Of a DNA stretch of 64,000 bases, positions 1 to 64,000 are shown in pieces. The DNA is from Granulicella sp. WH15 (GTDB taxonomy: Bacteria > Acidobacteriota > Terriglobia > Terriglobales > Acidobacteriaceae). The notes beneath the pieces were generated by a model, which searched no databases, was not told the origin of the DNA, and was given only the letters and a program-made list of their open reading frames with translations. The DNA lies in assembly GCF_009914315.1 (NCBI RefSeq), contig NZ_CP042596.1:1240001-1304000 (forward strand). Direction: 5' to 3'. The translations under genes were made by a program, and so were the position numbers. Numbering within the stretch: the first letter of the stretch is position 1; every line of letters begins with the position of its first letter.

Positions 1-261
1 CAGCTCCGCGTCGGTCTTCGCGCCGGCCATGTCGTCGGAGCGGATCTGGTAGAGAAAGCGGCTGCTATCGCCCGCGACACCGGCCTCCTTCACCAGCACC
101 TCGCTGGCGTGGAGCGCGACCGTCTCCACCGGCCGATCCTTGAAGTTGATGAGTCGCGGCGCGCCGAACATGAAGACCAGAATCGCCGTCACCATCACGT
201 CGTAGTGAATACTTCCGCGCTCATACGTCCAGAATACGTAGCTCTTCAGCAGCTTGCCCAT
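1..261 (-). CDS. Hypothetical single-pass membrane protein (partial, C terminus outside window)
   Basis: The reading frame starts at an ATG at 261 on the minus strand and runs open to the window edge, giving 87 visible residues beginning [17 protein letters not shown]. Residues about 19-36 (YDVMVTAILVFMFGAPRL) form one hydrophobic segment, so a short cytoplasmic N terminus and an extracytoplasmic C-terminal domain are likely. The start codon overlaps the serS stop codon in a TAATG arrangement, which implies translational coupling to serS. I do not recognise a family. Function is unknown; being downstream of serS does not by itself imply a role in translation. Confidence 0.75.
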   Translation of the reverse strand, partial: MGKLLKSYVFWTYERGSIHYDVMVTAILVFMFGAPRLINFKDRPVETVALHASEVLVKEAGVAGDSSRFLYQIRSDDMAGAKTDAEL

Positions 262-1625
262 TACGCCCGCCCCTGTTTCTGCCCAGATCCGAAGCTGCGC
301 CACGCGCCGGACTGCTGTCCGATCACCGTGGCCCCGTTCATGTACGGCACCAGCACCTCCGGCACCCGTACGGTTCCATCCGCCTGCTGGTAGTTCTCAA
401 GGATAGCCAGGTACGTGCGGCCAACCGCCAGCCCCGATCCGTTGATCGTATGCAGGAACTCCGACTTCTTCGCACCCGCAGCCTTGTAGCGGATGTTCGC
501 ACGCCGCGCCTGGAAGGCCTCGAAGTTCGAGCAACTGGAGATCTCGCGATACACCTGCTGGCCCGGCAGCCAGACCTCAAGGTCATACGTCTTCGCCGCG
601 GAAAATCCCATATCCCCGGTGCAGAGCAGCATACGCCGATAGGGCAGGCCCAGCTTTTCGAGCACCGTCTCTGCGTCCCGCGTCAGCCGCTCGTGCTCGG
701 CTTCAGACTCCTCCGGCCGCACGAACTTCACCAGCTCCACCTTCTGGAACTGGTGCTGCCGGATCATCCCGCGCACGTCGCGTCCGTGGCTGCCCGCCTC
801 GGCCCGGTAGCACGAGGTGTAGGCGCAGAAGCTCACGTTCATCTGGCTCTCTTCGAGCGTCTCGTCGCGGAAGAGGTTCGTCACCGGAACCTCAGCCGTC
901 GGGATCATCCAGTGGTCGTTCTCGCGGTACTGCCCGGCCTCGAACGCACCGGCATCGTCGCAGTGGAAGAGGTCTTCGGCAAACTTCGGCAACTGCCCGG
1001 TCCCGAAGAGCGACTTCGAGTTGACCATCGCGGGCGGCAGCACCTCGGTGTAGCCGTGCTCGCGCGTGTGCAGGTCGAGCATGAAGTTCGCCAGCGCCCG
1101 CTCCAGCAGAGCGCCCTGGCCGAACTGCACCACGAACCGCGCCCCCGAGATCTTGGCGGCGCGCTCGAAGTCGAGGATGCCCAGTCCCTCGCCCAACTCC
1201 CAGTGCGGGCGGGCAGGGAAGTCGAACGCCGTCTGTTCGCCGTAAGTCTTGACGAGGACGTTGTCGTGCTCGTCCTTGCCCACGGGGGTCGAATCCATCG
1301 GCAGGTTCGGCAGCGTCTGCATCATCTCGCGCAGGCGCTCATCGGCTTTGGCCGCAGCCTCTTCGAGGCTTTCGACCTCGGTCTTCAGACGCTTGGTCTC
1401 TTCGGTGACGGAGGTAGCGTCGCTGCCCGCCTTGCGCAGCGCCTGAATCTCGCCGGTCAGCCGGTTACGCTCGGCCTTCAGGGTCTCGACCCGCGTGATC
1501 GCCTCGCGTCGCTCGCGGTCGACCGCGTTAAAATTCCCCAGCGCCTCCGCCGGGTCCATCCCCCGCGAACGCAGCTTCTCTTCTACAATGGGCAGATTAG
1601 CCCTTACGTACCCAAGCTCTAGCAT
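261..1625 (-). CDS. serS: Serine--tRNA ligase
   Basis: This cytoplasmic class II aminoacyl-tRNA synthetase charges tRNA-Ser (and tRNA-Sec if present) with serine using ATP. The 454-residue product starts [18 protein letters not shown] and has the expected long N-terminal antiparallel coiled coil (about residues 30-105), which contacts the tRNA variable arm. The catalytic core follows with class II motif 2 ([20 protein letters not shown]) and motif 3 ([20 protein letters not shown]). The protein is slightly longer than the usual 420-430 residues because of a short polar tail after VLVPYMNG. The next gene starts in the TAATG overlap at its stop. No T-box-like leader is evident upstream. Confidence 0.98.
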
Positions 1626-1763
1626 CCTCAGTATTCTACCGTCTCGGGCTCACGGACGGCGGTGCGGCTGCCGATATCCCCCCTTGTGGACCGGGCCTGG
1701 TCCATTAAAGAACCATTACGGAACCAGCAAAGTACAGGATATAGAGGACAAGGAAAGAGACCT

Positions 1764-1850
1764 ATGGCCCCTGACCAGCGCTTCGCCCTTGCCGCATTCA
1801 TCTTCATGGTTCTGGCCTCGGCGGCCTACCTGTACTTTTTTCACAATTAG
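1764..1850 (+). CDS. Possible 28-residue membrane micropeptide
   Basis: A short frame starts at an ATG preceded, at 3-4 bases spacing, by the purine-rich AAGGAAAGAG and ends at TAG. It encodes 28 residues: a polar start MAPDQRFAL, one hydrophobic span AAFIFMVLASAAYLYFF and a C-terminal HN. The composition is that of a single-span membrane micropeptide. The frame is also open upstream to 1662, but those codons look non-coding. There is no homologue I can name, and a chance frame of this size is possible. Confidence 0.4.
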   Translation: MAPDQRFALAAFIFMVLASAAYLYFFHN

Positions 1851-1870
1851 CACTGCGTGCTGTTCTCGGG

Positions 1871-1946
1871 GGTACTTCGTACCGTTCTCGGGGCGGTATG
1901 GGCAGGATGATCTTCTGAGGGCCTTCCGTTGGTCGGCAGCGAAGAT
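1871..1946 (+). repeat. Dispersed intergenic repeat, family 1, copy A
   Basis: About 76 bases beginning GGTACTTCGTACCGTTCTCG and ending GGTCGGCAGCGAAGAT. Near-identical copies lie on the minus strand at 6086-6161 and 21180-21258. The leading GGTACTTCGTACC can fold back on itself. This copy lies just beyond the stop of the minus-strand acetyltransferase gene. Confidence 0.85.
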
Positions 1947-1961
1947 TCTTATTTCCGTTCC

Positions 1962-2444
1962 CTAAAGTTCCATCTCCATATACACGTCCGCCCGCGCATA
2001 AGCCGCCGCCGGACCCTTAGGCGGTCTGTGCTCGAAACCCACCGCCTCATACAGATGCACTGCATTGCCCAGCTTCGAGTTCGTGCCCAGAACCAGCTTC
2101 TTCGCCCCCATGCCGCGAGCCTGCCCGATGGCGTACTCGATCAGCTTTCTCCCGATCCCCAGCCCGCGCAGCTTCGGCGAGACCGCCATCTTCGCCAGCT
2201 CATACTGGTCCTCCCCCATAAAGATCAGCGCCACGCAGCCCACCGCCTCCTGCTCCGCGTACACCACGAACACCCGCCCACCCGGACGAACGATCTTTCC
2301 CTCGGGGTCACCCAGCACCCCCCGGTCCTTCTCCTCCAGGGTGAAGAGGTTTGTGATCCACTCCTCGTTCAAGACGCGAAACGCCTCCGCATCCTCTGCC
2401 GTCCGCATATCCCGAATCTCGATCTTCGTCGTTGTCTCTGGCAC
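1962..2444 (-). CDS. GNAT family N-acetyltransferase
   Basis: This is a cytoplasmic acetyl-CoA-dependent acetyltransferase of about 160 residues; the substrate cannot be told from sequence. The GNAT core is clear: IEIRDMRTAEDAEAF at the N terminus, the acetyl-CoA pyrophosphate loop in VSPKLRGLGIGRKLIEYAI (R/QxxGxG/A signature), and the C-terminal NAVHLYEAVGFEHRPP motif. I place the start at the GTG at 2444 because GGGGAGGATTTCAA precedes it, it leaves a normal-sized GNAT protein, and it avoids overlap with the divergent LysR gene. The frame is open further upstream to 2729, but that part runs antisense through the LysR coding region. LysR neighbours often regulate the divergent gene. Confidence 0.85.
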   Translation of the reverse strand: MPETTTKIEIRDMRTAEDAEAFRVLNEEWITNLFTLEEKDRGVLGDPEGKIVRPGGRVFVVYAEQEAVGCVALIFMGEDQYELAKMAVSPKLRGLGIGRKLIEYAIGQARGMGAKKLVLGTNSKLGNAVHLYEAVGFEHRPPKGPAAAYARADVYMEMEL

Positions 2445-2527
2445 TTGAAATCCTCCCCATCTAAAGTCTGCCCCTCGCCGGGCAAGACGTCCAATATCTT
2501 GTTTGGCAGGATTATGATCTTTTAGAT

Positions 2528-3424
2528 ATGGATCGCGACATCGAGCTTCGCCACCTGCGCTACTTCGTCGCCGTTGCCGAAGAACTGCACTTCGGGCGAG
2601 CAGCGCAGAGGCTTCATCTTGCGCAGCCGCCGCTCTCGCAGCAGATCCGCAAGCTCGAAGAGATCCTCGGCTACCCGCTCTTTCTGCGCACCTCACGCTC
2701 GGTCGCCCTGACTGCCACCGGTCAGGCATTTCTCCAGAGCGCCCGCCGTACGCTGCGCAACGTCCAGAGCGATATCGAGGAGGCGCGCAGCGTGGGGCGG
2801 GGAGAGGTTGGCTCGCTGCACATCGGTTTCGTCGGCTCGGCCATGCTGGCTACGCTGCCCGCGATGCTGCGCGCCTACACCCAGGCCTATCCGCGCGTGC
2901 GCCTGCACCTGCATGAGTCGTTTACTTCGTCTGTGCTCGAGGGGCTCGAAAACGGCACGCTCGACGCCGGCATCCTGCGCGACGGCGACCCCACCGACGG
3001 CCTCGATATCACCACCATCTTCTCCGAACCTTACGTCGCGGTGCTCCCCGCAAGCCACCCACGCGCCGGACAGAAGAGCATCGCGCCAGCCTCTCTTCGC
3101 GGCGAGTCGCTGGTCTTTCATCCCCGCTCGGCGGGCGTGCGCGCCTTCGAGAAGCCCATGTCGCTCTTCGACCGCCACGGCTTCCGCCCGCCCATCGTGC
3201 AGGAGGCATCACACTGGGTCACCATTCTTGAGCTGGTTGGCTCGGGGCTGGGCATCTCCATCGCTCCGGCCTGCGTGCGCCGCATCGCTACCTCGGACGT
3301 CGTCTGCCTGCCGCTGCGTGGAGCGGGCATCGCCAGCAACATCGAATTGGCTTGCATCACCCACGATACCCGCCCCATCGTCCGCCAGTTTGCCCACATC
3401 GTTAGCTCCACCCGCCACCGCTAG
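2528..3424 (+). CDS. LysR family transcriptional regulator
   Basis: A 298-residue regulator with the LysR winged helix-turn-helix at residues 5-65 (LRYFVAVAEELHFGRAAQRL, then PPLSQQIRKLEEILGYPLF) and a periplasmic-binding-protein-like effector domain from about residue 90 to the end (VGSLHIGFVGSAMLATLPAM). The N terminus resembles regulators of the CynR/CatR/BenM subgroup with ELRHLRYFVAVAEELHFGRA. It is divergent from the GNAT gene with an 83-base gap, so it may control that gene as well as itself. The effector is unknown. Confidence 0.93.
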   Translation: MDRDIELRHLRYFVAVAEELHFGRAAQRLHLAQPPLSQQIRKLEEILGYPLFLRTSRSVALTATGQAFLQSARRTLRNVQSDIEEARSVGRGEVGSLHIGFVGSAMLATLPAMLRAYTQAYPRVRLHLHESFTSSVLEGLENGTLDAGILRDGDPTDGLDITTIFSEPYVAVLPASHPRAGQKSIAPASLRGESLVFHPRSAGVRAFEKPMSLFDRHGFRPPIVQEASHWVTILELVGSGLGISIAPACVRRIATSDVVCLPLRGAGIASNIELACITHDTRPIVRQFAHIVSSTRHR

Positions 3425-3442
3425 ACCATCTACAATCGTCTT

Positions 3443-4402
3443 ATGTCCTCCGAGAACGAATCGGCCAGCAAGCACCCCGCGCCTAAGGGGCCGGATATGC
3501 GTGTCACCATCGCCGGTGTCGAGCTGGCCTCGCCCGTCATCGCCGCCAGCGGCACCTTCGGCTACGGAGTCGAGTTCGAAGATATCCTCTCGCTCGACCG
3601 CATCGGAGCTTTCGTCACCAAGGGGCTCTCGCGCGAGCCGATGGCGGGTAACCCCTCGCCACGCATCATCGAGACCTCCTCCGGCATGATTAACGCCATC
3701 GGCCTGCAAAACATGGGCGTGAAGGCGTTCATCGAGCAGAAGATGCCGCGCATCCGCGAGATCCCCGGCCTGCGCGTCATCGCCAACGTCTTCGGCTTCA
3801 CCATCGAGGACTGCATTGCGGTCATCGAAGCCCTGAACGACGCGCCCGGCATCGACCTCTACGAACTGAACGCCTCCTGCCCTAACACGGCCCACGGCGG
3901 CATGGTCTTCGGCACCGATCCCGCGCTGCTCGGCGAACTGGTCAAGGCGACCCGCGCCATTTCCACGCGGCCGCTCATCGTCAAGCTCTCGCCCAACGTC
4001 ACCTCCATTGGAGAGATGGCCCGCGTAGCCGCCGATGCCGGGGCCGATGCCGTCTCGCTGGTCAACACGTTTCTCTCGCTGGCCATCGACCCCGAGACCC
4101 GCCGCCCGCGCATCGCCAACGTCACCGGCGGTCTCTCCGGCCCAGCCATCAAGCCCATTGCTGTGCGCATGGTCTACGAGGTCTCGAAGGCCGTCAGTAT
4201 CCCCATTCTGGGCATGGGCGGCATCCTGAAGGCCGAGGACGCCGTGGAGTTCATGCTGGCCGGAGCCACCGCCGTCCAGGTGGGCACCGCCAGCTACGCC
4301 GACCCCCGCGCGGTGGAGAATATCGCCACCGGCCTGCGCCGCTGGTGTACCGTTCGGGATATTCCCCGCGTCTCTGACCTTACGGGCGGGTTGATTCTCT
4401 GA
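3443..4402 (+). CDS. pyrD: Dihydroorotate dehydrogenase, class 1B catalytic subunit
   Basis: The enzyme oxidises dihydroorotate to orotate in pyrimidine biosynthesis, with FMN as cofactor. The 319-residue TIM barrel has the class 1 signature ELNASCPNTAHGGMVFG, with the catalytic base Cys146; class 2 membrane enzymes carry Ser here. The HGG that follows is typical of class 1B (NAD-linked, pairing with PyrK). FMN phosphate binding is seen in ILGMGGILKAEDAVEFMLAGA and VQVGTASYADP. The first about 18 residues are polar and poorly conserved, so MRVTIAGVELASP at residue 19 is an alternative start. No pyrK lies next to it in this window. purH follows 42 bases downstream on the same strand. Confidence 0.95.
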   Translation: MSSENESASKHPAPKGPDMRVTIAGVELASPVIAASGTFGYGVEFEDILSLDRIGAFVTKGLSREPMAGNPSPRIIETSSGMINAIGLQNMGVKAFIEQKMPRIREIPGLRVIANVFGFTIEDCIAVIEALNDAPGIDLYELNASCPNTAHGGMVFGTDPALLGELVKATRAISTRPLIVKLSPNVTSIGEMARVAADAGADAVSLVNTFLSLAIDPETRRPRIANVTGGLSGPAIKPIAVRMVYEVSKAVSIPILGMGGILKAEDAVEFMLAGATAVQVGTASYADPRAVENIATGLRRWCTVRDIPRVSDLTGGLIL

Positions 4403-4444
4403 AACGAAAGACTGCCCGGCGGTATGAAGTACTAGAATTATGTT

Positions 4445-6049
4445 GTGAATATCGAAAATACTACCGGCCTTAAGCCCATTCGTCGCGCCCTTCTTTCCGT
4501 CACCGATAAATCCGGTCTCGTCGATTTTGCCCGTGCCCTCGCCAGCCACAACGTGGAACTCGTCTCCACCGGCGGTACCGCCAAGGCCCTGCGCGACGCC
4601 GGTCTCACCGTCCGCGACATCTCCGACCTCACCGGTTTCCCCGAGATGCTCGACGGCCGAGTCAAGACCCTGCACCCCAAGGTTCACGGCGGCATCCTCC
4701 ACATCCGCGGCAACGCGTCACACGTCGCCAGCGTCACCGAGCACGAGATCCAGCCCATCGACATGGTCGTCGTGAACCTCTACGCCTTCGAGAAGACCGC
4801 GCAGAAGCCCGGCGTCTCTGCTGCGGAGATCATTGAGAACATCGACATCGGCGGTCCCTCGATGGTCCGCTCGGCGGCCAAGAACTTCGAGGACGTGGCT
4901 ATCGTCACTGCCGCGGCCGACTACGCCAAACTGACCGAAGAGTTTGCCGCCAATTCCGGACAGCTCGGCCGCGCAACCCGCTGGCAGCTCGCCAAGCAGG
5001 CTTTTGCCACGACCGCCGCCTATGACGCCGCTATCGCCAGCACTCTGGAGACGTTGGTGGAGTCCGCAGACCCGCACGACAAGGTTGTCTTCGACACCGA
5101 GACCCTGCCCAAGACCATCCGCATCATCGAGCCGCAGGCGGCGGTGCTCCGCTACGGCGAAAACCCGCACCAGCAGGCCGCGCTTTACGTCGACGGCACC
5201 GGCACCGGAGTCGCGGCGGGCAAGCAGCTCCAGGGCAAGGAGCTTTCTTACAACAACCTGGTCGATCTCGACGCCTGCTGGGACCTCGTCTCCGAGTTCG
5301 ATGAGACCGCCGTGGTCATCATCAAGCACACCAACCCCTGCGGAGCCTCCACCGGAGCCACCGTGCTCGAAGCCTACACCCGCGCCCTCGAGGCCGATCC
5401 CATCTCTGCCTTTGGCGGCGTGATCGGCATCAACCGAGAGGTGGACGCTGCCGCCGCCGAGGAGATCGCCAAGCTCTTCGTCGAGGCCATCGTTGCGCCG
5501 TCCTTCACGCCCGAGGCCGTGGCCCGCTTCGCCGCCAAGAAGAACCTGCGGCTGGTCGAGATCAAGCCTGCCCACACGCCGCGCGTCATCAAGCAGGTCT
5601 CCGGCGGCCTGCTGGTCCAGAGTGCCGACAGCCTCCGCATCACCGCGGCTGACCTGACCACGGCCACCAAGCGCCAGCCCACTCCCGAGGAGCTGCGCGC
5701 GCTGCTCTTCGCCTGGAGCGTCTGTAAGTACGTGAAATCAAACGCCATCGTCTACGCCCGCTTTGCCGACGGCCACGGCCAGACGGTCGGGATAGGAGCT
5801 GGCCAGATGTCTCGTGTTGACTCGGCCCGCTTCGGCGCGATGAAGGCCATCCTGCCGCTGGCCGGTACGGTCGCGGCTTCGGACGCCTTCTTCCCGTTCC
5901 CCGACGGCCTCGAGGTCATCGCCGAGGCCGGTGCCACGGCCATCATCCAGCCCGGCGGCTCGGTCCGCGACGCCGAGGTGATCGCTGCCGCCGACCGCCT
6001 CAACATCGCCATGGTGTTCACCGGCGTCCGCCACTTCCGCCACGGCTGA
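4445..6049 (+). CDS. purH: Bifunctional AICAR formyltransferase / IMP cyclohydrolase
   Basis: This 534-residue cytoplasmic protein catalyses the last two steps of IMP synthesis. The N-terminal IMP cyclohydrolase domain (about 1-200) shows [32 protein letters not shown] and [15 protein letters not shown]. The C-terminal AICAR transformylase domain has the catalytic pair Lys294-His295 in [11 protein letters not shown] and ends TGVRHFRHG. Translation must begin at the GTG at 4445: an in-frame TAG lies four codons upstream and the next Met is far inside the domain. A two-codon ATG-TTG-TGA overlaps this GTG, which is odd and could influence initiation. A strong hairpin follows the gene at 6067-6109. 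Confidence 0.98.
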
Positions 6050-6066
6050 TCTGGAATCAATAACTT

Positions 6067-6109
6067 CTCCCGCTGGTCGGTAAAAATGCTCGCTGCCGAC
6101 CAGCGGGAG
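6067..6109. terminator. Perfect 14-bp hairpin downstream of purH
   Basis: CTCCCGCTGGTCGG at 6067-6080 pairs perfectly with CCGACCAGCGGGAG at 6096-6109 across a 15-base loop. It begins 18 bases after the purH stop. There is no clear U-tract, so it may be a transcript-end stabiliser rather than an intrinsic terminator. Its right arm is shared with repeat copy B. Confidence 0.6.
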
Positions 6110-6161
6110 GCCCCCAAAAGATCATTTCCCCCATACAGCCCCGAGAACGGTACGAAGTACC
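6086..6161 (-). repeat. Dispersed intergenic repeat, family 1, copy B
   Basis: Read on the minus strand this begins GGTACTTCGTACCGTTCTCG and ends GGTCGGCAGCGAGCAT, matching copies at 1871-1946 and 21180-21258. It lies between purH and the TPR gene. Confidence 0.85.
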
Positions 6162-6309
6162 TTTGCAATTGGTGGCTTTTCGCGGCTACACTTCCAAGCA
6201 GACGGCAGCATCCAAACGAGCCAGCCCCTCGTCTAACCAGTGTCTTTGTCTGCGCAGCGTCACCCGCCGACTCATGAAGCGACTTTGAAAATCCGGCCCA
6301 GGACTCAAC

Positions 6310-8358
6310 ATGACACTGCGACACTCCGCCAGCACACTTCTCACAGCCGCTTCGCTTCTGCTTGCCTCTCACGCCGTTCTCGCCCAGGTTCCTGCGTCCG
6401 CCGCGCCCGTAGTGCCCGATCACTCGGCTGCCTACTATCACGAGGGCCTCGCCCATATGTACGAGGAGATGGCCATCTCCGGCGGGCGGCCGGACTACGC
6501 CACCCAGGCTATTGAGCAGTACAAGCTCGCCCTCGACGCCGACCCGGACTCGCGCTTCCTCCGCGACGGACTGGCCGACCTCTACTTTAAGGTGGGGCGT
6601 ATCCGCGAGGCCGTCACCGCCGCGCAGGATCAGGTCAAGAAGAATCCCGATGACGTGGAGGCTCACCAGCTCCTCGGCAAGGTTTACCTGCGCTCGCTCG
6701 GCGACCTGACCGGCACCCAGGCGGGGGAGATGCTTGCCCTGGCCATCGGCGAGTACGAGAAGATCGCCCAGCTTACCCCTGCCGACGTCGAGACACACCT
6801 GCTGCTCGGCCAGCTCTACGGCCTGAACCACGACTCCGCCAAGGCCGAGGCCCAGTTCAAGCTGGCTCAGAAGCTCGACTCGAACTCCGAGGAGGTGGTG
6901 CTCAACATGGCCCGCCTCTACAGCGAACAGGGAGATATCCAGCACGCCGCTTCCGTGCTGGCTGCGGTGCCTGAAGGCGACCGCTCGGCGCGGGTCGATT
7001 TTGCGCTTGGGGCCACGTATGACCAGCTCCGCAAGCCCAAGCTGGCCGCTGATGCCTATCGCGCCGCGCTTGAGCAGGACCCCGAGAATGTGGATACGGA
7101 GCGTGGGTTGGCCAGCGCTCTGATGGCGGATAACCAGCTCGCCGCCGCGCTCGAGGTGCTGCAGAAGATCGTCGCCGCCGAGCCGAACGATGTGCAGTCG
7201 CAGGTGCACCTCTCCGAGGTGCAGCGGCGCATGGGCCACTATGACGATGCGCTGGTGACTTTGCAGAAGGCCAAGGCGCTCTCGCCCAACGGTGACAACC
7301 TGGAGCTGCCCTATAACGAGGCGCTGATCTACGACTCGCTCGGCAAGTACGATCAGGCCATCGCGACGCTCAACGCCACGCTGGCCTCCACCTCGCACCC
7401 GGACGGCAAGTACACCGATCCAGAGAAGGCCAATCGCACCATCTTCCTCGACCGCCTTGGCATCATCGAGAGCGAGGCCAACCGGCCTGCGGAGGCTGCT
7501 GCCGCTTACCGCCAGATCATCGCGCTGGGCGGGGATAACGTCGCCCGTGGCTATCAGGGCGTGGTCGATGCCTACCGCAACGCGCACATGTGGAAAGAGG
7601 CCGTGGCCGCTGCGGAAGAGGCCTCAAAGGCTCTGCCCAAGGAGAAGAGTGTGCAGTTGATGTACGCCTTCCAACTGGCCGATACGGGCAAGGCGGAGGA
7701 TGGGCTGACGCTGGCGAAGGCACAGTTGAACGGCGGGCCCGAGGACCGGGACAGCTACGTCGCCATCGCCAACATCAATCTGCGTCTGCATCGCTCCAAA
7801 GACGCCTACGAGGCGCTGGACAAGGCGGAGGCGCTGATCCAGAAGCCGGAAGAAAAGCTCTACCTCTACCTGCTGCGCGCCACTATCGCGGACAAGGATA
7901 AGCAGTATGCCGAGGCCGAGGTGCAGTACCGCAAGGTGCTGGCTATCGACCCGAATAACGCCGGGGCCTTGAACGACCTGGGCTACATGCTGGCTGACCG
8001 TGGCGTCCGCCTGCCCGAGGCTCTGACGATGATCCAGAAGGCCGTCGAGCTTGACCCGCAGAACGGTGCTTACCTCGATTCGCTGGGCTGGGTCTACTTC
8101 AAGATGGGCCAGTACACGCTGGCTGAGGAGAATCTGCACAAGGCGATCGAGCGCGTCGCGACCGATCCCAGCATCCATGACCATCTGGGTGAGGTCTACG
8201 ACAAGACCAACCGGCTGAAGCTGGCTGTGGCCCAGTGGGACCGCGCGATGGTCGAATACGCCCACTCGCTGCCTGCTGACGCCGATCCAGCCGATGTGAA
8301 CGAGGTCAAGCGCAAGCTCGATAATGCTCGCGTCAAGTTGGCTAAGAACAGCAAGTAA
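6310..8358 (+). CDS. Periplasmic/secreted tetratricopeptide-repeat protein
   Basis: The 682-residue product has a signal peptide ([20 protein letters not shown], likely cut after AVLAQ) and then consists almost wholly of TPR helices. Recognisable repeat cores include [60 protein letters not shown] and [20 protein letters not shown]. The final repeats ([20 protein letters not shown]) resemble those of outer-membrane assembly and export TPR proteins. No enzyme domain is seen. A role as a protein-protein scaffold in the periplasm is inferred; no partner can be named. A family-2 repeat follows the stop codon. Confidence 0.9.
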
Positions 8359-8376
8359 GGCCAGCCTTTACGCGAA

Positions 8377-8436
8377 GCGTCGAGAACCGCACGAAGTGCC
8401 GCCCGCCCGGCGTGAGGGGGCTGTTGTTATTTTTTA
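8377..8436 (+). repeat. Intergenic repeat, family 2, copy D
   Basis: The sequence GCGTCGAGAACCGCACGAAG continues TGCCGCCCGCCCGGCGTGAG and ends in a T-rich tail (TGTTGTTATTTTTT). It is closely related to 10349-10400, sharing ACCGCACGAAGTGCC and the GTT-rich tail, and distantly to the GAACGGTACGAAGTACC end of family 1. It lies between the convergent TPR and toxin genes. Confidence 0.65.
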
Positions 8437-8445
8437 GCAGATGGG

Positions 8446-8832
8446 CTAAACCTGCTGGATTGGACCCGGATATTGTGCGACCGTCCGGTCGGTGGTAAGC
8501 AGGCGAATCTTTTCAACCGTGGCCTGGGCCACCAGGATGCGGTCGAATGGATCGCGGTGAATGGGTGGCAGTGTCTTCGCGGCCAGTACGTGGTCGCCAA
8601 GGATCGACAGCTCTCGATAGCCGTTTTCCAGCAGCCCATGACGCAGCTCTGTCGGGTCGATCTGGAAGTAATCTCGGTACGACCCGGATTTGATCGTGAC
8701 CTCCCATAAACTCGCCGCGCTGAAGAAAAGCTCATTAGCTGGATTGCCGATGAGCTGCTGGGCCTCGGCCGATAGGCGGTCGGGTTCGCCAGCCGCCCAG
8801 AGCAGAAGGTGGGTATCGAGCAGGAGATTCAT
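8446..8832 (-). CDS. PIN-domain toxin of a type II toxin-antitoxin pair (VapC-like)
   Basis: The 128-residue product is a complete PIN-domain ribonuclease. The expected acidic residues are at Asp6 (MNLLLDTHLLLWAAGE), Glu44 (SLWEVTIKSG), Asp97 (RDPFDRILVAQA) and Asp115 (TTDRTVAQY). VapC-like toxins typically cleave tRNA or rRNA and are blocked by the cognate antitoxin. The start codon overlaps the stop of the antitoxin gene in an ATGA, so translation is coupled. All catalytic positions are intact, so the toxin is probably functional. Confidence 0.93.
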   Translation of the reverse strand: MNLLLDTHLLLWAAGEPDRLSAEAQQLIGNPANELFFSAASLWEVTIKSGSYRDYFQIDPTELRHGLLENGYRELSILGDHVLAAKTLPPIHRDPFDRILVAQATVEKIRLLTTDRTVAQYPGPIQQV

Positions 8833-9074
8833 TCGCCCTCTTCAAAGAGGCGCACAATCTCGTTGCCCATCCTGGTGTCGAAGTCGTCCGGGACGGTGAA
8901 ACGGCCTTTCATGAAGCCGAGGCGGTGAATGGGTTTTGCTTCCGGCTCTTCGATTGCAGTAACCTTTACCATAGGCTTGCCCGCTTTGGCGATGATGAAC
9001 GACTCACCTCCAGCAGCTTTCTCGACCAGCCGGGAGAGATGGGTCTTTGCCTCGTGGATGTTGAAGGTCTGCAT
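8829..9074 (-). CDS. Phd/YefM-family antitoxin
   Basis: The 81-residue product begins MQTFNIHEAKTHLSRLVEKA, the classic Phd/YefM N-terminal DNA-binding and dimerisation segment. It ends with RFTVPDDFDTRMGNEIVRLF, the toxin-binding tail typical of Phd antitoxins paired with PIN toxins. I chose the ATG at 9074 because AGGAGA lies just upstream and the family N terminus is exact; the longer frame to 9128 would run through the palindrome upstream. The gene overlaps the toxin by four bases. The palindrome at 9084-9123 is the likely autoregulatory site. Confidence 0.93.
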   Translation of the reverse strand: MQTFNIHEAKTHLSRLVEKAAGGESFIIAKAGKPMVKVTAIEEPEAKPIHRLGFMKGRFTVPDDFDTRMGNEIVRLFEEGE

Positions 9075-9083
9075 GGTCGCTCT

Positions 9084-9123
9084 CCTGTGGACTAAACTAA
9101 GTTTACTTAGTTTAGTCCACAGG
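9084..9123. promoter_or_regulatory. 18-bp palindrome, probable toxin-antitoxin operator
   Basis: CCTGTGGACTAAACTAAG at 9084-9101 is a perfect inverted repeat of CTTAGTTTAGTCCACAGG at 9106-9123 with a TTTA spacer. It starts ten bases upstream of the antitoxin ATG. It is AT-rich in the middle and contains no T-tract after the stem, which fits an operator overlapping the promoter better than a terminator. Confidence 0.75.
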
Positions 9124-9134
9124 GGCAAGAGTTC

Positions 9135-10304
9135 TTACCGGCGGACGAAGCGCTTGACCTGCGCGTACTGCAGCAGGATATAGGCGTCGGTCATGCCTGC
9201 GATGTAGTCGGCTACCGTGCGGGCCAGGCCCTCGGCTTCGATCTCCTCGCGGTATCCCTCGGGTAGCTGGTCTGGATTCTCGATCCAGAACTCAAAGAGC
9301 GCCGTGACCACCTCTTCGGCCTTGTCGTGCTCACGCTCGAGGGCCTCGCAGGTGTAGAGCGTGTCGTAGAGGTACTGCTTCTCCTGTAGCCGCTCGGATT
9401 CGACCTCGGGAGAGAACGTCGCCAGCCGGTGCGGGTGCCGCCGGATCGCCTCGAGGCTCGTCGCGCCCAGAGCCGCCACGTTCCGCCGCGTGTTCTCAAT
9501 CAGGTCGTTGGTCAGGATGTTCTGCATCAACTGCAGGGCCTCGTTGAAGAGGAACTTCGCCTCCACGCCGGGGTGCTCGCGCTCGACCGTGTTGTAGCAG
9601 CGCTTGAGGATGCGGACGTTCTCGCGGATGTGCTCGATCTCGAGCAGGCCCGACTCTACCCCGTCGTCGAGATCCGCCGTCAGGTAGGCGATCTCGTCGG
9701 CGAGATCGATGATCTGGGCTTCGAGTGGCGGAGACTGGTCGAGAAAATACTCGGCCAGCTCGGGGTGGTCGAAGGCGAGATAGTCGCGCGAGTGCTTGAT
9801 GATGCCTTCGCGGACGCCGAGGGTCAGGTTCAGGCCGCGGTGGGCGGCGTAGCGTTGCTCGAAGTGCTCCACGATGCGCAGGGCGTGCAGGTTGTGATCG
9901 AAGCGGCGGCCGTGCTTTTGCAGGCAGCGGTCGAGGGCGCGCTCGCCCGCGTGGCCGAAGGGGGGATGGCCGATGTCGTGTACCAGGGCCAGGACTTCGG
10001 CGAGGTCTTCGTTCAGACCGAGTGCCGCCGCCACGCTGCGGGCTATCTGGACGACCTCGATGGTGTGGGTTAGGCGCGAGCGGAAGTGGTCCGAGGCGCG
10101 GGAGGTGAAGACCTGGGTCTTTCCGGCGAGGCGGCGGAAGGCCCGGGACGAGACAATGCGGTCTCTATCTCGTTGGTATGGGGTGCGATACGGGTGCGGA
10201 GGAGCCGGAAAGACACGGCTCAGCAAGGGGTCGGATGGCCGCCCTGACGAGGAGGCGCCGACCCCCGGCTCGAATACGGCGCAGAGGCTGGTGGAGGTAG
10301 ACAT
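9135..10304 (-). CDS. dgt: Deoxyguanosinetriphosphate triphosphohydrolase-like protein (HD domain dNTPase)
   Basis: The family hydrolyses dNTPs to deoxynucleosides and triphosphate in the cytoplasm and helps control the dNTP pool. The 389-residue product contains the metal-binding HD motif: His80 in LTHTIEVVQIARS and His109-Asp110 in LALVHDIGHPPFGHAGE. The N-terminal RDRDRIVSSRAFRRLAGKTQ is a family hallmark, and IIDLADEIAYLTADLDDGV carries the last metal ligand. I start at the ATG at 10304 (MSTSTSLCAVF) because the preceding frame is antisense to the exporter. The gene is followed closely by the toxin-antitoxin operator. Confidence 0.93.
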   Translation of the reverse strand: MSTSTSLCAVFEPGVGASSSGRPSDPLLSRVFPAPPHPYRTPYQRDRDRIVSSRAFRRLAGKTQVFTSRASDHFRSRLTHTIEVVQIARSVAAALGLNEDLAEVLALVHDIGHPPFGHAGERALDRCLQKHGRRFDHNLHALRIVEHFEQRYAAHRGLNLTLGVREGIIKHSRDYLAFDHPELAEYFLDQSPPLEAQIIDLADEIAYLTADLDDGVESGLLEIEHIRENVRILKRCYNTVEREHPGVEAKFLFNEALQLMQNILTNDLIENTRRNVAALGATSLEAIRRHPHRLATFSPEVESERLQEKQYLYDTLYTCEALEREHDKAEEVVTALFEFWIENPDQLPEGYREEIEAEGLARTVADYIAGMTDAYILLQYAQVKRFVRR

Positions 10305-10348
10305 TTCACTATGAGTGTAAACGTCTGCTTGGAAGTGGGGCGCATACA

Positions 10349-10400
10349 GCGTCCAAGACCGCACGAAGTGCCATCCGTCCGGTGTTAGGACGCTTTTGTT
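10349..10400. repeat. Intergenic repeat, family 2, copy E, with terminator-like hairpin
   Basis: GCGTCC at 10349-10354 pairs with GGACGC at 10388-10393, followed by TTTTGTTGTTGT. The loop carries the shared ACCGCACGAAGTGCC core, also found at 8377-8436. It lies between the start of dgt and the end of the exporter gene, so on the plus-strand reading it ends in T-rich sequence. Confidence 0.6.
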
Positions 10401-10411
10401 GTTGTGGTGGA

Positions 10412-12025
10412 TTAGTGGGCTTCGGTGGGGGCTCCGCCTACCTTGAAGTTTTTGGTGAGCAGTACTAACGGGACAGAGGCCAGGGTGATGAGGCCGATGA
10501 CGAAAAAGCAGTCCATGAAGGCGAGAAAGTGGGTCTGGGACTGGAGTTGGGCGTAGTAGCGGGCGTAGGCGGCACTGAGGGCGTCGGTGTGGGAGAAGCC
10601 CTGCGTCTGGAGGTAGGCGGCGGTCTGTTTGACGCCGTTCTGTAGTGGCGCGGAGGAGGCCGTGATGTTGGCCCCGACGATGGACTGGTGGAAGTTCTGG
10701 CGGCGGTCGCTCACGGCAGTGACGAAGGCGATGCCGAAGCTGCCGCCCCAGTTGCGGAAGAAGTTGGTGAGCGAAGAGGCGCGGCCGTTCTGGTCGGGGC
10801 GTAGCTGTGAGTAGGTCATGACCGAGAGCGGTACGAAGAAGAAGGCGTAGCCGAAGCCTTGCAGGACGCGGGCCAGGGCGTAGTGGCTGTAGTCGGTGTC
10901 GAGCGTGAGGCGGCTGTAGTGGATCATCGAGATGCCGATGACGACGAGGGCTCCGAAGAGCAGCACGCGTGGATGGACGATGCGGCGCTGGACGAGCTGT
11001 GCTCCGACCGGCGCGAGCAGCGTGATGACGAAGGCTCCGGGTCCGAGGACGAGTCCGGCGTCGATGGCGCGGTAGCCGTAGAGGGACTGAAGGATCTGCG
11101 GGATCATCGTCGTCGTGGCGAAGAGGCCGAAGCCGAAGATGAAGTAAAAGACGCAGGCGATGGCGAAGTTGCGGGTCTTGAGCAGGCGGAAGTCGACCAG
11201 CGGATCGCGCTGGCGCAGCTCCCAGAAGACGGCGCTGGTGAGGCAGACGATGCCGATGGCGAAGCACCAGCGGATGAAGACGGAGCCGAACCAGTCGTCG
11301 ATCTGGCCACGGTCGAGCAGGACTTCGAGCGCGGCGGAGCCGAGGCCGATGAGCGCGATGCCGATGCCGTCGACGCTGAGCTTGCCGTTGACCCGTACGG
11401 TCTTGCGCTCCTGCTCGAAGGCGGGTGGATCGTGGACGAAGCGGTTGGTGAGGAAGAGCGACATGAGGCCGATGGGGATGTTGATGAGGAAGACCCAGCG
11501 CCAGTTATAGTTATCGGTGATCCAGCCGCCGAGCACGGGGCCGATGGCGGGCGCGGTGACGATGGCGACGGTGTAGAGTGCGAAGGCCGAGGCGCGCTGC
11601 GCGGGCGGGAAGGTATCGACGAGGATGGCCTGCTCGACCGGGGCCAGGCCGCCGCCGCCGATGCCTTGCAGCACGCGGGCCATGAGCATGATGGTGAGCG
11701 AGGGCGCGATGCCGCAGAAGAACGAGGTGATGGTGAAGAGCGCCACGCAGGCCATGTAGTAGTTCTTGCGGCCGAAGACACGCGAGAGCCAGGCCGACAT
11801 GGGGAGAATAACGGCGTTGGCGACCAGGTAGGTGGTCAGAATCCAGGTGACCTCGTCGAAGGAGCGGCCGAGTCCTCCGGCGATGTAGGGCAGCGAGACG
11901 TTGGCGATGGAGGTGTCGAGCAGCTCCATGAAGGTGGCGATGGTGACGGTGAGGGCAACGACCCAGGGATTGATGACGGCGCGCGCGATAGGGTGGGCGG
12001 CGGGTTTGATGACTGCGGTGGCCAT
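10412..12025 (-). CDS. DHA2-family MFS multidrug exporter (EmrB/QacA type)
   Basis: This 537-residue inner-membrane protein is a proton-driven drug exporter of the 14-helix DHA2 group. The helix 1 signature FMELLDTSIANVSLPYIAGG and motif A-like SAWLSRVFGRKNYYMACVAL are clear. Antiporter motif C is seen in AIVTAPAIGPVLGGWITDNY. The C terminus ends after the last helix with a short polar tail. It is divergent from a TetR regulator across 140 bases holding two operator-like sequences, so repression relieved by a drug is expected. No membrane-fusion (EmrA) gene is adjacent. Confidence 0.93.
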   Translation of the reverse strand: MATAVIKPAAHPIARAVINPWVVALTVTIATFMELLDTSIANVSLPYIAGGLGRSFDEVTWILTTYLVANAVILPMSAWLSRVFGRKNYYMACVALFTITSFFCGIAPSLTIMLMARVLQGIGGGGLAPVEQAILVDTFPPAQRASAFALYTVAIVTAPAIGPVLGGWITDNYNWRWVFLINIPIGLMSLFLTNRFVHDPPAFEQERKTVRVNGKLSVDGIGIALIGLGSAALEVLLDRGQIDDWFGSVFIRWCFAIGIVCLTSAVFWELRQRDPLVDFRLLKTRNFAIACVFYFIFGFGLFATTTMIPQILQSLYGYRAIDAGLVLGPGAFVITLLAPVGAQLVQRRIVHPRVLLFGALVVIGISMIHYSRLTLDTDYSHYALARVLQGFGYAFFFVPLSVMTYSQLRPDQNGRASSLTNFFRNWGGSFGIAFVTAVSDRRQNFHQSIVGANITASSAPLQNGVKQTAAYLQTQGFSHTDALSAAYARYYAQLQSQTHFLAFMDCFFVIGLITLASVPLVLLTKNFKVGGAPTEAH

Positions 12026-12070
12026 GGATGTCCTGAGTGTTCTGGGTACAAAGATGCTGCGGAGATTTAT

Positions 12071-12130
12071 GAGACCGAACGGTTTCTTTTCTCATCTGAT
12101 TCGTCAAAGGATGAGACCGATGCGTCTTTT
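12071..12130. promoter_or_regulatory. Candidate TetR operators between exporter and regulator genes
   Basis: GAGACCGAACGGTTTC at 12071-12086 is a near-perfect inverted repeat. A degenerate second copy of its left half, GAGACCGATGCGTC, lies at 12113-12126. The half-site AGACCG-NN-CGGT is of the kind bound by NemR-like TetR regulators. Both sites lie in the divergent gap, so binding could repress both genes. Confidence 0.5.
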
Positions 12131-12165
12131 TTTCTTCGGCTGGAATTTTTGTGCGAGGCAGGGCG

Positions 12166-12765
12166 ATGCGTAAGGGCGAGATGACGCGGCAGAGGATCAT
12201 CGAGGAGGCGGCCCCGATCTTCAATCAGCGGGGCTTCGCGGGCTGCTCGATGCAGGATGTGATGGCGGCCACGGGGCTCGAAAAGGGCGGGCTGTACCGG
12301 CACTTTGCGACCAAGGAAGAGCTGGCGGTGGAGGCGTTCCGCTATGCGGTGAGCCGGTCGGTGCGGACGAAGTCTGAGGGGCTGGACGAGGTGGAGGGCG
12401 CGGTGAACAAGCTGCGGCATCTGATTCAGCAGTTTGTGGAATCGCCCTCGAGGATTCCGGGTGGGTGCCCGTTGATGAACACGGCGGTGGACGCCGACGA
12501 CGGCAACGAGGTGCTGCGCGGGCTGGCCCGCGAGGGAATCGCGGAGTGGCGGGAGCGGCTGGTGAAGATCATCACGACGGGGATGAGGGCCGGGGAGATT
12601 CGCCGGGATACGGTGCCGCGGCGGCTGGCCAATACGCTGATCTCGACGGTGGAGGGGGCGTTGATGATTAGCCGTCTGGAGGGGACGAAGACGGCGTTGA
12701 AAGATGCACAGACGGTGCTGGAGGTTGTATTGGAGAGCCTGGGTGCGGAGGTTGCCGCGCACTGA
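12166..12765 (+). CDS. TetR family transcriptional regulator
   Basis: The roughly 199-residue regulator has an N-terminal helix-turn-helix (QRIIEEAAPIFNQRGFAGCS, MQDVMAATGLEKGGLYRHFA) followed by an all-helical ligand-binding domain of the TetR_C (YxaF/LmrA/NemR-like) type with GGCPLMNTAVDADD. I take the ATG at 12166 because GAGGCAGGGCG precedes it; a GTG at 12151 would add five residues. It is divergent from the DHA2 exporter, which is the most likely target. Confidence 0.92.
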   Translation: MRKGEMTRQRIIEEAAPIFNQRGFAGCSMQDVMAATGLEKGGLYRHFATKEELAVEAFRYAVSRSVRTKSEGLDEVEGAVNKLRHLIQQFVESPSRIPGGCPLMNTAVDADDGNEVLRGLAREGIAEWRERLVKIITTGMRAGEIRRDTVPRRLANTLISTVEGALMISRLEGTKTALKDAQTVLEVVLESLGAEVAAH

Positions 12766-12861
12766 GATTAGCGGGGATGCAGGGTTTCGGGATCGCTTGG
12801 AATAAGCAAGAATGGAAGGGTGATCGTTCTTGCAGACGGGGAGTGATCGCCGGGAGACCCT

Positions 12862-15321
12862 ATGCGTGGAAACAGCTTGTTCATCGTGGTGCGTGGAGCC
12901 GTTGTAGTTGCTCTGGGTGGTGTGTGTGCAGCCGGTTATGCCCAGGCTCCGCAGGCGTCTGGAGTAAAGATTGCTTCGGCGATGCAGTCTTCGCCGAGCG
13001 CCAATGACGGTATCGCAAGGGCGCTGGCCTCGTGTCCTTCGGTCGGGGGATGCACGGTGGAGGTCGACCAGAACTACCACGGTGTGGAAGAGCTGCCGGT
13101 GCCGAAGACCGATTTGACGGCCCTGATCGACCTGCGCGGCGGTTCGAACCGACGGACTGTACACAATCCTCCGCTGACATGGCAATCGGTCGATTTTCTG
13201 AATGTGTTGTTCGACAATCCTCTGGGAGCGCAGCCGACCAAGGCCGGTGGCTGGGGGGGCTATCATGTGGGCGCGCGGACGACTCATCTGCAGATGACGA
13301 GTCCCGGCTGGTCGCTCGGGGTCCCCTCCGCGGGAGCCGGAGGCTGGACTACTGCGAACATCGAGGATCTGCAAGGGGATTACTTCGGGTCCGGGATCAA
13401 CCAGGGACTTGGGATCAGGTTGGAGAGCCGTGGCATCGGGGATAAGGCCGGGGAGTACATCTACAACTACTGCTATGGGGGGTTGCGCGCAGGGGCCGAT
13501 GAGGGGTGTGAGGGGCTGGCGCTGCACGCGGGAGAAGGCGAGCCGCAATATGCCGGAACGGTGACGGGACCAGCCGGGGTGAGGCCGGGGGCGACGATGA
13601 TCAAGACCTTTGCGGATGAGAAAAAGGGGCAGGATCCCGGCAACCAGGGCGTCGGGCGCACGTGGGTGGAAGATGCTCCGCTGGCGTCGGTGGTGGTGGC
13701 CGGGATCGCCCGCTCCAAGGCCTACGATATTCCGGTCCCGATGAGTCTCGATCCGGATCATGCTCTGCCCGCCGAGCTGGTCTCGACCGGCTGGGGAACA
13801 TTGAATGATTCGGTTGCAGTGCCGCAGGTGGTTGAGGCCGGTGGGACGACCAGCGCCACCTTTGACGTGACCCTGCTGGGTGGGGGATTTACCGCTCATC
13901 CCGGCGATACTCTGTGCTTTGGCGGCTCCTTTCACGAGCAGGCGCTGGTGACCGAGGCGACCGGACCGCATGGCACGCACCTGACGGCCGCCCTGCGCCA
14001 CTCGCATGTGAAGGGATCGTGGGTCTCGCAGGGCGGAGCGGCCTGCAGCATGATCGACTTTGACGCGAACCATATCGCCTCCGACCAGAAGGGTGGCCAC
14101 ACCTTTGATTTTCCCTTCGATGTGATTGCGGCCACGGATACGAAGACGCTGATGGTGACCCAATTCGATCGTGGCAGAGGCTTGCCGGAGATATACCGGG
14201 GGAATCTGATCCTGGGAGCCACGGTGGTGAATCCGCGGGGAGGCGCGATTACGAACCAGCATGGCACGATCACGATTCCGGTGGACGATGGGGTGATGAA
14301 GCAGAACCCCGCGCTGATGAACCAGCCGGTGGTCACGATCTCGGGCGCGCACACGGCGTCCTTCAACGGGCTGTGCAAGGACTTTCTTTATGTGAAGCCG
14401 GGGACGGCGACCTGTACCGGGAACCCGGCGCACGATGGCGATACAGATAACGTGCCGCTGCATATATCGGTCGGCACGACGCCCTATGGCAACGGCACGG
14501 CGACGCTGCATCGTGCGGCGGAGATCGTCGATGTGCGGAACACGGAGCTGCTGAACACGGACCCGCAGCATGTAGTGGACGGGACGCTGACGCTCGAGGC
14601 AAATCAGCTGCTGAACAAGATTGGATCGATGGGTCATATTCCGCATGACTATGCGGAGGGCGTTCATCCCCTCCAGGCCATTGGGCATATCTATAACCCG
14701 TATTCGGTTAACTACTTTTCTGCCGGAGTCGTGATTGGAATGATGGGGAAGGGGGTACGGGGCGTTAGCGGGATCAGCCTCAATAGCCTGGCGGCTTATA
14801 CGGGTGTCAACATGTCTCCAAATACGAACTATGTGGGGTTGGGAGGCACGGCGTATCCGCCCAACTTCCTCACCGCCAAGGGAGTATATGAAAACTTGTT
14901 TCAGTCGCAGTTTGCGCCGTATCCGTCGGGGAGCGTAGGTGTCTACTTCGGCTGCCCGCCGACATCGTATTACGAGTGCAAAGATGAGATCTTCAGCTAC
15001 TCGCCGAATCTTTATAAGGGCTACAAGGGCGAGCTGAGAGACAACTGGACTCCATACACGGACGAGTATCTGAGGAAGGTCTCGGGCGGCGGGACGGCGT
15101 CCACTGAGCGGCAGACGCCTGCCGGGTTTGGGTTCGATGCTCCGGTGACGGCGACGGCGGTGGCTACGCCGATGTATACGCCGAAGTCTTCCACCGCCGA
15201 CTGCCCGAAGGACCACGCGGGCAAGCAGGTGGTCGGGGCCATCTGGGGAGATGGAAGCTATCTCTACCAGTGCGTGGCCCCGAACAAGATCAAGCGGACG
15301 GCTGCGTTGAGTGACTTTTAG
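12862..15321 (+). CDS. Large secreted protein of unknown function
   Basis: The 819-residue product has a signal peptide (MRGNSLFIVVRGAVVVALGG, cut near AGYAQ). I do not recognise a domain. The N-terminal part, with IARALASCPSVGGCTVEVDQ and LIDLRGGSNRRTV, resembles the opening of right-handed beta-helix or phage-tail-spike proteins, in which a list of positions gives way to a parallel helix; this is a weak impression. The middle is rich in Gly, Thr and Asp with scattered Cys. The C terminus CPKDHAGKQVVGAIWGDGSY plus LYQCVAP has two Cys that may form a disulfide. Its last 32 bases overlap the end of the convergent RND permease gene. An extracellular or surface role is inferred from the signal peptide only. 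Confidence 0.75.
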   Translation: MRGNSLFIVVRGAVVVALGGVCAAGYAQAPQASGVKIASAMQSSPSANDGIARALASCPSVGGCTVEVDQNYHGVEELPVPKTDLTALIDLRGGSNRRTVHNPPLTWQSVDFLNVLFDNPLGAQPTKAGGWGGYHVGARTTHLQMTSPGWSLGVPSAGAGGWTTANIEDLQGDYFGSGINQGLGIRLESRGIGDKAGEYIYNYCYGGLRAGADEGCEGLALHAGEGEPQYAGTVTGPAGVRPGATMIKTFADEKKGQDPGNQGVGRTWVEDAPLASVVVAGIARSKAYDIPVPMSLDPDHALPAELVSTGWGTLNDSVAVPQVVEAGGTTSATFDVTLLGGGFTAHPGDTLCFGGSFHEQALVTEATGPHGTHLTAALRHSHVKGSWVSQGGAACSMIDFDANHIASDQKGGHTFDFPFDVIAATDTKTLMVTQFDRGRGLPEIYRGNLILGATVVNPRGGAITNQHGTITIPVDDGVMKQNPALMNQPVVTISGAHTASFNGLCKDFLYVKPGTATCTGNPAHDGDTDNVPLHISVGTTPYGNGTATLHRAAEIVDVRNTELLNTDPQHVVDGTLTLEANQLLNKIGSMGHIPHDYAEGVHPLQAIGHIYNPYSVNYFSAGVVIGMMGKGVRGVSGISLNSLAAYTGVNMSPNTNYVGLGGTAYPPNFLTAKGVYENLFQSQFAPYPSGSVGVYFGCPPTSYYECKDEIFSYSPNLYKGYKGELRDNWTPYTDEYLRKVSGGGTASTERQTPAGFGFDAPVTATAVATPMYTPKSSTADCPKDHAGKQVVGAIWGDGSYLYQCVAPNKIKRTAALSDF

Positions 15322-18300
15322 AAGTTAGCCGGTAGTACATGGCCGGGGTGACGATGAGGCTGAGGCCGACCGAGATGACCAGTCCGCCGATGACCGAGAT
15401 GGCCAGCGGTTGCAGCATCTGAGAGCCGGCTCCGAAGGCAAAGGCCAGCGGCAACATGCCGCACATTGCCGCTACCGCTGTCATGATGATGGGGCGCAGG
15501 CGGCGCTGGGCGGCGTGGATCATGGCGTCGAGCGCGCTGGCTCCCTCGGCGCGGGCGCGCTCGTCGGCATCGAGCAGCAGGATGCCGTTCTTGGCGACGA
15601 TGCCGATTACCATGATGAGGCCCATGAAGCTGGCCACGTTGAAGTCCGTGCGGGTGATGAGCAGGGCGAAGACGACACCCGCGATGGACAGGACGGAGCT
15701 GGTGAGGATGGCGATGGGGGCGGAGAAGTTGCGAAACTCGGCCAGCAGGACGCCGAAGACGAGGGCCAGCGCGAGCAGGAGGACGCGGGCGAGGTCGGCG
15801 AAGGACTTCTGCTGTTCCTGATAGGTGCCGCCGTACTCGACCCGAACAGACGCGGGCAGGTTGAGGTTGGCGACGGCCTGCTTGACCTGCGTCATGGCTC
15901 CACCGAGGTTGGTGCCCTCGAGACGGCCGCTGACGAGAACCACTTGCTGGAGGTTCTCGCGGCGGATCTCGTTCTGGGGAGGTAGTTCGGTGATCTGGGC
16001 CAGCGCGCCGAGTGTGGCGGTGTGGCCGGAGGCGGAGTTGAAGACGGTGTTGGAGATGGCCGAGAGCGAGGCGCGGTGCTCGTCGGACATGCGGACGCGC
16101 ACGGTGTAGGGGCGGCCATCGACGATGACGGGGGTGGTGGCGAGCAGACCGTCGAGCAGGCTGGTGGCGTCCTCGGCGATCTCCTGCGGGGTGAAGCCAA
16201 GGCGGCTGGCGACGGCGGGGTCGACGGTGAAGTTGGTGGCCGGGCCGGAGAGGGTGTTGTCGACGCCGTTCTGGGTGTCCACGATGCCGGGGATGGAGGC
16301 GATGGCGGCCTGCACCCTGGGCGCGAGGGTGTGGATGAGGTTGGCGTCGGTGGAGAAGAGCTTGATCTGGATGGGCTCGGGCGAGTTGGATAGGTCGCCG
16401 ATCATGTCTTCGAGGACCTGGGTGAACTCGACGTCGAGCGCGGGTTCGGCCTTGTTGACCTTGGCGCGGACGTCGGCGATGACCTCGTCGATGGCACGGT
16501 CGCGGTTGGGTTTCAGGCGGACGGAGATGTCGCCGTAATTAGCCTCTGTAACTGCTGCAAGCCCCAATTGAAGGCCAGTCCGGCGGCTGGTGATCGAGAC
16601 CTCGGGCGTGTCGTGGAGGATCTTTTCGACGTGGGTGAGGACGCGGTTCGTGGTCTCGAGCGAGCTGCCCGCGGGCATGGTGTAGTCGAGGATGAAGGCG
16701 CCCTCGTCCATCTCGGGCAGCAGGTTGGAGCCGAGGCCGTTGTAGGCGAAGTAGCCCGCGACGATGAGGACGGCGGCGATGGCGACGAGCGCCCAGGAGC
16801 GGGTAAGGGTCCAGTTGAGCGCCTTGGTGTGGACGGCGTGGACGCGGCTCATGATGGGGCCGTTGTCGTCGTGGTGTCGAGGGGCTTCGCCGTCGTGCTT
16901 GCGCAGGAGTGAGAGCGAGAGGGCGGGCGTGAAGGTGAGGGCGAGCAGCAGCGAGGTGAGCAGCGCCGCCGTCATGGTGATGGCCAGCGCGCGGAAGAAG
17001 CTGCCGGTGACGCCCGAGACCGCGACCAGCGGCAGGAAGACCACGACCGGGGTGATGGTCGAGCCGATGAGCGGGGTGGTGATCTCGCGCAGGGCGAGGC
17101 GGACGGCGTCGGCGCGGGACTGGCCCGCGTCGCGGTGGACGACGACATTCTCGACGACCACGATGGCGTCGTCGATGACCAGGCCGATGGCCGCGGCGAG
17201 GCCGCCGAGGGTCATCAGGTTGAAGCTCTGGCCGATGGCCCAGAGGAAGAGGATGGTGATTGCGACGGTGACCGGGATGACCAGGCCCGCGACGAGCGAG
17301 GAGGTCCAGTCGCGCAGGAAGAGGAAGAGGATCAGGCAGGCCAGCACGAGGCCGATGAGGATGGCGTCGCGGACGCTGGAGATGCTGGCGCGGACCAGCT
17401 CGGACTGGTCGTAGAAGGGAGTGAGGTGGACGCCGGGGGGTAGGGTCTTGCGGAGCCGATCTACCTCGGCGGCGACGGCCGTGGCCACGGAGACGGTGTT
17501 GCTGGAGGGCTGACGCGCGATGTTGAGGAGGACGGAGGGTTTGCCGTCGGCGTCGACCATGGTGTAGATGGGGAGGGCTGCGGGGCCGATGGTGCCGACG
17601 TCGGAGATGCGGACGGGCGAGCCGCCGGGGGTGGTCTTGACGACGAGCTGGGAGAGCGATTCGACGTCCTTGGCCTGCGCTCCGACGAGGCCGAGGATGA
17701 GCTGGTGGTCGGCCTGGTAGAGGCCGGGCGAGTCGATGATGTTGGAGGCTTGGACGGCGTTGACGATGTCGAGCAGGGTGACGCCCGTGGCCTGGAGGCG
17801 CGCGGGGTCAGGGACGATGTGGAACTCGGGCACCTGCCCGCCCTGCACGATGACGGTGCTGACGCCGTTGACGCGGTTCAGGGGCGGTTTGAGGTTGTAG
17901 GTGGCGAGCTGCCAGAGGGCGGTCTGGGAGATGGTTTGGGGGCCTCGGTCGTCGGCGGTGAGGGCGTAGCCGACGATGGGGAAGGTGGCGAAGGTGAGGC
18001 GGTTGGTGGTGATCTTCGCCGTGGAGGGCAGCTCGGAGGAGATCTTCGAGAGCGCGGCGTCGGTGAGCTGGAGGGTGCGGAACATGTCCACGTTCCAGTC
18101 GAAGAAGAGGCTGATCTCGGCCGAGCCGCGGCTGGTGGTGGAGCGCACGGTCAGCAGGCCGGGGACGCTGTTGACGGCGTCTTCGATGGGCTTGGTGAGC
18201 AGGACCTGCATCTGCTCGACGGGCATGACGCCGTTGTCGATGCCGATGACGACGCGGGGGAAGTTGGTGTCGGGGAAGACGGAGATGGGCACCTGGAAGG

Positions 18301-18406
18301 CGGCATAGATGCCTGTCAGGGTAAGGATGGCGAGGAAGAAAAAGATGGGCTTGGCGGCCCGGGTGAGCCAGAAGTTTTTGTCTTCAGCGGGCGTGAGGGC
18401 GCTCAT
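15290..18406 (-). CDS. RND efflux permease (inner-membrane pump subunit)
   Basis: This 1038-residue protein is the proton-driven pump subunit of a tripartite RND exporter. It has the standard layout of 12 helices with two large periplasmic loops. Helix 4 carries the proton-relay residues in GLAAAIGLVIDDAIVVVENV; the double Asp is typical of the HAE drug-type branch rather than the heavy-metal branch, although overall length and the loop GSNLLPEMDEGAFILDYTM recall CusA/CzcA relatives. Substrate is unknown. The adaptor gene lies immediately upstream, its stop overlapping this start in TAATG. The 3' end overlaps the convergent secreted-protein gene. Confidence 0.95.
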   Translation of the reverse strand: MSALTPAEDKNFWLTRAAKPIFFFLAILTLTGIYAAFQVPISVFPDTNFPRVVIGIDNGVMPVEQMQVLLTKPIEDAVNSVPGLLTVRSTTSRGSAEISLFFDWNVDMFRTLQLTDAALSKISSELPSTAKITTNRLTFATFPIVGYALTADDRGPQTISQTALWQLATYNLKPPLNRVNGVSTVIVQGGQVPEFHIVPDPARLQATGVTLLDIVNAVQASNIIDSPGLYQADHQLILGLVGAQAKDVESLSQLVVKTTPGGSPVRISDVGTIGPAALPIYTMVDADGKPSVLLNIARQPSSNTVSVATAVAAEVDRLRKTLPPGVHLTPFYDQSELVRASISSVRDAILIGLVLACLILFLFLRDWTSSLVAGLVIPVTVAITILFLWAIGQSFNLMTLGGLAAAIGLVIDDAIVVVENVVVHRDAGQSRADAVRLALREITTPLIGSTITPVVVFLPLVAVSGVTGSFFRALAITMTAALLTSLLLALTFTPALSLSLLRKHDGEAPRHHDDNGPIMSRVHAVHTKALNWTLTRSWALVAIAAVLIVAGYFAYNGLGSNLLPEMDEGAFILDYTMPAGSSLETTNRVLTHVEKILHDTPEVSITSRRTGLQLGLAAVTEANYGDISVRLKPNRDRAIDEVIADVRAKVNKAEPALDVEFTQVLEDMIGDLSNSPEPIQIKLFSTDANLIHTLAPRVQAAIASIPGIVDTQNGVDNTLSGPATNFTVDPAVASRLGFTPQEIAEDATSLLDGLLATTPVIVDGRPYTVRVRMSDEHRASLSAISNTVFNSASGHTATLGALAQITELPPQNEIRRENLQQVVLVSGRLEGTNLGGAMTQVKQAVANLNLPASVRVEYGGTYQEQQKSFADLARVLLLALALVFGVLLAEFRNFSAPIAILTSSVLSIAGVVFALLITRTDFNVASFMGLIMVIGIVAKNGILLLDADERARAEGASALDAMIHAAQRRLRPIIMTAVAAMCGMLPLAFAFGAGSQMLQPLAISVIGGLVISVGLSLIVTPAMYYRLTSKSHSTQPSA

Positions 18407-19677
18407 TACTTGCCCCCTTCTTTTTTGTCCGCCGGATCGTCTTCCTTAGCCTCGGCGGGGCCGATCTTGACCTTGGTGCCGTCGTCGAGGCCGTAGCCGC
18501 CGCCGATGATGACGTTGTCGTCGGGCTTGAGGCCGTCGACGATCTGGGTGGTCTCCTCGGTCTGGATGCCGACGGTGACGGGGCGCTTCTTGGCGGTGCC
18601 GTCGGAGGCGATGACCAGGACGAACTTGCCGGGGGCTTCGGTGGAGCGCTGCACGGCGTCGGTGGGGATGAGCATGGCCTTCGGGATGGTGAGGCCCTCG
18701 AGCGTGGCGTGGAGCGGGGTTCCGGCCTTGAGCCTGCCGTCCTTGTTGGGGACGCTTAGCCAGACCTCGACCGTGGTGCTGCCGGGGTCGAGCGCGGGGC
18801 TGATGAGGGAGACCTTGGCTTCGACGGGCTTGTCGAGGCCGGGCACGGTGAGGGTGGCGGGCGAGCCGACCTCGAGCCGCTGCGCCTGGGCCTGCGAGAG
18901 GTGCAGCTTGGCGAGCAGGGTGGAGGTGTCCATGATGGTGAGGATGGGCGCGCCGGGCGCGGCGGTCTCGCCCGCGAAGAGGGGACGGTCGGTGACGACG
19001 CCGGAGATGGGGGTGCGGATGTTGGTGTAGCTGAGCTGGGCTTCGGCGCCGAGGTACTTGCCCTTGGCGGAGGCGAGCTGGCCCTTGGCGGTCTCGAGCG
19101 AGGAGGTGGTGCCTACTTTGGCGAGTGCGTCAAAACGCTGCTTGGCGATGTCGTAGGCGGCCTGGGCCTGAACCGCCGTGGTACGGGCGGTGTCGAGGTC
19201 GCGGCCGGGGATGGCTCCCTGAGAGAAGAGCTGCTGGCGGCTGGCCAGGATGCTGTTCTGGAGGTCGAGCGTGGCCTTGGCCTGGCTGAGGTCGAGGCGG
19301 GCGCGGGTCTGGTCCTCGGGCACGGTGGAGAGCGTGGCGGCGTTGTAGGTGGCCTTGGCCGCGTCGTAGGCTCCGCCGTTGTCGATGGCGGCGGCGGCGA
19401 GGTCGCTGTTCTCGAGCACGGCTACGAGCTGGCCCGCGGAGACGTGGGCTCCGCGCTGGACGTAGAGTTTCTTGATGGGCGCGGTGATCTTGGGTACGAT
19501 GGCCGCCTGGGCGACGGGGGCCAGGGTGGCGTCGCCGGTGATCTCCTCGGTGATGGTGCCGGAGGTGGGGTGCTCGGCCTGCACGATGGCTTCGGGCTTG
19601 GCGGTGTCGTCGGCTGCCTGCTTGCAGCCGGTCAGGAGGAGGCCGATCGAGAGAAGTGGGAGGGAGAGGTTTTTCAT
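18406..19677 (-). CDS. RND periplasmic adaptor lipoprotein (membrane fusion protein)
   Basis: The 423-residue product is the periplasmic adaptor of the pump. The N terminus is a lipoprotein signal (MKNLSLPLLSIGLLLTGCKQ, lipobox LLTGC). A barrel-sandwich hybrid begins KITAPIKKLYVQRGAHVSAG, a helical hairpin about residues 130-215 contacts TolC, and the returning lipoyl half reads NIRTPISGVVTDRPLFAGET. Beta-barrel and membrane-proximal domains follow, and the tail is rich in Lys, Asp and Glu. It sits between the TolC and permease genes with almost no spacing, so the three genes form one operon. Confidence 0.95.
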   Translation of the reverse strand: MKNLSLPLLSIGLLLTGCKQAADDTAKPEAIVQAEHPTSGTITEEITGDATLAPVAQAAIVPKITAPIKKLYVQRGAHVSAGQLVAVLENSDLAAAAIDNGGAYDAAKATYNAATLSTVPEDQTRARLDLSQAKATLDLQNSILASRQQLFSQGAIPGRDLDTARTTAVQAQAAYDIAKQRFDALAKVGTTSSLETAKGQLASAKGKYLGAEAQLSYTNIRTPISGVVTDRPLFAGETAAPGAPILTIMDTSTLLAKLHLSQAQAQRLEVGSPATLTVPGLDKPVEAKVSLISPALDPGSTTVEVWLSVPNKDGRLKAGTPLHATLEGLTIPKAMLIPTDAVQRSTEAPGKFVLVIASDGTAKKRPVTVGIQTEETTQIVDGLKPDDNVIIGGGYGLDDGTKVKIGPAEAKEDDPADKKEGGK

Positions 19678-19680
19678 GGG

Positions 19681-21051
19681 CTAGAAGGTTCCCGTCAGGA
19701 TCTGGAGGTTGGCCAGCGCGAGCTGGTAGCGGACGGTGCCGTCCTGGGCCGCAAGCTCGGCGGCGGTGAGGGAGCTTTGGGCGTCGACGACCTCGAGGAC
19801 TGTGGCCTCGCCAGCGGTGTAGCGCAGGCGGGTGAGGCGCAGGCTCTCGCGCGCGGTGGCGACGCTGAGGCCGAGGGAGTCGAGCTGGTCGTGGGCCAGG
19901 GCGGCCTCGTTGTAGAACTCTTCGAGGTCGGCGATGAGCTTGCGCTGGATGTTGGTGAGGACGACCTTGGCGGCGTCGCGCAGGATGTGGGCCTGCTTGA
20001 CGCGGTGCTGGGTGGCGAACCAGTCCCAGACGGGGACGTCGAGCGTGGCCGAGGCGGAGTAGCCGAGGTTGCGGACGCCCTCGGGGCCGTTGGCGGCGAA
20101 CTGCGCGGCGTCGATACCGTAGCTATAGTTGAGCGCGAGGTCGGGCAGGTAGGCGGCGCGGGCGGCGGTGATGCCGAGATCGGCGGCGTGGAGACTGGCC
20201 AGGGCGCTGCGCAGCTCGGGGTTGTTGGCGGAGGCGGCGGTCTCGACGTCGGCGCGGGAGGCTAACGGCTTGGGCGCGGGCAGCTCGACGGTGTAGGGCG
20301 AGCGCGGGTCGGGGAAGAGCAGGACGGCCAGGTCGAGGCGGGATTTTTGGGCTTGCAGTTGGGCGTCGGAGAGGTCGCGCTGGCGCTGCTGCAAGGTCAG
20401 GTCGGCCTTGATGACGTCGGCGTGGGCGGACTCGCGGGCGTCTTCGCGCTGGCGGGTCTGCTTCGAGAAATCGGCGGCCTCGGCGGCGGCGCGGGTCTCG
20501 ATGGTGACCTTGCCCTGGGCGGTGGTGGAGGCGTAGAAGAGGCCGATGACGGTGGCGGTGAGGCCGCGGCGGCTGATCTCCAGCTCGGCGGCGGCGACGG
20601 CGTTGGCCGCGTCGGCGCGGGAGACGGCGTTGACCTGGGCGAGGCCGATGGTCTCGTTGACCTGGGCCTGGCTGACGTACTCGTGGACGGTGTTGTTGGC
20701 GATGAAGCGTGGAGCGGACTGGCTGCCCGTGGAGCCAGCCTGGTTGGTCGCGCCGTTGGCCTGGGTAAAAAGATACTGATTGTGATACACAACCGACGGC
20801 AGCAGGGCCGAGCGGGCGATGGAGCGATCGAGCTGAGCGGATTTGCTGGCGGCGAGTGCGGCGGCGAAGCCGGGCTCGTTGGCGCGGGCCAGTGCGAGGG
20901 CTTGGTCGAGCGTGATGTCGGGCGCGGAGCTGGTGGCCGAAGTGAGAGAGCTGGTTTGGGACGGGCCTGTCTGTGGTGGTGTGGTCTGGGCCAGAGCGGA
21001 AGAGGCCAGCGATACCGTGGTGAGGATTGCGAGTTGGGGAAGTAGCTTCAT
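19681..21051 (-). CDS. TolC family outer-membrane efflux channel
   Basis: The 456-residue product has a signal peptide (MKLLPQLAILTTVSLASSAL, cut near ALAQ) and the two tandem OEP repeats of TolC proteins. Repeat 1 begins DITLDQALALARANEPGFAA, and repeat 2 has LRLTRLRYTAGEATVLEVVD with AQSSL near the end. It supplies the outer-membrane duct for the RND pump encoded just downstream, three bases away. The gene is separated from the YncE-like gene by about 200 bases holding a repeat and a hairpin, so it may have its own promoter or be processed separately. Confidence 0.95.
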   Translation of the reverse strand: MKLLPQLAILTTVSLASSALAQTTPPQTGPSQTSSLTSATSSAPDITLDQALALARANEPGFAAALAASKSAQLDRSIARSALLPSVVYHNQYLFTQANGATNQAGSTGSQSAPRFIANNTVHEYVSQAQVNETIGLAQVNAVSRADAANAVAAAELEISRRGLTATVIGLFYASTTAQGKVTIETRAAAEAADFSKQTRQREDARESAHADVIKADLTLQQRQRDLSDAQLQAQKSRLDLAVLLFPDPRSPYTVELPAPKPLASRADVETAASANNPELRSALASLHAADLGITAARAAYLPDLALNYSYGIDAAQFAANGPEGVRNLGYSASATLDVPVWDWFATQHRVKQAHILRDAAKVVLTNIQRKLIADLEEFYNEAALAHDQLDSLGLSVATARESLRLTRLRYTAGEATVLEVVDAQSSLTAAELAAQDGTVRYQLALANLQILTGTF

Positions 21052-21128
21052 AGAAGTTCTTTAGAGAATAAAGATGTTGTTTTGCCGGGCGGTCACGGCT
21101 GCGTGTTTGTGAGCATTGATGCTGGTTC

Positions 21129-21169
21129 TACCCTGCCCATGTGCGATAAAGCTGCGCATGGGCAGGGTA
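21129..21169. repeat. Covarying hairpin element, copy 1
   Basis: TACCCTGCCCATG at 21129-21141 pairs perfectly with CATGGGCAGGGTA at 21157-21169 over a 15-base loop ending GCTGCG. A similar hairpin with compensating base changes lies at 26438-26476. It is located upstream of the tolC-like gene, next to repeat copy C. Confidence 0.7.
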
Positions 21170-21179
21170 TCCGGTTTCG

Positions 21180-21258
21180 AATATGCTCGCTGCCGACCAA
21201 CGGGAGGCACTCAGAAGATCATCCTGCCCATACCGCAACGAGAACGGTATGAAGTACC
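21180..21258 (-). repeat. Dispersed intergenic repeat, family 1, copy C
   Basis: On the minus strand it begins GGTACTTCATACCGTTCTCG directly after the expected stop of the YncE-like gene and ends GGTCGGCAGCGAGCATAT. It matches copies at 1871-1946 and 6086-6161. Confidence 0.85.
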
Positions 21259-22282
21259 CTAGCGGCCGACGACCAGGACGGTGAAGGTGCCGGGACGGGA
21301 TTGGGCGCGACTTGTGGCCGGGTGTGGCCGGTGCGGGGTTGGGGGAGAACTTCGCGGTGACGGTGTAGAGCTTGCCGGTGGCGGCGTCGAAGGTCATGGT
21401 GCGCGCGCCCTTCATGGTGGTGAGGTTCTGCACCACGGGGAAGCCGGGTTTGGCGGTGTCGATGACGGTCATGGTGCCGTCGCCGTTTGAGGAGAAGACC
21501 AGTTTGGACTTGGGATCGAAGCTGGTGGCGTCGGGGTCTGCGCCGATGGTGGGGGTGGCGAGAGACTTGCCGGTGTGGATGTCGGTGACGGCCATCTTGT
21601 TGCCGTCGCACACGGCGAAGAGGCGTCCGGCGGCGCGGTCGAAGGACTGGCCGGAGGGCGATTCGCAACCAGCGAGCGGCCAGGTGGCGGTGACCTTCTG
21701 GGCCTTCGCGTCGAGGCGGACTACGGAGTTCTTATCCTCAATGTTGACGAAGACGGTGCCCTTGTCGTCGGTGACGGGAAACTCGGGTTTGCCGGGAAGG
21801 GCTACGAGGCCAATAGCCTTGCGCTGGTTTACGTCGATGACCGTCGCGTTGTGGCTGGTGCCATTGAAGGCCCAGAGGGTGCCCGTGGAGCGCTCGAGGA
21901 CCATGCCGTCGGGGTTGGTGCCTGCGGGGATCTTGGCGAGTGTGGCCAGGCTGGTGGTGTCGAAGACGACTACGTTGTTCGCTCCGCCGTCGGAGATGAA
22001 GCCGGTCTTGCCGTCGGGCAGGATGACGATGCCGTGGCAGCGGGTGAGGCCGTCGATGGAGCCGATGGCTTTGCCGGTGGTGGTGTCGACTACATCGACC
22101 TTGGTCTGGTGGGCGATGTAGAGGCGGTGCGCGCTGGAGTCTACGGTGAGGTAGTCCCAGCCGCCGTCGCCGCCGATGACCCAGCGCTGCTCGACCTGGA
22201 AGGGCTTCTGCGCGAGGGCGCTGGAGGCGGCGAGCGGAGCGCCGATGCAGAGGGCAATGAGGAGAGAGCGGACTTTCGACAT
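21259..22282 (-). CDS. YncE-like beta-propeller secreted protein with a C-terminal frameshift
   Basis: The product has a signal peptide (MSKVRSLLIALCIGAPLAAS, cut after ALAQ) and YVTN/YncE-type blades with recurring units such as AHQTKVDVVDTTTGKAIGSI and ISDGGANNVVVFDTTSLATL. Proteins of this type bind ligands or DNA in the periplasm; function is otherwise unknown. The start at 22282 is chosen for the signal peptide. The open frame continues to 21128 through repeat copy C. A one-base frame change near 21300 instead gives PGTFTVLVVGR and a TAG at 21259, the usual family ending, so a frameshift (real or a sequencing error) is likely. The gene follows the sensor kinase gene on the same strand. 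Confidence 0.75.
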
Positions 22283-22341
22283 GAACTGAGGCTCCGTGGC
22301 GCATGGTTGACTGCGCATGATCGTTACTATCGCAGGAGCAG

Positions 22342-22358
22342 CTTAACCGAGCCTTAAG
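22342..22358. promoter_or_regulatory. Candidate response-regulator box upstream of the YncE-like gene
   Basis: CTTAAC-CGAGC-CTTAAG on the plus strand has two hexamers spaced by five bases, the layout of PmrA/QseB-type boxes. It overlaps the stop codon of the sensor kinase and lies 60 bases upstream of the YncE-like start. A related box is upstream of the response regulator at 24548-24564. Confidence 0.5.
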
Positions 22359-23823
22359 AATGCAGGGTTTTTGTGGCGTATTCGGTCTCAAGTGGGGCCG
22401 ACGCGAGTGGCAGCGTGACGATGGCGGTGGTGCCTGCGCCGGGTTTGCTCTCGAGGCAGATCTCGCCGTGAAAGCGCTGCACGATGGCCTTGACGATGGA
22501 GAGGCCGAGGCCGGTGCCGCCGGTGCGGCGGCTGCGGGAGGCGTCGCCGCGATAGAAGCGGTCGAAGACGTGGGGGAGGATCTCGGGGGCGATGCCCTCG
22601 CCGTCGTCTTCGATGCGTAGCTCGGCGATGTTGTCGTGAGTGTCGACGATGGCGCGGATCTCGCTGTCGTGCGGGCTGTGTTGCAGCGCGTTGTGGATGA
22701 GGTTGGAGCAGAGCAGGTGCAGGCGCTCGGGGTCGATGGCGGCGAAGACCGGCTGGGTGGCGTGGATGCTGAGGGCGATGTGCGAGACCTTGGCCAGCGT
22801 GCGGAAATGCTCGGTGACGTCGTGTAGGACGCTGACCAGATCGACAGGTTCGGGGGCTGCTGGGGCCTGCTGCTGGCCTTCGAGTTCGCGGCCTTCGAGG
22901 CCAGCTAATGTGAGCATGCTGGCTACGAGGTACTCCATACGTTCGCAGTCGATCTGGATGCGTTCGAGGCCCTCCTCGTACTCCGCGACGGAACGGCTGC
23001 GCATGGTGAGGAGCTGGAGCGAGGACTTGAGGACGGCTACGGCGGTCTTCAGCTCGTGGGCGGCGTCGCTGACGAACTGCCTCTGCTGGGCGAAGGCACG
23101 CTCGATGCCGCTGAGGGCGGCTTCGAGCGCGTTGACCAGCGGCGCCAGCTCGCTGACGTTGCGCGCGGGGCTGGCGTGGTCGAAGGTCCAGGAGTTGACC
23201 GAGACCTGCGAGGCCTGGGCGGCCAGCTCATGCAGCGGGGCGAGGCCGCGGCGCAGCACGTAGAACATCAGGAGGCCGGAGACGAGCATGAGCAACAGGC
23301 TGGTGAGGGAGTAGAAGCCGACGGCGCGGCCGATCAGCTCCCAGACAGGGTGCGTGGGCGTGCCGTAGAGGATGGTGATGTGGTGAGGATGGCCGCCGCC
23401 CTTTTCGCCGGGATCGACGATGCGCACGCCTTGTTTGAAGATGATGCGGTAGTTCTTGTCGTGGACGCGGAGGTCGCGGATCTCGCGAGTGTCTTTGCTG
23501 GCGAGGGTGCTGTTGAGGACCTGTTCGGCGTCGGGCCAGTTGTGGACGCCGAGCACGCGACCGAACTCGTCGCGGACGATATAGATGTCGCGGTGCGGGG
23601 CGAAGTTCTGAGTGCCGTCGAGCATGACGTTGTCGGAGACATCGTCGGCGTCCTGCACGGCCCCCAGCAGGGAGTCGGCGCGGCCGCGCAGCATGACGTC
23701 GAAGGCGTGGAAGTCGGAGACGCCCTCGTAGATGCCCGCGATGGCGACTAATGCCAGGGCGGAGCATAGCTCGACCAGCAAGACGGCGATGATGAGGCGG
23801 CGGGTGAGGGAGTAGGGCTTCAC
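22354..23823 (-). CDS. Sensor histidine kinase (OmpR-type system)
   Basis: This 489-residue inner-membrane kinase has two transmembrane helices (about residues 10-30 and 163-190) bracketing a periplasmic sensor domain of about 130 residues. A HAMP-like linker follows, then the phosphoacceptor His256 in VSDAAHELKTAVAVLKSSLQ and an ATPase domain with N box LIHNALQHS and G boxes GEGIAP and GGTGLGLSIV. The sensor domain contains a His-rich stretch GEKGGGHPHH near residues 139-148, which may bind metal; this is inference. Its start overlaps the response-regulator stop by four bases. Overall it is like QseC/PmrB. Confidence 0.95.
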   Translation of the reverse strand: MKPYSLTRRLIIAVLLVELCSALALVAIAGIYEGVSDFHAFDVMLRGRADSLLGAVQDADDVSDNVMLDGTQNFAPHRDIYIVRDEFGRVLGVHNWPDAEQVLNSTLASKDTREIRDLRVHDKNYRIIFKQGVRIVDPGEKGGGHPHHITILYGTPTHPVWELIGRAVGFYSLTSLLLMLVSGLLMFYVLRRGLAPLHELAAQASQVSVNSWTFDHASPARNVSELAPLVNALEAALSGIERAFAQQRQFVSDAAHELKTAVAVLKSSLQLLTMRSRSVAEYEEGLERIQIDCERMEYLVASMLTLAGLEGRELEGQQQAPAAPEPVDLVSVLHDVTEHFRTLAKVSHIALSIHATQPVFAAIDPERLHLLCSNLIHNALQHSPHDSEIRAIVDTHDNIAELRIEDDGEGIAPEILPHVFDRFYRGDASRSRRTGGTGLGLSIVKAIVQRFHGEICLESKPGAGTTAIVTLPLASAPLETEYATKTLHS

Positions 23824-24524
23824 AGATCCGGGTCCTCGTCGACGATTGGCTTGTCGATGACGAGGCGGTAGCCGCGGCCGCGCAGGTTCTCGATGCTGGA
23901 GTGCTTGACTCCCTCGTCGAGCTTGCGCCGGAGGTTGGAGACGTGGGCCTCGATGACGTTGGAGTGGTGCTCCCAGTTGTAGTCGTACATGTGCTCGAGT
24001 AGCTCGCGCTTGGAGACGACGATGCGCGGGCGGTGCATGAGGTACTCGAGGATGCGGTACTCCATGGGGGAGAGCAGGATGGGGCGTCCGGCGCGGAGGA
24101 TGGTCTGCTCGGCGGTGTTCAGGGTCAGGTCGCCGAGCTGGAGGGTGGGGGTGGCGACGCCTTTGCCGCGGCGGATGAGGGCCTTGGCGCGGGCGATCAG
24201 CTCGCCGAGGTCGAAGGGTTTGCTGAGGTAGTCGTCGGCGCCATCGTTGAGGAGCTGGATGATGGATTCGCGCTCGCTGCGGGCGGTGAGGACGAGGACG
24301 GAGATGTGGTTGCCGCGGGAGCGCAGGCGGCGGAGGATGGTGGCTCCATCAACCAAGGGAAGCATTAAATCGAGGATGATGAGGTCGTAGCAGAGGTTGC
24401 CAGCCAGATCGAGCGCGGTGCGGCCGTCTTCGGCGTGGTCGACGGCAAAGCCGGGGCCTTCTCGCAGCGCATGGGCTACGTTCTCGGCCAGTCTCAACTC
24501 GTCTTCTACAAGCAGTACGCGCAT
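23820..24524 (-). CDS. OmpR-family response regulator
   Basis: The 234-residue regulator has a receiver domain with phosphoacceptor Asp52 (DLIILDLMLPLVDG) and conserved Lys in YLSKPFDLGELIARAKALIR. The C-terminal winged helix is of the OmpR/PhoB type (LSPMEYRILEYLMHRPRIVV, VEIAH replaced by IEAHVSNLRRKLD). It is the first gene of a unit containing the kinase and probably the YncE-like and RND pump genes. A box resembling PmrA/QseB sites lies upstream at 24548-24564, so autoregulation is likely. Confidence 0.95.
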   Translation of the reverse strand: MRVLLVEDELRLAENVAHALREGPGFAVDHAEDGRTALDLAGNLCYDLIILDLMLPLVDGATILRRLRSRGNHISVLVLTARSERESIIQLLNDGADDYLSKPFDLGELIARAKALIRRGKGVATPTLQLGDLTLNTAEQTILRAGRPILLSPMEYRILEYLMHRPRIVVSKRELLEHMYDYNWEHHSNVIEAHVSNLRRKLDEGVKHSSIENLRGRGYRLVIDKPIVDEDPDL

Positions 24525-24547
24525 AGGAAAGATTTCATCAGATTCAG

Positions 24548-24564
24548 CTTAAGACTGGCTGAAT
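24548..24564. promoter_or_regulatory. Candidate response-regulator box in the divergent regulator/permease promoter
   Basis: CTTAAG-ACTGG-CTGAAT has two hexamers with five-base spacing, one mismatch from a PmrA/QseB-like CTTAAG-N5-CTTAAT. It lies 24 bases upstream of the response-regulator start and about 100 bases upstream of the permease start. The same stretch also forms an inverted repeat TTCAGC/GCTGAA at 24543-24563. Confidence 0.5.
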
Positions 24565-24659
24565 GTTATACGGATCGTAATACGGTAGTGAGGTCATGAG
24601 CGTTATGGAATACAATCTGCGCATCTGCACATCACATTTTCAGCACTGGAGAACCCGCA

Positions 24660-26123
24660 ATGCAGGTGGGACAGTCGTGGAAGATCGCGCTCTCGGCGCT
24701 GAAGAAGAATAAGCTGCAGACGGCGCTGACGATGGTCGGCATGACGATCGGCGTGGCTACGGTGCTGACTATGATCTCGGTGGGCACGGGGGCGCAGGCG
24801 GCGATCCACGACCAGGTGCTGGCTGCGGGGATGAACCTGCTGGTGATCCACGCCGGGAACTTTGAGACCAAGGAGGACATGGGGGATGGGGCAGATGGGG
24901 GTGTTGTTCCGGCTGCCTATGACCCGGTGGTGGATCGGCCTGCCTTGGTGAGGGTGCAGTCGGATGGGGTCGCCGAGGACCCGAATGAGGACTTCAAGCA
25001 TAAGCGGGGGTATCAGCGGCCGGGCGACCTGATGCCCGGCAGGGGGGCGGCGCATACGCTGACGCTGGCGGATGCGGAGATGCTGCGCAGGATTCGAGGC
25101 GTGCAGTATGTCTCGTCGGGAGTGCGGGATTCGACGATGGTTGCGAATGGGGAGACGAAGCACTTTGCCGCGCTGCACGGGGACGACGTGATGGAGGAGC
25201 GGATTCGGCGGGCGTGGCGGTTTCCCTTTGGGCGGTTTTTTACGAAGGCGGAGGAAGAAAAAGGCGAGAACGTGGTGGTGCTGGGGGCTTATGCGAGCGA
25301 GCAGCTCTTTGGGCTGGACGACCCGGTGGGTAAGCGTGTGACGATCAAGGGCGAGAGCTTCAAGGTGGTGGGGGTGATCAGCAGTGGAAGCTGGATGATG
25401 GTTCCGGCGGAGGGGGATGACCAGTTCGATGCGGTCTATGTGCCGGTGACTACGTTGCAGAGGATGTTGCAGAGGCCTTATCTGAGCACGATCTCGGTGA
25501 CGACGGCCTCGAGCGGCGATGTGACCAGGGTGCTGAAGTTGGTTCAGCAGACGCTAAGGCGGAGGCATGGGATTGGTGAGGAGATGGCGGACGACTTCAT
25601 CGTCGTGAGCGAGGCGCGTAAGGCGCTGTCGCTGGGGGTGAAGCCGAATATGGTGAGCGTGGTGACGGGGAATGTGAACGGTTTGGAGCGGGTGACGCTC
25701 GACCAGTTGGGTAAGACGCTGGATGAGGCGTCGTCGACGATGACGGCGCTGCTGACCAGTATTGCGGCGGTGTCGCTGGTGGTGGGGGGCATTGGGGTGA
25801 TGAACATTATGCTGCTCTCGGTGACGCAGAGGACGCGGGAGATTGGAATCAGGCGCGCCGTGGGGGCCAAAGCCGAGGATGTGCTGGCGCAGTTTTTGCT
25901 GGAGGCTATGACGCTGAGCCTTGTGGGCGGGATGATTGGGATTGCGCTGGGGTGTGCGGCTTCGGTGTATCTGACGCGGGCGGTGCAGTGGTCGACGAAG
26001 ATATCCGGAGCGGCGATTTTGTTGTCGTTTGGGATATCGGCGGCGATTGGGATCTTCTTTGGGTACTATCCGGCGTTACAGGCCTCGCAGCTTACGCCGA
26101 TTGATGCTTTGGGGGCGGAATGA
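24660..26123 (+). CDS. ABC transporter permease of the FtsX/MacB family (no ATPase domain)
   Basis: The 487-residue inner-membrane protein has the MacB-type layout. Helix 1 follows WKIALSALKKNKLQTALTMV, a large periplasmic domain (about residues 50-350) follows, and a C-terminal FtsX domain has three helices, beginning SIAAVSLVVGGIGVMNIMLL and containing TREIGIRRAVGAKAEDVLAQ. MacB itself carries an N-terminal ATPase; here it is absent and no ATPase gene is adjacent. The gene is divergent from the two-component system and shares its box. It may act as an efflux or mechanotransmission permease with a partner elsewhere. Confidence 0.9.
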   Translation: MQVGQSWKIALSALKKNKLQTALTMVGMTIGVATVLTMISVGTGAQAAIHDQVLAAGMNLLVIHAGNFETKEDMGDGADGGVVPAAYDPVVDRPALVRVQSDGVAEDPNEDFKHKRGYQRPGDLMPGRGAAHTLTLADAEMLRRIRGVQYVSSGVRDSTMVANGETKHFAALHGDDVMEERIRRAWRFPFGRFFTKAEEEKGENVVVLGAYASEQLFGLDDPVGKRVTIKGESFKVVGVISSGSWMMVPAEGDDQFDAVYVPVTTLQRMLQRPYLSTISVTTASSGDVTRVLKLVQQTLRRRHGIGEEMADDFIVVSEARKALSLGVKPNMVSVVTGNVNGLERVTLDQLGKTLDEASSTMTALLTSIAAVSLVVGGIGVMNIMLLSVTQRTREIGIRRAVGAKAEDVLAQFLLEAMTLSLVGGMIGIALGCAASVYLTRAVQWSTKISGAAILLSFGISAAIGIFFGYYPALQASQLTPIDALGAE

Positions 26124-26161
26124 GTAGGGTTCGGTGGACAAGTTTGTGGCAGGGATAGGTC

Positions 26162-26178
26162 GGGCCTTCAGCCCTTTT
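26162..26178 (+). terminator. Small hairpin plus T-tract after the permease gene
   Basis: GGGC at 26162-26165 pairs with GCCC at 26171-26174 over the loop CTTCA, followed by TTTT. The stem is short, so termination would be weak. It is part of a repeat-rich intergenic region. Confidence 0.4.
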
Positions 26179-26250
26179 CCGTCGCCTCGTTCGATTACCT
26201 AGGGCTTCGCCCTAGGCTGGTATAGAGCGCGCCTTCAGCGCTCGAAGCAA

Positions 26251-26334
26251 GAGCAAGAGCAAGAGCAAGAGCAAGAGCAAGAGCAAGAGCAAGAGCAAGA
26301 GCAAGAGCAAGAGCAAGAGCAAGAGCAAGAGCAA
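26251..26334 (+). repeat. Hexanucleotide tandem array (GAGCAA) x14
   Basis: Fourteen perfect copies of GAGCAA occupy 84 bases, preceded by the half-copy GAAGCAA and followed by two CGACAA variants. A six-base unit keeps any reading frame, so length change would not cause frameshift; on the minus strand the frames read Leu-Leu, Cys-Ser or Ala-Leu. It is a simple-sequence locus likely to vary in copy number. Confidence 0.95.
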
Positions 26335-26437
26335 CGACAACGACAAGGGCGGAAGCAGATTCCTCCGCTTCGCTCCTGAATGACAACCATGAAAACTGGC
26401 AACAGCAAAGGCTGGTCGTGGCTGGGGATGATGTGGC

Positions 26438-26476
26438 ACCCCATTCATGCGTGATGAGGCTGCGCATGAATGGGGT
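26438..26476. repeat. Covarying hairpin element, copy 2
   Basis: ACCCCATTCATGCG at 26438-26451 pairs perfectly with CGCATGAATGGGGT at 26463-26476 over an 11-base loop. It shares the ends ACCC/GGGT and the CATG core with the hairpin at 21129-21169 but differs inside both arms in a compensating way. It lies about 20 bases beyond the stop of the minus-strand glycerophosphodiesterase gene. Confidence 0.7.
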
Positions 26477-26494
26477 AGCTTTGAGGAAAATTGA

Positions 26495-27439
26495 CTAGGG
26501 GTGCAGGGGAGGGTGCTGCGAACGGAGCCAGGAGAGCAGACCGGCCGGGTCGTCAGTGATGATGGCGTCTACGTGGGCGTCGGCCATCCTGCGCCAGCCT
26601 TCGGGGGTGTTGATCGTGTAGGGCGCTACCTGGACGCCGATCTTGTGGGCCTGCGCTACCTCTTCCGGTGTTACAAGGCTGTCGTCGGGGCTCAGGATCT
26701 CCGCGCCAGTGATCCTGGCGATGTGGGCGAAGCCCTTGTCGCCGTCGGTGATGCCCATGAAGCTGTCATACTGGGCGCGGCCGAAGAGGGCCGAGAGGCG
26801 AATCTGCGGGTCGATGGCGCGCATGGCGTGGAGCGTGCGGAAGTCGAAGCTCTGCAGGATGATCCGCGATTGCAGGTGACGGCGGCGGACGATGTCGTCG
26901 ATCATCTTGACGAAGACCTCGGGCGAGGGCGTCAGCTCGGGGTGGGTCGGGAAGATCTTGGTCTCCACGTTGAACTGGAAGCTACCCTGCGGAGCCAGGT
27001 CCAGCACCTCTTCAAAGGTGGGGATGGTGGTATGGGGGACGGTCTGCTGGGCGGGGAAGGCGGGCAACTGGTGTGAGCCGCAGTCGTACTGCTTGAGCTG
27101 GGCCAGCGTCAGGGAGTGGATGGCGGTGCCGGGGGGCAGGGCCGGTCCGTCGCAGCGGCGCTCGTTGGCGACGGCAGCGGCCATGCGCGGGTCTTCGGAG
27201 GCGGGCTGGGTCAGGTAGGGGGAGTGCGAGACCACCAGAACGTTGTCCTTGGTTACGGCGAGGTCGAGCTCGAGCACGTCGGCGCCGACGCGGATTCCGT
27301 TCTGGAAGGAGGGGATCGTGTTCTCCGGACGGGCTGCGCGGCCGCCGCGGTGGGCGTGAACGAGGATCGTCTGGGCGTAGGTCTGGGCGTAGGAAGGCAT
27401 GACGCCAATCACCATCAGGGCAAGCAGTCTCTTGAGCAT
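26495..27439 (-). CDS. Secreted glycerophosphodiester phosphodiesterase
   Basis: The enzyme cleaves glycerophosphodiesters, the deacylated products of phospholipids, to glycerol-3-phosphate and an alcohol. The 314-residue product has a signal peptide (MLKRLLALMVIGVMPSYAQ) and the GDPD TIM barrel. The catalytic HRG and ENT motif is seen in VHAHRGGRAARPENTIPSFQ, and the metal ligands in ADVLELDLAVTKD and VSHSPYL. The signal-peptide end carries a 12-base tandem duplication giving YAQTYAQT. It is probably periplasmic and could act downstream of phospholipases, though the phospholipase C gene is about 30 kb away. Confidence 0.93.
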   Translation of the reverse strand: MLKRLLALMVIGVMPSYAQTYAQTILVHAHRGGRAARPENTIPSFQNGIRVGADVLELDLAVTKDNVLVVSHSPYLTQPASEDPRMAAAVANERRCDGPALPPGTAIHSLTLAQLKQYDCGSHQLPAFPAQQTVPHTTIPTFEEVLDLAPQGSFQFNVETKIFPTHPELTPSPEVFVKMIDDIVRRRHLQSRIILQSFDFRTLHAMRAIDPQIRLSALFGRAQYDSFMGITDGDKGFAHIARITGAEILSPDDSLVTPEEVAQAHKIGVQVAPYTINTPEGWRRMADAHVDAIITDDPAGLLSWLRSQHPPLHP

Positions 27440-27567
27440 GAGGAGAGTATCACGGGGGAGGATTACAGCCTCGTGAACCTGAGTAAGATGCTGGCACCAA
27501 TCGATTTATACGCTGCGTTCATCATCCGTTGATCGAATGTAAACGTAGTCGAACGTAGCTTGATCCC

Positions 27568-30500
27568 ATGCGTATAACTCAGGTATCCCTAGCAGCCAGG
27601 TCGTTGGCCATCTTCGTCCTATTGGTGTTCTGTGCTTCGCTGCGTGCCCAGTATGACAATGGAAGCCTTGTCGGCACGATCCGCGATGCGAGCGGCGCTC
27701 CGATCGCGGGAGCGTCGGTGACGATTACCAACAATGCGACTTCGATTACCTCGCAGACGAAGACGAACGGCTCCGGCGACTACGAGGTGCCGAGCCTGCG
27801 GGCCGGTGTCTATAAGATTGCGGCCAGCGCCACAGGATTTTCGGATGCGGTGGCGGAGAATATTACGGTCTCCGTCGGCGGACGCCAGCATATCGATCTG
27901 ACGGTGCGGGTGGGTTCGGCTACGGCTTCGGTTGAGGTGTCGGACGTGGCGTTGCAGCTCGAGACTGAGACCAGCGAGCGCGGGCAGACGATTACGAACT
28001 ACCAGAGCGCGGCGTTGCCGTTGGTGAGCCGCAACTACTCCGACCTGCTGGGCCTTGTGGCCGGTTCGCGGCAGGCTCCTTCGGCGGCGACGACCAGCTC
28101 GATCAACTCGCTGGTGCGCGCTGGTGCTTATAACATCAACGGCCAGCGCAGCATGTTCAACAACTTTCTGCTGGATGGTCTGGATAACAACGCCTACGGC
28201 GAGAGCAACCAGGGATTCGATAACCAGATCATCGCGGTGCCGCCGGACTCGGTCTCGCAGTTCCAGGTGGTGACGAACAACGAGAGCGCGGAGTATGGAC
28301 GGTCTTCGGGTGCCACGATCAACGTGGCGTCGCTGAGCGGTACGAACCGCTTTCACGGCGCGCTGTATGAGTTCATCCGCAATACCGACCTGAACGCGGC
28401 GGGATTCTTCAAGCCCACGACCATTGGCGGTACGGGCACCGTCATTCCATTCCAGAAGCCTAAGTTCAACCGCAACCAGTTCGGTATGAACTTCGGCGGG
28501 CCCATCATCAAGGACAAGCTCTTCTTCTTCCTCGACTACGAGGGTTTCCGCCAGACGCTGACGCCGCTGAGCGTGTTGACGGCGCCTACGCTCTATGAGT
28601 TGCAGGGCAAGCTGGCGGTAGATGTGCGGAACCCGCTGACCGGCAAGCTGTATGCGGCTGGTACTTCGATTCCGACGGCGGATATGGACCGGGTTGCCGC
28701 GCAGGTGGTCGGAGTCTTTCAGAATAAGGTGCCTGGGCTGCCGACGAAGGGTGTGACAGGGACTGGACTGGCCTCGAACGACCTGCCGGTGCAGGTGCCG
28801 TTTACCGATAACTCCGACAAGGGCGACCTGCGGCTGGACTATCAGCAGAACGCCAGCAACGCGTGGTTCCTGCGCATCAGCGACCGCAAGGAGACTGGCG
28901 TGAACTATGCCGCGCTGCCGCTGCCGCTCGATGGGCAGGGCAACGGTACGAGCCGCATTCTCGATCAGCAGGTGGCGCTGGGGTACACGCACCTGATGGG
29001 ATCGAACAAGGTGCTCGATGCGCGCGTGGGACTCTCGCGCACCAAGGCGGGTAAGTTCTCGCTCTCGATCGGTGATAACTCCATCAGCATTCCAGGACTG
29101 CCGACGAACCCGATTGTCGCGGGTGGTCTGCCCTCGATCAACTTCCCCTCGGGCAACTTTACGGCCTTCGGGCGGCAGAGCACGAACCCGCAGTGGCAGA
29201 ACCCCGCACTGCTCGATCCGAAGATCAACTTTACCTGGGTCAAGGGTCATCATTCGATGAAGTTCGGCTACGAGTACGAGCACATCTGGATGGCGGTGAA
29301 CGACAACAATCCGCTCTATGGTGGGTATACCTTCAGCGGTGGTTATAGCCTTTGCCCGGCGACGGATACGTCTTCCAACTGCAACACCAAGGCGGTCTCG
29401 GATAACTACTGGGCGGACTTCCTCTTCGGTCTCTCCAGCAACTACCAGCTCGCGAACTACTTTGTGGTTCACCTGCGGCAGACGATGGACAGCGCCTATG
29501 CGCAGGATGACTGGAAGGTCAGCCCGAAGCTGACGCTGAACCTTGGTCTGCGCTGGGAGTACGGCTCGCCCTACTCGGAGCAGAATAACTACATCTCGAA
29601 CTTCGATCCCGACACGCAGACGGTGTTGACGACGTCGCCGGGCGCGGTGTCGGGAAGTGGTATTACGCCTTTCTCCGGTAGCGGTGTGTATGGTCATACG
29701 CTGATGAATCCTGATCTGAACGACTTTGCTCCGCGCGTGGGCTTTGCTTATGCGGCTACGCCGAGCACGGTCATCCGCGGCGGCTTCGGCATGAGCTACG
29801 TGCACTACACACGCGCGGGCTCAGGAGATATTCTCGCGATCAACGCTCCGCAGGCGCAGTTCGCCTCGGTCAACCAGTCTACGCCGACGACCGGGAACCA
29901 CTGCCCCTCGCTTCCCGCCCAGATCATCGCGGTCGGCACCTCGACTCCGATTTGCTATGCCACGATGTCCCAGGGCTTTCCCTCGGCTCTGGTGACGACC
30001 TTCAACTCGGCGACCGATAACATCACCTACGTGCCCAAGGACACGCGGGACAGCTATGTCGAGAGCTACTTCCTGAGCGTGCAGCGCGAGCTGTGGAAGA
30101 ACACGCAACTCGATGTGGCTTACGTCGGCAACCACGGCTTGAAGCTACAGGGATTCCTCAATGCCAACCAGAAGAATCCGTCGCTTGGCTTCAAGCGCCC
30201 CTTTGCCAACTGGCCTTCGGACATTACGGCTGCCGTCAACGAGTTTTACTCGAACTACAACTCGTTGCAGGTGAAGTATGAGCAGCGCTTTGTGCAGGGG
30301 CTGACGCTGTTGAACTCCTTCACCTGGTCTCATGCTCTCGATAATGCAACTGCTTCGCTCGAGGCCAGCACGCCTTCGCCGCAGGATGCGAATAACCTGA
30401 GCGCGGATTATGGGCAGTCGGACTACAACCTGCCGCTTGCCGATGTGACCAGCCTCGTCTATGAGCTGCCTGTGGGGCGTGGACGTCACTTTGCCAGCAG

Positions 30501-31062
30501 CTCGAACGCACTGGTCGATGGCGTCATTGGGGGCTGGCAGGTGAGCATCATCAACACCATGCAGTCGGGTACGCCCTTCAACCTGACCTATGGACCTGCG
30601 GCGGCGAACCAGGTATCGCAGCAGATCTCCGCGACGTATCGCGGAGCCAACGAGTATCGGCCGAACGTGAACCCCGGCGTGAAGCAGATTCTGAATACAC
30701 AGATCGCCAGCAGCGGATTCATTCAGTATGTGAACCCGGCGGCTTTCAGCCTGCCCGCGACCACGGTCGGCAATGTGGCGGGTGGAGTGCCTGCCAGCCC
30801 CTTCGGCAACGCGGCGCGTAACCCGCTGCGCAATACGCCGTTCTACCAGACGGACCTTGCTCTCAATAAGAAGTTCTCCACGCCGGTCGAGGGCCTGAAG
30901 GTCGAGTTCCGCACGGAGTTCTACAACCTGCTGAACCACACCAACCTGTATCTGCCGAGCACGATCGGCGGTACGAACGGCAGCACTGCAAGCACGGGTG
31001 GCATTATCAGCAGCACCTTCGAGCCGCGTATTATTCAGTTCGGCTTGAAGGTTCTTTACTAG
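27568..31062 (+). CDS. TonB-dependent receptor, Oar-like, with carboxypeptidase-regulatory domain
   Basis: The 1164-residue outer-membrane protein begins with a signal peptide (MRITQVSLAARSLAIFVLLV) and an Ig-like carboxypeptidase-regulatory domain (GSLVGTIRDASGAPIAGASV). A plug domain follows (NINGQRSMFNNFLLDGLDNN) and then a long beta-barrel. This layout is abundant in Acidobacteria, where such receptors import large substrates, often sugars, in partnership with exported enzymes. The C terminus ends FEPRIIQFGLKVLY, with an aromatic last residue suited to BAM assembly. Substrate is unknown. The gene is convergent with the metal RND permease across a strong terminator. Confidence 0.93.
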   Translation: MRITQVSLAARSLAIFVLLVFCASLRAQYDNGSLVGTIRDASGAPIAGASVTITNNATSITSQTKTNGSGDYEVPSLRAGVYKIAASATGFSDAVAENITVSVGGRQHIDLTVRVGSATASVEVSDVALQLETETSERGQTITNYQSAALPLVSRNYSDLLGLVAGSRQAPSAATTSSINSLVRAGAYNINGQRSMFNNFLLDGLDNNAYGESNQGFDNQIIAVPPDSVSQFQVVTNNESAEYGRSSGATINVASLSGTNRFHGALYEFIRNTDLNAAGFFKPTTIGGTGTVIPFQKPKFNRNQFGMNFGGPIIKDKLFFFLDYEGFRQTLTPLSVLTAPTLYELQGKLAVDVRNPLTGKLYAAGTSIPTADMDRVAAQVVGVFQNKVPGLPTKGVTGTGLASNDLPVQVPFTDNSDKGDLRLDYQQNASNAWFLRISDRKETGVNYAALPLPLDGQGNGTSRILDQQVALGYTHLMGSNKVLDARVGLSRTKAGKFSLSIGDNSISIPGLPTNPIVAGGLPSINFPSGNFTAFGRQSTNPQWQNPALLDPKINFTWVKGHHSMKFGYEYEHIWMAVNDNNPLYGGYTFSGGYSLCPATDTSSNCNTKAVSDNYWADFLFGLSSNYQLANYFVVHLRQTMDSAYAQDDWKVSPKLTLNLGLRWEYGSPYSEQNNYISNFDPDTQTVLTTSPGAVSGSGITPFSGSGVYGHTLMNPDLNDFAPRVGFAYAATPSTVIRGGFGMSYVHYTRAGSGDILAINAPQAQFASVNQSTPTTGNHCPSLPAQIIAVGTSTPICYATMSQGFPSALVTTFNSATDNITYVPKDTRDSYVESYFLSVQRELWKNTQLDVAYVGNHGLKLQGFLNANQKNPSLGFKRPFANWPSDITAAVNEFYSNYNSLQVKYEQRFVQGLTLLNSFTWSHALDNATASLEASTPSPQDANNLSADYGQSDYNLPLADVTSLVYELPVGRGRHFASSSNALVDGVIGGWQVSIINTMQSGTPFNLTYGPAAANQVSQQISATYRGANEYRPNVNPGVKQILNTQIASSGFIQYVNPAAFSLPATTVGNVAGGVPASPFGNAARNPLRNTPFYQTDLALNKKFSTPVEGLKVEFRTEFYNLLNHTNLYLPSTIGGTNGSTASTGGIISSTFEPRIIQFGLKVLY

Positions 31063-31085
31063 TTATTCGCTGCATACGCTGTAAA

Positions 31086-31118
31086 CAAGGACGGCCTGCT
31101 TATCGCGGGCCGTCTTTG
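31086..31118. terminator. Bidirectional terminator between convergent TonB receptor and RND permease genes
   Basis: CAAGGACGGCC at 31086-31096 pairs with GGCCGTCTTTG at 31108-31118 with one non-Watson-Crick position, and T-rich sequence follows on the plus strand. It sits between the two stop codons. Confidence 0.8.
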
Positions 31119-31121
31119 TTG

Positions 31122-34100
31122 TTAGATGACAGCTCCATCGTCGGGTGTCGCGGTGCTTGCGGTTACAGGGCCTTTGCCCTCGAAGAAGGCGTAGACGGCT
31201 GGAACGAGTAAGAGCGTGAGTGCTGTTGAGCTGACCAGGCCGCCGATCACGACGATTGCGAGTGGACGCTGGATCTCCGAGCCGGGGCCGGTTGCAAAGA
31301 GAAACGGCACTAGCCCGAAGGCCGCGACGGTTGCGGTCATCATCACGGGCCGGAAGCGGAGACGCGCTCCTGTACGGACGGCCTCATCCTGCGACATGCC
31401 CTCCTCGCGCAGCTTGCGGATGTAGGAGACCAGCACGACGCCGTTCAGCACAGCGATGCCCCAGAGTGCGATGAAGCCTACGGAGGCGGGCACGGAGAGG
31501 TACTCGCCCGAGAGGAAGAGCGCGATGACGCCGCCGATGGAGGCAAGCGGCAGCACCGTGATGATGAGGGCGGCGAAGCGCAGGGAGCCGAAGAGGACGA
31601 AGAGCAGGAAGAAGATGGCGGCGATGGTGATGGGCACGATGATGAGCAGATGGTGGAGCGCGCGCTCCATGTTGTGGAACTGGCCGCCCCACTCGATGAA
31701 GTAGCCGGGCGGGATAGCGACTTGCTTGCTGACCTTATCTTGCAGCTCAGTGACGAAGCCGCCGAGGTCGCGGCCCTGCACGTTGACGCCGACTACGATG
31801 CGGCGCTTGCCCATGCTGCGATTGATGAGGGCTGGGCCTTCTACAACTTTTACGCGGGCCAGGTCCTTCAGCGGAACGCGAGGGCCATCGGGAGAGCTGA
31901 TGAGTAGCTCACGGATGTCTTCGACGCTGTCCCGCAGCGATTGCGGGAGACGCACGACTGCCTGGAAGCGGCGTTCGCCCTCGTAGATCTCCGTGGCGGA
32001 TTTGCCCGCGATGGCTGTCTCGATCATGTCGTTGACGTCGGCGGCGTTGATGCCGTAGCGTGCGACCTGATCGCGATCGATGTCGATGGTCAGGTACTGC
32101 TGGCCACCGACGCGGTCGACGCGGGTGTCTTGTGTGCCCGAAATGCTGCTTGCTACCTTGGCGATTTCATTGGCCTTCTCGACTAATAGATCGAGGTCGT
32201 CGCCGTAGAGCATGACGGCCACATCGGCACGAACGCCGGAGACCATCTCGTCGACGCGGTCGCTGATGGGCTGCGACATGACGAGGTTGATGCCGGGGAT
32301 GGAGACGAGGCTCTGGCGCATCTGCTCGGCGATCTTGTCCTGCGTCATGCCGTGGGGGCGTTTGTCGAACGGTGTTAGAGATGCGAGCACATCGGCTTCG
32401 TTGGGACCGGCAGGGTCGGCGGGGGATTCGCCGCGGCCTACGCGGGAGACGACGTTCTCTACGCCGGGTACCTGCAACATGCTCTTCTGCATGGCCATCT
32501 CCATCTTCAGGGACTCGTCGAGGGAGATGTTGGGGACGCGGTCGGCGTTGGGGGAGAGGGTGCCCTCCTGCATCTCGGGGATGAAGGCCGTGCCGAGGAG
32601 TGGGAAGAGGCAGAGAGCGGCGATGAAGAGGGAGAGCACGGCGAGCACCATGCTCCGGCGATGATTGAGCGCCCAGTGCAGCATGGCGTTGTAGGGCCTG
32701 CGCAGGGTGCGGACGACGAAGGTGTCAGCTTCGGAGCCGCCCTTGAGCAGGTAAGACGACAGTACGGGCGAGAGCGTGAGCGAGAGGATGAGCGAGATGC
32801 CAAGCGCGATGGCGATGGTATAGGCGAGGGGTGCGAACATCTTGCCCTCCATGCCTTCGAGCGTCATGAGCGGGAGGAAGACGAGGATGATGATGGTGAC
32901 GCCGAAGAGGACGGGCGTGGCTACATCTGTAACTGCTGAGAGGACGATGGAGAGCTTTTGGGCTGTGGTGGTTTTGCCGTGATTGAGATGGTTGGCGTGG
33001 CTTAATTTTGTGAAGACGTTTTCTACTACTACGACGGATCCATCGACCATCAGGCCGATGGCGATGGCCAGGCCGCCCAGAGACATCAGGTTTGCGGAGA
33101 GGCCGATCTGGTTCATGATGAGGAAGGTCAGCAGCGGTGTGACGATCAGGGTTGCGCTGACGATGAGGCTCGAGCGGATATCTCCGAGAAAGAGCACCAG
33201 GACGATGACGACGAAGATGACGCCTTCGCCGAGCACCTCGGTTACGGTGTGGATGGCGGCGTCGACGAGCTGTGAGCGGTCGTAGTAAGGCTTGATCTCA
33301 AGGCCGCCGGGGATCATGTGCTTAGCGTTGATCTCGGCGACGCGCTCTTTGACGCGGCCGACGATCTCTTTGGCGTTGCCTCCGCTGGTCATCAGGACGA
33401 CGCCGCCTACGGCTTCGGTGTTGCCGTTCTTGATCATGGCTCCGTAGCGGACTTCGGCGTCGATGAGAACCTCAGCCACATCGCGGATGCAGATGGGAGT
33501 GCCGCCGGTTTCTTTCAGGACGATGTTGCGAATGTCGTCTAGATCGCGAACGAGGCCCACGGAGCGGACGAGATATTGCTCCGCGTGTTGGGGCAGGATG
33601 CCTCCGCCTGCGTTGGCGTTGTTGCGCGCCAACGCGTTGCGTACGTCCATGATCGTCAGGTTGTAGTAGTGCAGCTTTTGGGGATCGACGCGGGCGTCGT
33701 ACTCCTTGACGTAGCCGCCGGTGGAGTTGATCTCGGCGACTCCGGGGATGGAGCGCAGCAGGGGGCGTACGACCCAGTCTTGGAGGGTGCGGCGCTCGAT
33801 CAGCTCTTCGCGCGTGAGTGCGTGATTGCCGTCGTTCGGCAGCTCGAGCGTGTACTGATAGACCTCGCCCAGCGCGTTGGTGATGGGGCCGAGCACGGGG
33901 CTTACGCCTTCGGGCATGCGGTCGCGCAGTTCGGAGAGGCGCTCGGAGACCATCTGGCGCTCGAGGTAGAGATTGTTGCCGTCGGCGAAGACGAGCGTGA
34001 TGAGCGAGAGTCCCGGCTTGTTGAGAGAACGCATGTCCGTCATGCCGGGGAGGCCCGTCATTGCTATCTCAATCGGAATGGTGACGAAGCGTTCGACCTC

Positions 34101-34277
34101 TTCGGGGGATTTGCCGGAGGCCTCTGTGGCTATCTGGATCTGGACGTTGGCGACGTCGGGAAAGGCATCGACCGAGAGGTGTTGTGCGGCGTTGAGGCCG
34201 AAGCCGACGAGCACCAGCGCTACCACGACGAGGATGAGGCGTTGCCGCAGCGCGCCCGCGATGATGGACTGCAACAT
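31122..34277 (-). CDS. Heavy-metal-type RND efflux permease (CzcA/CusA family)
   Basis: This 1051-residue pump subunit has the heavy-metal RND pattern in helix 4: SLGGLAIAIGLMVDGSVVVV followed by ENVF, with a single Asp and a Gly-Ser, unlike the double Asp of drug pumps. The N terminus (LSVDAFPDVANVQIQIATEA) and FIPEMQEGTLSPNADRVPNI are typical of CzcA. The metal is not determined by sequence alone. It is last in a three-gene operon after TolC and adaptor genes, two bases from the adaptor stop. The operon is divergent from an NtrC-type two-component system, which likely regulates it. Confidence 0.95.
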   Translation of the reverse strand: MLQSIIAGALRQRLILVVVALVLVGFGLNAAQHLSVDAFPDVANVQIQIATEASGKSPEEVERFVTIPIEIAMTGLPGMTDMRSLNKPGLSLITLVFADGNNLYLERQMVSERLSELRDRMPEGVSPVLGPITNALGEVYQYTLELPNDGNHALTREELIERRTLQDWVVRPLLRSIPGVAEINSTGGYVKEYDARVDPQKLHYYNLTIMDVRNALARNNANAGGGILPQHAEQYLVRSVGLVRDLDDIRNIVLKETGGTPICIRDVAEVLIDAEVRYGAMIKNGNTEAVGGVVLMTSGGNAKEIVGRVKERVAEINAKHMIPGGLEIKPYYDRSQLVDAAIHTVTEVLGEGVIFVVIVLVLFLGDIRSSLIVSATLIVTPLLTFLIMNQIGLSANLMSLGGLAIAIGLMVDGSVVVVENVFTKLSHANHLNHGKTTTAQKLSIVLSAVTDVATPVLFGVTIIILVFLPLMTLEGMEGKMFAPLAYTIAIALGISLILSLTLSPVLSSYLLKGGSEADTFVVRTLRRPYNAMLHWALNHRRSMVLAVLSLFIAALCLFPLLGTAFIPEMQEGTLSPNADRVPNISLDESLKMEMAMQKSMLQVPGVENVVSRVGRGESPADPAGPNEADVLASLTPFDKRPHGMTQDKIAEQMRQSLVSIPGINLVMSQPISDRVDEMVSGVRADVAVMLYGDDLDLLVEKANEIAKVASSISGTQDTRVDRVGGQQYLTIDIDRDQVARYGINAADVNDMIETAIAGKSATEIYEGERRFQAVVRLPQSLRDSVEDIRELLISSPDGPRVPLKDLARVKVVEGPALINRSMGKRRIVVGVNVQGRDLGGFVTELQDKVSKQVAIPPGYFIEWGGQFHNMERALHHLLIIVPITIAAIFFLLFVLFGSLRFAALIITVLPLASIGGVIALFLSGEYLSVPASVGFIALWGIAVLNGVVLVSYIRKLREEGMSQDEAVRTGARLRFRPVMMTATVAAFGLVPFLFATGPGSEIQRPLAIVVIGGLVSSTALTLLLVPAVYAFFEGKGPVTASTATPDDGAVI

Positions 34278-34279
34278 GC

Positions 34280-35473
34280 TTAGTTGCCTCCCTTGATCGC
34301 GTTCTGCTTGCGTTGATTGTTCAGGTGGAAGGCTCCGTCGAGCACGATGGATTCATCGGCGCGGAGGCCGCCTTCGAGCACTCTTCGGTCGTCGGTTTCG
34401 GTTCCGAGTGAGACCTCGTGAAGCTTGAATTTATTGGGCATAAGCTGCACGAAGACGTACTCCTTGTTGTCTTCGCGTACGACTGCTGTCTGCGGAACGG
34501 TGAGCTTCTGCTCGGTGTGGCCGGTAAAGGTCATGCTGGCTAGCTGGTCGGGTTTGTAGAGGCCGTGTGGGTTGGTGACGTCGATGCGCACCTGGACGGT
34601 GCGGGTCGCGGGATCGACGATGGGCGCTACATAAGAGAGCCTGCCGGTGATCTTTTCCGCTGGTAGTGCGGGGATCTGGACCGTGACCTCGAGGCCGCGG
34701 CGGAGTTGGCCTGCGTCCTCTTCGGGGACGTTGGCTACGATCCATACGGTGGAGAGATCGGCGATGGTGAAGGCTGGGTCGGCTGGCTGCACTACCTGCC
34801 CGATGGTGATCTTGCGCTCGAGTACCTCGCCTGCTTTGGGGGAGAGGATAGAGTAGTCCGCGCTTAGCTCGCGTGTGCTGACCAGTCGCTGGATCTGGGC
34901 GTTGCTCATGCCGAGTCCGCGGAGCTGGGTGCGGTCGGATGCGGCCTCGGTGCTTGCCTGGAGCAGCTCGGCCTGGCGGCGCTCCAGCTCGGCGCGGCCG
35001 ATGACATCGGAGGCGACGAGCTGTTCGGCTCGACGGGTGGCTGCTTCGGCGAGGCTCTGTTGCGAGACTGCTTTGATAAGTGCGAGTTGAGCTGCTGAAA
35101 GATCGGTGCTGTGCAGGGTCGCGAGTACTGTGCCGGAGCGAACGCTCTGGCCTTCGAAGACCAGGAGGTTGAGGATCCGTCCGGCTACGGGGGAGCCTAC
35201 GCGTGAGATGCGGCTGGCATCGGTCTCGACGTGGGCGGAGACCTTCAGCAATCCTTTTACGTCGTGCATCTCGGGCTTGCCCAGTTTGAGGTTGGAGGCC
35301 AGGGCTGGGGTTACTTCGATCTCGTAGGGATCACTTGAGATAGCTGTGGATGCTGCGATGGCTTGCTTTTTGCAGCCTGTGGCGGGAAGAAGCAGCAGCA
35401 GGATGCAGAAGGTGCAAGGGAAAAGATGCTTTGCGATACGGGCAGGTAACGAGATCATTTGGGAAATCATCAT
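34280..35473 (-). CDS. RND periplasmic adaptor lipoprotein (CzcB/CusB-like)
   Basis: The 397-residue adaptor has a lipoprotein signal with lipobox LPATGC near residue 34. The lipoyl-like motif VGSPVAGRILNLLVFEGQSV precedes a helical hairpin of about residues 110-170, and the second half returns with ILSPKAGEVLERKITIGQVV. Barrel and membrane-proximal domains follow (FTIADLSTVWIVANVPEEDA). There is no obvious Met-rich N-terminal metal site as in CusB. The start overlaps the TolC gene stop by four bases, and the permease follows after two. Confidence 0.93.
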   Translation of the reverse strand: MMISQMISLPARIAKHLFPCTFCILLLLLPATGCKKQAIAASTAISSDPYEIEVTPALASNLKLGKPEMHDVKGLLKVSAHVETDASRISRVGSPVAGRILNLLVFEGQSVRSGTVLATLHSTDLSAAQLALIKAVSQQSLAEAATRRAEQLVASDVIGRAELERRQAELLQASTEAASDRTQLRGLGMSNAQIQRLVSTRELSADYSILSPKAGEVLERKITIGQVVQPADPAFTIADLSTVWIVANVPEEDAGQLRRGLEVTVQIPALPAEKITGRLSYVAPIVDPATRTVQVRIDVTNPHGLYKPDQLASMTFTGHTEQKLTVPQTAVVREDNKEYVFVQLMPNKFKLHEVSLGTETDDRRVLEGGLRADESIVLDGAFHLNNQRKQNAIKGGN

Positions 35474-36732
35474 GGCCTTCTTCCAGGCGCAACTGCGCCG
35501 AGTTCTTCAAGGTCGATCAATGCTGATTGACGCGCATACTGCGCATCGAGGAGGTCACCGCGAACACTTTGTAGAACACGCTGTGCATCCAGGACCTCAA
35601 CGATGCCGCGCTCGCCGAAGCGATAGGCCGCCTTGGCCGCATCGACGGCACTCTCTGCGGCGTGTAGCTCTCCTGACTGGAGCGAGGTTACCTGCTGGTC
35701 GGCTAGCTGGTACTGCTCAAAGGCGCGTTCCACTGCGGAGATCAGCTCGAGACGGTGTGCTTCAAGCTCGGCCTGGGTCTGCAAGATGGTTGCCTTCGAC
35801 TCGGAGATCTGGCCGCGACGGCGATCCCAAAGAGGCAGGGGAACTGTGACGCCGGTGCGCCAGTAGCGGAGATCGGGCTGATTCTCAAACTCGGCAAAGA
35901 TCGTTGGCCGAGGGATGCGCAGTTTGCGTTCATGCTCGAGGGCGGCTTCGGCGGTCTGTATGTCGGCCTGCGATTTGGCGATAGCGGGGTGAGTGTTCAG
36001 TACCAGCTCGCGTAGTTCGGTTAGCGGTGGAAGGTGAAGGCGATCTTCAAGGGAGCCGCGTGGATCGAGGTTCGAATCCGCTGGTGCGGCTATGGCTACG
36101 CGCAGCAGGGCGATGGCGTTCGATAGCTCGAGCTGCGTGCTGCGAAGGGCAAAGCCCGCGCGTGCCTGTTCGGCCTCGGCTCGTGTCAGCTCGAGACGGC
36201 CCTTTTCGCCTACGGTTACTTCGACCTCGACGCGATGCCTGAGGTCTTCGACCAGTTGGAGGTTTTCGCGGGCTTGCTCTATTTCTTCGCGGCGCCGGAG
36301 GACGTCGTAGAAGGTGCGCTCGACCTCGGCGGCGACGGAGCGTGCTACTCCGGCTTCGCCCTGACGGCTGCTGATGGCGGCCAACTGCGCGGCGTGCAGG
36401 CGGGCGCGGCGCTCGGATGGGATCTCGATGGGCTGGTAGGCCGCATAGTGTTGCAGCAGTCCGGGGACTCCGGGCGTGGCGATGGGACGCGCGTACTGGT
36501 GCCCGGCGTAGACCTCTACTGAGGGGTTGGTGTAGGCGCGGGCGGTGAGGGTGGCCGCGTCCGCACGCGCGGTGATGGCGGCTGCGCTGTGCAGGCGCGG
36601 GCTGTTGTGCTCGGCCATGGCGATGGCGTCTTCGAGCGTGAGGACCTGTGGAGGGGGCGGTGGGGTGCTCGTCTGTGCCGGGACAGCGCATGGCAGCAGT
36701 AAGGCTAACGTCGTAAGTGTAAAAAGCTTCAC
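35470..36732 (-). CDS. TolC family outer-membrane channel (CzcC/CusC-like)
   Basis: The 420-residue product has a signal peptide (MKLFTLTTLALLLPCAVPAQ) and two OEP repeats, the first beginning VLTLEDAIAMAEHNSPRLHS and the second near YRFGERGIVEVLDAQRVLQS. It forms the outer-membrane duct of the metal pump and is the first gene of the operon. A sigma-54-like promoter, TGGCGATCGAGTTGCC on the minus strand at 36744-36759, is so close to the ATG that the transcript would be leaderless or nearly so. This is either unusual or a reason to doubt the promoter. Confidence 0.93.
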   Translation of the reverse strand: MKLFTLTTLALLLPCAVPAQTSTPPPPPQVLTLEDAIAMAEHNSPRLHSAAAITARADAATLTARAYTNPSVEVYAGHQYARPIATPGVPGLLQHYAAYQPIEIPSERRARLHAAQLAAISSRQGEAGVARSVAAEVERTFYDVLRRREEIEQARENLQLVEDLRHRVEVEVTVGEKGRLELTRAEAEQARAGFALRSTQLELSNAIALLRVAIAAPADSNLDPRGSLEDRLHLPPLTELRELVLNTHPAIAKSQADIQTAEAALEHERKLRIPRPTIFAEFENQPDLRYWRTGVTVPLPLWDRRRGQISESKATILQTQAELEAHRLELISAVERAFEQYQLADQQVTSLQSGELHAAESAVDAAKAAYRFGERGIVEVLDAQRVLQSVRGDLLDAQYARQSALIDLEELGAVAPGRRP

Positions 36733-36743
36733 GCTGGTGCTAA

Positions 36744-36759
36744 GGCAACTCGATCGCCA
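36744..36759 (-). promoter_or_regulatory. Candidate sigma-54 promoter for the metal RND operon
   Basis: TGGCGATCGAGTTGCC on the minus strand matches TGGC-N7-TTGC, with GG and GC separated by the exact ten bases required at -24/-12. The predicted transcript start falls at about 36733, next to the TolC ATG at 36732. Confidence 0.5.
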
Positions 36760-36806
36760 AACGTAATTGTGCTGAAACCTGGAGATTTATGCAGATGGGC
36801 CGGATG

Positions 36807-36826
36807 GGTGTCCCATATGGAACACC
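36807..36826. promoter_or_regulatory. 20-bp near-palindrome, candidate activator site for the NtrC-type regulator
   Basis: GGTGTCCCATATGGAACACC is an inverted repeat with one mismatched pair. It lies between two outward-facing sigma-54-like promoters, about 84 bases upstream of the left and 118 upstream of the right predicted transcript start. That spacing suits an enhancer site for a bacterial enhancer-binding protein. Confidence 0.6.
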
Positions 36827-36907
36827 GCGGGTTGGTTTGAGGACGCAAAAAGGACAGCGGCGGCGTTTCGGGAGGCGTATTGAATGAAATTGGCGTACCC
36901 GGTGGAT

Positions 36908-36923
36908 TGGCGGTTGGATTGCA
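36908..36923 (+). promoter_or_regulatory. Candidate sigma-54 promoter for the two-component operon
   Basis: TGGCGGTTGGATTGCA matches TGGC-N7-TTGCA with the exact ten-base spacing between GG and GC. The predicted transcript start is about 36934, giving a leader of roughly 58 bases to the ATG at 36993. Confidence 0.55.
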
Positions 36924-36992
36924 CGCATCGCAGGGGTGCATGCCTATGCCCCCATCGCGCTAGTCCCTGTGTCCGCGTGGCAGAATGTGTTC

Positions 36993-38135
36993 ATGCCATT
37001 GCACCGGACTCGCCGAATCTCGCCGCGTCTCCAGGCATCGTTTATCGCGGTGCTGGTGGTGGCGCTCGCCGTCTTTACGTGGATTACGCCGCCGCACGCG
37101 CTGGTGTTGCACAACGTGCTGCATCACCTGAATATTCTGCCCTTCATGCTGGCGGGGCTGCTCTTTGGCTGGCGTGGGGCGCTCAAGACGCTGCTCTTTG
37201 CCACGGTATTGCTGACGCCTTCGATTCATAGGCACTGGTATAGGGAGCCGCTGGATGCGCAGGATGAGATCGTCGAGCTGAGTACCTTTGGTGCGGCGGG
37301 GTTGATTGCGGGTGTGCTGGCGGATCGTGAGCGGCTGCAACGGCGCAGGGTGGAGGAGACGAAACAGGAGCTGGAGCAGGTGCACACGGAGCTGCAACGG
37401 AATATCGACCAGATGAAGAAGACCGAGCGACTGACTGCGGCGGGTGAGCTGGCGGCCAGCCTGGCGCATGAGATTCGCAATCCGCTGGCGAGCATCAGTG
37501 GTGCGGCGGGTATTCTGGCGCGCAGGCAGGCGCCGGAGCAGAGCCGTGAAGAGTGCCTGGAGATTCTTACGCGTGAGTCGCAGCGGCTGAATAAGCTGCT
37601 GTCGAACTTTCTCGACTTTGCTCGCCCGCGGGTGCCGCGCTTTCAGTGGACGGAGCCGGTTTCGGTGATCCAGTCCGTGGCTGCGCTGGCAAGACACGCC
37701 GATATCTTGAAAGAGGTGGAGCTTGAGTTGGAGATGCCGTCTCGGTTGCGCGAGATCGAGATGGATGCGGAACAGATCAAACAGGTACTGCTGAATTTAA
37801 TCCTGAATGCCGTGCAGGCAACTGAGGGAAGCGGCTCTATCTTGATTCGCAGCTTCATTACTTTAGACAGGTTGTGTGTTGAGGTAAGGGACGAGGGCGG
37901 CGGGATTCCGGAAGAGAATATCCATCGCATCTTCGATCCGTTTTTTACTACCAAGGACAATGGCACAGGGCTCGGACTGGCTGTTGTGGCGAACATCGTG
38001 GCGCAGCACGGGGGCACGCTTACGTGCAGTGGGAATGGAGGGGGCAGCCGCGGTACGACCTTCCGTATGGAGTTGCCCTTCGATCATGCGAAGCTGAGAC
38101 GGATCTCTCTCGATGAGAAGGAGGTGAACCTGTGA
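36993..38135 (+). CDS. Sensor histidine kinase (NtrB/ZraS-type), membrane-bound
   Basis: The 380-residue kinase has a membrane-embedded N terminus with hydrophobic segments at about residues 16-31, 47-60 and 62-77, with a possible fourth near 97-110. A coiled linker follows (about 112-145), then the phosphoacceptor His159 in ASLAHEIRNPLASISGAAGI and an ATPase domain with LLNLILNAVQAT and GTGLGLAVVANIVAQHGG. A cluster of His35, His40, His44 and His45 (PPHALVLHNVLHHLN) lies in the first external loop and could bind a metal ion; this is inference. I prefer the ATG at 36993 over an upstream GTG at 36936, which would be leaderless from the predicted promoter. Its stop overlaps the regulator start in GTGA. 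Confidence 0.9.
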   Translation: MPLHRTRRISPRLQASFIAVLVVALAVFTWITPPHALVLHNVLHHLNILPFMLAGLLFGWRGALKTLLFATVLLTPSIHRHWYREPLDAQDEIVELSTFGAAGLIAGVLADRERLQRRRVEETKQELEQVHTELQRNIDQMKKTERLTAAGELAASLAHEIRNPLASISGAAGILARRQAPEQSREECLEILTRESQRLNKLLSNFLDFARPRVPRFQWTEPVSVIQSVAALARHADILKEVELELEMPSRLREIEMDAEQIKQVLLNLILNAVQATEGSGSILIRSFITLDRLCVEVRDEGGGIPEENIHRIFDPFFTTKDNGTGLGLAVVANIVAQHGGTLTCSGNGGGSRGTTFRMELPFDHAKLRRISLDEKEVNL

Positions 38136-39544
38136 GTAAGAGCCGCATCCTCGTAGTCGATGACGACAGCAGCCTGAGGCGCGTGATGAAGATGCAGCTT
38201 GAGGAGGCTGGTTATGAGGTCTCGCTGGCTGCCGATGGCGAGCAGGGCTATGCGATGCTGCGGGAGCTGCAGCCTGCGCTGGTGATTACAGACCTGCGGA
38301 TGCCGGTGAGTGGGTTGACACTGCTGGGACGGATCGCGAGTGAGGAGATTCAGACTACGGTTATCGTCATTACGGCGTTTGGCACGGTGGAGACGGCGGT
38401 TGAGGCGATGAAGATGGGCGCTTATGACTACGTCACCAAGCCTCTGGACTTCGACGCGCTGGTGCTGATGGTGCATCGTGCGATGGAGCGCCAGAAGCTG
38501 CTGGAAGAGGTTCGCTCGCTGCGCTCGGAGCTGGATCGGCGCTATGGGTTCGAGGCGATTGTGGGCAGGGCTAAGAATTTTCTGCGCGTGCTCAATCAGG
38601 CGGCGCGGGTCTCGCCGCACGATACGACGGTGCTGGTGCTGGGGGAGACCGGAACGGGCAAAGAGCTGATTGCGCGGGCGATTCATCACAACAGCCGACG
38701 ACGGAATAGGGCCTTCGTTGCGATTAGCTGTGGAGCGATTCCGAAGGATCTGGTTGAGTCGGAGTTATTTGGTTATGCGCGCGGCGCGTTTACGGGAGCG
38801 TTGGCGAATAAGCCGGGGCTGATAGAGGCTGCGGATGGGGGGACGCTCTTTCTCGATGAGGTGGGGGAACTGCCGCTGGATGCCCAGGTGAAGTTGCTGC
38901 GCGTTTTGCAGCAAGGCGAGTTGCAGAAGATCGGGGCTACGGCTCCTGTGCCGGTCGATGTGCGTGTGGTTGCGGCGACACATCGTAACCTGGCGGCGAT
39001 GGTGGAGGATGGAACCTTTCGCGAAGATCTCTACTACCGCCTTGCCGTGGTGCCCTTGCAGATTCCGCCGCTGCGGGAGAGGCGGGGCGATATCCCGGAG
39101 TTGATTCAGGCGCTATTCAAGCGGGCTAAGGAGAGGCATGGGTTACTCGATGCGCGACTTTCCTCGGCGGTGATGCAACGGCTCTCTGCGTACCGTTGGC
39201 CGGGTAATGTTCGGCAGTTGGAGAACGTGCTCGAACGTGTGCTGGTGCTTGCCGGGAGCGATCTGATTACGGAAGAAGATCTGCCGGAGGAGTTGCAACG
39301 GACAAAGGCTGGGGCTGGCTCGCTTTGGCTCGATCTGCCGGAGGAGGGGCTTAGTCTTGAGAGCATTGAGAGGGAGCTGATCGGCCGTGCGCTGGAGCGT
39401 TTTGCCGGGAACCAGACCCGCGCGGCGCAGTATCTCGACATCAGCCGACGTACGCTGATCTATCGCATGGAGAAGCATGGACTCACGACAGAGGCAACAA
39501 CGCCGGAAGATGGTTCGAAGTCGGCTGGTGAGCCTGTGGGCTAA
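38132..39544 (+). CDS. Sigma-54-dependent response regulator (NtrC/ZraR family)
   Basis: The 470-residue activator has a receiver domain with Asp54 (ALVITDLRMPVSG) and conserved Lys in YVTKPLDFDAL. The AAA+ domain (about 145-370) has Walker A GETGTGKELIARAIHHNSRR, the sigma-54 contact loop GAFTGA (YARGAFTGALANKPGLIEAA) and Walker B GGTLFLDEVGEL. A Fis-type helix-turn-helix ends the protein (GNQTRAAQYLDISRRTLIYR). An intact GAFTGA shows it acts with RNA polymerase holding sigma-54, matching the two candidate -24/-12 promoters upstream. It starts at a GTG overlapping the kinase stop. ZraR and related metal regulators have this layout. Confidence 0.95.
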   Translation: MSKSRILVVDDDSSLRRVMKMQLEEAGYEVSLAADGEQGYAMLRELQPALVITDLRMPVSGLTLLGRIASEEIQTTVIVITAFGTVETAVEAMKMGAYDYVTKPLDFDALVLMVHRAMERQKLLEEVRSLRSELDRRYGFEAIVGRAKNFLRVLNQAARVSPHDTTVLVLGETGTGKELIARAIHHNSRRRNRAFVAISCGAIPKDLVESELFGYARGAFTGALANKPGLIEAADGGTLFLDEVGELPLDAQVKLLRVLQQGELQKIGATAPVPVDVRVVAATHRNLAAMVEDGTFREDLYYRLAVVPLQIPPLRERRGDIPELIQALFKRAKERHGLLDARLSSAVMQRLSAYRWPGNVRQLENVLERVLVLAGSDLITEEDLPEELQRTKAGAGSLWLDLPEEGLSLESIERELIGRALERFAGNQTRAAQYLDISRRTLIYRMEKHGLTTEATTPEDGSKSAGEPVG

Positions 39545-39547
39545 TGG

Positions 39548-40423
39548 CTAGGCTGCGGCTATGCGTTGGATGAGGTTGTTCTGCTCTGCCTGCGACTCCG
39601 CGCCGATCGTGAAGGCGTCGAGGACACCCGTGCCGAGGGCGTATCGGATGGCTTCGGCTGGGCGCTCGCGGAGATCTCCCTGTCCGAGGATCTTCATGCC
39701 GACGATGCCTTTGCCCTGGGCGCGCATCTGCTTGATGACGCGAATGACCGTGTCCGGATCGGCATCCATGTGGGAGCCGATGGGGTTGAGGCGGACAAGG
39801 TCGATATCGACCCAGGGAGATGCCGCAGCCGCTTGCAGCGCGGGCAGGCTGTGGCAGGAGACGCCGTGAGCGCGAATGACGCCCCTCTGCTTGGCTTCGG
39901 AGAGTACGTCCATGACGCCGCGGTAGCGAGTCGTCCAATCGCCCTCCATGACGCAGTGGATGAGGACGACGTCGATGTAGTCGACGCCTAGTTCCTTGCG
40001 GAAGCGGTCGAGGTCGGCGCGAACTCCTGCTGCATTGCGAGTATCTGTCTTGGTGAGGACGGTGACCTTGTCTCGGGGGAGCTGCTTGAGCGCGGCGGCG
40101 ACGTAAGGATGGCTGCCATACGAATCCGCCGAGTCGAAGAAGCGCAGACCGTTATCGTGATAACCGTCGAGAAGCAGGCGCGTTAGCGGTGAGGTGCCAA
40201 GCTTTGTCTGATTGGAGCGGCCGCCGAAACCAACTGTGCCGGTGCCCATTGCAAGGCGGTTGGTGCGGATGCCGGTGTGCCCAAGAGTTACTTCATCCTG
40301 CGCGGAAAACTTTTTGGACAAGGGTTCGGGGTCGAGGAGCGCGGCGCGAGCAACGGCGGTTCTCGTGAGCCAGGCGGAGCCCAGGGTGCGGGCAGATCGG
40401 CGAAGGAAGTCTCTCCTCAGCAT
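39548..40423 (-). CDS. Aldo/keto reductase, probably exported
   Basis: The 291-residue product starts MLRRDFLRRSARTLGSAWLT, a likely Tat signal (RRDFLRR), followed by an aldo/keto-reductase TIM barrel. Family features seen are LRFFDSADSYGSHPYVAAAL (catalytic Asp and Tyr) and KVTVLTKTDTRNAA (the expected Lys), with DYIDVVLIHCVMEG carrying the active-site His. NAD(P)H use would be surprising outside the cytoplasm, so the Tat signal may serve a different cofactor or be a relic. I chose the ATG at 40423 because AAGGAGA precedes it; the frame is open 96 residues further, but that part runs into the divergent pseudogene region. Confidence 0.85.
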   Translation of the reverse strand: MLRRDFLRRSARTLGSAWLTRTAVARAALLDPEPLSKKFSAQDEVTLGHTGIRTNRLAMGTGTVGFGGRSNQTKLGTSPLTRLLLDGYHDNGLRFFDSADSYGSHPYVAAALKQLPRDKVTVLTKTDTRNAAGVRADLDRFRKELGVDYIDVVLIHCVMEGDWTTRYRGVMDVLSEAKQRGVIRAHGVSCHSLPALQAAAASPWVDIDLVRLNPIGSHMDADPDTVIRVIKQMRAQGKGIVGMKILGQGDLRERPAEAIRYALGTGVLDAFTIGAESQAEQNNLIQRIAAA

Positions 40424-40558
40424 GGGCAGTCTCCTTGCCGAATAAGATACTCCGGTTGCGTCAATCGGAAAAGACACAAGTGCGGGGGATCGGTATGTTT
40501 TTTGGGGTAACGGCAATGGGCCTTGGAATGAGTTACATAGGGGCTTCCGCAGTTTCAG

Positions 40559-40837
40559 GGAACGGATATCTCTCGCATGAAGGGTGTTCTGAGCTTGAAG
40601 GGAGATGAGAACCGGTTTGTCTTTCAAGGGGTGCATATGCTTTTCGATGAACGATTGGAGCGTCCCTGGAAGAATGCGGAGCGGCGCAACCAGCTTGTCT
40701 TTATAGGCCACGACCTGGATCGCAACCAGCTCAACGAGGGTTCAGATCATGTTTGGCTTGGGACCATCAGTTTCGTCATCTGGCGACTGGAGGAAGTGCT
40801 TCCATCACAGTGTGGGATTGTGCGGGCAAAGGACTAG
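40559..40837 (+). pseudogene. C-terminal remnant of a CobW/COG0523-family metallochaperone GTPase
   Basis: The reading frame encodes the C-terminal CobW_C domain: GTDISRMKGVLSLKGDENRF, VFQGVHMLFDERLERPWKN and RNQLVFIGHDLDRNQLNEG. In intact family members this is preceded by a GTPase domain of about 200 residues, which is absent here. Homology already begins before the ATG at 40577. The expected end, FRSCLA, occurs in a different frame from about 40741, so there is also a one-base shift. These proteins supply zinc or cobalt to enzymes in the cytoplasm. The fragment is probably non-functional. Confidence 0.8.
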
Positions 40838-40988
40838 CAAATAAGAAGCCGATGGAACTAAGGTCTCATCGTGGCGGATAGGAGCTTGGCTGTATTCGAC
40901 TGTCCGGCTAAGTCTGCTCGATAGATTGATATCTGCCTCTATACTTGCTGATACATTACTTCGAATATTGAATCGAGGCGTGGCGAGC

Positions 40989-42679
40989 ATGTCGGCTGCA
41001 GATACTACATTGAGATATCCAACGTTGAAGCGGTGCGGTGCTCTGGTTCTCCTGGTTTCGATAATGTTTGGGGGAGTCGCTCGCGGGCAGACGCGGGATG
41101 CACGGCCGCATCTCGAACGGCGCGGGAGTGCGACGCAGCTTATCGTTGAGGGCAAGCCATTTCTGGTACTTGGAGGAGAGCTGCATAACTCCAGCTCCTC
41201 CAGCATCGAGTACATGAAGCCCGTCTGGCCGCGGCTTGCGGACATGCATATGAACACGGTGTTGTTGCCTGTCGCGTGGGAGACGATTGAGCCGGAGGAG
41301 GGAAGGTTCGATTTCAAGAGTATGGATGGGCTGCTTGAAGGTGCTCGCGCGAATCACCTCAAGCTGGTATTGCTGTGGTTTGGAGCGTGGAAGAACACCT
41401 ACTCCAGCTATGCTCCGGCGTGGGTCAAGAGCAACACGGAGCGGTTTCCGCGCGTCCAGACCAGCGATGGGCGTGGCACTGAGAGGCTGTCGCCCTTTAG
41501 TACGACGGTTCGCGATGCGGATGCGCGTGCCTTTGCGGGGCTGATGCGGCATCTGCGTGATGTGGATGGTGGTACGCATACCGTTCTGATGGTGCAGGTG
41601 GAAAATGAGGTGGGAGTGATTCCGGAGTCGCGGGATCACTCTTCAGCCGCGAATGCTGCTTTTGCGGCAGCGGTGCCGACGGCTCTGACGAGTTTTCTGC
41701 AGGCACATAGGACGACGCTGAACCCCGAGTTTCGTGCGGCGTGGGAAGCGGCGGGTAGCAGGAGTACGGGGACGTGGCAGGAGGTCTTCGGCAAGGCCAG
41801 CCTGACGGATGATCTCTTCATGGCTTGGCACTATGCTACCTACATTGAGCATGTAGCGGCGGCGGGGAAGGCAGAGTATCCCTTGCCGATGTTTGCGAAC
41901 GCCGCGTTGATTCGGCCTAACTACGAGCCGGGGCAGTACAACAGCGGTGGACCGCTTCCGCATTCGATGGATGTATGGCGCGCGGGTGCGCCGTCGGTGG
42001 ACTTTATATCGCCTGACATTTATTTCAACGAGTTTGCGCAGTGGGCAGGCCGGTATACGCGTGCGGATAACCCGCTCTTTATTCCCGAGACGCAAGGGGT
42101 ATCGGGGGCGCGGCGAATGCGCTCTATGCGTTTGGGCATTTGGCGGCGATTGGGTTCTCTCCGTTTGGTATTGACGATCAGGGCAATGCTCCGCTTGATC
42201 TTGTAGGGATTACGAATCCGGCGGAGCGGCCGGATAACTCTGCCATCGGCAATGTTTATGCTGAACTGTCCAGATTGGCTCCGATGATTGTGGAGAGGCA
42301 GGGAACTGGTGGCGTTGCGGTGGCTCTGATGGAGGGCGAGGCGCAGCGGGCGGCAAGGCTGTCGATTGGGGAATACACGGCCAATATGACCCGGGCGGGC
42401 GCAGGATCACGGTTGGCTGCGATGTTCTTGCAGATGGGGCCGAACGAGTTTCTGGTTACCGGCGTTGGAGATGCGCAGATTACTTTTTCGACGGACACTC
42501 CTGGACCGCCCATCGTTGGGATTGAAAGTATCGACGAGGAGTTTTATGAGAATGGAGCCTGGGTGCCTCGCAGGCGGCTCAATGGCGATGAGAACTCACA
42601 GGGGCAGGCTTTGAGGATCTATGCGAGTGACCTGGCGCAGGGCAGGATCTATCGTGTGCGACTTTATCGCTATCGGTAA
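40989..42679 (+). pseudogene. GH35-type beta-galactosidase with DUF5597 domain, frameshifted
   Basis: The frame from 40989 encodes a signal peptide (GALVLLVSIMFGGVARGQ) and a glycoside hydrolase barrel of the GH35 (GH42-like) type that would release terminal beta-galactose. The likely acid/base Glu is in LMVQVENEVG and the nucleophile in NPLFIPETQG. The first frame then loses homology and stops at 42206. A second frame carries the continuation AAIGFSPFGIDDQGNAPLDL and the C-terminal DUF5597-like domain to 42679. The switch maps to the G-run at 42104-42108, where one base would restore a protein of about 563 residues. Either a recent mutation or a sequencing error would explain it. The ATG at 40926 is an alternative start. 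Confidence 0.8.
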
Positions 42680-42696
42680 GTGATAGCAGAAAGTAA

Positions 42697-42725
42697 ATGG
42701 CCGAGTGAGATATTCACTCGGCCAT
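42697..42725. terminator. Strong terminator between convergent beta-galactosidase and BNR protein genes
   Basis: ATGGCCGAGTGA at 42697-42708 pairs perfectly with TCACTCGGCCAT at 42714-42725 over a five-base loop. GCAGA upstream and TCTGC downstream add to the stem, and TTTTT follows on the plus strand. Confidence 0.85.
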
Positions 42726-42754
42726 CTGCTTTTTGGTGCTATTTGTTGTGCTGA

Positions 42755-45700
42755 TTACTGGCCGTCGTCATCATCAGCCAGGACGATGGTTACATCACCA
42801 GGGAAGATAGCGTTGCCGAGGTCCGCGAACTGATTGCCCAGGATGGACATCAGCTCGGCGTTCCGGTCAGCCAGCTCCTTCTTCAGCGTCTCGTACCGCT
42901 CTACCGGGTCGTGGCCGATCTTCTGGTCGGTGGCGTTGGTCATCCCGTACAGGTAGGTGATGTGCGTCTGTAGCTCGGGCTTGCTGTAGCGGATGGCCGG
43001 TGTAATCAGGTGCGATGCCACCTCGTTCAGCTTAGCCAGCTTATCTGGATCGTTGGCCAGCTTGGTCCGCGCCACGCGCACGCGGGCTACGGCCTTGTTG
43101 ACCTCGCTCACCAGCTCACGAACCTTCATGTTGTGGTCGAACTGCTCCTGTAGATCAGCGGTGGTGACGCCGTCGGCGGTGATGCGTGGGTCTTCGATCA
43201 CCGTGAAGAGCTGGGTCGCCGTGTAGGTGCCTGCCGTCAGCTTGACCATGTACTTGCCTGGAACTGCCACGGGGCCATTCGGACCCTCGGGGGTGGCTAC
43301 GCCTCCCCACGGCCCCGGATAGCGGAGGTCCCAGGTGAAGCGGTGCATCCCTGCAGTTTTTTCGAGACGGCTGGCACCACCACGACCGCGACGTGGTGCC
43401 TCTTCTTCTTCGTCGCCAGCTTCGTGATGCGGCGCTGCCGGAGTGGCGCTGGTGAAGGTCTTGATGTGTTTGCCTGCGCCGTCGAGGATCTCGAGCGTGA
43501 CGTCGCCGGTGGCCTCGGTGGGCAGGTAGTAGTCGATCACAGCGCCGGGCCGGGGATAGGTCGGCGACGGCGGATAGTGCTCGATGGCGTCGCCTCCACC
43601 GCCCGGTGCCGGGGTGCGGACTGCCTCGCGCGGCTTGAAGAGATGCGCCTCGGCGGTCATCTGGGCGGAGATCTCATGCAGCGGCGTGATGTCGTCGAGG
43701 ATGTAGAAGGACCGGCCCTGCGTGGAGATCTGGAGGTCCTTGTGGGTGACCTTGATGTCGGTGACCGGGGTTACCGGCATGTTCAGTTGGAAGGACTGCC
43801 AGTGCGCGCCGTTGTCGAAGGAGATGTACATGCCGAACTCGGTTCCGGCGTAGAGCAGGCCGGGGCGGTCCGGATCGACGCGGACTACGCGTGTCGGCTC
43901 GTCCTTGGCGATGCCGTTGGTGCCGTCGGTCAGCAGGGTCCAGTGTGCGCCGAAGTCGTCGGTGCGGTAGAGGTAGGGGGAGAAGTTGCCGCCGTTCAGG
44001 TAGCGGTAGATGGCGACGTAGGCTGTGCCCGGCTTGTGCGGATCGGCGTCGATGTTTTGGACGCGGCCACCGGGCAGAAGGCCCTTGGGGGTTACGTTGG
44101 TCCAGGTTTTGCCGTCGTCGCGGGTTACGTGGACGAGGCCGTCGTTCGAGCCGACCCAGATGATGCCCTTGGCCGCGGGCGACTCCTTGATGGCGTAGAG
44201 GACGCTGTAGATCTCTTCGCCGGTGGCGTCGCGGGTGATCGGCTCACCGCTCGCGCCTTGGGTTCCGGCGGGGTGCGCGGTCAGGTCGGGACTGATCTTC
44301 TCCCAGGTGACGCCGCCGTCCTTGGTGCGGTGCAGGTACTGCGAGCCGTAGTAGGCCACGTGCGGATAGTTGGGCGAGACCTCCATCGGAGCCACGCGCT
44401 GGAAGCGGTAGATCTGGTCGCTGCCCGCGTTGCCGTAGAGCGACTGCGCGCCGATCCAGTAACGCTTCTCGTTGCGAGTGTTGACGTTCAGGACGCTCCA
44501 CTGTCCCTTGCAGCCGCCGTAGACGATGTTGGGATCAATGGTGTCGGGGATGATGGGGCCGGTCTCGCAGCCGGGGCCTTCGCGGAAGTCCTGCGCGTTG
44601 CCGAGCGGCTGGCTGGGGACGATGACGGTGGTATTGTCCTGCTGCGCGCCGTAGAGCCGGTAGGGGTACTGGTTATCGACGTAGACCTGGTAGATCTCGG
44701 CGGTAGGCTGGTTGTTCTGCGGGGTCCAGGTCAGGCCGCCGTCGATCGAGACCGTCGCGCCGCCGTCGTCGGCCTGCACCATGAAGCGCGAGTCCTTAGG
44801 GTTGATCCAGACGTCGTGATTGTCGCCGTGCGGAATCGGCATCTGCTTGAAGTGCTTGCCCGCGTCGGTGCTCTTGAACCAGGTCTCGTCGGCGAGCCAG
44901 ACGTTGTCGGCGTTGTTCGGATCGGCGGAGAGGGTGGAGTAGTAGAAGGGACGGGTGGAGATGGCGGTCTCGTGGTTGACCAGCGTCCAGGTGGCTCCGG
45001 CGTCGTCCGAGCGGTAGAAGCCCATGCCCGGTTTGGCCTCGACGATGGCGTAGATGCGGTCGGGCGCGGCGTTCGAGATGGCCACGTTGCTGCGGCCGAA
45101 GAGGCCGGTGGGCAGGCCGCCGCCGAGCTTGGTCCAGTGCTCGCCGCCATCGGTGCTCTTATAGATGCCGCCCTCTTCCGCGCCGCTGATGATCGTCCAC
45201 GGAGTGCGCAGGGCGTGCCACATGGAGGCGAAGAGGACGTTGGGGTGGCCGGGCTGAATCTCGAGGTCGGCGGCTCCGGCGGTGTCGGAGATGTGTAGCA
45301 TCTGCTTCCAGGTCTTGCCGCCGTCGGTGGTCTTGTAGACGCCGCGCTCGGGGTTGGCCTTGAAGGGATTGCCCTGCGCGGCTACGTAGACGATGTCGGG
45401 ATTCGTCGGGTCAATGCGCACGGTGGCGATCTGTCCGGCGTCGGGCAGGCCAATGAACTTCCAGGTCTTGCCCGCGTCGATGGACTTGTACATGCCCTTG
45501 CCGATGGAGACGTTGCTGCGGATCTTGGAGGAGCCGGTGCCGACGTAGATGATGTTCGGGTCGGTCGGGGCCACCATCATCGCGCCGATGGAGCCGACCG
45601 AGATCTGGCCGTCGGAGACGTTGAAAAAGGTGTGGCCCGCGTCGGTCGTCTTCCAGATGCCGCCGCCGGTGGAGCCCATGTAGAAGGTGTAGGGCTGAGA

Positions 45701-45889
45701 TTCCACGCCGGTTACCGCCGTCACGCGGCCGCCGCGGATGGGACCTACGTTGCGATATTGCAGGCTGGACCAGAGCTTCGGGTCGTAGGTCTGAGCCCAT
45801 GCGCTCGGTACGGAGGCCATGACCGCGGCGGTTAGCAGAGCAGCTGTGACCACTCCCAGAGTTCTCTTCTCAACGTTCTTACCTGCCAC
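42755..45889 (-). CDS. Secreted sortilin/BNR-repeat (WD40-like) protein
   Basis: The roughly 1044-residue product has a signal peptide (TLGVVTAALLTAAVMASVPS, cut near AWAQ) and many Asp-box beta-propeller blades. Recurring units include YKSIDAGKTWKFIGL, YKTTDGGKTWKQML and FKSTDAGKHFKQMP. About residues 700-960 form additional domains with RGGASRLEKTAGMHRFTWDL, related to acidobacterial proteins often called glycosyl hydrolase without proof. No catalytic pair can be assigned. I choose GTG at 45889 because TGGAGG lies five bases upstream; a TTG at 45901 is the only upstream alternative. Expression may involve the imperfect hairpin at 45963-46011. Confidence 0.88.
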   Translation of the reverse strand: MAGKNVEKRTLGVVTAALLTAAVMASVPSAWAQTYDPKLWSSLQYRNVGPIRGGRVTAVTGVESQPYTFYMGSTGGGIWKTTDAGHTFFNVSDGQISVGSIGAMMVAPTDPNIIYVGTGSSKIRSNVSIGKGMYKSIDAGKTWKFIGLPDAGQIATVRIDPTNPDIVYVAAQGNPFKANPERGVYKTTDGGKTWKQMLHISDTAGAADLEIQPGHPNVLFASMWHALRTPWTIISGAEEGGIYKSTDGGEHWTKLGGGLPTGLFGRSNVAISNAAPDRIYAIVEAKPGMGFYRSDDAGATWTLVNHETAISTRPFYYSTLSADPNNADNVWLADETWFKSTDAGKHFKQMPIPHGDNHDVWINPKDSRFMVQADDGGATVSIDGGLTWTPQNNQPTAEIYQVYVDNQYPYRLYGAQQDNTTVIVPSQPLGNAQDFREGPGCETGPIIPDTIDPNIVYGGCKGQWSVLNVNTRNEKRYWIGAQSLYGNAGSDQIYRFQRVAPMEVSPNYPHVAYYGSQYLHRTKDGGVTWEKISPDLTAHPAGTQGASGEPITRDATGEEIYSVLYAIKESPAAKGIIWVGSNDGLVHVTRDDGKTWTNVTPKGLLPGGRVQNIDADPHKPGTAYVAIYRYLNGGNFSPYLYRTDDFGAHWTLLTDGTNGIAKDEPTRVVRVDPDRPGLLYAGTEFGMYISFDNGAHWQSFQLNMPVTPVTDIKVTHKDLQISTQGRSFYILDDITPLHEISAQMTAEAHLFKPREAVRTPAPGGGGDAIEHYPPSPTYPRPGAVIDYYLPTEATGDVTLEILDGAGKHIKTFTSATPAAPHHEAGDEEEEAPRRGRGGASRLEKTAGMHRFTWDLRYPGPWGGVATPEGPNGPVAVPGKYMVKLTAGTYTATQLFTVIEDPRITADGVTTADLQEQFDHNMKVRELVSEVNKAVARVRVARTKLANDPDKLAKLNEVASHLITPAIRYSKPELQTHITYLYGMTNATDQKIGHDPVERYETLKKELADRNAELMSILGNQFADLGNAIFPGDVTIVLADDDDGQ

Positions 45890-45962
45890 GCAAACCTCCA
45901 ACGATGGTTGTTTAATATATTCGGAATGTTCAACTTACAGGGTATACCTGCACTACTTCGAC

Positions 45963-46011
45963 ACCTCTTGGCAGCAGTCGGCGATGGGCTGACGCATTGC
46001 TGCGAAGAGGT
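45963..46011. other. Imperfect 14-bp hairpin in the BNR/ECF divergent gap
   Basis: ACCTCTTGGCAGCA at 45963-45976 pairs with TGCTGCGAAGAGGT at 45998-46011 with one mismatch, around a 21-base loop that can extend with GTC/GAC. The 295-base gap (45890-46184) otherwise shows only AT-rich promoter-like sequence (46065-46130) and no gene. The hairpin could be a leader structure or a protein-binding site. Confidence 0.5.
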
Positions 46012-46184
46012 CTACTACCGGAAGTACTATTGAATCGTTGTCCTGAACGTACCATAAATTTTTCAAATTCTCCTGCCGCTAAACTGCTTCTCTTTTGGGA
46101 AGAAAGTTACTCCAGTAAAAAAATCTGCTCAGTCTGCAATATTCCGAGATCTCATCCGTTTCTATAGGTAGACCGCCCGAGGAG

Positions 46185-46754
46185 ATGATGGCTATTCAGG
46201 AGTGGACGATCGACGAGCAGAACCGCTTCATCGCGGAGGCGCTGGAGCGTGACCAGCCGCGGCTGCGTTCGTTCATCCGGCGGCGAGTGCAGGATGCGGA
46301 GGAGGCAGAGGATCTTCTGCAGGATGTGTTTTACGAACTGATCGAAGCGTATCGGCTGATGAAGCCGATGGAGCAGGTTACGGCCTGGCTGTTTCGCGTG
46401 GCGCGGAACCGGATTACCGATCTGTTTCGGCGGCAGAAGCCGGTAGTGCTCGGCGAGCCGATGGACGACGAGGGTGAGGAGGTCTCACTGGAGTCGCTGC
46501 TGCCCTCCGCCGATGCGGGGCCGGATGCGGTGTATGCGCGGAATGTGCTGCTGGACCTGCTGGAGGCGGCGCTTGAGGAGTTGCCGGAGAGTCAGAGGGA
46601 GGTCTTTGTGGCGCACGAGGTGCAGGGGCGGAGCTTCAAGGAGATCGCCGAGGAGACGGGCGTGAGCGTGAATACGCTGCTCTCGCGCAAGCGATATGCC
46701 GTACTGCATCTGAGGGAGCGGCTGCGGGAGACGTACGAGGGGTTTGGAAAATGA
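46185..46754 (+). CDS. ECF-type RNA polymerase sigma factor
   Basis: The 189-residue sigma factor has region 2 (RRRVQDAEEAEDLLQDVFYE, with AWLFRVARNRITDLFRR) and region 4 (ALEELPESQREVFVAHEVQG, then FKEIAEETGVSVNTLLSRKR). It is an extracytoplasmic-function sigma with no extra C-terminal domain. No zinc-binding anti-sigma gene is adjacent. The following gene overlaps its stop by four bases and encodes a small membrane protein, a plausible regulator. The regulon is unknown. Confidence 0.93.
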   Translation: MMAIQEWTIDEQNRFIAEALERDQPRLRSFIRRRVQDAEEAEDLLQDVFYELIEAYRLMKPMEQVTAWLFRVARNRITDLFRRQKPVVLGEPMDDEGEEVSLESLLPSADAGPDAVYARNVLLDLLEAALEELPESQREVFVAHEVQGRSFKEIAEETGVSVNTLLSRKRYAVLHLRERLRETYEGFGK

Positions 46755-47146
46755 TGAGGGATGATGCGATGAGAAAGCCTAAGGCTGTGAAGGTGTTGAA
46801 GGGGATTGCTATGGTCATCGTGATGGCTGGGGTGGTCGGTTTTGTTGTGCGAGAGCTTTGGAACTGGCTGATGCCGGGGCTGTTTGGGCTGCATACGGTG
46901 ACGTTCTGGCAGGCTCTGGGGCTGTTTGTGCTCGGCAAACTGCTGTTGGGCGGGTTTCATCGGCATGCAAACGGGCGTTGGCACGGAGGCGGGCAGAGGT
47001 ACTGGAGGAGGGAGATGCGGGATCGCTGGGAGGGGATGAGCGAGGAGGAGCGTGAGCGGTTTCAGGTGGGGATGCGTAGAGGGCGCGGGTGTGGCTGGGG
47101 GCGGCGTGAGGATGTGGCCGCGTCGATGGTTGGAGGGGAGCGATGA
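46751..47146 (+). CDS. Small two-helix membrane protein encoded with the ECF sigma factor
   Basis: The 131-residue product has two hydrophobic segments (about residues 17-34, LKGIAMVIVMAGVVGFVV; and about 48-67, TVTFWQALGLFVLGKLLLGG). An Arg-rich tail follows (RYWRREMRDRWEGMSEEER, FQVGMRRGRGCGWGRRED). The start overlaps the sigma stop in ATGA and the end overlaps the next gene likewise. The layout suggests a membrane anchor that could sequester or tune the sigma factor. No known anti-sigma domain is visible, so this is inference. Confidence 0.8.
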   Translation: MMRDDAMRKPKAVKVLKGIAMVIVMAGVVGFVVRELWNWLMPGLFGLHTVTFWQALGLFVLGKLLLGGFHRHANGRWHGGGQRYWRREMRDRWEGMSEEERERFQVGMRRGRGCGWGRREDVAASMVGGER

Positions 47147-47319
47147 AGGAGACGGAGCGGCAGTTGATGGAGAAGCTGGAGCGCCATGCGTGGGGGATCG
47201 AGCCAATGCGGGAACGGTTCGCGGAGCTGGCGGCGGAGAATGCCCGGCTGCAGGGGATCGTGGCGGAGCTGCTGATACGGAATCAGAAGCTCCGCGAGCT
47301 GCAAGGATATGAGGCTTAG
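47143..47319 (+). CDS. 58-residue coiled-coil protein, third gene of the ECF operon
   Basis: A frame of 59 codons starts at the ATG overlapping the previous stop (ATGA), with GGAGGGGAGCG just upstream. It encodes a helical, heptad-like product: MKETERQLMEKLERHAWGIE and then RERFAELAAENARLQGIVAE. Overlapping starts and a clear ribosome-binding site support it as a real gene despite its size. The stop overlaps the TAA of the convergent TonB receptor gene in a shared TTAG. Function is unknown; it may bridge the sigma factor and the membrane protein. Confidence 0.75.
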   Translation: MKETERQLMEKLERHAWGIEPMRERFAELAAENARLQGIVAELLIRNQKLRELQGYEA

Positions 47320-50072
47320 CTGCGCTTCTTCCAGAGCGTGATCTTTAGCCCGCCGTAGATGTTGAAGGGCGTGCCTGGGGCCAGGAAGGTCGAGGTGCGG
47401 ATGGGGATGTCGCCGTCGCCGGTGCCGTAGGGGGTGCCGAAGGGGCGGGCTACGAAGTGGTTGTTGTTGTCGAAGGGCGTGGTGCCGAGCTGGGCGCCGG
47501 TGGAGTAGTGCTTGTCGAGCAGGTTGTTCATCTGCACGAAGAGCTGGATGCGCGAAGCGAGCTGATAGCGTGCGCCCAGGTTGCCGATGCCGTATCCGGC
47601 GGACTTGCCGGAGCCGAGATAGTAGACGCCGTCGGGCTGGTCGAGATTGTTCTCGTTGCCGCGTGCGAACGAGGAGCCTACGGCGAGGATGTCCATCTCG
47701 ACCGTTAGTTTGGGTGACGGACGGTATTGGCCGAAGACCTTCAGCATGTTGCGCGGGACCTGCGGAATGTAGTCGCCGGGGACGATGTGGATGTCGTCGT
47801 CGATTCCGGGCTGGCCTGCGAGGGCGCTATCGTTGGTGCTGTTGCTGCCGCCGTCGACCGTCTGTGGGCTCTGGTAGGTGGCGTTCAGGAAGGTGTAGTT
47901 GCCGCCCAGGCTGCCGTGCCGCCAGTCCTTGGATAGCTCCAGCTCCACACCGTCGCGGCGGGTCTTGCCGAAGTTGAGGAAGTAGCCGAAGCCGGTCTGT
48001 TCGGAGGCTACGAAGAGCAGGTCGTTGTAGTTCTGGCCGAAGAAGTAGTCCGCGCTCCAGTGCAGGGTGCCTTCTTCGTTGCTGCGGATGCCTGCCTCGA
48101 AGGTGCGCGAGACCACCTGCTTGAGTGGGGGATCGCTGACCAGTGCGTTGGGTAGGTTGCAGGGCTCGTTGGGGTCGGCGCAGCCTAGCTCGATCGAGGT
48201 GGGGGAGCGACTTGCCTCGCTGTAGTTGAAATAGGTATTGAAGAAGCGGGAGGGTTTGTAGGTGAAGCCTGCGGCGGGATTGAAGCGCTGGAAGACGTTG
48301 TTGCTGTTCAGATTGCCGCGTACGGAGGAGGTGGGCAGGTAGTCCACGTTTTTGAGTGAGGTGTGGTTGTAGCGGCCTGAGAGAGTGACGGTCCACGGGC
48401 CGTAGGTCAGGGTGTCGGTAGCGTAGACGCTGGGGGTGTTGACGGTTCCGTGAAGCTGAACGCGGTTGTCCACGGGGTCGCCGTCGGAGAAGGTCGTGCC
48501 GTCGAGGAAGATCGGAACCAGCGTGAAGGAGACGTTGTCGGAGTTGAGGTAGCCGAGCTGGGTGAGCTGGTGGTAGGTGGAGGTGCCACGATCCCAGCCT
48601 GCTCCAACGGCGAGGCGGTTGTGCTTCGTCCGCCACATCATCAGGCCGGAGAGGCCGTAGCTGTTCTGCTTGTCCGTGGTGCGGGTGATGACGCCGTTGC
48701 ACTTTTCGGATGGCTCGCCGCCGGTGTTATTTTCGAGCACCTGCGCGAGGCAGCGCCAGTAGGGATAAGGCTCGGTGGTGGCGTTGCCGGTGGTGGGGAA
48801 GCCGGTGTATCCGGCGGCGGTGAGCGCGGCGATATCGGAGGCGCTCAGGTTGTAGAGCGACTGGTCGAAGGAGTCGTCGTTCAGGTCACCGTTGGAGCTG
48901 TCGGCGCGCACGTAGCGGTAGTAGGCGTTGGCGGAGAAGGTCAGGTTGCTGGTGGCGGCGTGGGTTGCGTTCAGGGTGAGGGACGGTGAGCGGTCCCAGG
49001 TGACGTCGGGAATGGTGTTGACGTCGGAGTAGTCGGTCTTGAGGAAGCGGAAGTCCGAGGTACCGTTGCCGGTGAGCCAGTTGTCGGCGTAGGCTCCGCT
49101 GAGGAAGATGCTGGTCTTGGGGGTGGTCCAGCCCAGCTTGGCGAAGGACTGCCGGACCTCGGAGGGGGAGAACTGCCGCCATCCGTCCTCGCGGTAGAGA
49201 TTGCCTGCGAGATAGTAGTTGAAGCCGCGGGGGAGGACTCCGCCCAGCTCGCCTTCTCCGGCGCGGCGGCCGAACTTGCCGCCGGTGAGCTGGAGATAGC
49301 CGCCGGGAGCGGTGGTGCCGTCCTTGGTCTGGACGGAGATGGCCCCGCCCAGAGTGTTCAGGCCGTAGACCGGGTCGGAGCCGGGGATGAGAGCCATGTC
49401 GCGGATGGCGACCTTGGGGATCAGGTCCCAGGAGACGATGTCGCCGAAGGGCTGGTTCTGGCGGACGCCGTCGAGGTAGACGGAGAGGCCCTCGGGCGTG
49501 CCGAGCAGGGGAGAGGCCGTGTAGCCGCGGTAGTTGATGTCGGGCTGGTAGGGGTTGCCGGTGTTCTCGTTGATGTAGACGCCGGTCAGACGCTTGTTCA
49601 TCAGGTCGGCCAGATCGAGGGCGTTGCTGTCTTCGAGGTTCTTTGCGGTCAGGCCTTGTACTGGAACTGGAATCTGGTCGAGGGACTGGTCGGCCTGTCC
49701 GATGGGTGTGGGAGAGAGAACGGTAATGCTCGTTGACGTGCCTTGGATTGGCAGGGTGACGGACTGCGTGATGGGGGCTGCGGAGGTGACATAGATGGAG
49801 ACGACACGCGAGATGAAGCCGGGGCGAGAGATCTCCAGGCGGTAGTGGCCGAAGGGGAGATCGCCCAGTGACAGGCGGCCCTGTGCGTCGGTCTGGACGG
49901 CGCGGTTGAGGCCGGGACCGGTGATGTGTCCGCTGGCCGTAAGGGCGGCTCCGGCGGGATCGTTCACCTGGAGCTGGAGAGCGCCTGTGCTTTGAGCGTA
50001 GGTCACGGCGGGGAGAGCGCCCATCAGGGCAAGCAGCCCCAGCGAGAATCGACTACGAGGAGATATGAGCAT
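47316..50072 (-). CDS. TonB-dependent receptor with N-terminal regulatory-like domain
   Basis: The roughly 918-residue outer-membrane protein has a signal peptide (FSLGLLALMGALPAVTYAQS), a short Ig-like domain (GALQLQVNDPAGAALTASGH) and a classical plug (LADLMNKRLTGVYINENTGN, GLSVYLDGVRQNQPFGDIVS). The beta-barrel ends FNIYGGLKITLWKKRS. It is closer to siderophore/small-molecule receptors than to Oar-like receptors. I start at the ATG at 50072; a TTG at 50087 is an alternative. It is divergent from a PQQ-dependent dehydrogenase, so uptake of PQQ is one possibility, unproven. Its stop overlaps the ECF operon end. Confidence 0.9.
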   Translation of the reverse strand: MLISPRSRFSLGLLALMGALPAVTYAQSTGALQLQVNDPAGAALTASGHITGPGLNRAVQTDAQGRLSLGDLPFGHYRLEISRPGFISRVVSIYVTSAAPITQSVTLPIQGTSTSITVLSPTPIGQADQSLDQIPVPVQGLTAKNLEDSNALDLADLMNKRLTGVYINENTGNPYQPDINYRGYTASPLLGTPEGLSVYLDGVRQNQPFGDIVSWDLIPKVAIRDMALIPGSDPVYGLNTLGGAISVQTKDGTTAPGGYLQLTGGKFGRRAGEGELGGVLPRGFNYYLAGNLYREDGWRQFSPSEVRQSFAKLGWTTPKTSIFLSGAYADNWLTGNGTSDFRFLKTDYSDVNTIPDVTWDRSPSLTLNATHAATSNLTFSANAYYRYVRADSSNGDLNDDSFDQSLYNLSASDIAALTAAGYTGFPTTGNATTEPYPYWRCLAQVLENNTGGEPSEKCNGVITRTTDKQNSYGLSGLMMWRTKHNRLAVGAGWDRGTSTYHQLTQLGYLNSDNVSFTLVPIFLDGTTFSDGDPVDNRVQLHGTVNTPSVYATDTLTYGPWTVTLSGRYNHTSLKNVDYLPTSSVRGNLNSNNVFQRFNPAAGFTYKPSRFFNTYFNYSEASRSPTSIELGCADPNEPCNLPNALVSDPPLKQVVSRTFEAGIRSNEEGTLHWSADYFFGQNYNDLLFVASEQTGFGYFLNFGKTRRDGVELELSKDWRHGSLGGNYTFLNATYQSPQTVDGGSNSTNDSALAGQPGIDDDIHIVPGDYIPQVPRNMLKVFGQYRPSPKLTVEMDILAVGSSFARGNENNLDQPDGVYYLGSGKSAGYGIGNLGARYQLASRIQLFVQMNNLLDKHYSTGAQLGTTPFDNNNHFVARPFGTPYGTGDGDIPIRTSTFLAPGTPFNIYGGLKITLWKKRS

Positions 50073-50240
50073 GCCTTTGGCTATCAACAGGAACGTCGCC
50101 TTTGTGTGAGCTGAGAAATTAAGGTTCTGCAGAGATATTCCAGATGGTGTGGTTTTGTTCAGCCTTTTTAGGGAGTGCCGTGATTAAAGTTGATCGAACT
50201 GCGCGACTATGATTCCTGCTAACTGCTATCCTTTTCGATC

Positions 50241-52406
50241 ATGCTGACATCTCTGCTTTCCAGCGGCTCAAAGACTGTCAAAGCGGCTGCTCTTGCTCTG
50301 GCGGTGGCTATTCATTGCAATGCGATCGGGGCGGCCAGCGAGAAGCCCCAGGCGGTGGATTGGCCCGTCTATGGCGGCACGGAGAACCAGCACTACTCGC
50401 CGCTGAAGCAGATCAACACGGCCAATGTGAGCAAGCTGAAGCTTGCCTGGACGTATGACAGCGGTGAAAAGGAAGGCGGCCTGGAGACGAGTCCGATCAT
50501 CGTGGGCGATGCGATGTATGCGTGTACGCCGTCGCAGAAGATCATCAAGCTGAACGCCGCAACCGGAGAGCTTCTGTGGAAGTTCGCCTCAGGTATCTCC
50601 AGCACGCAACCCTCGCGTGGGGTCTCGTACTGGACCGATGGCAAAGAGGGACGTGTTTTGGCCGCGGTGATGAACTATCTTTACGCGCTCGATCCGAAGA
50701 CGGGGAAGCCGATTGCGAGCTTCGGCGAGAATGGGCGTATCGACCTGCGCAAGGGGCTGCGCGGGGACTATCGCAGGCAGTCGATTGCGCTGACTACGCC
50801 TGGGACGATCTATAAGGATCTGATTATCGTGAGCGGGAGAAATCCCGAGGCGTATCCTGCGCCGCCGGGGCATATACGCGCCTTCGACGTGCGTACCGGT
50901 GCGCTACGTTGGACGTTCCATACGATTCCTCATCCTGGCGAGGCGGGCTACGAGACCTGGCCGAAGGATGCATGGAAGTACGCCGGTGCTGCGAATAACT
51001 GGTCGGGGATGTCGATTGATAAGGGACGCGGCATCCTGTATGTACCGACAGGGTCGGCGGTCTTTGACTTCTATGGTGGCGACCGCATAGGCAACGATCT
51101 GTTTGCGGATAGCCTGCTTGCGCTGGACGCCGCGACAGGGAAGCTGCTGTGGCACTTTCAAGAGGTGCACCACGATATCTGGGATCGTGATCTGCCTGCT
51201 CCACCGGCACTCGTAACCGTGCAGCGTGACGGCAAGATGGTGGACGCTGTGGTGCAGACGACCAAGCAGGGGTATGTGTACGTCTTCGACCGCGTGACTG
51301 GGAAGCCTCTCTTTCCGATTGAAGAGGTGAAGGTTCCAGCGAGCGAGGTGCCTGGCGAGGTGACCTCGCCTACGCAGCCCCGGCCTGTGACGCCTGCTCC
51401 TTATGCACGGCAGATGGTGACGCTCGACGACCTGACCACGCGCACGCCCGAGGCGCACGCATGGGCCGTGGAGGAGTACAAGAAGCTGCTGGTCGGCGAT
51501 CAGTTCACGCCTCTTAGTGATAAGAAGATCTTTCTGTTGACGCCGGGGTTTGATGGCGGCGCGGAGTGGGGTGGCGCGGCGGTAGACCCCGTGGCCCAGG
51601 TGATGTTTACGAATGCAAATAATATCTCGTGGCTTGCGGGGCTGACGGTTCCGCCTCCTTCGAGTAGCCAGGGGGAGACGCTTTATCGGAATAGCTGCAG
51701 CATGTGTCATGGCATGGATCGTGCGGGCCAGCCACCAGCGTTTCCTTCTCTGCTGGGAGTGCAGGAGCGGCTCACCGATGAGACGATTGAGGCGCAGATT
51801 CGCAATGGCAAGGGGCGTATGCCGTCGTTTCCTAACTTGAGCGATGCCGAGATGAAAGAGATTATTCACTTTCTCAAGGTCGGCGAGTTGAGCGAAAACA
51901 CAGGGCCGGAGACACGTGAGTTGGCTACCACGCCTGCATCGGCCGATGAGATTGCGCTGGCGAAGAAGATTCCTTATAAGTTCACGGGGTATAAGAAGTT
52001 TCTCGATCCGGAGGGATATCCCGCTGTCGCTTCGCCATGGGGCACGCTGAATGCGATTGATCTCAAAACCGGCAAGTATCTGTGGCGTATTCCTCTTGGA
52101 GAGTATCCGGAGCTGGTGGCGAAGGGGCTGAAGGATACGGGCTCGGAGAACTATGGCGGGCCGGTGATGACCGCTGGTGGAGTATTGTTTATCGCGGCGA
52201 CCGTCCATGATGAGAAGCTGCGCGCCTTCGATGCTCGCACGGGGAAACTGCTGTGGGAGACGAAGCTGCCGTATGCGGGTATGGACACTCCTGCGACCTA
52301 CATGGTGCATGGCAAGCAGTATGTGGTGATTGGGGCCGGTGGAGGCAAGGAGACGACAGGGAATCATCGCGGTGGTGTATATGTCGCTTACTCATTGCAA
52401 GAGTAA
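50241..52406 (+). CDS. PQQ-dependent dehydrogenase with internal cytochrome c domain
   Basis: This 721-residue periplasmic quinoprotein oxidises an alcohol or sugar and passes electrons to a haem in the same chain. It has a signal peptide (ALALAVAIHCNAIGAAS) and PQQ propeller blades (QAVDWPVYGGTENQHYSPLK, ALRWTFHTIPHPGEAGYETW). A c-type haem site is at Cys486-Cys489-His490 (RNSCSMCHGMDRAGQPPAFP), and the final propeller blades end GGGKETTGNHRGGVYVAYS. The cytochrome is inserted inside the propeller rather than fused at the end, as in membrane-type glucose-dehydrogenase relatives of Acidobacteria. Substrate cannot be told. Confidence 0.93.
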   Translation: MLTSLLSSGSKTVKAAALALAVAIHCNAIGAASEKPQAVDWPVYGGTENQHYSPLKQINTANVSKLKLAWTYDSGEKEGGLETSPIIVGDAMYACTPSQKIIKLNAATGELLWKFASGISSTQPSRGVSYWTDGKEGRVLAAVMNYLYALDPKTGKPIASFGENGRIDLRKGLRGDYRRQSIALTTPGTIYKDLIIVSGRNPEAYPAPPGHIRAFDVRTGALRWTFHTIPHPGEAGYETWPKDAWKYAGAANNWSGMSIDKGRGILYVPTGSAVFDFYGGDRIGNDLFADSLLALDAATGKLLWHFQEVHHDIWDRDLPAPPALVTVQRDGKMVDAVVQTTKQGYVYVFDRVTGKPLFPIEEVKVPASEVPGEVTSPTQPRPVTPAPYARQMVTLDDLTTRTPEAHAWAVEEYKKLLVGDQFTPLSDKKIFLLTPGFDGGAEWGGAAVDPVAQVMFTNANNISWLAGLTVPPPSSSQGETLYRNSCSMCHGMDRAGQPPAFPSLLGVQERLTDETIEAQIRNGKGRMPSFPNLSDAEMKEIIHFLKVGELSENTGPETRELATTPASADEIALAKKIPYKFTGYKKFLDPEGYPAVASPWGTLNAIDLKTGKYLWRIPLGEYPELVAKGLKDTGSENYGGPVMTAGGVLFIAATVHDEKLRAFDARTGKLLWETKLPYAGMDTPATYMVHGKQYVVIGAGGGKETTGNHRGGVYVAYSLQE

Positions 52407-52589
52407 AGTCGCAGGCATGTACTCTTAGGCGCGGGCTTCTAGGCAAAGGCATTTCGTCTCACGGCGATCTTCCTCCGAAAAAGACTCGTTGGTCTATCAA
52501 GCGGCAGGAATGGCTCCAAGACAAACTGTTTTGCAGCCAACGGCATCTCCGATTGCGGCTAGGAGATTTGCAGGCATACGAAGCGAATT

Positions 52590-53615
52590 TTATGGCTTGG
52601 ACTTAGGTGCGTCTGGTTCAGATTCGATGACCGTCAGGCTCTTGCCGGTTGCGCCTGCCTGGAGTGAATCGGTGGTGACTACAAGTGTCACGCCCGGTGT
52701 GAGTTCTTCGTCCAGCGCATTTCGGAATGAGTCAGGCATACTCACACGCCCTCTTTCCGCAGCAGTCATCTCCCGCTTCTCGTCCCAACTTTGTCCGGGC
52801 AGTGGTAGCTGCATCCAGTGAAAGCCCTGGGCATCAATTTTAGACAGGCTGTATGCCGTTGTTTCCGTCACAGGGCCGGAGATCTTCACCGGCGTCGAGC
52901 CGATCAGGATGCCGTTGCGCAGCACTACCAGTCTACTATCGGCAGCGCTCAGGATTAGTGAGACGGGCCCTCGTGTGGACTTCTCCGGAGTCCAGATGGA
53001 TGCGCCAGTCTCCGCGGCTGCAGTCGCGACCTCGCTCTGCAATAGATCCGGTGTAGGGGCTACTCGTGGAACCGCTTCCAGATCCGTGATGACGACCGTC
53101 ATTCCCAGAGCGGTCGCTCCATACAATAGCTTTGCAAAGGCCATGGGCATTCGCACACAACCGTGCGAGGCTGGATAACCCGGCAGATGGCCCGCGTGCA
53201 TTGCCACGCCCGACCACGTCAATCGCTGCATGTATGGCATCGGGGCGGAGTTATACAGATTGGATTTGTGCTGCACCCGTTTCTGCAACACCGTAAATAT
53301 GCCAGTCGGTGTCTGGTGTCCGGGTTTACCCGTAGAGACAGTCGAGACTCCGATCAGCACTCCATTGCGATAGACATAGCAACGCTGCACGGGCAGACTT
53401 ACTACGGCCAGAATCGGTCCAGACGGCGCAACTAAAGGTGCCCAGAGGTACTCTCCCGGCTTCAGGCTTTGGACCCTGTCAGCCATGCTGGAAGTTTCTA
53501 AATTAGCTTGCAGCGCCCAGTTCTTCTCTGAGCCGCTGCATATAAAGGCCACGCTCCCGGCCGCACGCCAAAGGAACTCCCGCCTGCTGTTCCGCATCTT
53601 CATTTGATTCATCAT
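52590..53615 (-). CDS. L,D-transpeptidase (YkuD family), Tat-exported
   Basis: The roughly 341-residue product carries a YkuD catalytic domain with the active-site signature HAGHLPGYPASHGCVRMPMA (His and Cys in SHGCVR). These enzymes crosslink peptidoglycan or attach proteins to it. The N terminus holds a twin-arginine signal (SRREFLWRAAGSVAFICSGS). A second, weaker repeat of the domain fold follows (LRNGILIGSTPVKISGPVTE). Start choice among Met codons at 53615, 53612, 53603 and 53597 is uncertain; none has a strong ribosome-binding site. Confidence 0.88.
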   Translation of the reverse strand: MMNQMKMRNSRREFLWRAAGSVAFICSGSEKNWALQANLETSSMADRVQSLKPGEYLWAPLVAPSGPILAVVSLPVQRCYVYRNGVLIGVSTVSTGKPGHQTPTGIFTVLQKRVQHKSNLYNSAPMPYMQRLTWSGVAMHAGHLPGYPASHGCVRMPMAFAKLLYGATALGMTVVITDLEAVPRVAPTPDLLQSEVATAAAETGASIWTPEKSTRGPVSLILSAADSRLVVLRNGILIGSTPVKISGPVTETTAYSLSKIDAQGFHWMQLPLPGQSWDEKREMTAAERGRVSMPDSFRNALDEELTPGVTLVVTTDSLQAGATGKSLTVIESEPDAPKSKP

Positions 53616-53745
53616 CTGCACGTACACCTGTGATCCATGTGTATTCTGTTGGATTTCAAGTAGATTCGCAATTTCAAGAGGCTGATGAAATCCATGCAAG
53701 GTAAAGTTTCTTCACATTGTAAGCGAGAAATCTTATGGCTGAGGA

Positions 53746-53777
53746 TGCACTCAATGGGCAGCGCTCGCCTGAGTGCA
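53746..53777. other. Small hairpin between transpeptidase and kinase genes
   Basis: TGCACTCA at 53746-53753 pairs with TGAGTGCA at 53770-53777 over a 16-base loop. It sits between the start of the transpeptidase gene and the end of the PfkB kinase gene. No T-tract follows. Confidence 0.4.
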
Positions 53778-53817
53778 CAGAAAGTGCTGCGGCGGCTAGT
53801 GATGAACTCTTCGGTGC

Positions 53818-54729
53818 TTATATTGGTTGAATATCTATGCGTGGGCGTAGCGCAACGAGGAGGTTGTGTGCGGCTGCTTCTGTCGCTGCTGCAAGGCCGG
53901 AGAAGCCGAGGCCTTCGATGCAGAACGACGCAGAGATCGCACCATATAGAAGTGCCTCTACTGGATTATCTTGTCTTGCGAAGCCAGCCAGTACTCCGCC
54001 GCAGAAGGCATCCCCGGCACCCGTCGTGTCGAACACTTCGACTGGCACGGCGGGAATGTGAAGCCAGTTCTTAGCATTCGCCAGATGAGCGATAGCGCCG
54101 TCGGCACCGCATTTAATGGCAATGAGAGTTACTTCAGGAGCTACGAGTCGGAGCCTGCGCAGAGCCTCAAGTGGGGTAGCGTCAGGAAACAAAGCGAGAG
54201 CGTCCTGCCGGCTCGGCATGAAGAGATCGATCCCGCGTAGTAACTCGATAGTCTTATCCAGGCTTGTGTCTCCGAGAAGGTCGTGATCATCGAGATCGAG
54301 CGATATCAATGTAGTGCCAGCCTCGCGAAGTGCTTGTATCACCTGGATGGCAGCTTCATGGGGCATGGGTGCAATATGGGCGGCCTGGTAGCCTGATGCA
54401 ACATCCGCGACCTGAGGACTGAAGTTTTTCCAGTTGCTGCTTGCTCTTCGGGAGACGAAGTGGCGTGTCCCATCTTCTTCGTAGAGGCCCCAGTTGCGCA
54501 TCGTGTGCGGGAGTCGGCGGCAGTGCGATAAGTCGATGCTGTCGCCTAATGATTCGATGGGATAGTCGGCTCCTATCGGCGCGACGATGCTCACCGCTCG
54601 CGTCCAAAGCGATGCTCCCAGAGCCGCATAGGGCGCGTTCCCGCCAGGAACGGCCCAACGCGTAGATCCATCCGGAAAGACCAGATCGTCAATCGTGAAG
54701 TTGCCGTAGATGGCAAGCGAGGGCGTCAC
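53818..54729 (-). CDS. PfkB-family carbohydrate/nucleoside kinase
   Basis: The 303-residue cytoplasmic kinase has the PfkB fold: an N-terminal GNFTIDDLVFPDGSTRWAVP with GGNAPYAALGASLW, and the C-terminal anion-hole motif EVFDTTGAGDAFCGGVLAGF with the catalytic Asp in GAGD. The substrate is not set by sequence; ribokinase, fructokinase, fructoselysine and nucleoside kinases share this fold. The start overlaps the upstream GntR gene by four bases. Being next to a secreted nuclease and phosphodiesterase suggests a sugar or nucleoside released by them; this is inference. Confidence 0.92.
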   Translation of the reverse strand: MTPSLAIYGNFTIDDLVFPDGSTRWAVPGGNAPYAALGASLWTRAVSIVAPIGADYPIESLGDSIDLSHCRRLPHTMRNWGLYEEDGTRHFVSRRASSNWKNFSPQVADVASGYQAAHIAPMPHEAAIQVIQALREAGTTLISLDLDDHDLLGDTSLDKTIELLRGIDLFMPSRQDALALFPDATPLEALRRLRLVAPEVTLIAIKCGADGAIAHLANAKNWLHIPAVPVEVFDTTGAGDAFCGGVLAGFARQDNPVEALLYGAISASFCIEGLGFSGLAAATEAAAHNLLVALRPRIDIQPI

Positions 54730-55535
54730 ACACCCGTCCCGGGGCGGACCAGGGTAAAGCCCATGAGGGAAGAGTTGTGGAAGATGGTGCTATATAAACC
54801 ACGCTGGCCTTGCGCGTCGAACTGAACTTCCCGCATCAGAAGAAGAGGGAAGCCTACTTTAACGTGCAGCAGCTCGGCGTGTTTCTTTCCCGCAGCAACA
54901 GCGGTTAACGCCGACTCACTCGAGACTAGCTGGCGTTGCAGCTTCAGTGACATGAACTCATAGATAGAACCGCCATCGAAGGTCTTGATCAATGGCAGCT
55001 TCCACTCGGGCTCGTCCAGAAGCGATATGTAATCATAGGCAACGGCCAGAGGCCTCGCGTCGATCAGGCGCAGGCGGAAGATCTCGGCGACAGGGGAACT
55101 GTCGGGGATTCCCAGTGCCGCTGCGACCTCGGCCGTGGCGGTAACCTTGCGGATCTTCAGGCCGTCGACCCGAGCCTCTCCGCCGCTTTCGCGTATCAGG
55201 GACGACATGGAGTGCATGGAGTTGAGCGGGCTATTGAGATAGACCGGGCTGTCGGCCACAAATGTGCCTACGCCGTGACGGATCGTGAGTAGGCCCTCGC
55301 GGGTGAGGAGGCGGGTTGCTTCACGCAGGGTCTGACGGCTTACTCCGAGATCTCTTGAGAACTCTACTTCGCCGCGCAACTGCACGCCGCGTTGCAGCTT
55401 GCCGGAGCGCACCTGCTCGCGAATCGCATTCGCGACGCGTGTTGCGAGGTTTTCTCGAGGCATGCCATTCCATATGCGATCCGAGAGGTCATGGGTTGCA
55501 CGGTCATTCTCACCTGAATCCACCATGGTCCCCAT
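54726..55535 (-). CDS. GntR family regulator with UTRA ligand domain
   Basis: The 269-residue repressor has an N-terminal winged helix (NLATRVANAIREQVRSGKLQ, then EFSRDLGVSRQTLREATRLL) and a C-terminal UTRA domain (from about residue 115, VAEIFRLRLIDARPLAVAYD to the end), which binds sugar phosphates or similar small molecules. It is co-transcribed with the PfkB kinase, whose product could be the ligand, and diverges from the nuclease gene. A 31-bp inverted repeat in the gap at 55566-55596 is its probable operator. Confidence 0.93.
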   Translation of the reverse strand: MGTMVDSGENDRATHDLSDRIWNGMPRENLATRVANAIREQVRSGKLQRGVQLRGEVEFSRDLGVSRQTLREATRLLTREGLLTIRHGVGTFVADSPVYLNSPLNSMHSMSSLIRESGGEARVDGLKIRKVTATAEVAAALGIPDSSPVAEIFRLRLIDARPLAVAYDYISLLDEPEWKLPLIKTFDGGSIYEFMSLKLQRQLVSSESALTAVAAGKKHAELLHVKVGFPLLLMREVQFDAQGQRGLYSTIFHNSSLMGFTLVRPGTGV

Positions 55536-55565
55536 TATGACAGTTCTGCCGACAACTGCACCAGG

Positions 55566-55596
55566 ATGATGTCAGAGGTCAGACGTCTGCCATCAT
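55566..55596. promoter_or_regulatory. 31-bp inverted repeat, candidate GntR operator
   Basis: The outer arms ATGATGTCAGA (55566-55576) and TCTGCCATCAT (55586-55596) pair with one mismatch, and the centre contains the perfect palindrome CAGACGTCTG (55580-55589). A second weak inverted repeat, CAGTT/AACTG, lies at 55541-55558. The elements lie in the divergent promoter region between the GntR and nuclease genes. Confidence 0.6.
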
Positions 55597-55677
55597 TTAA
55601 CCGTCTACTCATCTTTCATTCTTGGGGCATTCATTTGGCGTGCTTACTTTCAGTTGCAGATCCCTTTAGGAAAAAAC

Positions 55678-56604
55678 ATGATTCGACACCGCCTGCTTCA
55701 GTACTGTCTCCTGTTCGCCATCCCAGCTCTGGTTGACACGTCGCACCTCTTCGCCTGGGGCGTGGACGGGCACCGCATGATTAATCGGCTCGCCTGTTCG
55801 ACTCTTCCCTCGGATGTTCCCCAGTTCCTACGCAGCGCCAAGGCTATAAACGCGATGGGTTACTACGCTCCTCTGCCGGACCACTGGCGTGGTGCGTTGG
55901 AGCCTGAGCTCGCAACCGCAACCTCCCCGGAACATTTCATTCAGTTCGATACGGTCGATCAGGTGCTCACGTCCTTGCCGCGTAAACGCTACGACTACGT
56001 GCGCGCATTAGCTGTAGCGCAGGCGGCGCACCCCGACCTGGTCATCACCGGGGAGGATCTTGGAATGCAGCCGTACCAGACCGACGAGGTCTGGGAACGT
56101 CTGAAGGTGGCGATGCGGGACTACCGCGAGTTGGTCGCTCATAAAGAAGACACGGATGCGGTGGAGGCGGAGATCGTCTTTCTGGCGGGGTGGCTCGGCC
56201 ACTACGTCGGCGATGGCTCCATGCCGCTCCACACTACGGACAAGTACAACGGATGGAGCGGGCCGAACCCCAACGGATACACGACCGAGCACAAGATTCA
56301 TGGACTATTCGAGAGCGAGTTTGTGCATAAGAATGTTCAGGAGAAGGACATTGCTCCGCTGGTGACAAAGCAGCCAGAGGTGGTCGGAGATGTCTTCGAT
56401 CAATATATGAGCTACCTTCGGCACTCTCATACTTTGGTTGAAACCACCTATCGTCTGGAAAAAGAAGGCGCGTTCAACGAAGCCGGAACCGAAGAAGGAA
56501 GGCGCTTTGCTGTTCAACAGTTGGCTTCGGCAGCGACTGAGCTAAGAGACCTCATCTACACGGCGTGGCTGCGTTCGGCTGATCCGGTTCCTCATCGCCA
56601 TTAG
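55678..56604 (+). CDS. Secreted S1/P1-type nuclease
   Basis: The family are zinc-dependent nucleases that degrade RNA and single-stranded DNA to 5'-nucleotides. The 308-residue product has a signal peptide likely cut in LFA|WGVDGHRMINRLA, leaving an N-terminal Trp as in S1/P1 enzymes, where the mature N terminus is a zinc ligand. Other expected ligands occur in LPDHW, in VFLAGWLGHYVGDGSMPLHT and in NLHGxWDxxF-like HKIHGLFESEFV. I start at ATG 55678 because TTTAGGA precedes it and the signal peptide is then complete. It is the first gene of the divergent scavenging unit. Confidence 0.9.
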   Translation: MIRHRLLQYCLLFAIPALVDTSHLFAWGVDGHRMINRLACSTLPSDVPQFLRSAKAINAMGYYAPLPDHWRGALEPELATATSPEHFIQFDTVDQVLTSLPRKRYDYVRALAVAQAAHPDLVITGEDLGMQPYQTDEVWERLKVAMRDYRELVAHKEDTDAVEAEIVFLAGWLGHYVGDGSMPLHTTDKYNGWSGPNPNGYTTEHKIHGLFESEFVHKNVQEKDIAPLVTKQPEVVGDVFDQYMSYLRHSHTLVETTYRLEKEGAFNEAGTEEGRRFAVQQLASAATELRDLIYTAWLRSADPVPHRH

Positions 56605-56689
56605 AGAGTTGCTCCGCGTGCATCTTCGTCAAGCGCGTGCCTCGGAGCTTCGTTATATCCCGTAAACATGATTTGCAGAAAAGGAATAC

Positions 56690-59218
56690 ATGATGCAAAC
56701 TCGGCGTGATTTCCTCAAGATAGCCGCAATGCTCTCCGGCGCAGCCAGCGTATCCGGCACGGTGCCGGAGGCGATACAGCGTGCCTTTGCCATTGAAGCG
56801 ACTCCTGGCTCCACCTATCTGGACGCGGAGCATATCGTCATCCTGATGCAGGAGAATCGATCCTTCGATCATATGCTTGGCACCTTGCAGGGCGTGCGTG
56901 GATTCAACGATCCACGTGCGATTCGTCAGGCTAACGGCAACTCCGTCTTTGTGCAGACCGATGCGGCAGGGCAGTCGATTGCTCCGTGGCGGATGGATAT
57001 TAAAGACACGCGCATCACCTGGATGGGGTCGGTTCCTCACTCTCGAAATAGTCAGGTGGATGCCTGGAACGAAGGGCATCACGACAACTGGCTCGAAGCG
57101 AAGCGTTCGGGCAACCATGAATACGCCGCGCTGCCCCTGACCATGGGGCACTATACGCGCGAGGACCTGCCGTTTTACTACGCACTTGCCGATGCGTTTA
57201 CCGTTTGCGATCAGAACTACTGCTCGGTGATGACGAGCACGACGCCGAATCGAAGCTGCTTTTGGACGGGAACAGTGCGGGATGCGCAACGGACCGACTC
57301 CAAGGTCTACATGCGCAATGACGAGATCATAAAAGGCGGGATGACCTGGAAGACTTATCCAGAGAGGCTGCATGAGGCGGGCATCAGTTGGAAGTTCTAC
57401 CAGAATGAGCTGACGATGAGCGGCGGCATGAACCATGAAGAAGATGCCTGGCTATCCAATTTTGGCTGCAACCTTCTTGAGAACTTCACCGCCTACAATG
57501 TTGAGGCTTATCCTGGCAGCGTCCTGGCCATGCAGCAGCAGATCGCATCTTTTACACACCAGGTTGCCGATCTGGAGCAAAGAATCTCCGCTCAGGGTGC
57601 GCATGATACCGCTGCCTTGCAGGATCGCCTGAAGAGCAGGAAGCAGCGTATCGAAGAGCTGAAGGCTGCTTTGGCAAACAGCGGAGAGAGCCGCTACAAG
57701 CAACTCAACGAATCGCAGCGTGCGCTGCACCATGCGGCCTTCGTTACCAATGCGGGGGATCCGCACTACCGCAGCCTTGAAGAGATTACGTTTGACGAAG
57801 CCGGCAAAGAGCAGACGATGAACGTGCCGAAGGGAGACATCCTGTACCAGTTTAGAAAGGATGTCGATGAGGGTAAGCTGCCGACGGTCTCCTGGCTAAG
57901 TGCTCCCGAGAAGTTCTCCGATCACCCCACTTCGCCCTGGTATGGTGCGTGGTATGTCTCGGAGGTGATGAACATCCTGACAAAGAACCCCGAGGTCTGG
58001 AAGAAGACGATCTTCATTCTTACGTACGACGAGAATGATGGTTACTTTGACCATGCACCATCCTTCGTTGCTGCCGATCCCAAGCGGCCTGAGACGGGCG
58101 GAGCCTCTCAGGGAATCGATACCGGGATCGAATATACCTATGCGGAGGATGAACTGGTGCAGGGTGTTTCGGCCAGGGATGCACGCTCCGGGCCAATAGG
58201 GATGGGCTTTCGCGTGCCGATGGTGATTGCTTCTCCGTGGACGCGCGGCGGTTGGGTCAACTCTCAACTCTTCGACCACACCTCGACGCTGATGTTCCTG
58301 GAAGATTTTGTGCAGAAGAAGTATGGAAAGACTGCGCGTGAAGAGAATATCAGCTCATGGCGGCGTGCGGTCTCGGGCGATCTTACCTCTATCTTTCGCT
58401 CGCACGATAAAGCAGAGTCGAGCCTTGACTACTTAAAGCGGGATCCGTTCGTGGTAGGCATCCAGAAGGCACGCTATAAGGAGGTTCCTTCGGGTTACAA
58501 GGTACTTACCGCAGCACAGGTCGCGGAGATTAACCGCGGCCCGATGCGTTCGGATGTGATGTCACGCCAGGAACCAGGCGTCCGTCCTTCGTGCGCACTA
58601 CCCTATGAGCTCTATGCCGAAGGTGCGCTGAATGCTGAACGTACGAGCTTTCAATTGCGTATGACCGCGGCGAACGAGGTACACGGGAGGCGTGCGTCTG
58701 GTGCTCCGTTCAACGTGTACCTGCGCAATCTTCATCCGGCGGAGAACAATCGCGCAGGCATGAGGGTTGCCACTTATGCCGTAAAGCCAGGCGATACGCT
58801 GTCGCAGGAGATCCCCGTGTCTCTCTTTGTAGAGGGGAGCTACTCAATTGATATCCACGGACCTAATGGATTTTACCGTTCCTTCGTTGGCAGCTCGAAG
58901 ATGCCGTTCATCGCTGTGCACACAGCCTACGAGCGGAGAGGTGCATCACTCACTGGAAATGTTGAAGTGAGACTGCGTAATACCGATAAGCAGTCGCATA
59001 CGATCACGGTATCCGACAACGCATATAAGACTGAGCGTGTTACGAAGACCATCGCACCAGGACGTGAGACGACTGTGCTGCTGGATCTGAAAAAGAGCCA
59101 CGAATGGTACGACTTCACGGTGAGCACAGAAGGTTTCGAAACGTCGTCGCGTTTTGCCGGACGCGTTGAGACGGGACGCTCTGGCTTCAGTGATCCGCTC
59201 ATGGGAGCCGCGGTCTAA
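56690..59218 (+). CDS. Tat-exported phosphocholine-specific phospholipase C
   Basis: The 842-residue product begins with a twin-arginine signal (MMQTRRDFLKIAAMLSGAAS). The phosphoesterase domain starts AEHIVILMQENRSFDHMLGT, the hallmark of non-haemolytic phospholipase C, with active-site residues continuing in YDENDGYFDHAPSFV. A C-terminal Ig-like DUF756 pair completes the protein (PFNVYLRNLHPAENN onwards). A coiled insertion lies at about residues 283-330. It releases phosphocholine or a phosphate head group from lipids. It lies 86 bases after the nuclease gene on the same strand and is probably co-transcribed. Confidence 0.95.
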   Translation: MMQTRRDFLKIAAMLSGAASVSGTVPEAIQRAFAIEATPGSTYLDAEHIVILMQENRSFDHMLGTLQGVRGFNDPRAIRQANGNSVFVQTDAAGQSIAPWRMDIKDTRITWMGSVPHSRNSQVDAWNEGHHDNWLEAKRSGNHEYAALPLTMGHYTREDLPFYYALADAFTVCDQNYCSVMTSTTPNRSCFWTGTVRDAQRTDSKVYMRNDEIIKGGMTWKTYPERLHEAGISWKFYQNELTMSGGMNHEEDAWLSNFGCNLLENFTAYNVEAYPGSVLAMQQQIASFTHQVADLEQRISAQGAHDTAALQDRLKSRKQRIEELKAALANSGESRYKQLNESQRALHHAAFVTNAGDPHYRSLEEITFDEAGKEQTMNVPKGDILYQFRKDVDEGKLPTVSWLSAPEKFSDHPTSPWYGAWYVSEVMNILTKNPEVWKKTIFILTYDENDGYFDHAPSFVAADPKRPETGGASQGIDTGIEYTYAEDELVQGVSARDARSGPIGMGFRVPMVIASPWTRGGWVNSQLFDHTSTLMFLEDFVQKKYGKTAREENISSWRRAVSGDLTSIFRSHDKAESSLDYLKRDPFVVGIQKARYKEVPSGYKVLTAAQVAEINRGPMRSDVMSRQEPGVRPSCALPYELYAEGALNAERTSFQLRMTAANEVHGRRASGAPFNVYLRNLHPAENNRAGMRVATYAVKPGDTLSQEIPVSLFVEGSYSIDIHGPNGFYRSFVGSSKMPFIAVHTAYERRGASLTGNVEVRLRNTDKQSHTITVSDNAYKTERVTKTIAPGRETTVLLDLKKSHEWYDFTVSTEGFETSSRFAGRVETGRSGFSDPLMGAAV

Positions 59219-59257
59219 GAGCCGTCTTTTACACAAGATCAAAACCAAGTGCTAAGC

Positions 59258-59299
59258 CGAGCCGAGGGAGAAGTCCTGAGATAAGCATCCCTCGGCTCG
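59258..59299. other. Perfect 12-bp hairpin between phospholipase and TonB receptor genes
   Basis: CGAGCCGAGGGA at 59258-59269 pairs perfectly with TCCCTCGGCTCG at 59288-59299 over an 18-base loop. No T-tract follows. It may slow transcription or stabilise the upstream message, separating enzyme from receptor expression. Confidence 0.55.
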
Positions 59300-59386
59300 C
59301 TCGTCGTGACCTGTCCAAAGCGGAGTAGACCGTTGCAAAGGTCATGCCTAATTCAACACTGCATCCAGACAAGAAAGGTATCGGTA

Positions 59387-62300
59387 ATGAAGCTCCAACG
59401 TTGTATTACGTGCTTGCTCATGTCTGTGCTGGCAATCTTGCTGTCGTGTGAGGCTTTAGCTCAAACGGCAGTGACCTCTTTGCAGGGTATCGTGCTTGAC
59501 TCACAAGGTGGCGCTCTTCCCGGCGCTACGATTACTCTGAGCAACCCCGAAATTGGATCTTCCCAGCAGCATCGCTCGAATGGGTCCGGAGAGTATCTCT
59601 TCTCCCAGATCCTTCCCGGGCATTACAACATTACTGTTGATGCTCCAGGATTCGGCTCTGCGAAGCAGGCAGTAGAGCTTTTGGTAAACCAGCCCCTTAC
59701 CGTCAATATCAGGATGTCGGTGAGTTCTCAGGAGAGCGTCGACGTTAACACAGCAGCGCCCGCGCTGAACTCTGTGGATGCGACGATCGGTACGCCATTC
59801 GATACCGCCCAGATTCAAACCCTTCCGTTCCAGTCGAGCAATATTCAGGATCTGCTGGCTCTGCAGGGAGGCGTTGTCTTTATGGGCGACGCAAACGAGA
59901 ACTCGAGCTCGGATACTCGCGCTGGTGCGGTGAATGGAGCGCGCTCCGATCAGAACAACATTACGATGGATGGCGTCGATAATAATATTCCAACGAAGGG
60001 CTATGCGTTTCTGGGTGCATTGCGCGCCACGCGTGACTCTCTCGAAGAGTTTCGCGTAGTGACGACTAACTCGAATGCTGATGCGGGCCGTTCTTCGGGT
60101 GCGCAGATTGCACTTGTTACTCGCAGCGGAACCAATAAGCTGCATGGCAGTGTCTACGACTACTTCCGTCCCACGAATACAGTATCGAACGACTTTTACA
60201 ACAAGAAATCCCAGCTTACTTCGGGGCTTCCAAATCGTCCGCCAAAGTATATTCGCGATCTGTTCGGAGCTTCTCTGGGACTGCCTCTGATGAAGGACAA
60301 ACTCTTCTTCTTTGGAGCCTATGAAGGGCAGAAGACGGCAATCAGCACTGTCGTAACCGACACCGTTCCCACGGCCTCTTTGACCCAGGGTATGTTGAAG
60401 TATACGAACGCAAGCAATGGTACGACGACGCTGAGCCGTGATGACTTGGCCAAGATGGATCCTAAGTGCGGAGCAAATGGCACGTGCCCTCTGGGTGCAG
60501 GTGCAAACTCCGCGGCGCTCGCGTACTTCGCGCTTTATCCAACCTCCAACAGCACGACGAAGGGTGACGGTCTGAACACGACCGGCTACACCTTTACTTC
60601 TCCGAGTCCGACCTCGCAGGCTACGACGATCGCAAGGATCGACTTCGCCCCAAATGCACGCCATCGCATATTTGTTCGTGGCAATCTGCAGCAGGATAAC
60701 TCGAACTCCGCTGAGAGCTTCCCGGGCAATCCGCCGAGCACGAAGACGTATGACAACAGCCGAGGTATTGCTGCCGGCGATGTCTGGACCATCTCGTCCT
60801 CGATGGTAAATAACCTGCGCTATGGATTCACCCGCTTTGGAGATGCAGTCCGCGGCAATATCAACAGCCAGTATGTAAGCTTCAGCAGCCTTACGGCGCT
60901 GGCATCGAACACCACTTCGCAGATCGCCATCGTCCCGAGTCACAATGTCGTGGATGATGTGAGCTGGTCGAAGGGCAAGCATAACCTGCAATTCGGCGGT
61001 AACTATCGCGCCATCTTCGATAATCACTCCACCAACTCCACTATCTTCAAGAACGCCTCGGTCGCTACAGGCAACCTGGTTGCGGGCGGTATTGCCAATA
61101 CCGGGTCCAGCCTGGATCCGGGAGCCTTCGGTTATGACAAGGTCTCCAATGGCTTCGTCTCCAACTACAACACTGCTGTGGCCGATGTAACTGGTCTCAT
61201 CACGATGGGGACGAACTATGCAAACTACTCCATTAGCAATGGTGCTCTGACTCCGCTCCCCCAGGGCGTGGTTCCGACGCGCAACTTTTTTTCGAATGAG
61301 GCTGAGTACTACGCACAGGACTCCTGGAAGGTGAAGCGCAACCTGACGCTTACCTTCGGTGTGCGCCACACTCTCCTGCAGGTTCCCTACGAGCGCAACG
61401 CACAGCAGGTCGTGCCTTCCTTCAGTCTGAACAACTGGTTCAATCAGCGTGTAGCTGCAGCAGCCGCAGGAGGAGTCAATCAGCCTCCTATCTCGTTTAC
61501 GCAAGGTGGGCAGGTCGCAGGCAAAGCCGCATACTGGCAGATGGATAAGCTCGATATCGCGCCACGCTTTGCCTTTGCCTGGTCGCCTAACCCCACGCTC
61601 TCTGTTCGTGGAGGATACGGTCTCTACTACGATCACTTCGGCAGCGCGCTTGTCGATGCGCTCGATCAGCGCGGCTCCTTCGGGCTCGCCTCTACGCTCT
61701 CGAACGGTGCCTCGCAGTACGTCGACACGGCTCCTCGTTTCTCCGCCATCAACAACGTGCCCTCCGCGGTGCTGCCGCCTATCTCGAATCCCGGGGCCTT
61801 TCCGGTTACACCGCCTAACTCACTGCTGACGGCCTGGGTGCTCGACGATAAGATCAAGACGCCTTACTCGCATGTCTTCGATCTCTCGGTGCAGCAAGAG
61901 ATGAGCAAGGGGCTAGTGTTTGAGCTCAACTACGTAGGACGCCTGGGACGTCGTCTGCTCCAGCAGCTTGACCTCGCCGAGCCGTTGAATGTTGTCGATC
62001 CTAAGTCGGGCCAGGACTACTACTCGGCTGCAACGCAGCTTAGTAAGTATGTCGATCAGGGCATCACAACGGCGCAGGCAGCTAGCATTCCAACCATCGC
62101 CTACTTCGATAACGAGTTTCCTCTCGCCGGAGCACCCGGACTTACGCCGACGCAGAACATCTACAAGTCGAAGTGGGTTACCGATCGCGGCAATGAGACC
62201 GAGGCCCTCTTCGAGCTGGATACCGGCATCTCTCCCGGTCCTGCTGGCGGCGCGACGTATCGGTACTTCAACCCGCAGTATGTCAATCTGGTGGGCTTTA

Positions 62301-63082
62301 CTTCGATCGGCACCAGCTCTTACCACTCCTTGCAGGCGAGCCTGCATCACCCCATGTCGCATGGTCTTCAATACGACGTGAACTACACCTTTGCGAAGTC
62401 GCTCGATATGGGCTCGGACGGTGAGCGCGTTGCATCGGCTAACTCCCGTGGCTATGGACAGATCATTAGCTCCTTCAACCCTAAGCTCAACAAGGCTGTC
62501 TCCGACTTCGATGTGCGCCACAACCTGAGCGTCAACGCGATTGACACTCTACCCTTTGGCCGTGGCCAGAAGTTCGGCAATCAGGTCAATCGCTTTGTTG
62601 ATCTCCTCATTGGTCGGTGGACGATCACCGGCATCGCCCATGTGACGAGCGGGTTGCCGTTCGCTGCTTACGATGGTAAAGGCTGGTCCACTAACTTTGA
62701 TGTACGTAGCTGGATGGTGCCGACTGGACCGATCAACTCCGGTGGACACAAGTTGGATGCGAAGGAAAATCCGAACGCCTTCAGCAACGTAACCACTGCA
62801 CTTGCCAATCTTCGTCTGCCCTATCCGGGGGAGACAGGAGCACGTAATGCTTTCCGCGGCGATGGATACTTCGAAATCGACACTGGCGTGAATAAGATCT
62901 TTACGATTACGGATAGGCAGCAGCTGAAGTTTGCATGGGAGGTCTTCAACGCTACAAATACAAACCGTTTCGACCCGAAGAGCATCTCGAACAATGCCAA
63001 CTCCGCGAGCTCCTTCGGCGAGTACTCAACGCTTCTCACTCAGTATCGCAACATGCAGTTCTCGCTGCGCTACTCGTTCTGA
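59387..63082 (+). CDS. TonB-dependent receptor, Oar-like, of the phosphorus scavenging cluster
   Basis: The roughly 1231-residue receptor has a signal peptide (CLLMSVLAILLSCEALAQTA), a carboxypeptidase-regulatory domain (SLQGIVLDSQGGALPGATIT), a plug (VNGARSDQNNITMDGVDNNI) and a long barrel ending MQFSLRYSF. I use the ATG at 59387, since AAAGG precedes it and the frame upstream lacks a signal. It is placed between phospholipase C and a nucleotide phosphodiesterase, so its cargo may be a phosphate-containing breakdown product; this is inference. Confidence 0.93.
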   Translation: MKLQRCITCLLMSVLAILLSCEALAQTAVTSLQGIVLDSQGGALPGATITLSNPEIGSSQQHRSNGSGEYLFSQILPGHYNITVDAPGFGSAKQAVELLVNQPLTVNIRMSVSSQESVDVNTAAPALNSVDATIGTPFDTAQIQTLPFQSSNIQDLLALQGGVVFMGDANENSSSDTRAGAVNGARSDQNNITMDGVDNNIPTKGYAFLGALRATRDSLEEFRVVTTNSNADAGRSSGAQIALVTRSGTNKLHGSVYDYFRPTNTVSNDFYNKKSQLTSGLPNRPPKYIRDLFGASLGLPLMKDKLFFFGAYEGQKTAISTVVTDTVPTASLTQGMLKYTNASNGTTTLSRDDLAKMDPKCGANGTCPLGAGANSAALAYFALYPTSNSTTKGDGLNTTGYTFTSPSPTSQATTIARIDFAPNARHRIFVRGNLQQDNSNSAESFPGNPPSTKTYDNSRGIAAGDVWTISSSMVNNLRYGFTRFGDAVRGNINSQYVSFSSLTALASNTTSQIAIVPSHNVVDDVSWSKGKHNLQFGGNYRAIFDNHSTNSTIFKNASVATGNLVAGGIANTGSSLDPGAFGYDKVSNGFVSNYNTAVADVTGLITMGTNYANYSISNGALTPLPQGVVPTRNFFSNEAEYYAQDSWKVKRNLTLTFGVRHTLLQVPYERNAQQVVPSFSLNNWFNQRVAAAAAGGVNQPPISFTQGGQVAGKAAYWQMDKLDIAPRFAFAWSPNPTLSVRGGYGLYYDHFGSALVDALDQRGSFGLASTLSNGASQYVDTAPRFSAINNVPSAVLPPISNPGAFPVTPPNSLLTAWVLDDKIKTPYSHVFDLSVQQEMSKGLVFELNYVGRLGRRLLQQLDLAEPLNVVDPKSGQDYYSAATQLSKYVDQGITTAQAASIPTIAYFDNEFPLAGAPGLTPTQNIYKSKWVTDRGNETEALFELDTGISPGPAGGATYRYFNPQYVNLVGFTSIGTSSYHSLQASLHHPMSHGLQYDVNYTFAKSLDMGSDGERVASANSRGYGQIISSFNPKLNKAVSDFDVRHNLSVNAIDTLPFGRGQKFGNQVNRFVDLLIGRWTITGIAHVTSGLPFAAYDGKGWSTNFDVRSWMVPTGPINSGGHKLDAKENPNAFSNVTTALANLRLPYPGETGARNAFRGDGYFEIDTGVNKIFTITDRQQLKFAWEVFNATNTNRFDPKSISNNANSASSFGEYSTLLTQYRNMQFSLRYSF

Positions 63083-63113
63083 TCTTGTTGCGAGTTGATC
63101 TTCAGGAGATACC

Positions 63114-64000
63114 ATGTTGAAACCTTGTAGCCTGCTGTTGTCGATCCTATGTCTGGCAACACCACAAGCCCAGGCTCGGCCAAAGACCGTCGTCGTTATC
63201 TCAGTCGACGGTCTTCGTCCGGATTATGTAACCGAAGCGGAGAAGCGGGGCCTTGTGGTTCCGCATCTCCGCCGTTTTATAACTGATGGTGCATACGCCG
63301 AGGGCGTGATTGGAGTTGTCCCGACCGTTACTTATCCCAGCCATACGACGCTGATGACTGGTGTCTGGCCATCTCAACATGGCATCGTCGCCAACACGAC
63401 CTTTGATCCTCTGCATCACAATCTGGACGGTTGGTACAGATTTGCTTCGGAGATCAAAGTGCCGACACTGTGGCAGACCGCCGGCGATGCTGGCATTGTG
63501 GTCGCGAGTGTGGGCTGGCCCGTTACTGTGGGAGCCCAGGGAGTTACTTACCTGATCCCGGAACTATGGGGCGAGCAGACAGATGAGGACCGCCTGCTTA
63601 TGGAATCGCTCTCTCGTCCGACGGGCTGGCTGCAGAAGATGGAGCAACAGCTTGGCCCATATAGAAGTGATTCGGACGGAATCGGCAACGATGAGATGAG
63701 AACTCGCTTCTCCGTTGCGATTCTGAAAGAGAAAAAGCCGGGTTTTATGATGATCCATCTTGGTGCTATGGATCATGCGCAGCACGCAACAGGGCCATTC
63801 AGTGATGAGAGTAACCGAATTCTCGTAGAGATGGACAAACTGATCGGAGAGATCGAAGACGCAGCGAAGAGCGTGGGCCCTGACGCTGTTGTTGTGATCG
63901 TCTCAGATCACGGTTTCGTGCGCACAGATTACCGGGTCAATCTGATGCTTCCCTTTCTTGAAGCGGGTTTGGTCAAGACGGGGGCAGGGAATCGCGGGGC
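63114..64000 (+). CDS. Nucleotide pyrophosphatase/phosphodiesterase-like alkaline phosphatase superfamily enzyme (partial)
   Basis: The frame begins at an ATG preceded by AGGAGATACC and runs off the window after 295 codons. A signal peptide (CSLLLSILCLATPQAQA) is followed by metal-binding VVVISVDGLRPDYVTEAEKR. A nucleophile Thr is in VVPTVTYPSHTTLMTGVWPS, and further ligands are in HLGAMDHAQHATGP and VVVIVSDHGF. These are the NPP-type residues, so it should hydrolyse nucleotide or phosphodiester bonds outside the cytoplasm. It fits the nuclease and phospholipase context. The C terminus is unknown. Confidence 0.9.
   Translation, partial: MLKPCSLLLSILCLATPQAQARPKTVVVISVDGLRPDYVTEAEKRGLVVPHLRRFITDGAYAEGVIGVVPTVTYPSHTTLMTGVWPSQHGIVANTTFDPLHHNLDGWYRFASEIKVPTLWQTAGDAGIVVASVGWPVTVGAQGVTYLIPELWGEQTDEDRLLMESLSRPTGWLQKMEQQLGPYRSDSDGIGNDEMRTRFSVAILKEKKPGFMMIHLGAMDHAQHATGPFSDESNRILVEMDKLIGEIEDAAKSVGPDAVVVIVSDHGFVRTDYRVNLMLPFLEAGLVKTGAGNRG

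Follow-up and report, generated by a model that had tools for sequence, protein, structure and literature searches.

The region between the genes of a tripartite metal-efflux pump and those of an NtrC-type two-component system in Granulicella sp. WH15 appears, from its sequence, to be a real and conserved sigma-54 switch of known layout, whose unusual twist would be a pair of leaderless mRNAs. The two-component system probably fires two divergent sigma-54 promoters, giving two mRNAs that are both leaderless. A broader reading, to which slightly better than even confidence is given, is that this lineage has sigma-54 promoters hard-wired to leaderless translation: a divergent pair, kept in at least 10 genera and to some extent in a second family, whose expected transcription start coincides with the start codon, which on one side is fixed as GUG.

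Gene organization of the locus

The window (the whole stretch of 64,000 nucleotides that was analysed) shows a pump operon on the minus strand and, divergent from it, a sensor-regulator operon on the plus strand (Table 1). The pump lies far above the TIGR00914 cut-off and is in this respect like the HME-RND pumps ZneA and CusA, to both of which it shows a near full-length match. At the positions that we take to be those of the CusA methionine triad, the pump has Asn, Glu and Glu (alignment by eye), unlike CusA; a divalent metal is therefore likelier than Cu(I), and a Cu(I)/Ag(I) pump is disfavoured. Metal induction of the switch is plausible, given that the pump is of the CusA/CzcA type. The regulator contains a receiver, a sigma-54 AAA+ domain with GAFTGA and a Fis-type HTH, and is thus of the NtrC type; the intact GAFTGA loop reported in the preliminary description was found again in the sequence. 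The membrane part of the kinase, in which Pfam names no domain, keeps the motifs H-x3-H-H and D-x2-D.

Table 1. Features of the pump and sensor-regulator operons and of the gap between them, in window positions.
Feature	Position	Strand	Details
RND pump, CusA/CzcA family	31122..34277	-	TIGR00914, 1117.9 bits (cut-off 701.45)
Periplasmic adaptor, CzcB type	34280..35473	-	PF16576, TIGR01730
Outer-membrane efflux protein, CzcC type	35470..36732	-	PF02321
GTG start of the pump operon	36730..36732	-	leaderless by position; 12 nt downstream of the -12 C
Left -24/-12 promoter (pump operon)	36745..36760	-	TTGGCGATCGAGTTGC; found in 35/35 loci
Main palindrome UAS1, presumed regulator (enhancer) site	36809..36824	.	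16 bp, TGTCCCATATGGAACA
UAS2, weaker second palindrome copy	36841..36856	.	7/12 in the window, better in relatives
Right -24/-12 promoter (sensor-regulator operon)	36907..36922	+	TTGGCGGTTGGATTGC; found in 34/35 loci
Probable GTG start of the sensor kinase	36936..36938	+	leaderless by position; 13 nt downstream of the -12 C
Sensor histidine kinase	36936..38135	+	HisKA, HATPase_c
NtrC-type response regulator	38132..39544	+	PF00072, PF00158, PF02954; GAFTGA intact

The divergent intergenic layout is as first described, for 36732..36993, and only its right edge changes: since GTG 36936, and not ATG 36993, is the most likely start of the sensor gene, the gap proper extends over 36733-36935. The minus strand of the window carries another RND efflux operon (within 15290-24524), with a pump (15290-18406), an adaptor (18406-19677) and an outer-membrane protein (19681-21051); next to it are genes of a kinase (22354-23823) and of a regulator of the OmpR type (23820-24524).

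Divergent sigma-54 promoters

A search in 200 genomes of the family gave 16 orthologues besides the locus itself (55-67% identity), and the pump gene is divergent in all 17 of these first-round loci. A wider search (E <= 1e-100) raised the set to 35 of 398 family genomes, in 10 of 79 genera, and 18 of the 35 loci are fresh, having played no part in forming the idea; the conservation counts given below come from these related, hence non-independent, genomes. A scan of contigs gave two distant kinases.

Both TGGC-N7-TTGC sequences, each aimed at its own gene, are real, at the positions of Table 1. Elements with GG-N10-GC and the -24/-12 consensus, in the proper orientation, were found in 35/35 loci on the left and in 34/35 on the right, L013 being the only locus without a recognisable right promoter. 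The search patterns required TTGG (left) or TGG (right) plus GC, so that a locus without these bases would fail and their invariance is partly by construction. In the aligned gaps of 17 loci both -24/-12 elements and the palindrome stand out from diverged sequence, and the promoter spacers and flanks vary among loci while the elements persist. The single-contig genome of Granulicella sp. WH15 contains one rpoN gene (E 2.4e-57). The core of the three elements is kept in all 35 family loci, and this conservation, together with rpoN, supports the proposal of two divergent sigma-54 promoters with a shared regulator-type site between them.

The preliminary description had also argued from chance, and its quoted rate of occurrence is roughly correct, although by itself the clustering is no more than suggestive: TGGC-N7-TTGC occurs seven times on both strands of the window, dinucleotide shuffles expect 2.63 (sd 1.53), and 1 of 100 shuffles reached seven. 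The pattern TGGCAC-N5-TTGCW with up to two mismatches shows no excess over the whole window (25 found, 26.9 expected). This lack of enrichment of the full consensus is what would be expected if the -24/-12 matches were accidental and the operons controlled otherwise. That explanation is nevertheless highly improbable, since the oriented elements recur in 35/35 loci on the left and 34/35 on the right, beside a sigma-54 activator and between variable spacers and flanks. The promoter pair is thus placed above chance by its conservation in 35 orthologous loci and not by clustering in the window.

Palindromic sites and helical spacing

The near-palindrome between the promoters is present, with an extent of 16 bp (UAS1) instead of the 20 bp (36807-36826) first assigned to it. 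A weaker second copy is also found, and is usual in the other loci at 20-21 or 30-33 bp from the first. With a consensus derived from the first 17 loci, the best 16-mer of each gap matches on average 11.3 of 12 half-site positions in the 35 loci (7.2 in shuffles), and the second-best site 8.5 (6.6 in shuffles); UAS2 of the window, with 7 of 12, is at shuffle level.

Palindrome-to-promoter distances step by about one helical turn. From the palindrome to the presumed left start the distance is 72.5-77.5 bp in 21 loci, 83.5-86.5 bp in 11 and 95.5-96.5 bp in three; all 35 loci were included, and the strongest period is 10.6 bp (R 0.70), with none of 2000 uniform draws equally periodic when the loci are taken as independent. 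The two sites are 20-21 bp apart in 10 loci and 30-33 bp apart in 18 (n=28), and the distance from the second site to the right start is also stepped (n=26, R 0.68), with a single outlier at 110.5. Seven loci whose second sites were distrusted (L006, L008, L102, L104, L106, L112 and L113) were omitted by hand from these last two tests, and L003 and L013 additionally from the second, while L002, L101, L107 and L123 were kept despite second-site scores as low as those of omitted loci. Such stepped spacing is what looping from one face of the helix predicts, and would fit a regulator acting in this way.

At genome scale, TGTNCCATNTGGNACA matches without mismatch at a single place, the gap described here, which appears once per strand; with two mismatches allowed there are 61 rows, versus 39 for the reversed pattern. 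A wider regulon was discarded, no second convincing target of TGTNCCATNTGGNACA being found in the genome, and the system is therefore treated as a local switch. Outside the window, near the contig end, there are two perfect TGTTCCACGTGGAACA palindromes 37 bp apart (G000:C1:4660621-4660636 and 4660658-4660673). They resemble the parS motif, and were set aside as regulator sites.

Start codon of the pump operon

The GTG of the pump operon follows the -12 C by 12 nt in 26 loci and by 13 nt in nine, that is, in 35/35; the count demanded a GTG at 12-13 nt, and any locus without one would have been listed, which none was. When ATG, GTG and TTG were all allowed at the first site from the palindrome, GTG was obtained in 34/35 loci and ATG or TTG in none; the exception, L013, shows a nearer false left site, and GTG follows its true site. 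By 6-nt bins, in-frame start codons fall at 12-17 nt in 33/35 loci, and in 0-13 loci in the other bins. The two misses are L013, owing to the false site, and L113, owing to an apparent frameshift in the pump gene. This frameshift of L113 (genome G369) lies at about residue 37 of the pump outer-membrane gene, and is either real or a sequencing error.

In the window, the GTG is the sole in-frame ATG, GTG or TTG from the stop that precedes it by 19 codons as far as codon 39, and it opens a stretch that looks like a signal peptide by eye. The start codon is at the expected sigma-54 start point in 35/35 loci on the left and 33/35 on the right, which assigns both first genes to the leaderless type by position only; position and conservation are what the leaderless starts are inferred from. 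The preliminary description had held a leaderless left transcript to be a weakness of the left promoter, an objection that finds no support, this geometry being conserved on the left in 35/35 loci and seen again on the right in 33/35.

The aligned loci show no conserved ribosome site before either first gene. The regulator gene, second in its operon, has a strong one (AAGGAGGTGA), so this absence is not general. It bears on the alternative that both operons have ordinary leaders, transcribed mainly from housekeeping-type promoters further upstream, with leaderless sigma-54 starts being minor or stress-only. Such leaders are known from the E. coli counterpart, where they measure 36 and 32 nt. 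However, the columns conserved upstream of each start correspond to the -24/-12 elements, neither start is preceded by a conserved ribosome site and the window pump gene has no other in-frame start, all of which makes the alternative improbable.

Start codon of the sensor kinase

On the right side, an in-frame start codon (ATG in 24 loci, GTG in nine) follows the -12 C at a distance of 11-16 nt in 33/35 loci, or 33/34 of those with the promoter, and the other bins contain 0-9; L003 shows the right promoter and no start codon nearby. The frame of the kinase N-terminus contains no stop in 1311 codons from 33 loci, versus 34 stops in each other frame, and part of this stretch is coding on any reading, because it runs some codons past ATG 36993. 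The N-terminal extension is open in 33/33 loci, and the other frames in 17/33 and 7/33.

The same sigma-54 switch might instead have only its pump transcript leaderless, with ATG 36993 as the start of the kinase and about 60 nt of leader ahead of it, so that the start codon near the right promoter would be incidental or minor. Among the best 120 database matches, where the close kinases are named Granulicella and Terriglobus, many relatives are of 373-381 aa and fit an internal start, although others are of 400-415 aa. Just before the internal ATG there is a conserved A-W-[E/D]-N motif (window 36972-36995), in which the Asn codon is AAT in 29/29 carriers, more than the peptide needs and as if it served an internal start; this invariant AAT is possibly a second start or an RNA or DNA element. 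The narrow bin of start codons in 33/34 promoter loci argues against translation from ATG 36993, as do the extension open in 33/33 loci, even if the counted stretch passes 36993, and the lack in the window of any clear ribosome site upstream of this ATG. Translation from the internal ATG is on balance unlikely, though less so than ordinary leaders, and the GTG at 36936 is kept as the probable start of the kinase.

Distribution beyond the family

In a class-wide search, 27/299 genomes pass 1e-90, nine of them in a second family (43-48% identity). Three of these nine loci (L133, L135 and L140) show the palindrome and starts of the leaderless type, the -24 elements being weak in some: L133 and L140 contain the palindrome, a GTG at 12-13 nt and a pump gene in divergent orientation, and L135, which is interrupted by a contig end, has the palindrome together with a start of the kinase at 14 nt. 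L134 shows only the palindrome, and the remaining five second-family loci neither the palindrome nor leaderless-type starts. Within the family, the six loci of kinases of about 40% identity (L019-L024) have no directed promoter pair.

Comparison with described systems

The zraP-zraSR (hydHG) locus of E. coli and Salmonella is alike in having an NtrC-type pair divergent from its target, two outward sigma-54 promoters and regulator sites between them. The -12 elements are about 168 bp apart in E. coli (one promoter placed by eye) and 177 bp apart here. ZraS has a periplasmic sensor. In blastp, only residues 158-383 of the kinase, its catalytic part, align to E. coli ZraS (234-457), so that the membrane part fails to align and the ZraS-type sensor domain is missing from the alignment. 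Both proteins are below the NCBIfam cut-offs for ZraS and ZraR: the kinase with 208.7 versus 479 bits and the regulator with 367.5 versus 760 bits. Other differences are the target, which is ZraP there and a tripartite pump here, with an outer-membrane efflux protein and not zraP as the divergent gene, the palindromes, and the leaders, of 36 and 32 nt in E. coli (the second by eye) versus about 0-4 nt here by position. Of the description as ZraSR-like, the layout therefore stands, and the likeness of the proteins is limited to the catalytic part of the kinase and to scores below both cut-offs. The switch appears to work like ZraSR, yet it is not filed as ZraSR. The sites of Salmonella zraP-zraSR are at 4388217 and 4388385, according to an extract of PMC3844500, and sigma-54 sites precede genes of ZraR-type regulators in other phyla, as stated in the consulted portion of PMC12316311.

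Bacterial leaderless genes (Zheng 2011 and transcription start maps) are alike in that the start codon is the transcript start, here by position only. In the available extracts, described leaderless genes are placed by a -10 element of the sigma-70 type and for the most part start with AUG; here the elements are -24/-12 and the left start is always GTG. Leaderless genes were predicted with a sigma-70 model in 3/3 Acidobacteria genomes, averaging 13.3% of genes (extract of PMC3160421). All 171 leaderless genes of S. meliloti start with AUG, and GUG is reported to be a poor leaderless start in E. coli, which speaks against a GUG-initiated leaderless pump mRNA, in the excerpted text of PMC3616915 for both statements on AUG and GUG; GTG leaderless starts behind a -10 motif have been published for single genes (PMC12340547, PMC3160421, in extract). 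Leaderless mRNAs and sigma-54 appear in the same paper, unconnected in the passages available, in PMC3616915, PMC3847290, PMC4842269, PMC5243855, PMC12403871 and PMC12340547. Among the open-access literature matches listed, as far as their extracts go, there is no report linking sigma-54 promoters to leaderless mRNAs, no sigma-54 promoter described in Acidobacteriota and, in the literature on metal pumps of this phylum, no such switch.

Proposed mechanism

The membrane sensor kinase, with its conserved histidines, would sense a metal, probably a divalent one, or else an effect of this metal, and phosphorylate the NtrC-type regulator, which would bind the two palindromes midway between the operons. 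Its AAA+ ring would then loop to the closed complex of RNA polymerase and sigma-54 at either flanking -24/-12 promoter. Leftward firing would give the CzcCBA-type pump, and rightward firing more sensor and regulator, a presumed positive autoregulation. Both transcripts are predicted to begin at, or a few nt from, the start codon of the first gene; both first genes would therefore be translated as leaderless mRNAs, the pump operon from GUG.

If so, no mRNA leader would stand between the activator and the first codon, and a long-conserved pair placed by sigma-54, with GUG fixed at one of its two starts, would couple all-or-none activation to leaderless translation. Speculatively, a leaderless pump mRNA may keep the pump being made when ordinary initiation suffers from metal stress. 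What maintains a leaderless start, and whether it needs GUG or only tolerates it, could be tested on a single fragment of 200 bp, and the locus offers a candidate regulator site and switch for Acidobacteriota.

Search for a general leaderless sigma-54 rule

In 60 genomes of the genus there are 298 occurrences of TTGG-N7-ATTGC with a start codon at a distance of 12-14 nt, versus 263 with one at 21-23 nt, the spacing control. The 14 switch loci supply 17 and four of those matches, leaving 281 versus 259, so the spacing of 12-14 nt shows no genome-wide excess beyond the switch locus in these genomes, and a general rule is unproven. The genome of Granulicella sp. WH15 contains 37 consensus-like sites; 30 came with loci, and 23 of these 30 are inside open frames of at least 250 codons. 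Twelve further stretches were picked by eye from the match list for inspection: nine showed nothing, L145 only a 43-codon frame, L152 a further copy of the pump promoter and L153 a permease gene. In L153 (genome G305), at about 2001, the promoter-like TTGGCTCCCGAATTGC is followed by an ATG 10 nt after the -12 C, which opens a 671-codon frame that by eye resembles a permease of the MacB/FtsX type; this genome contains the same match of 40 bases at two places.
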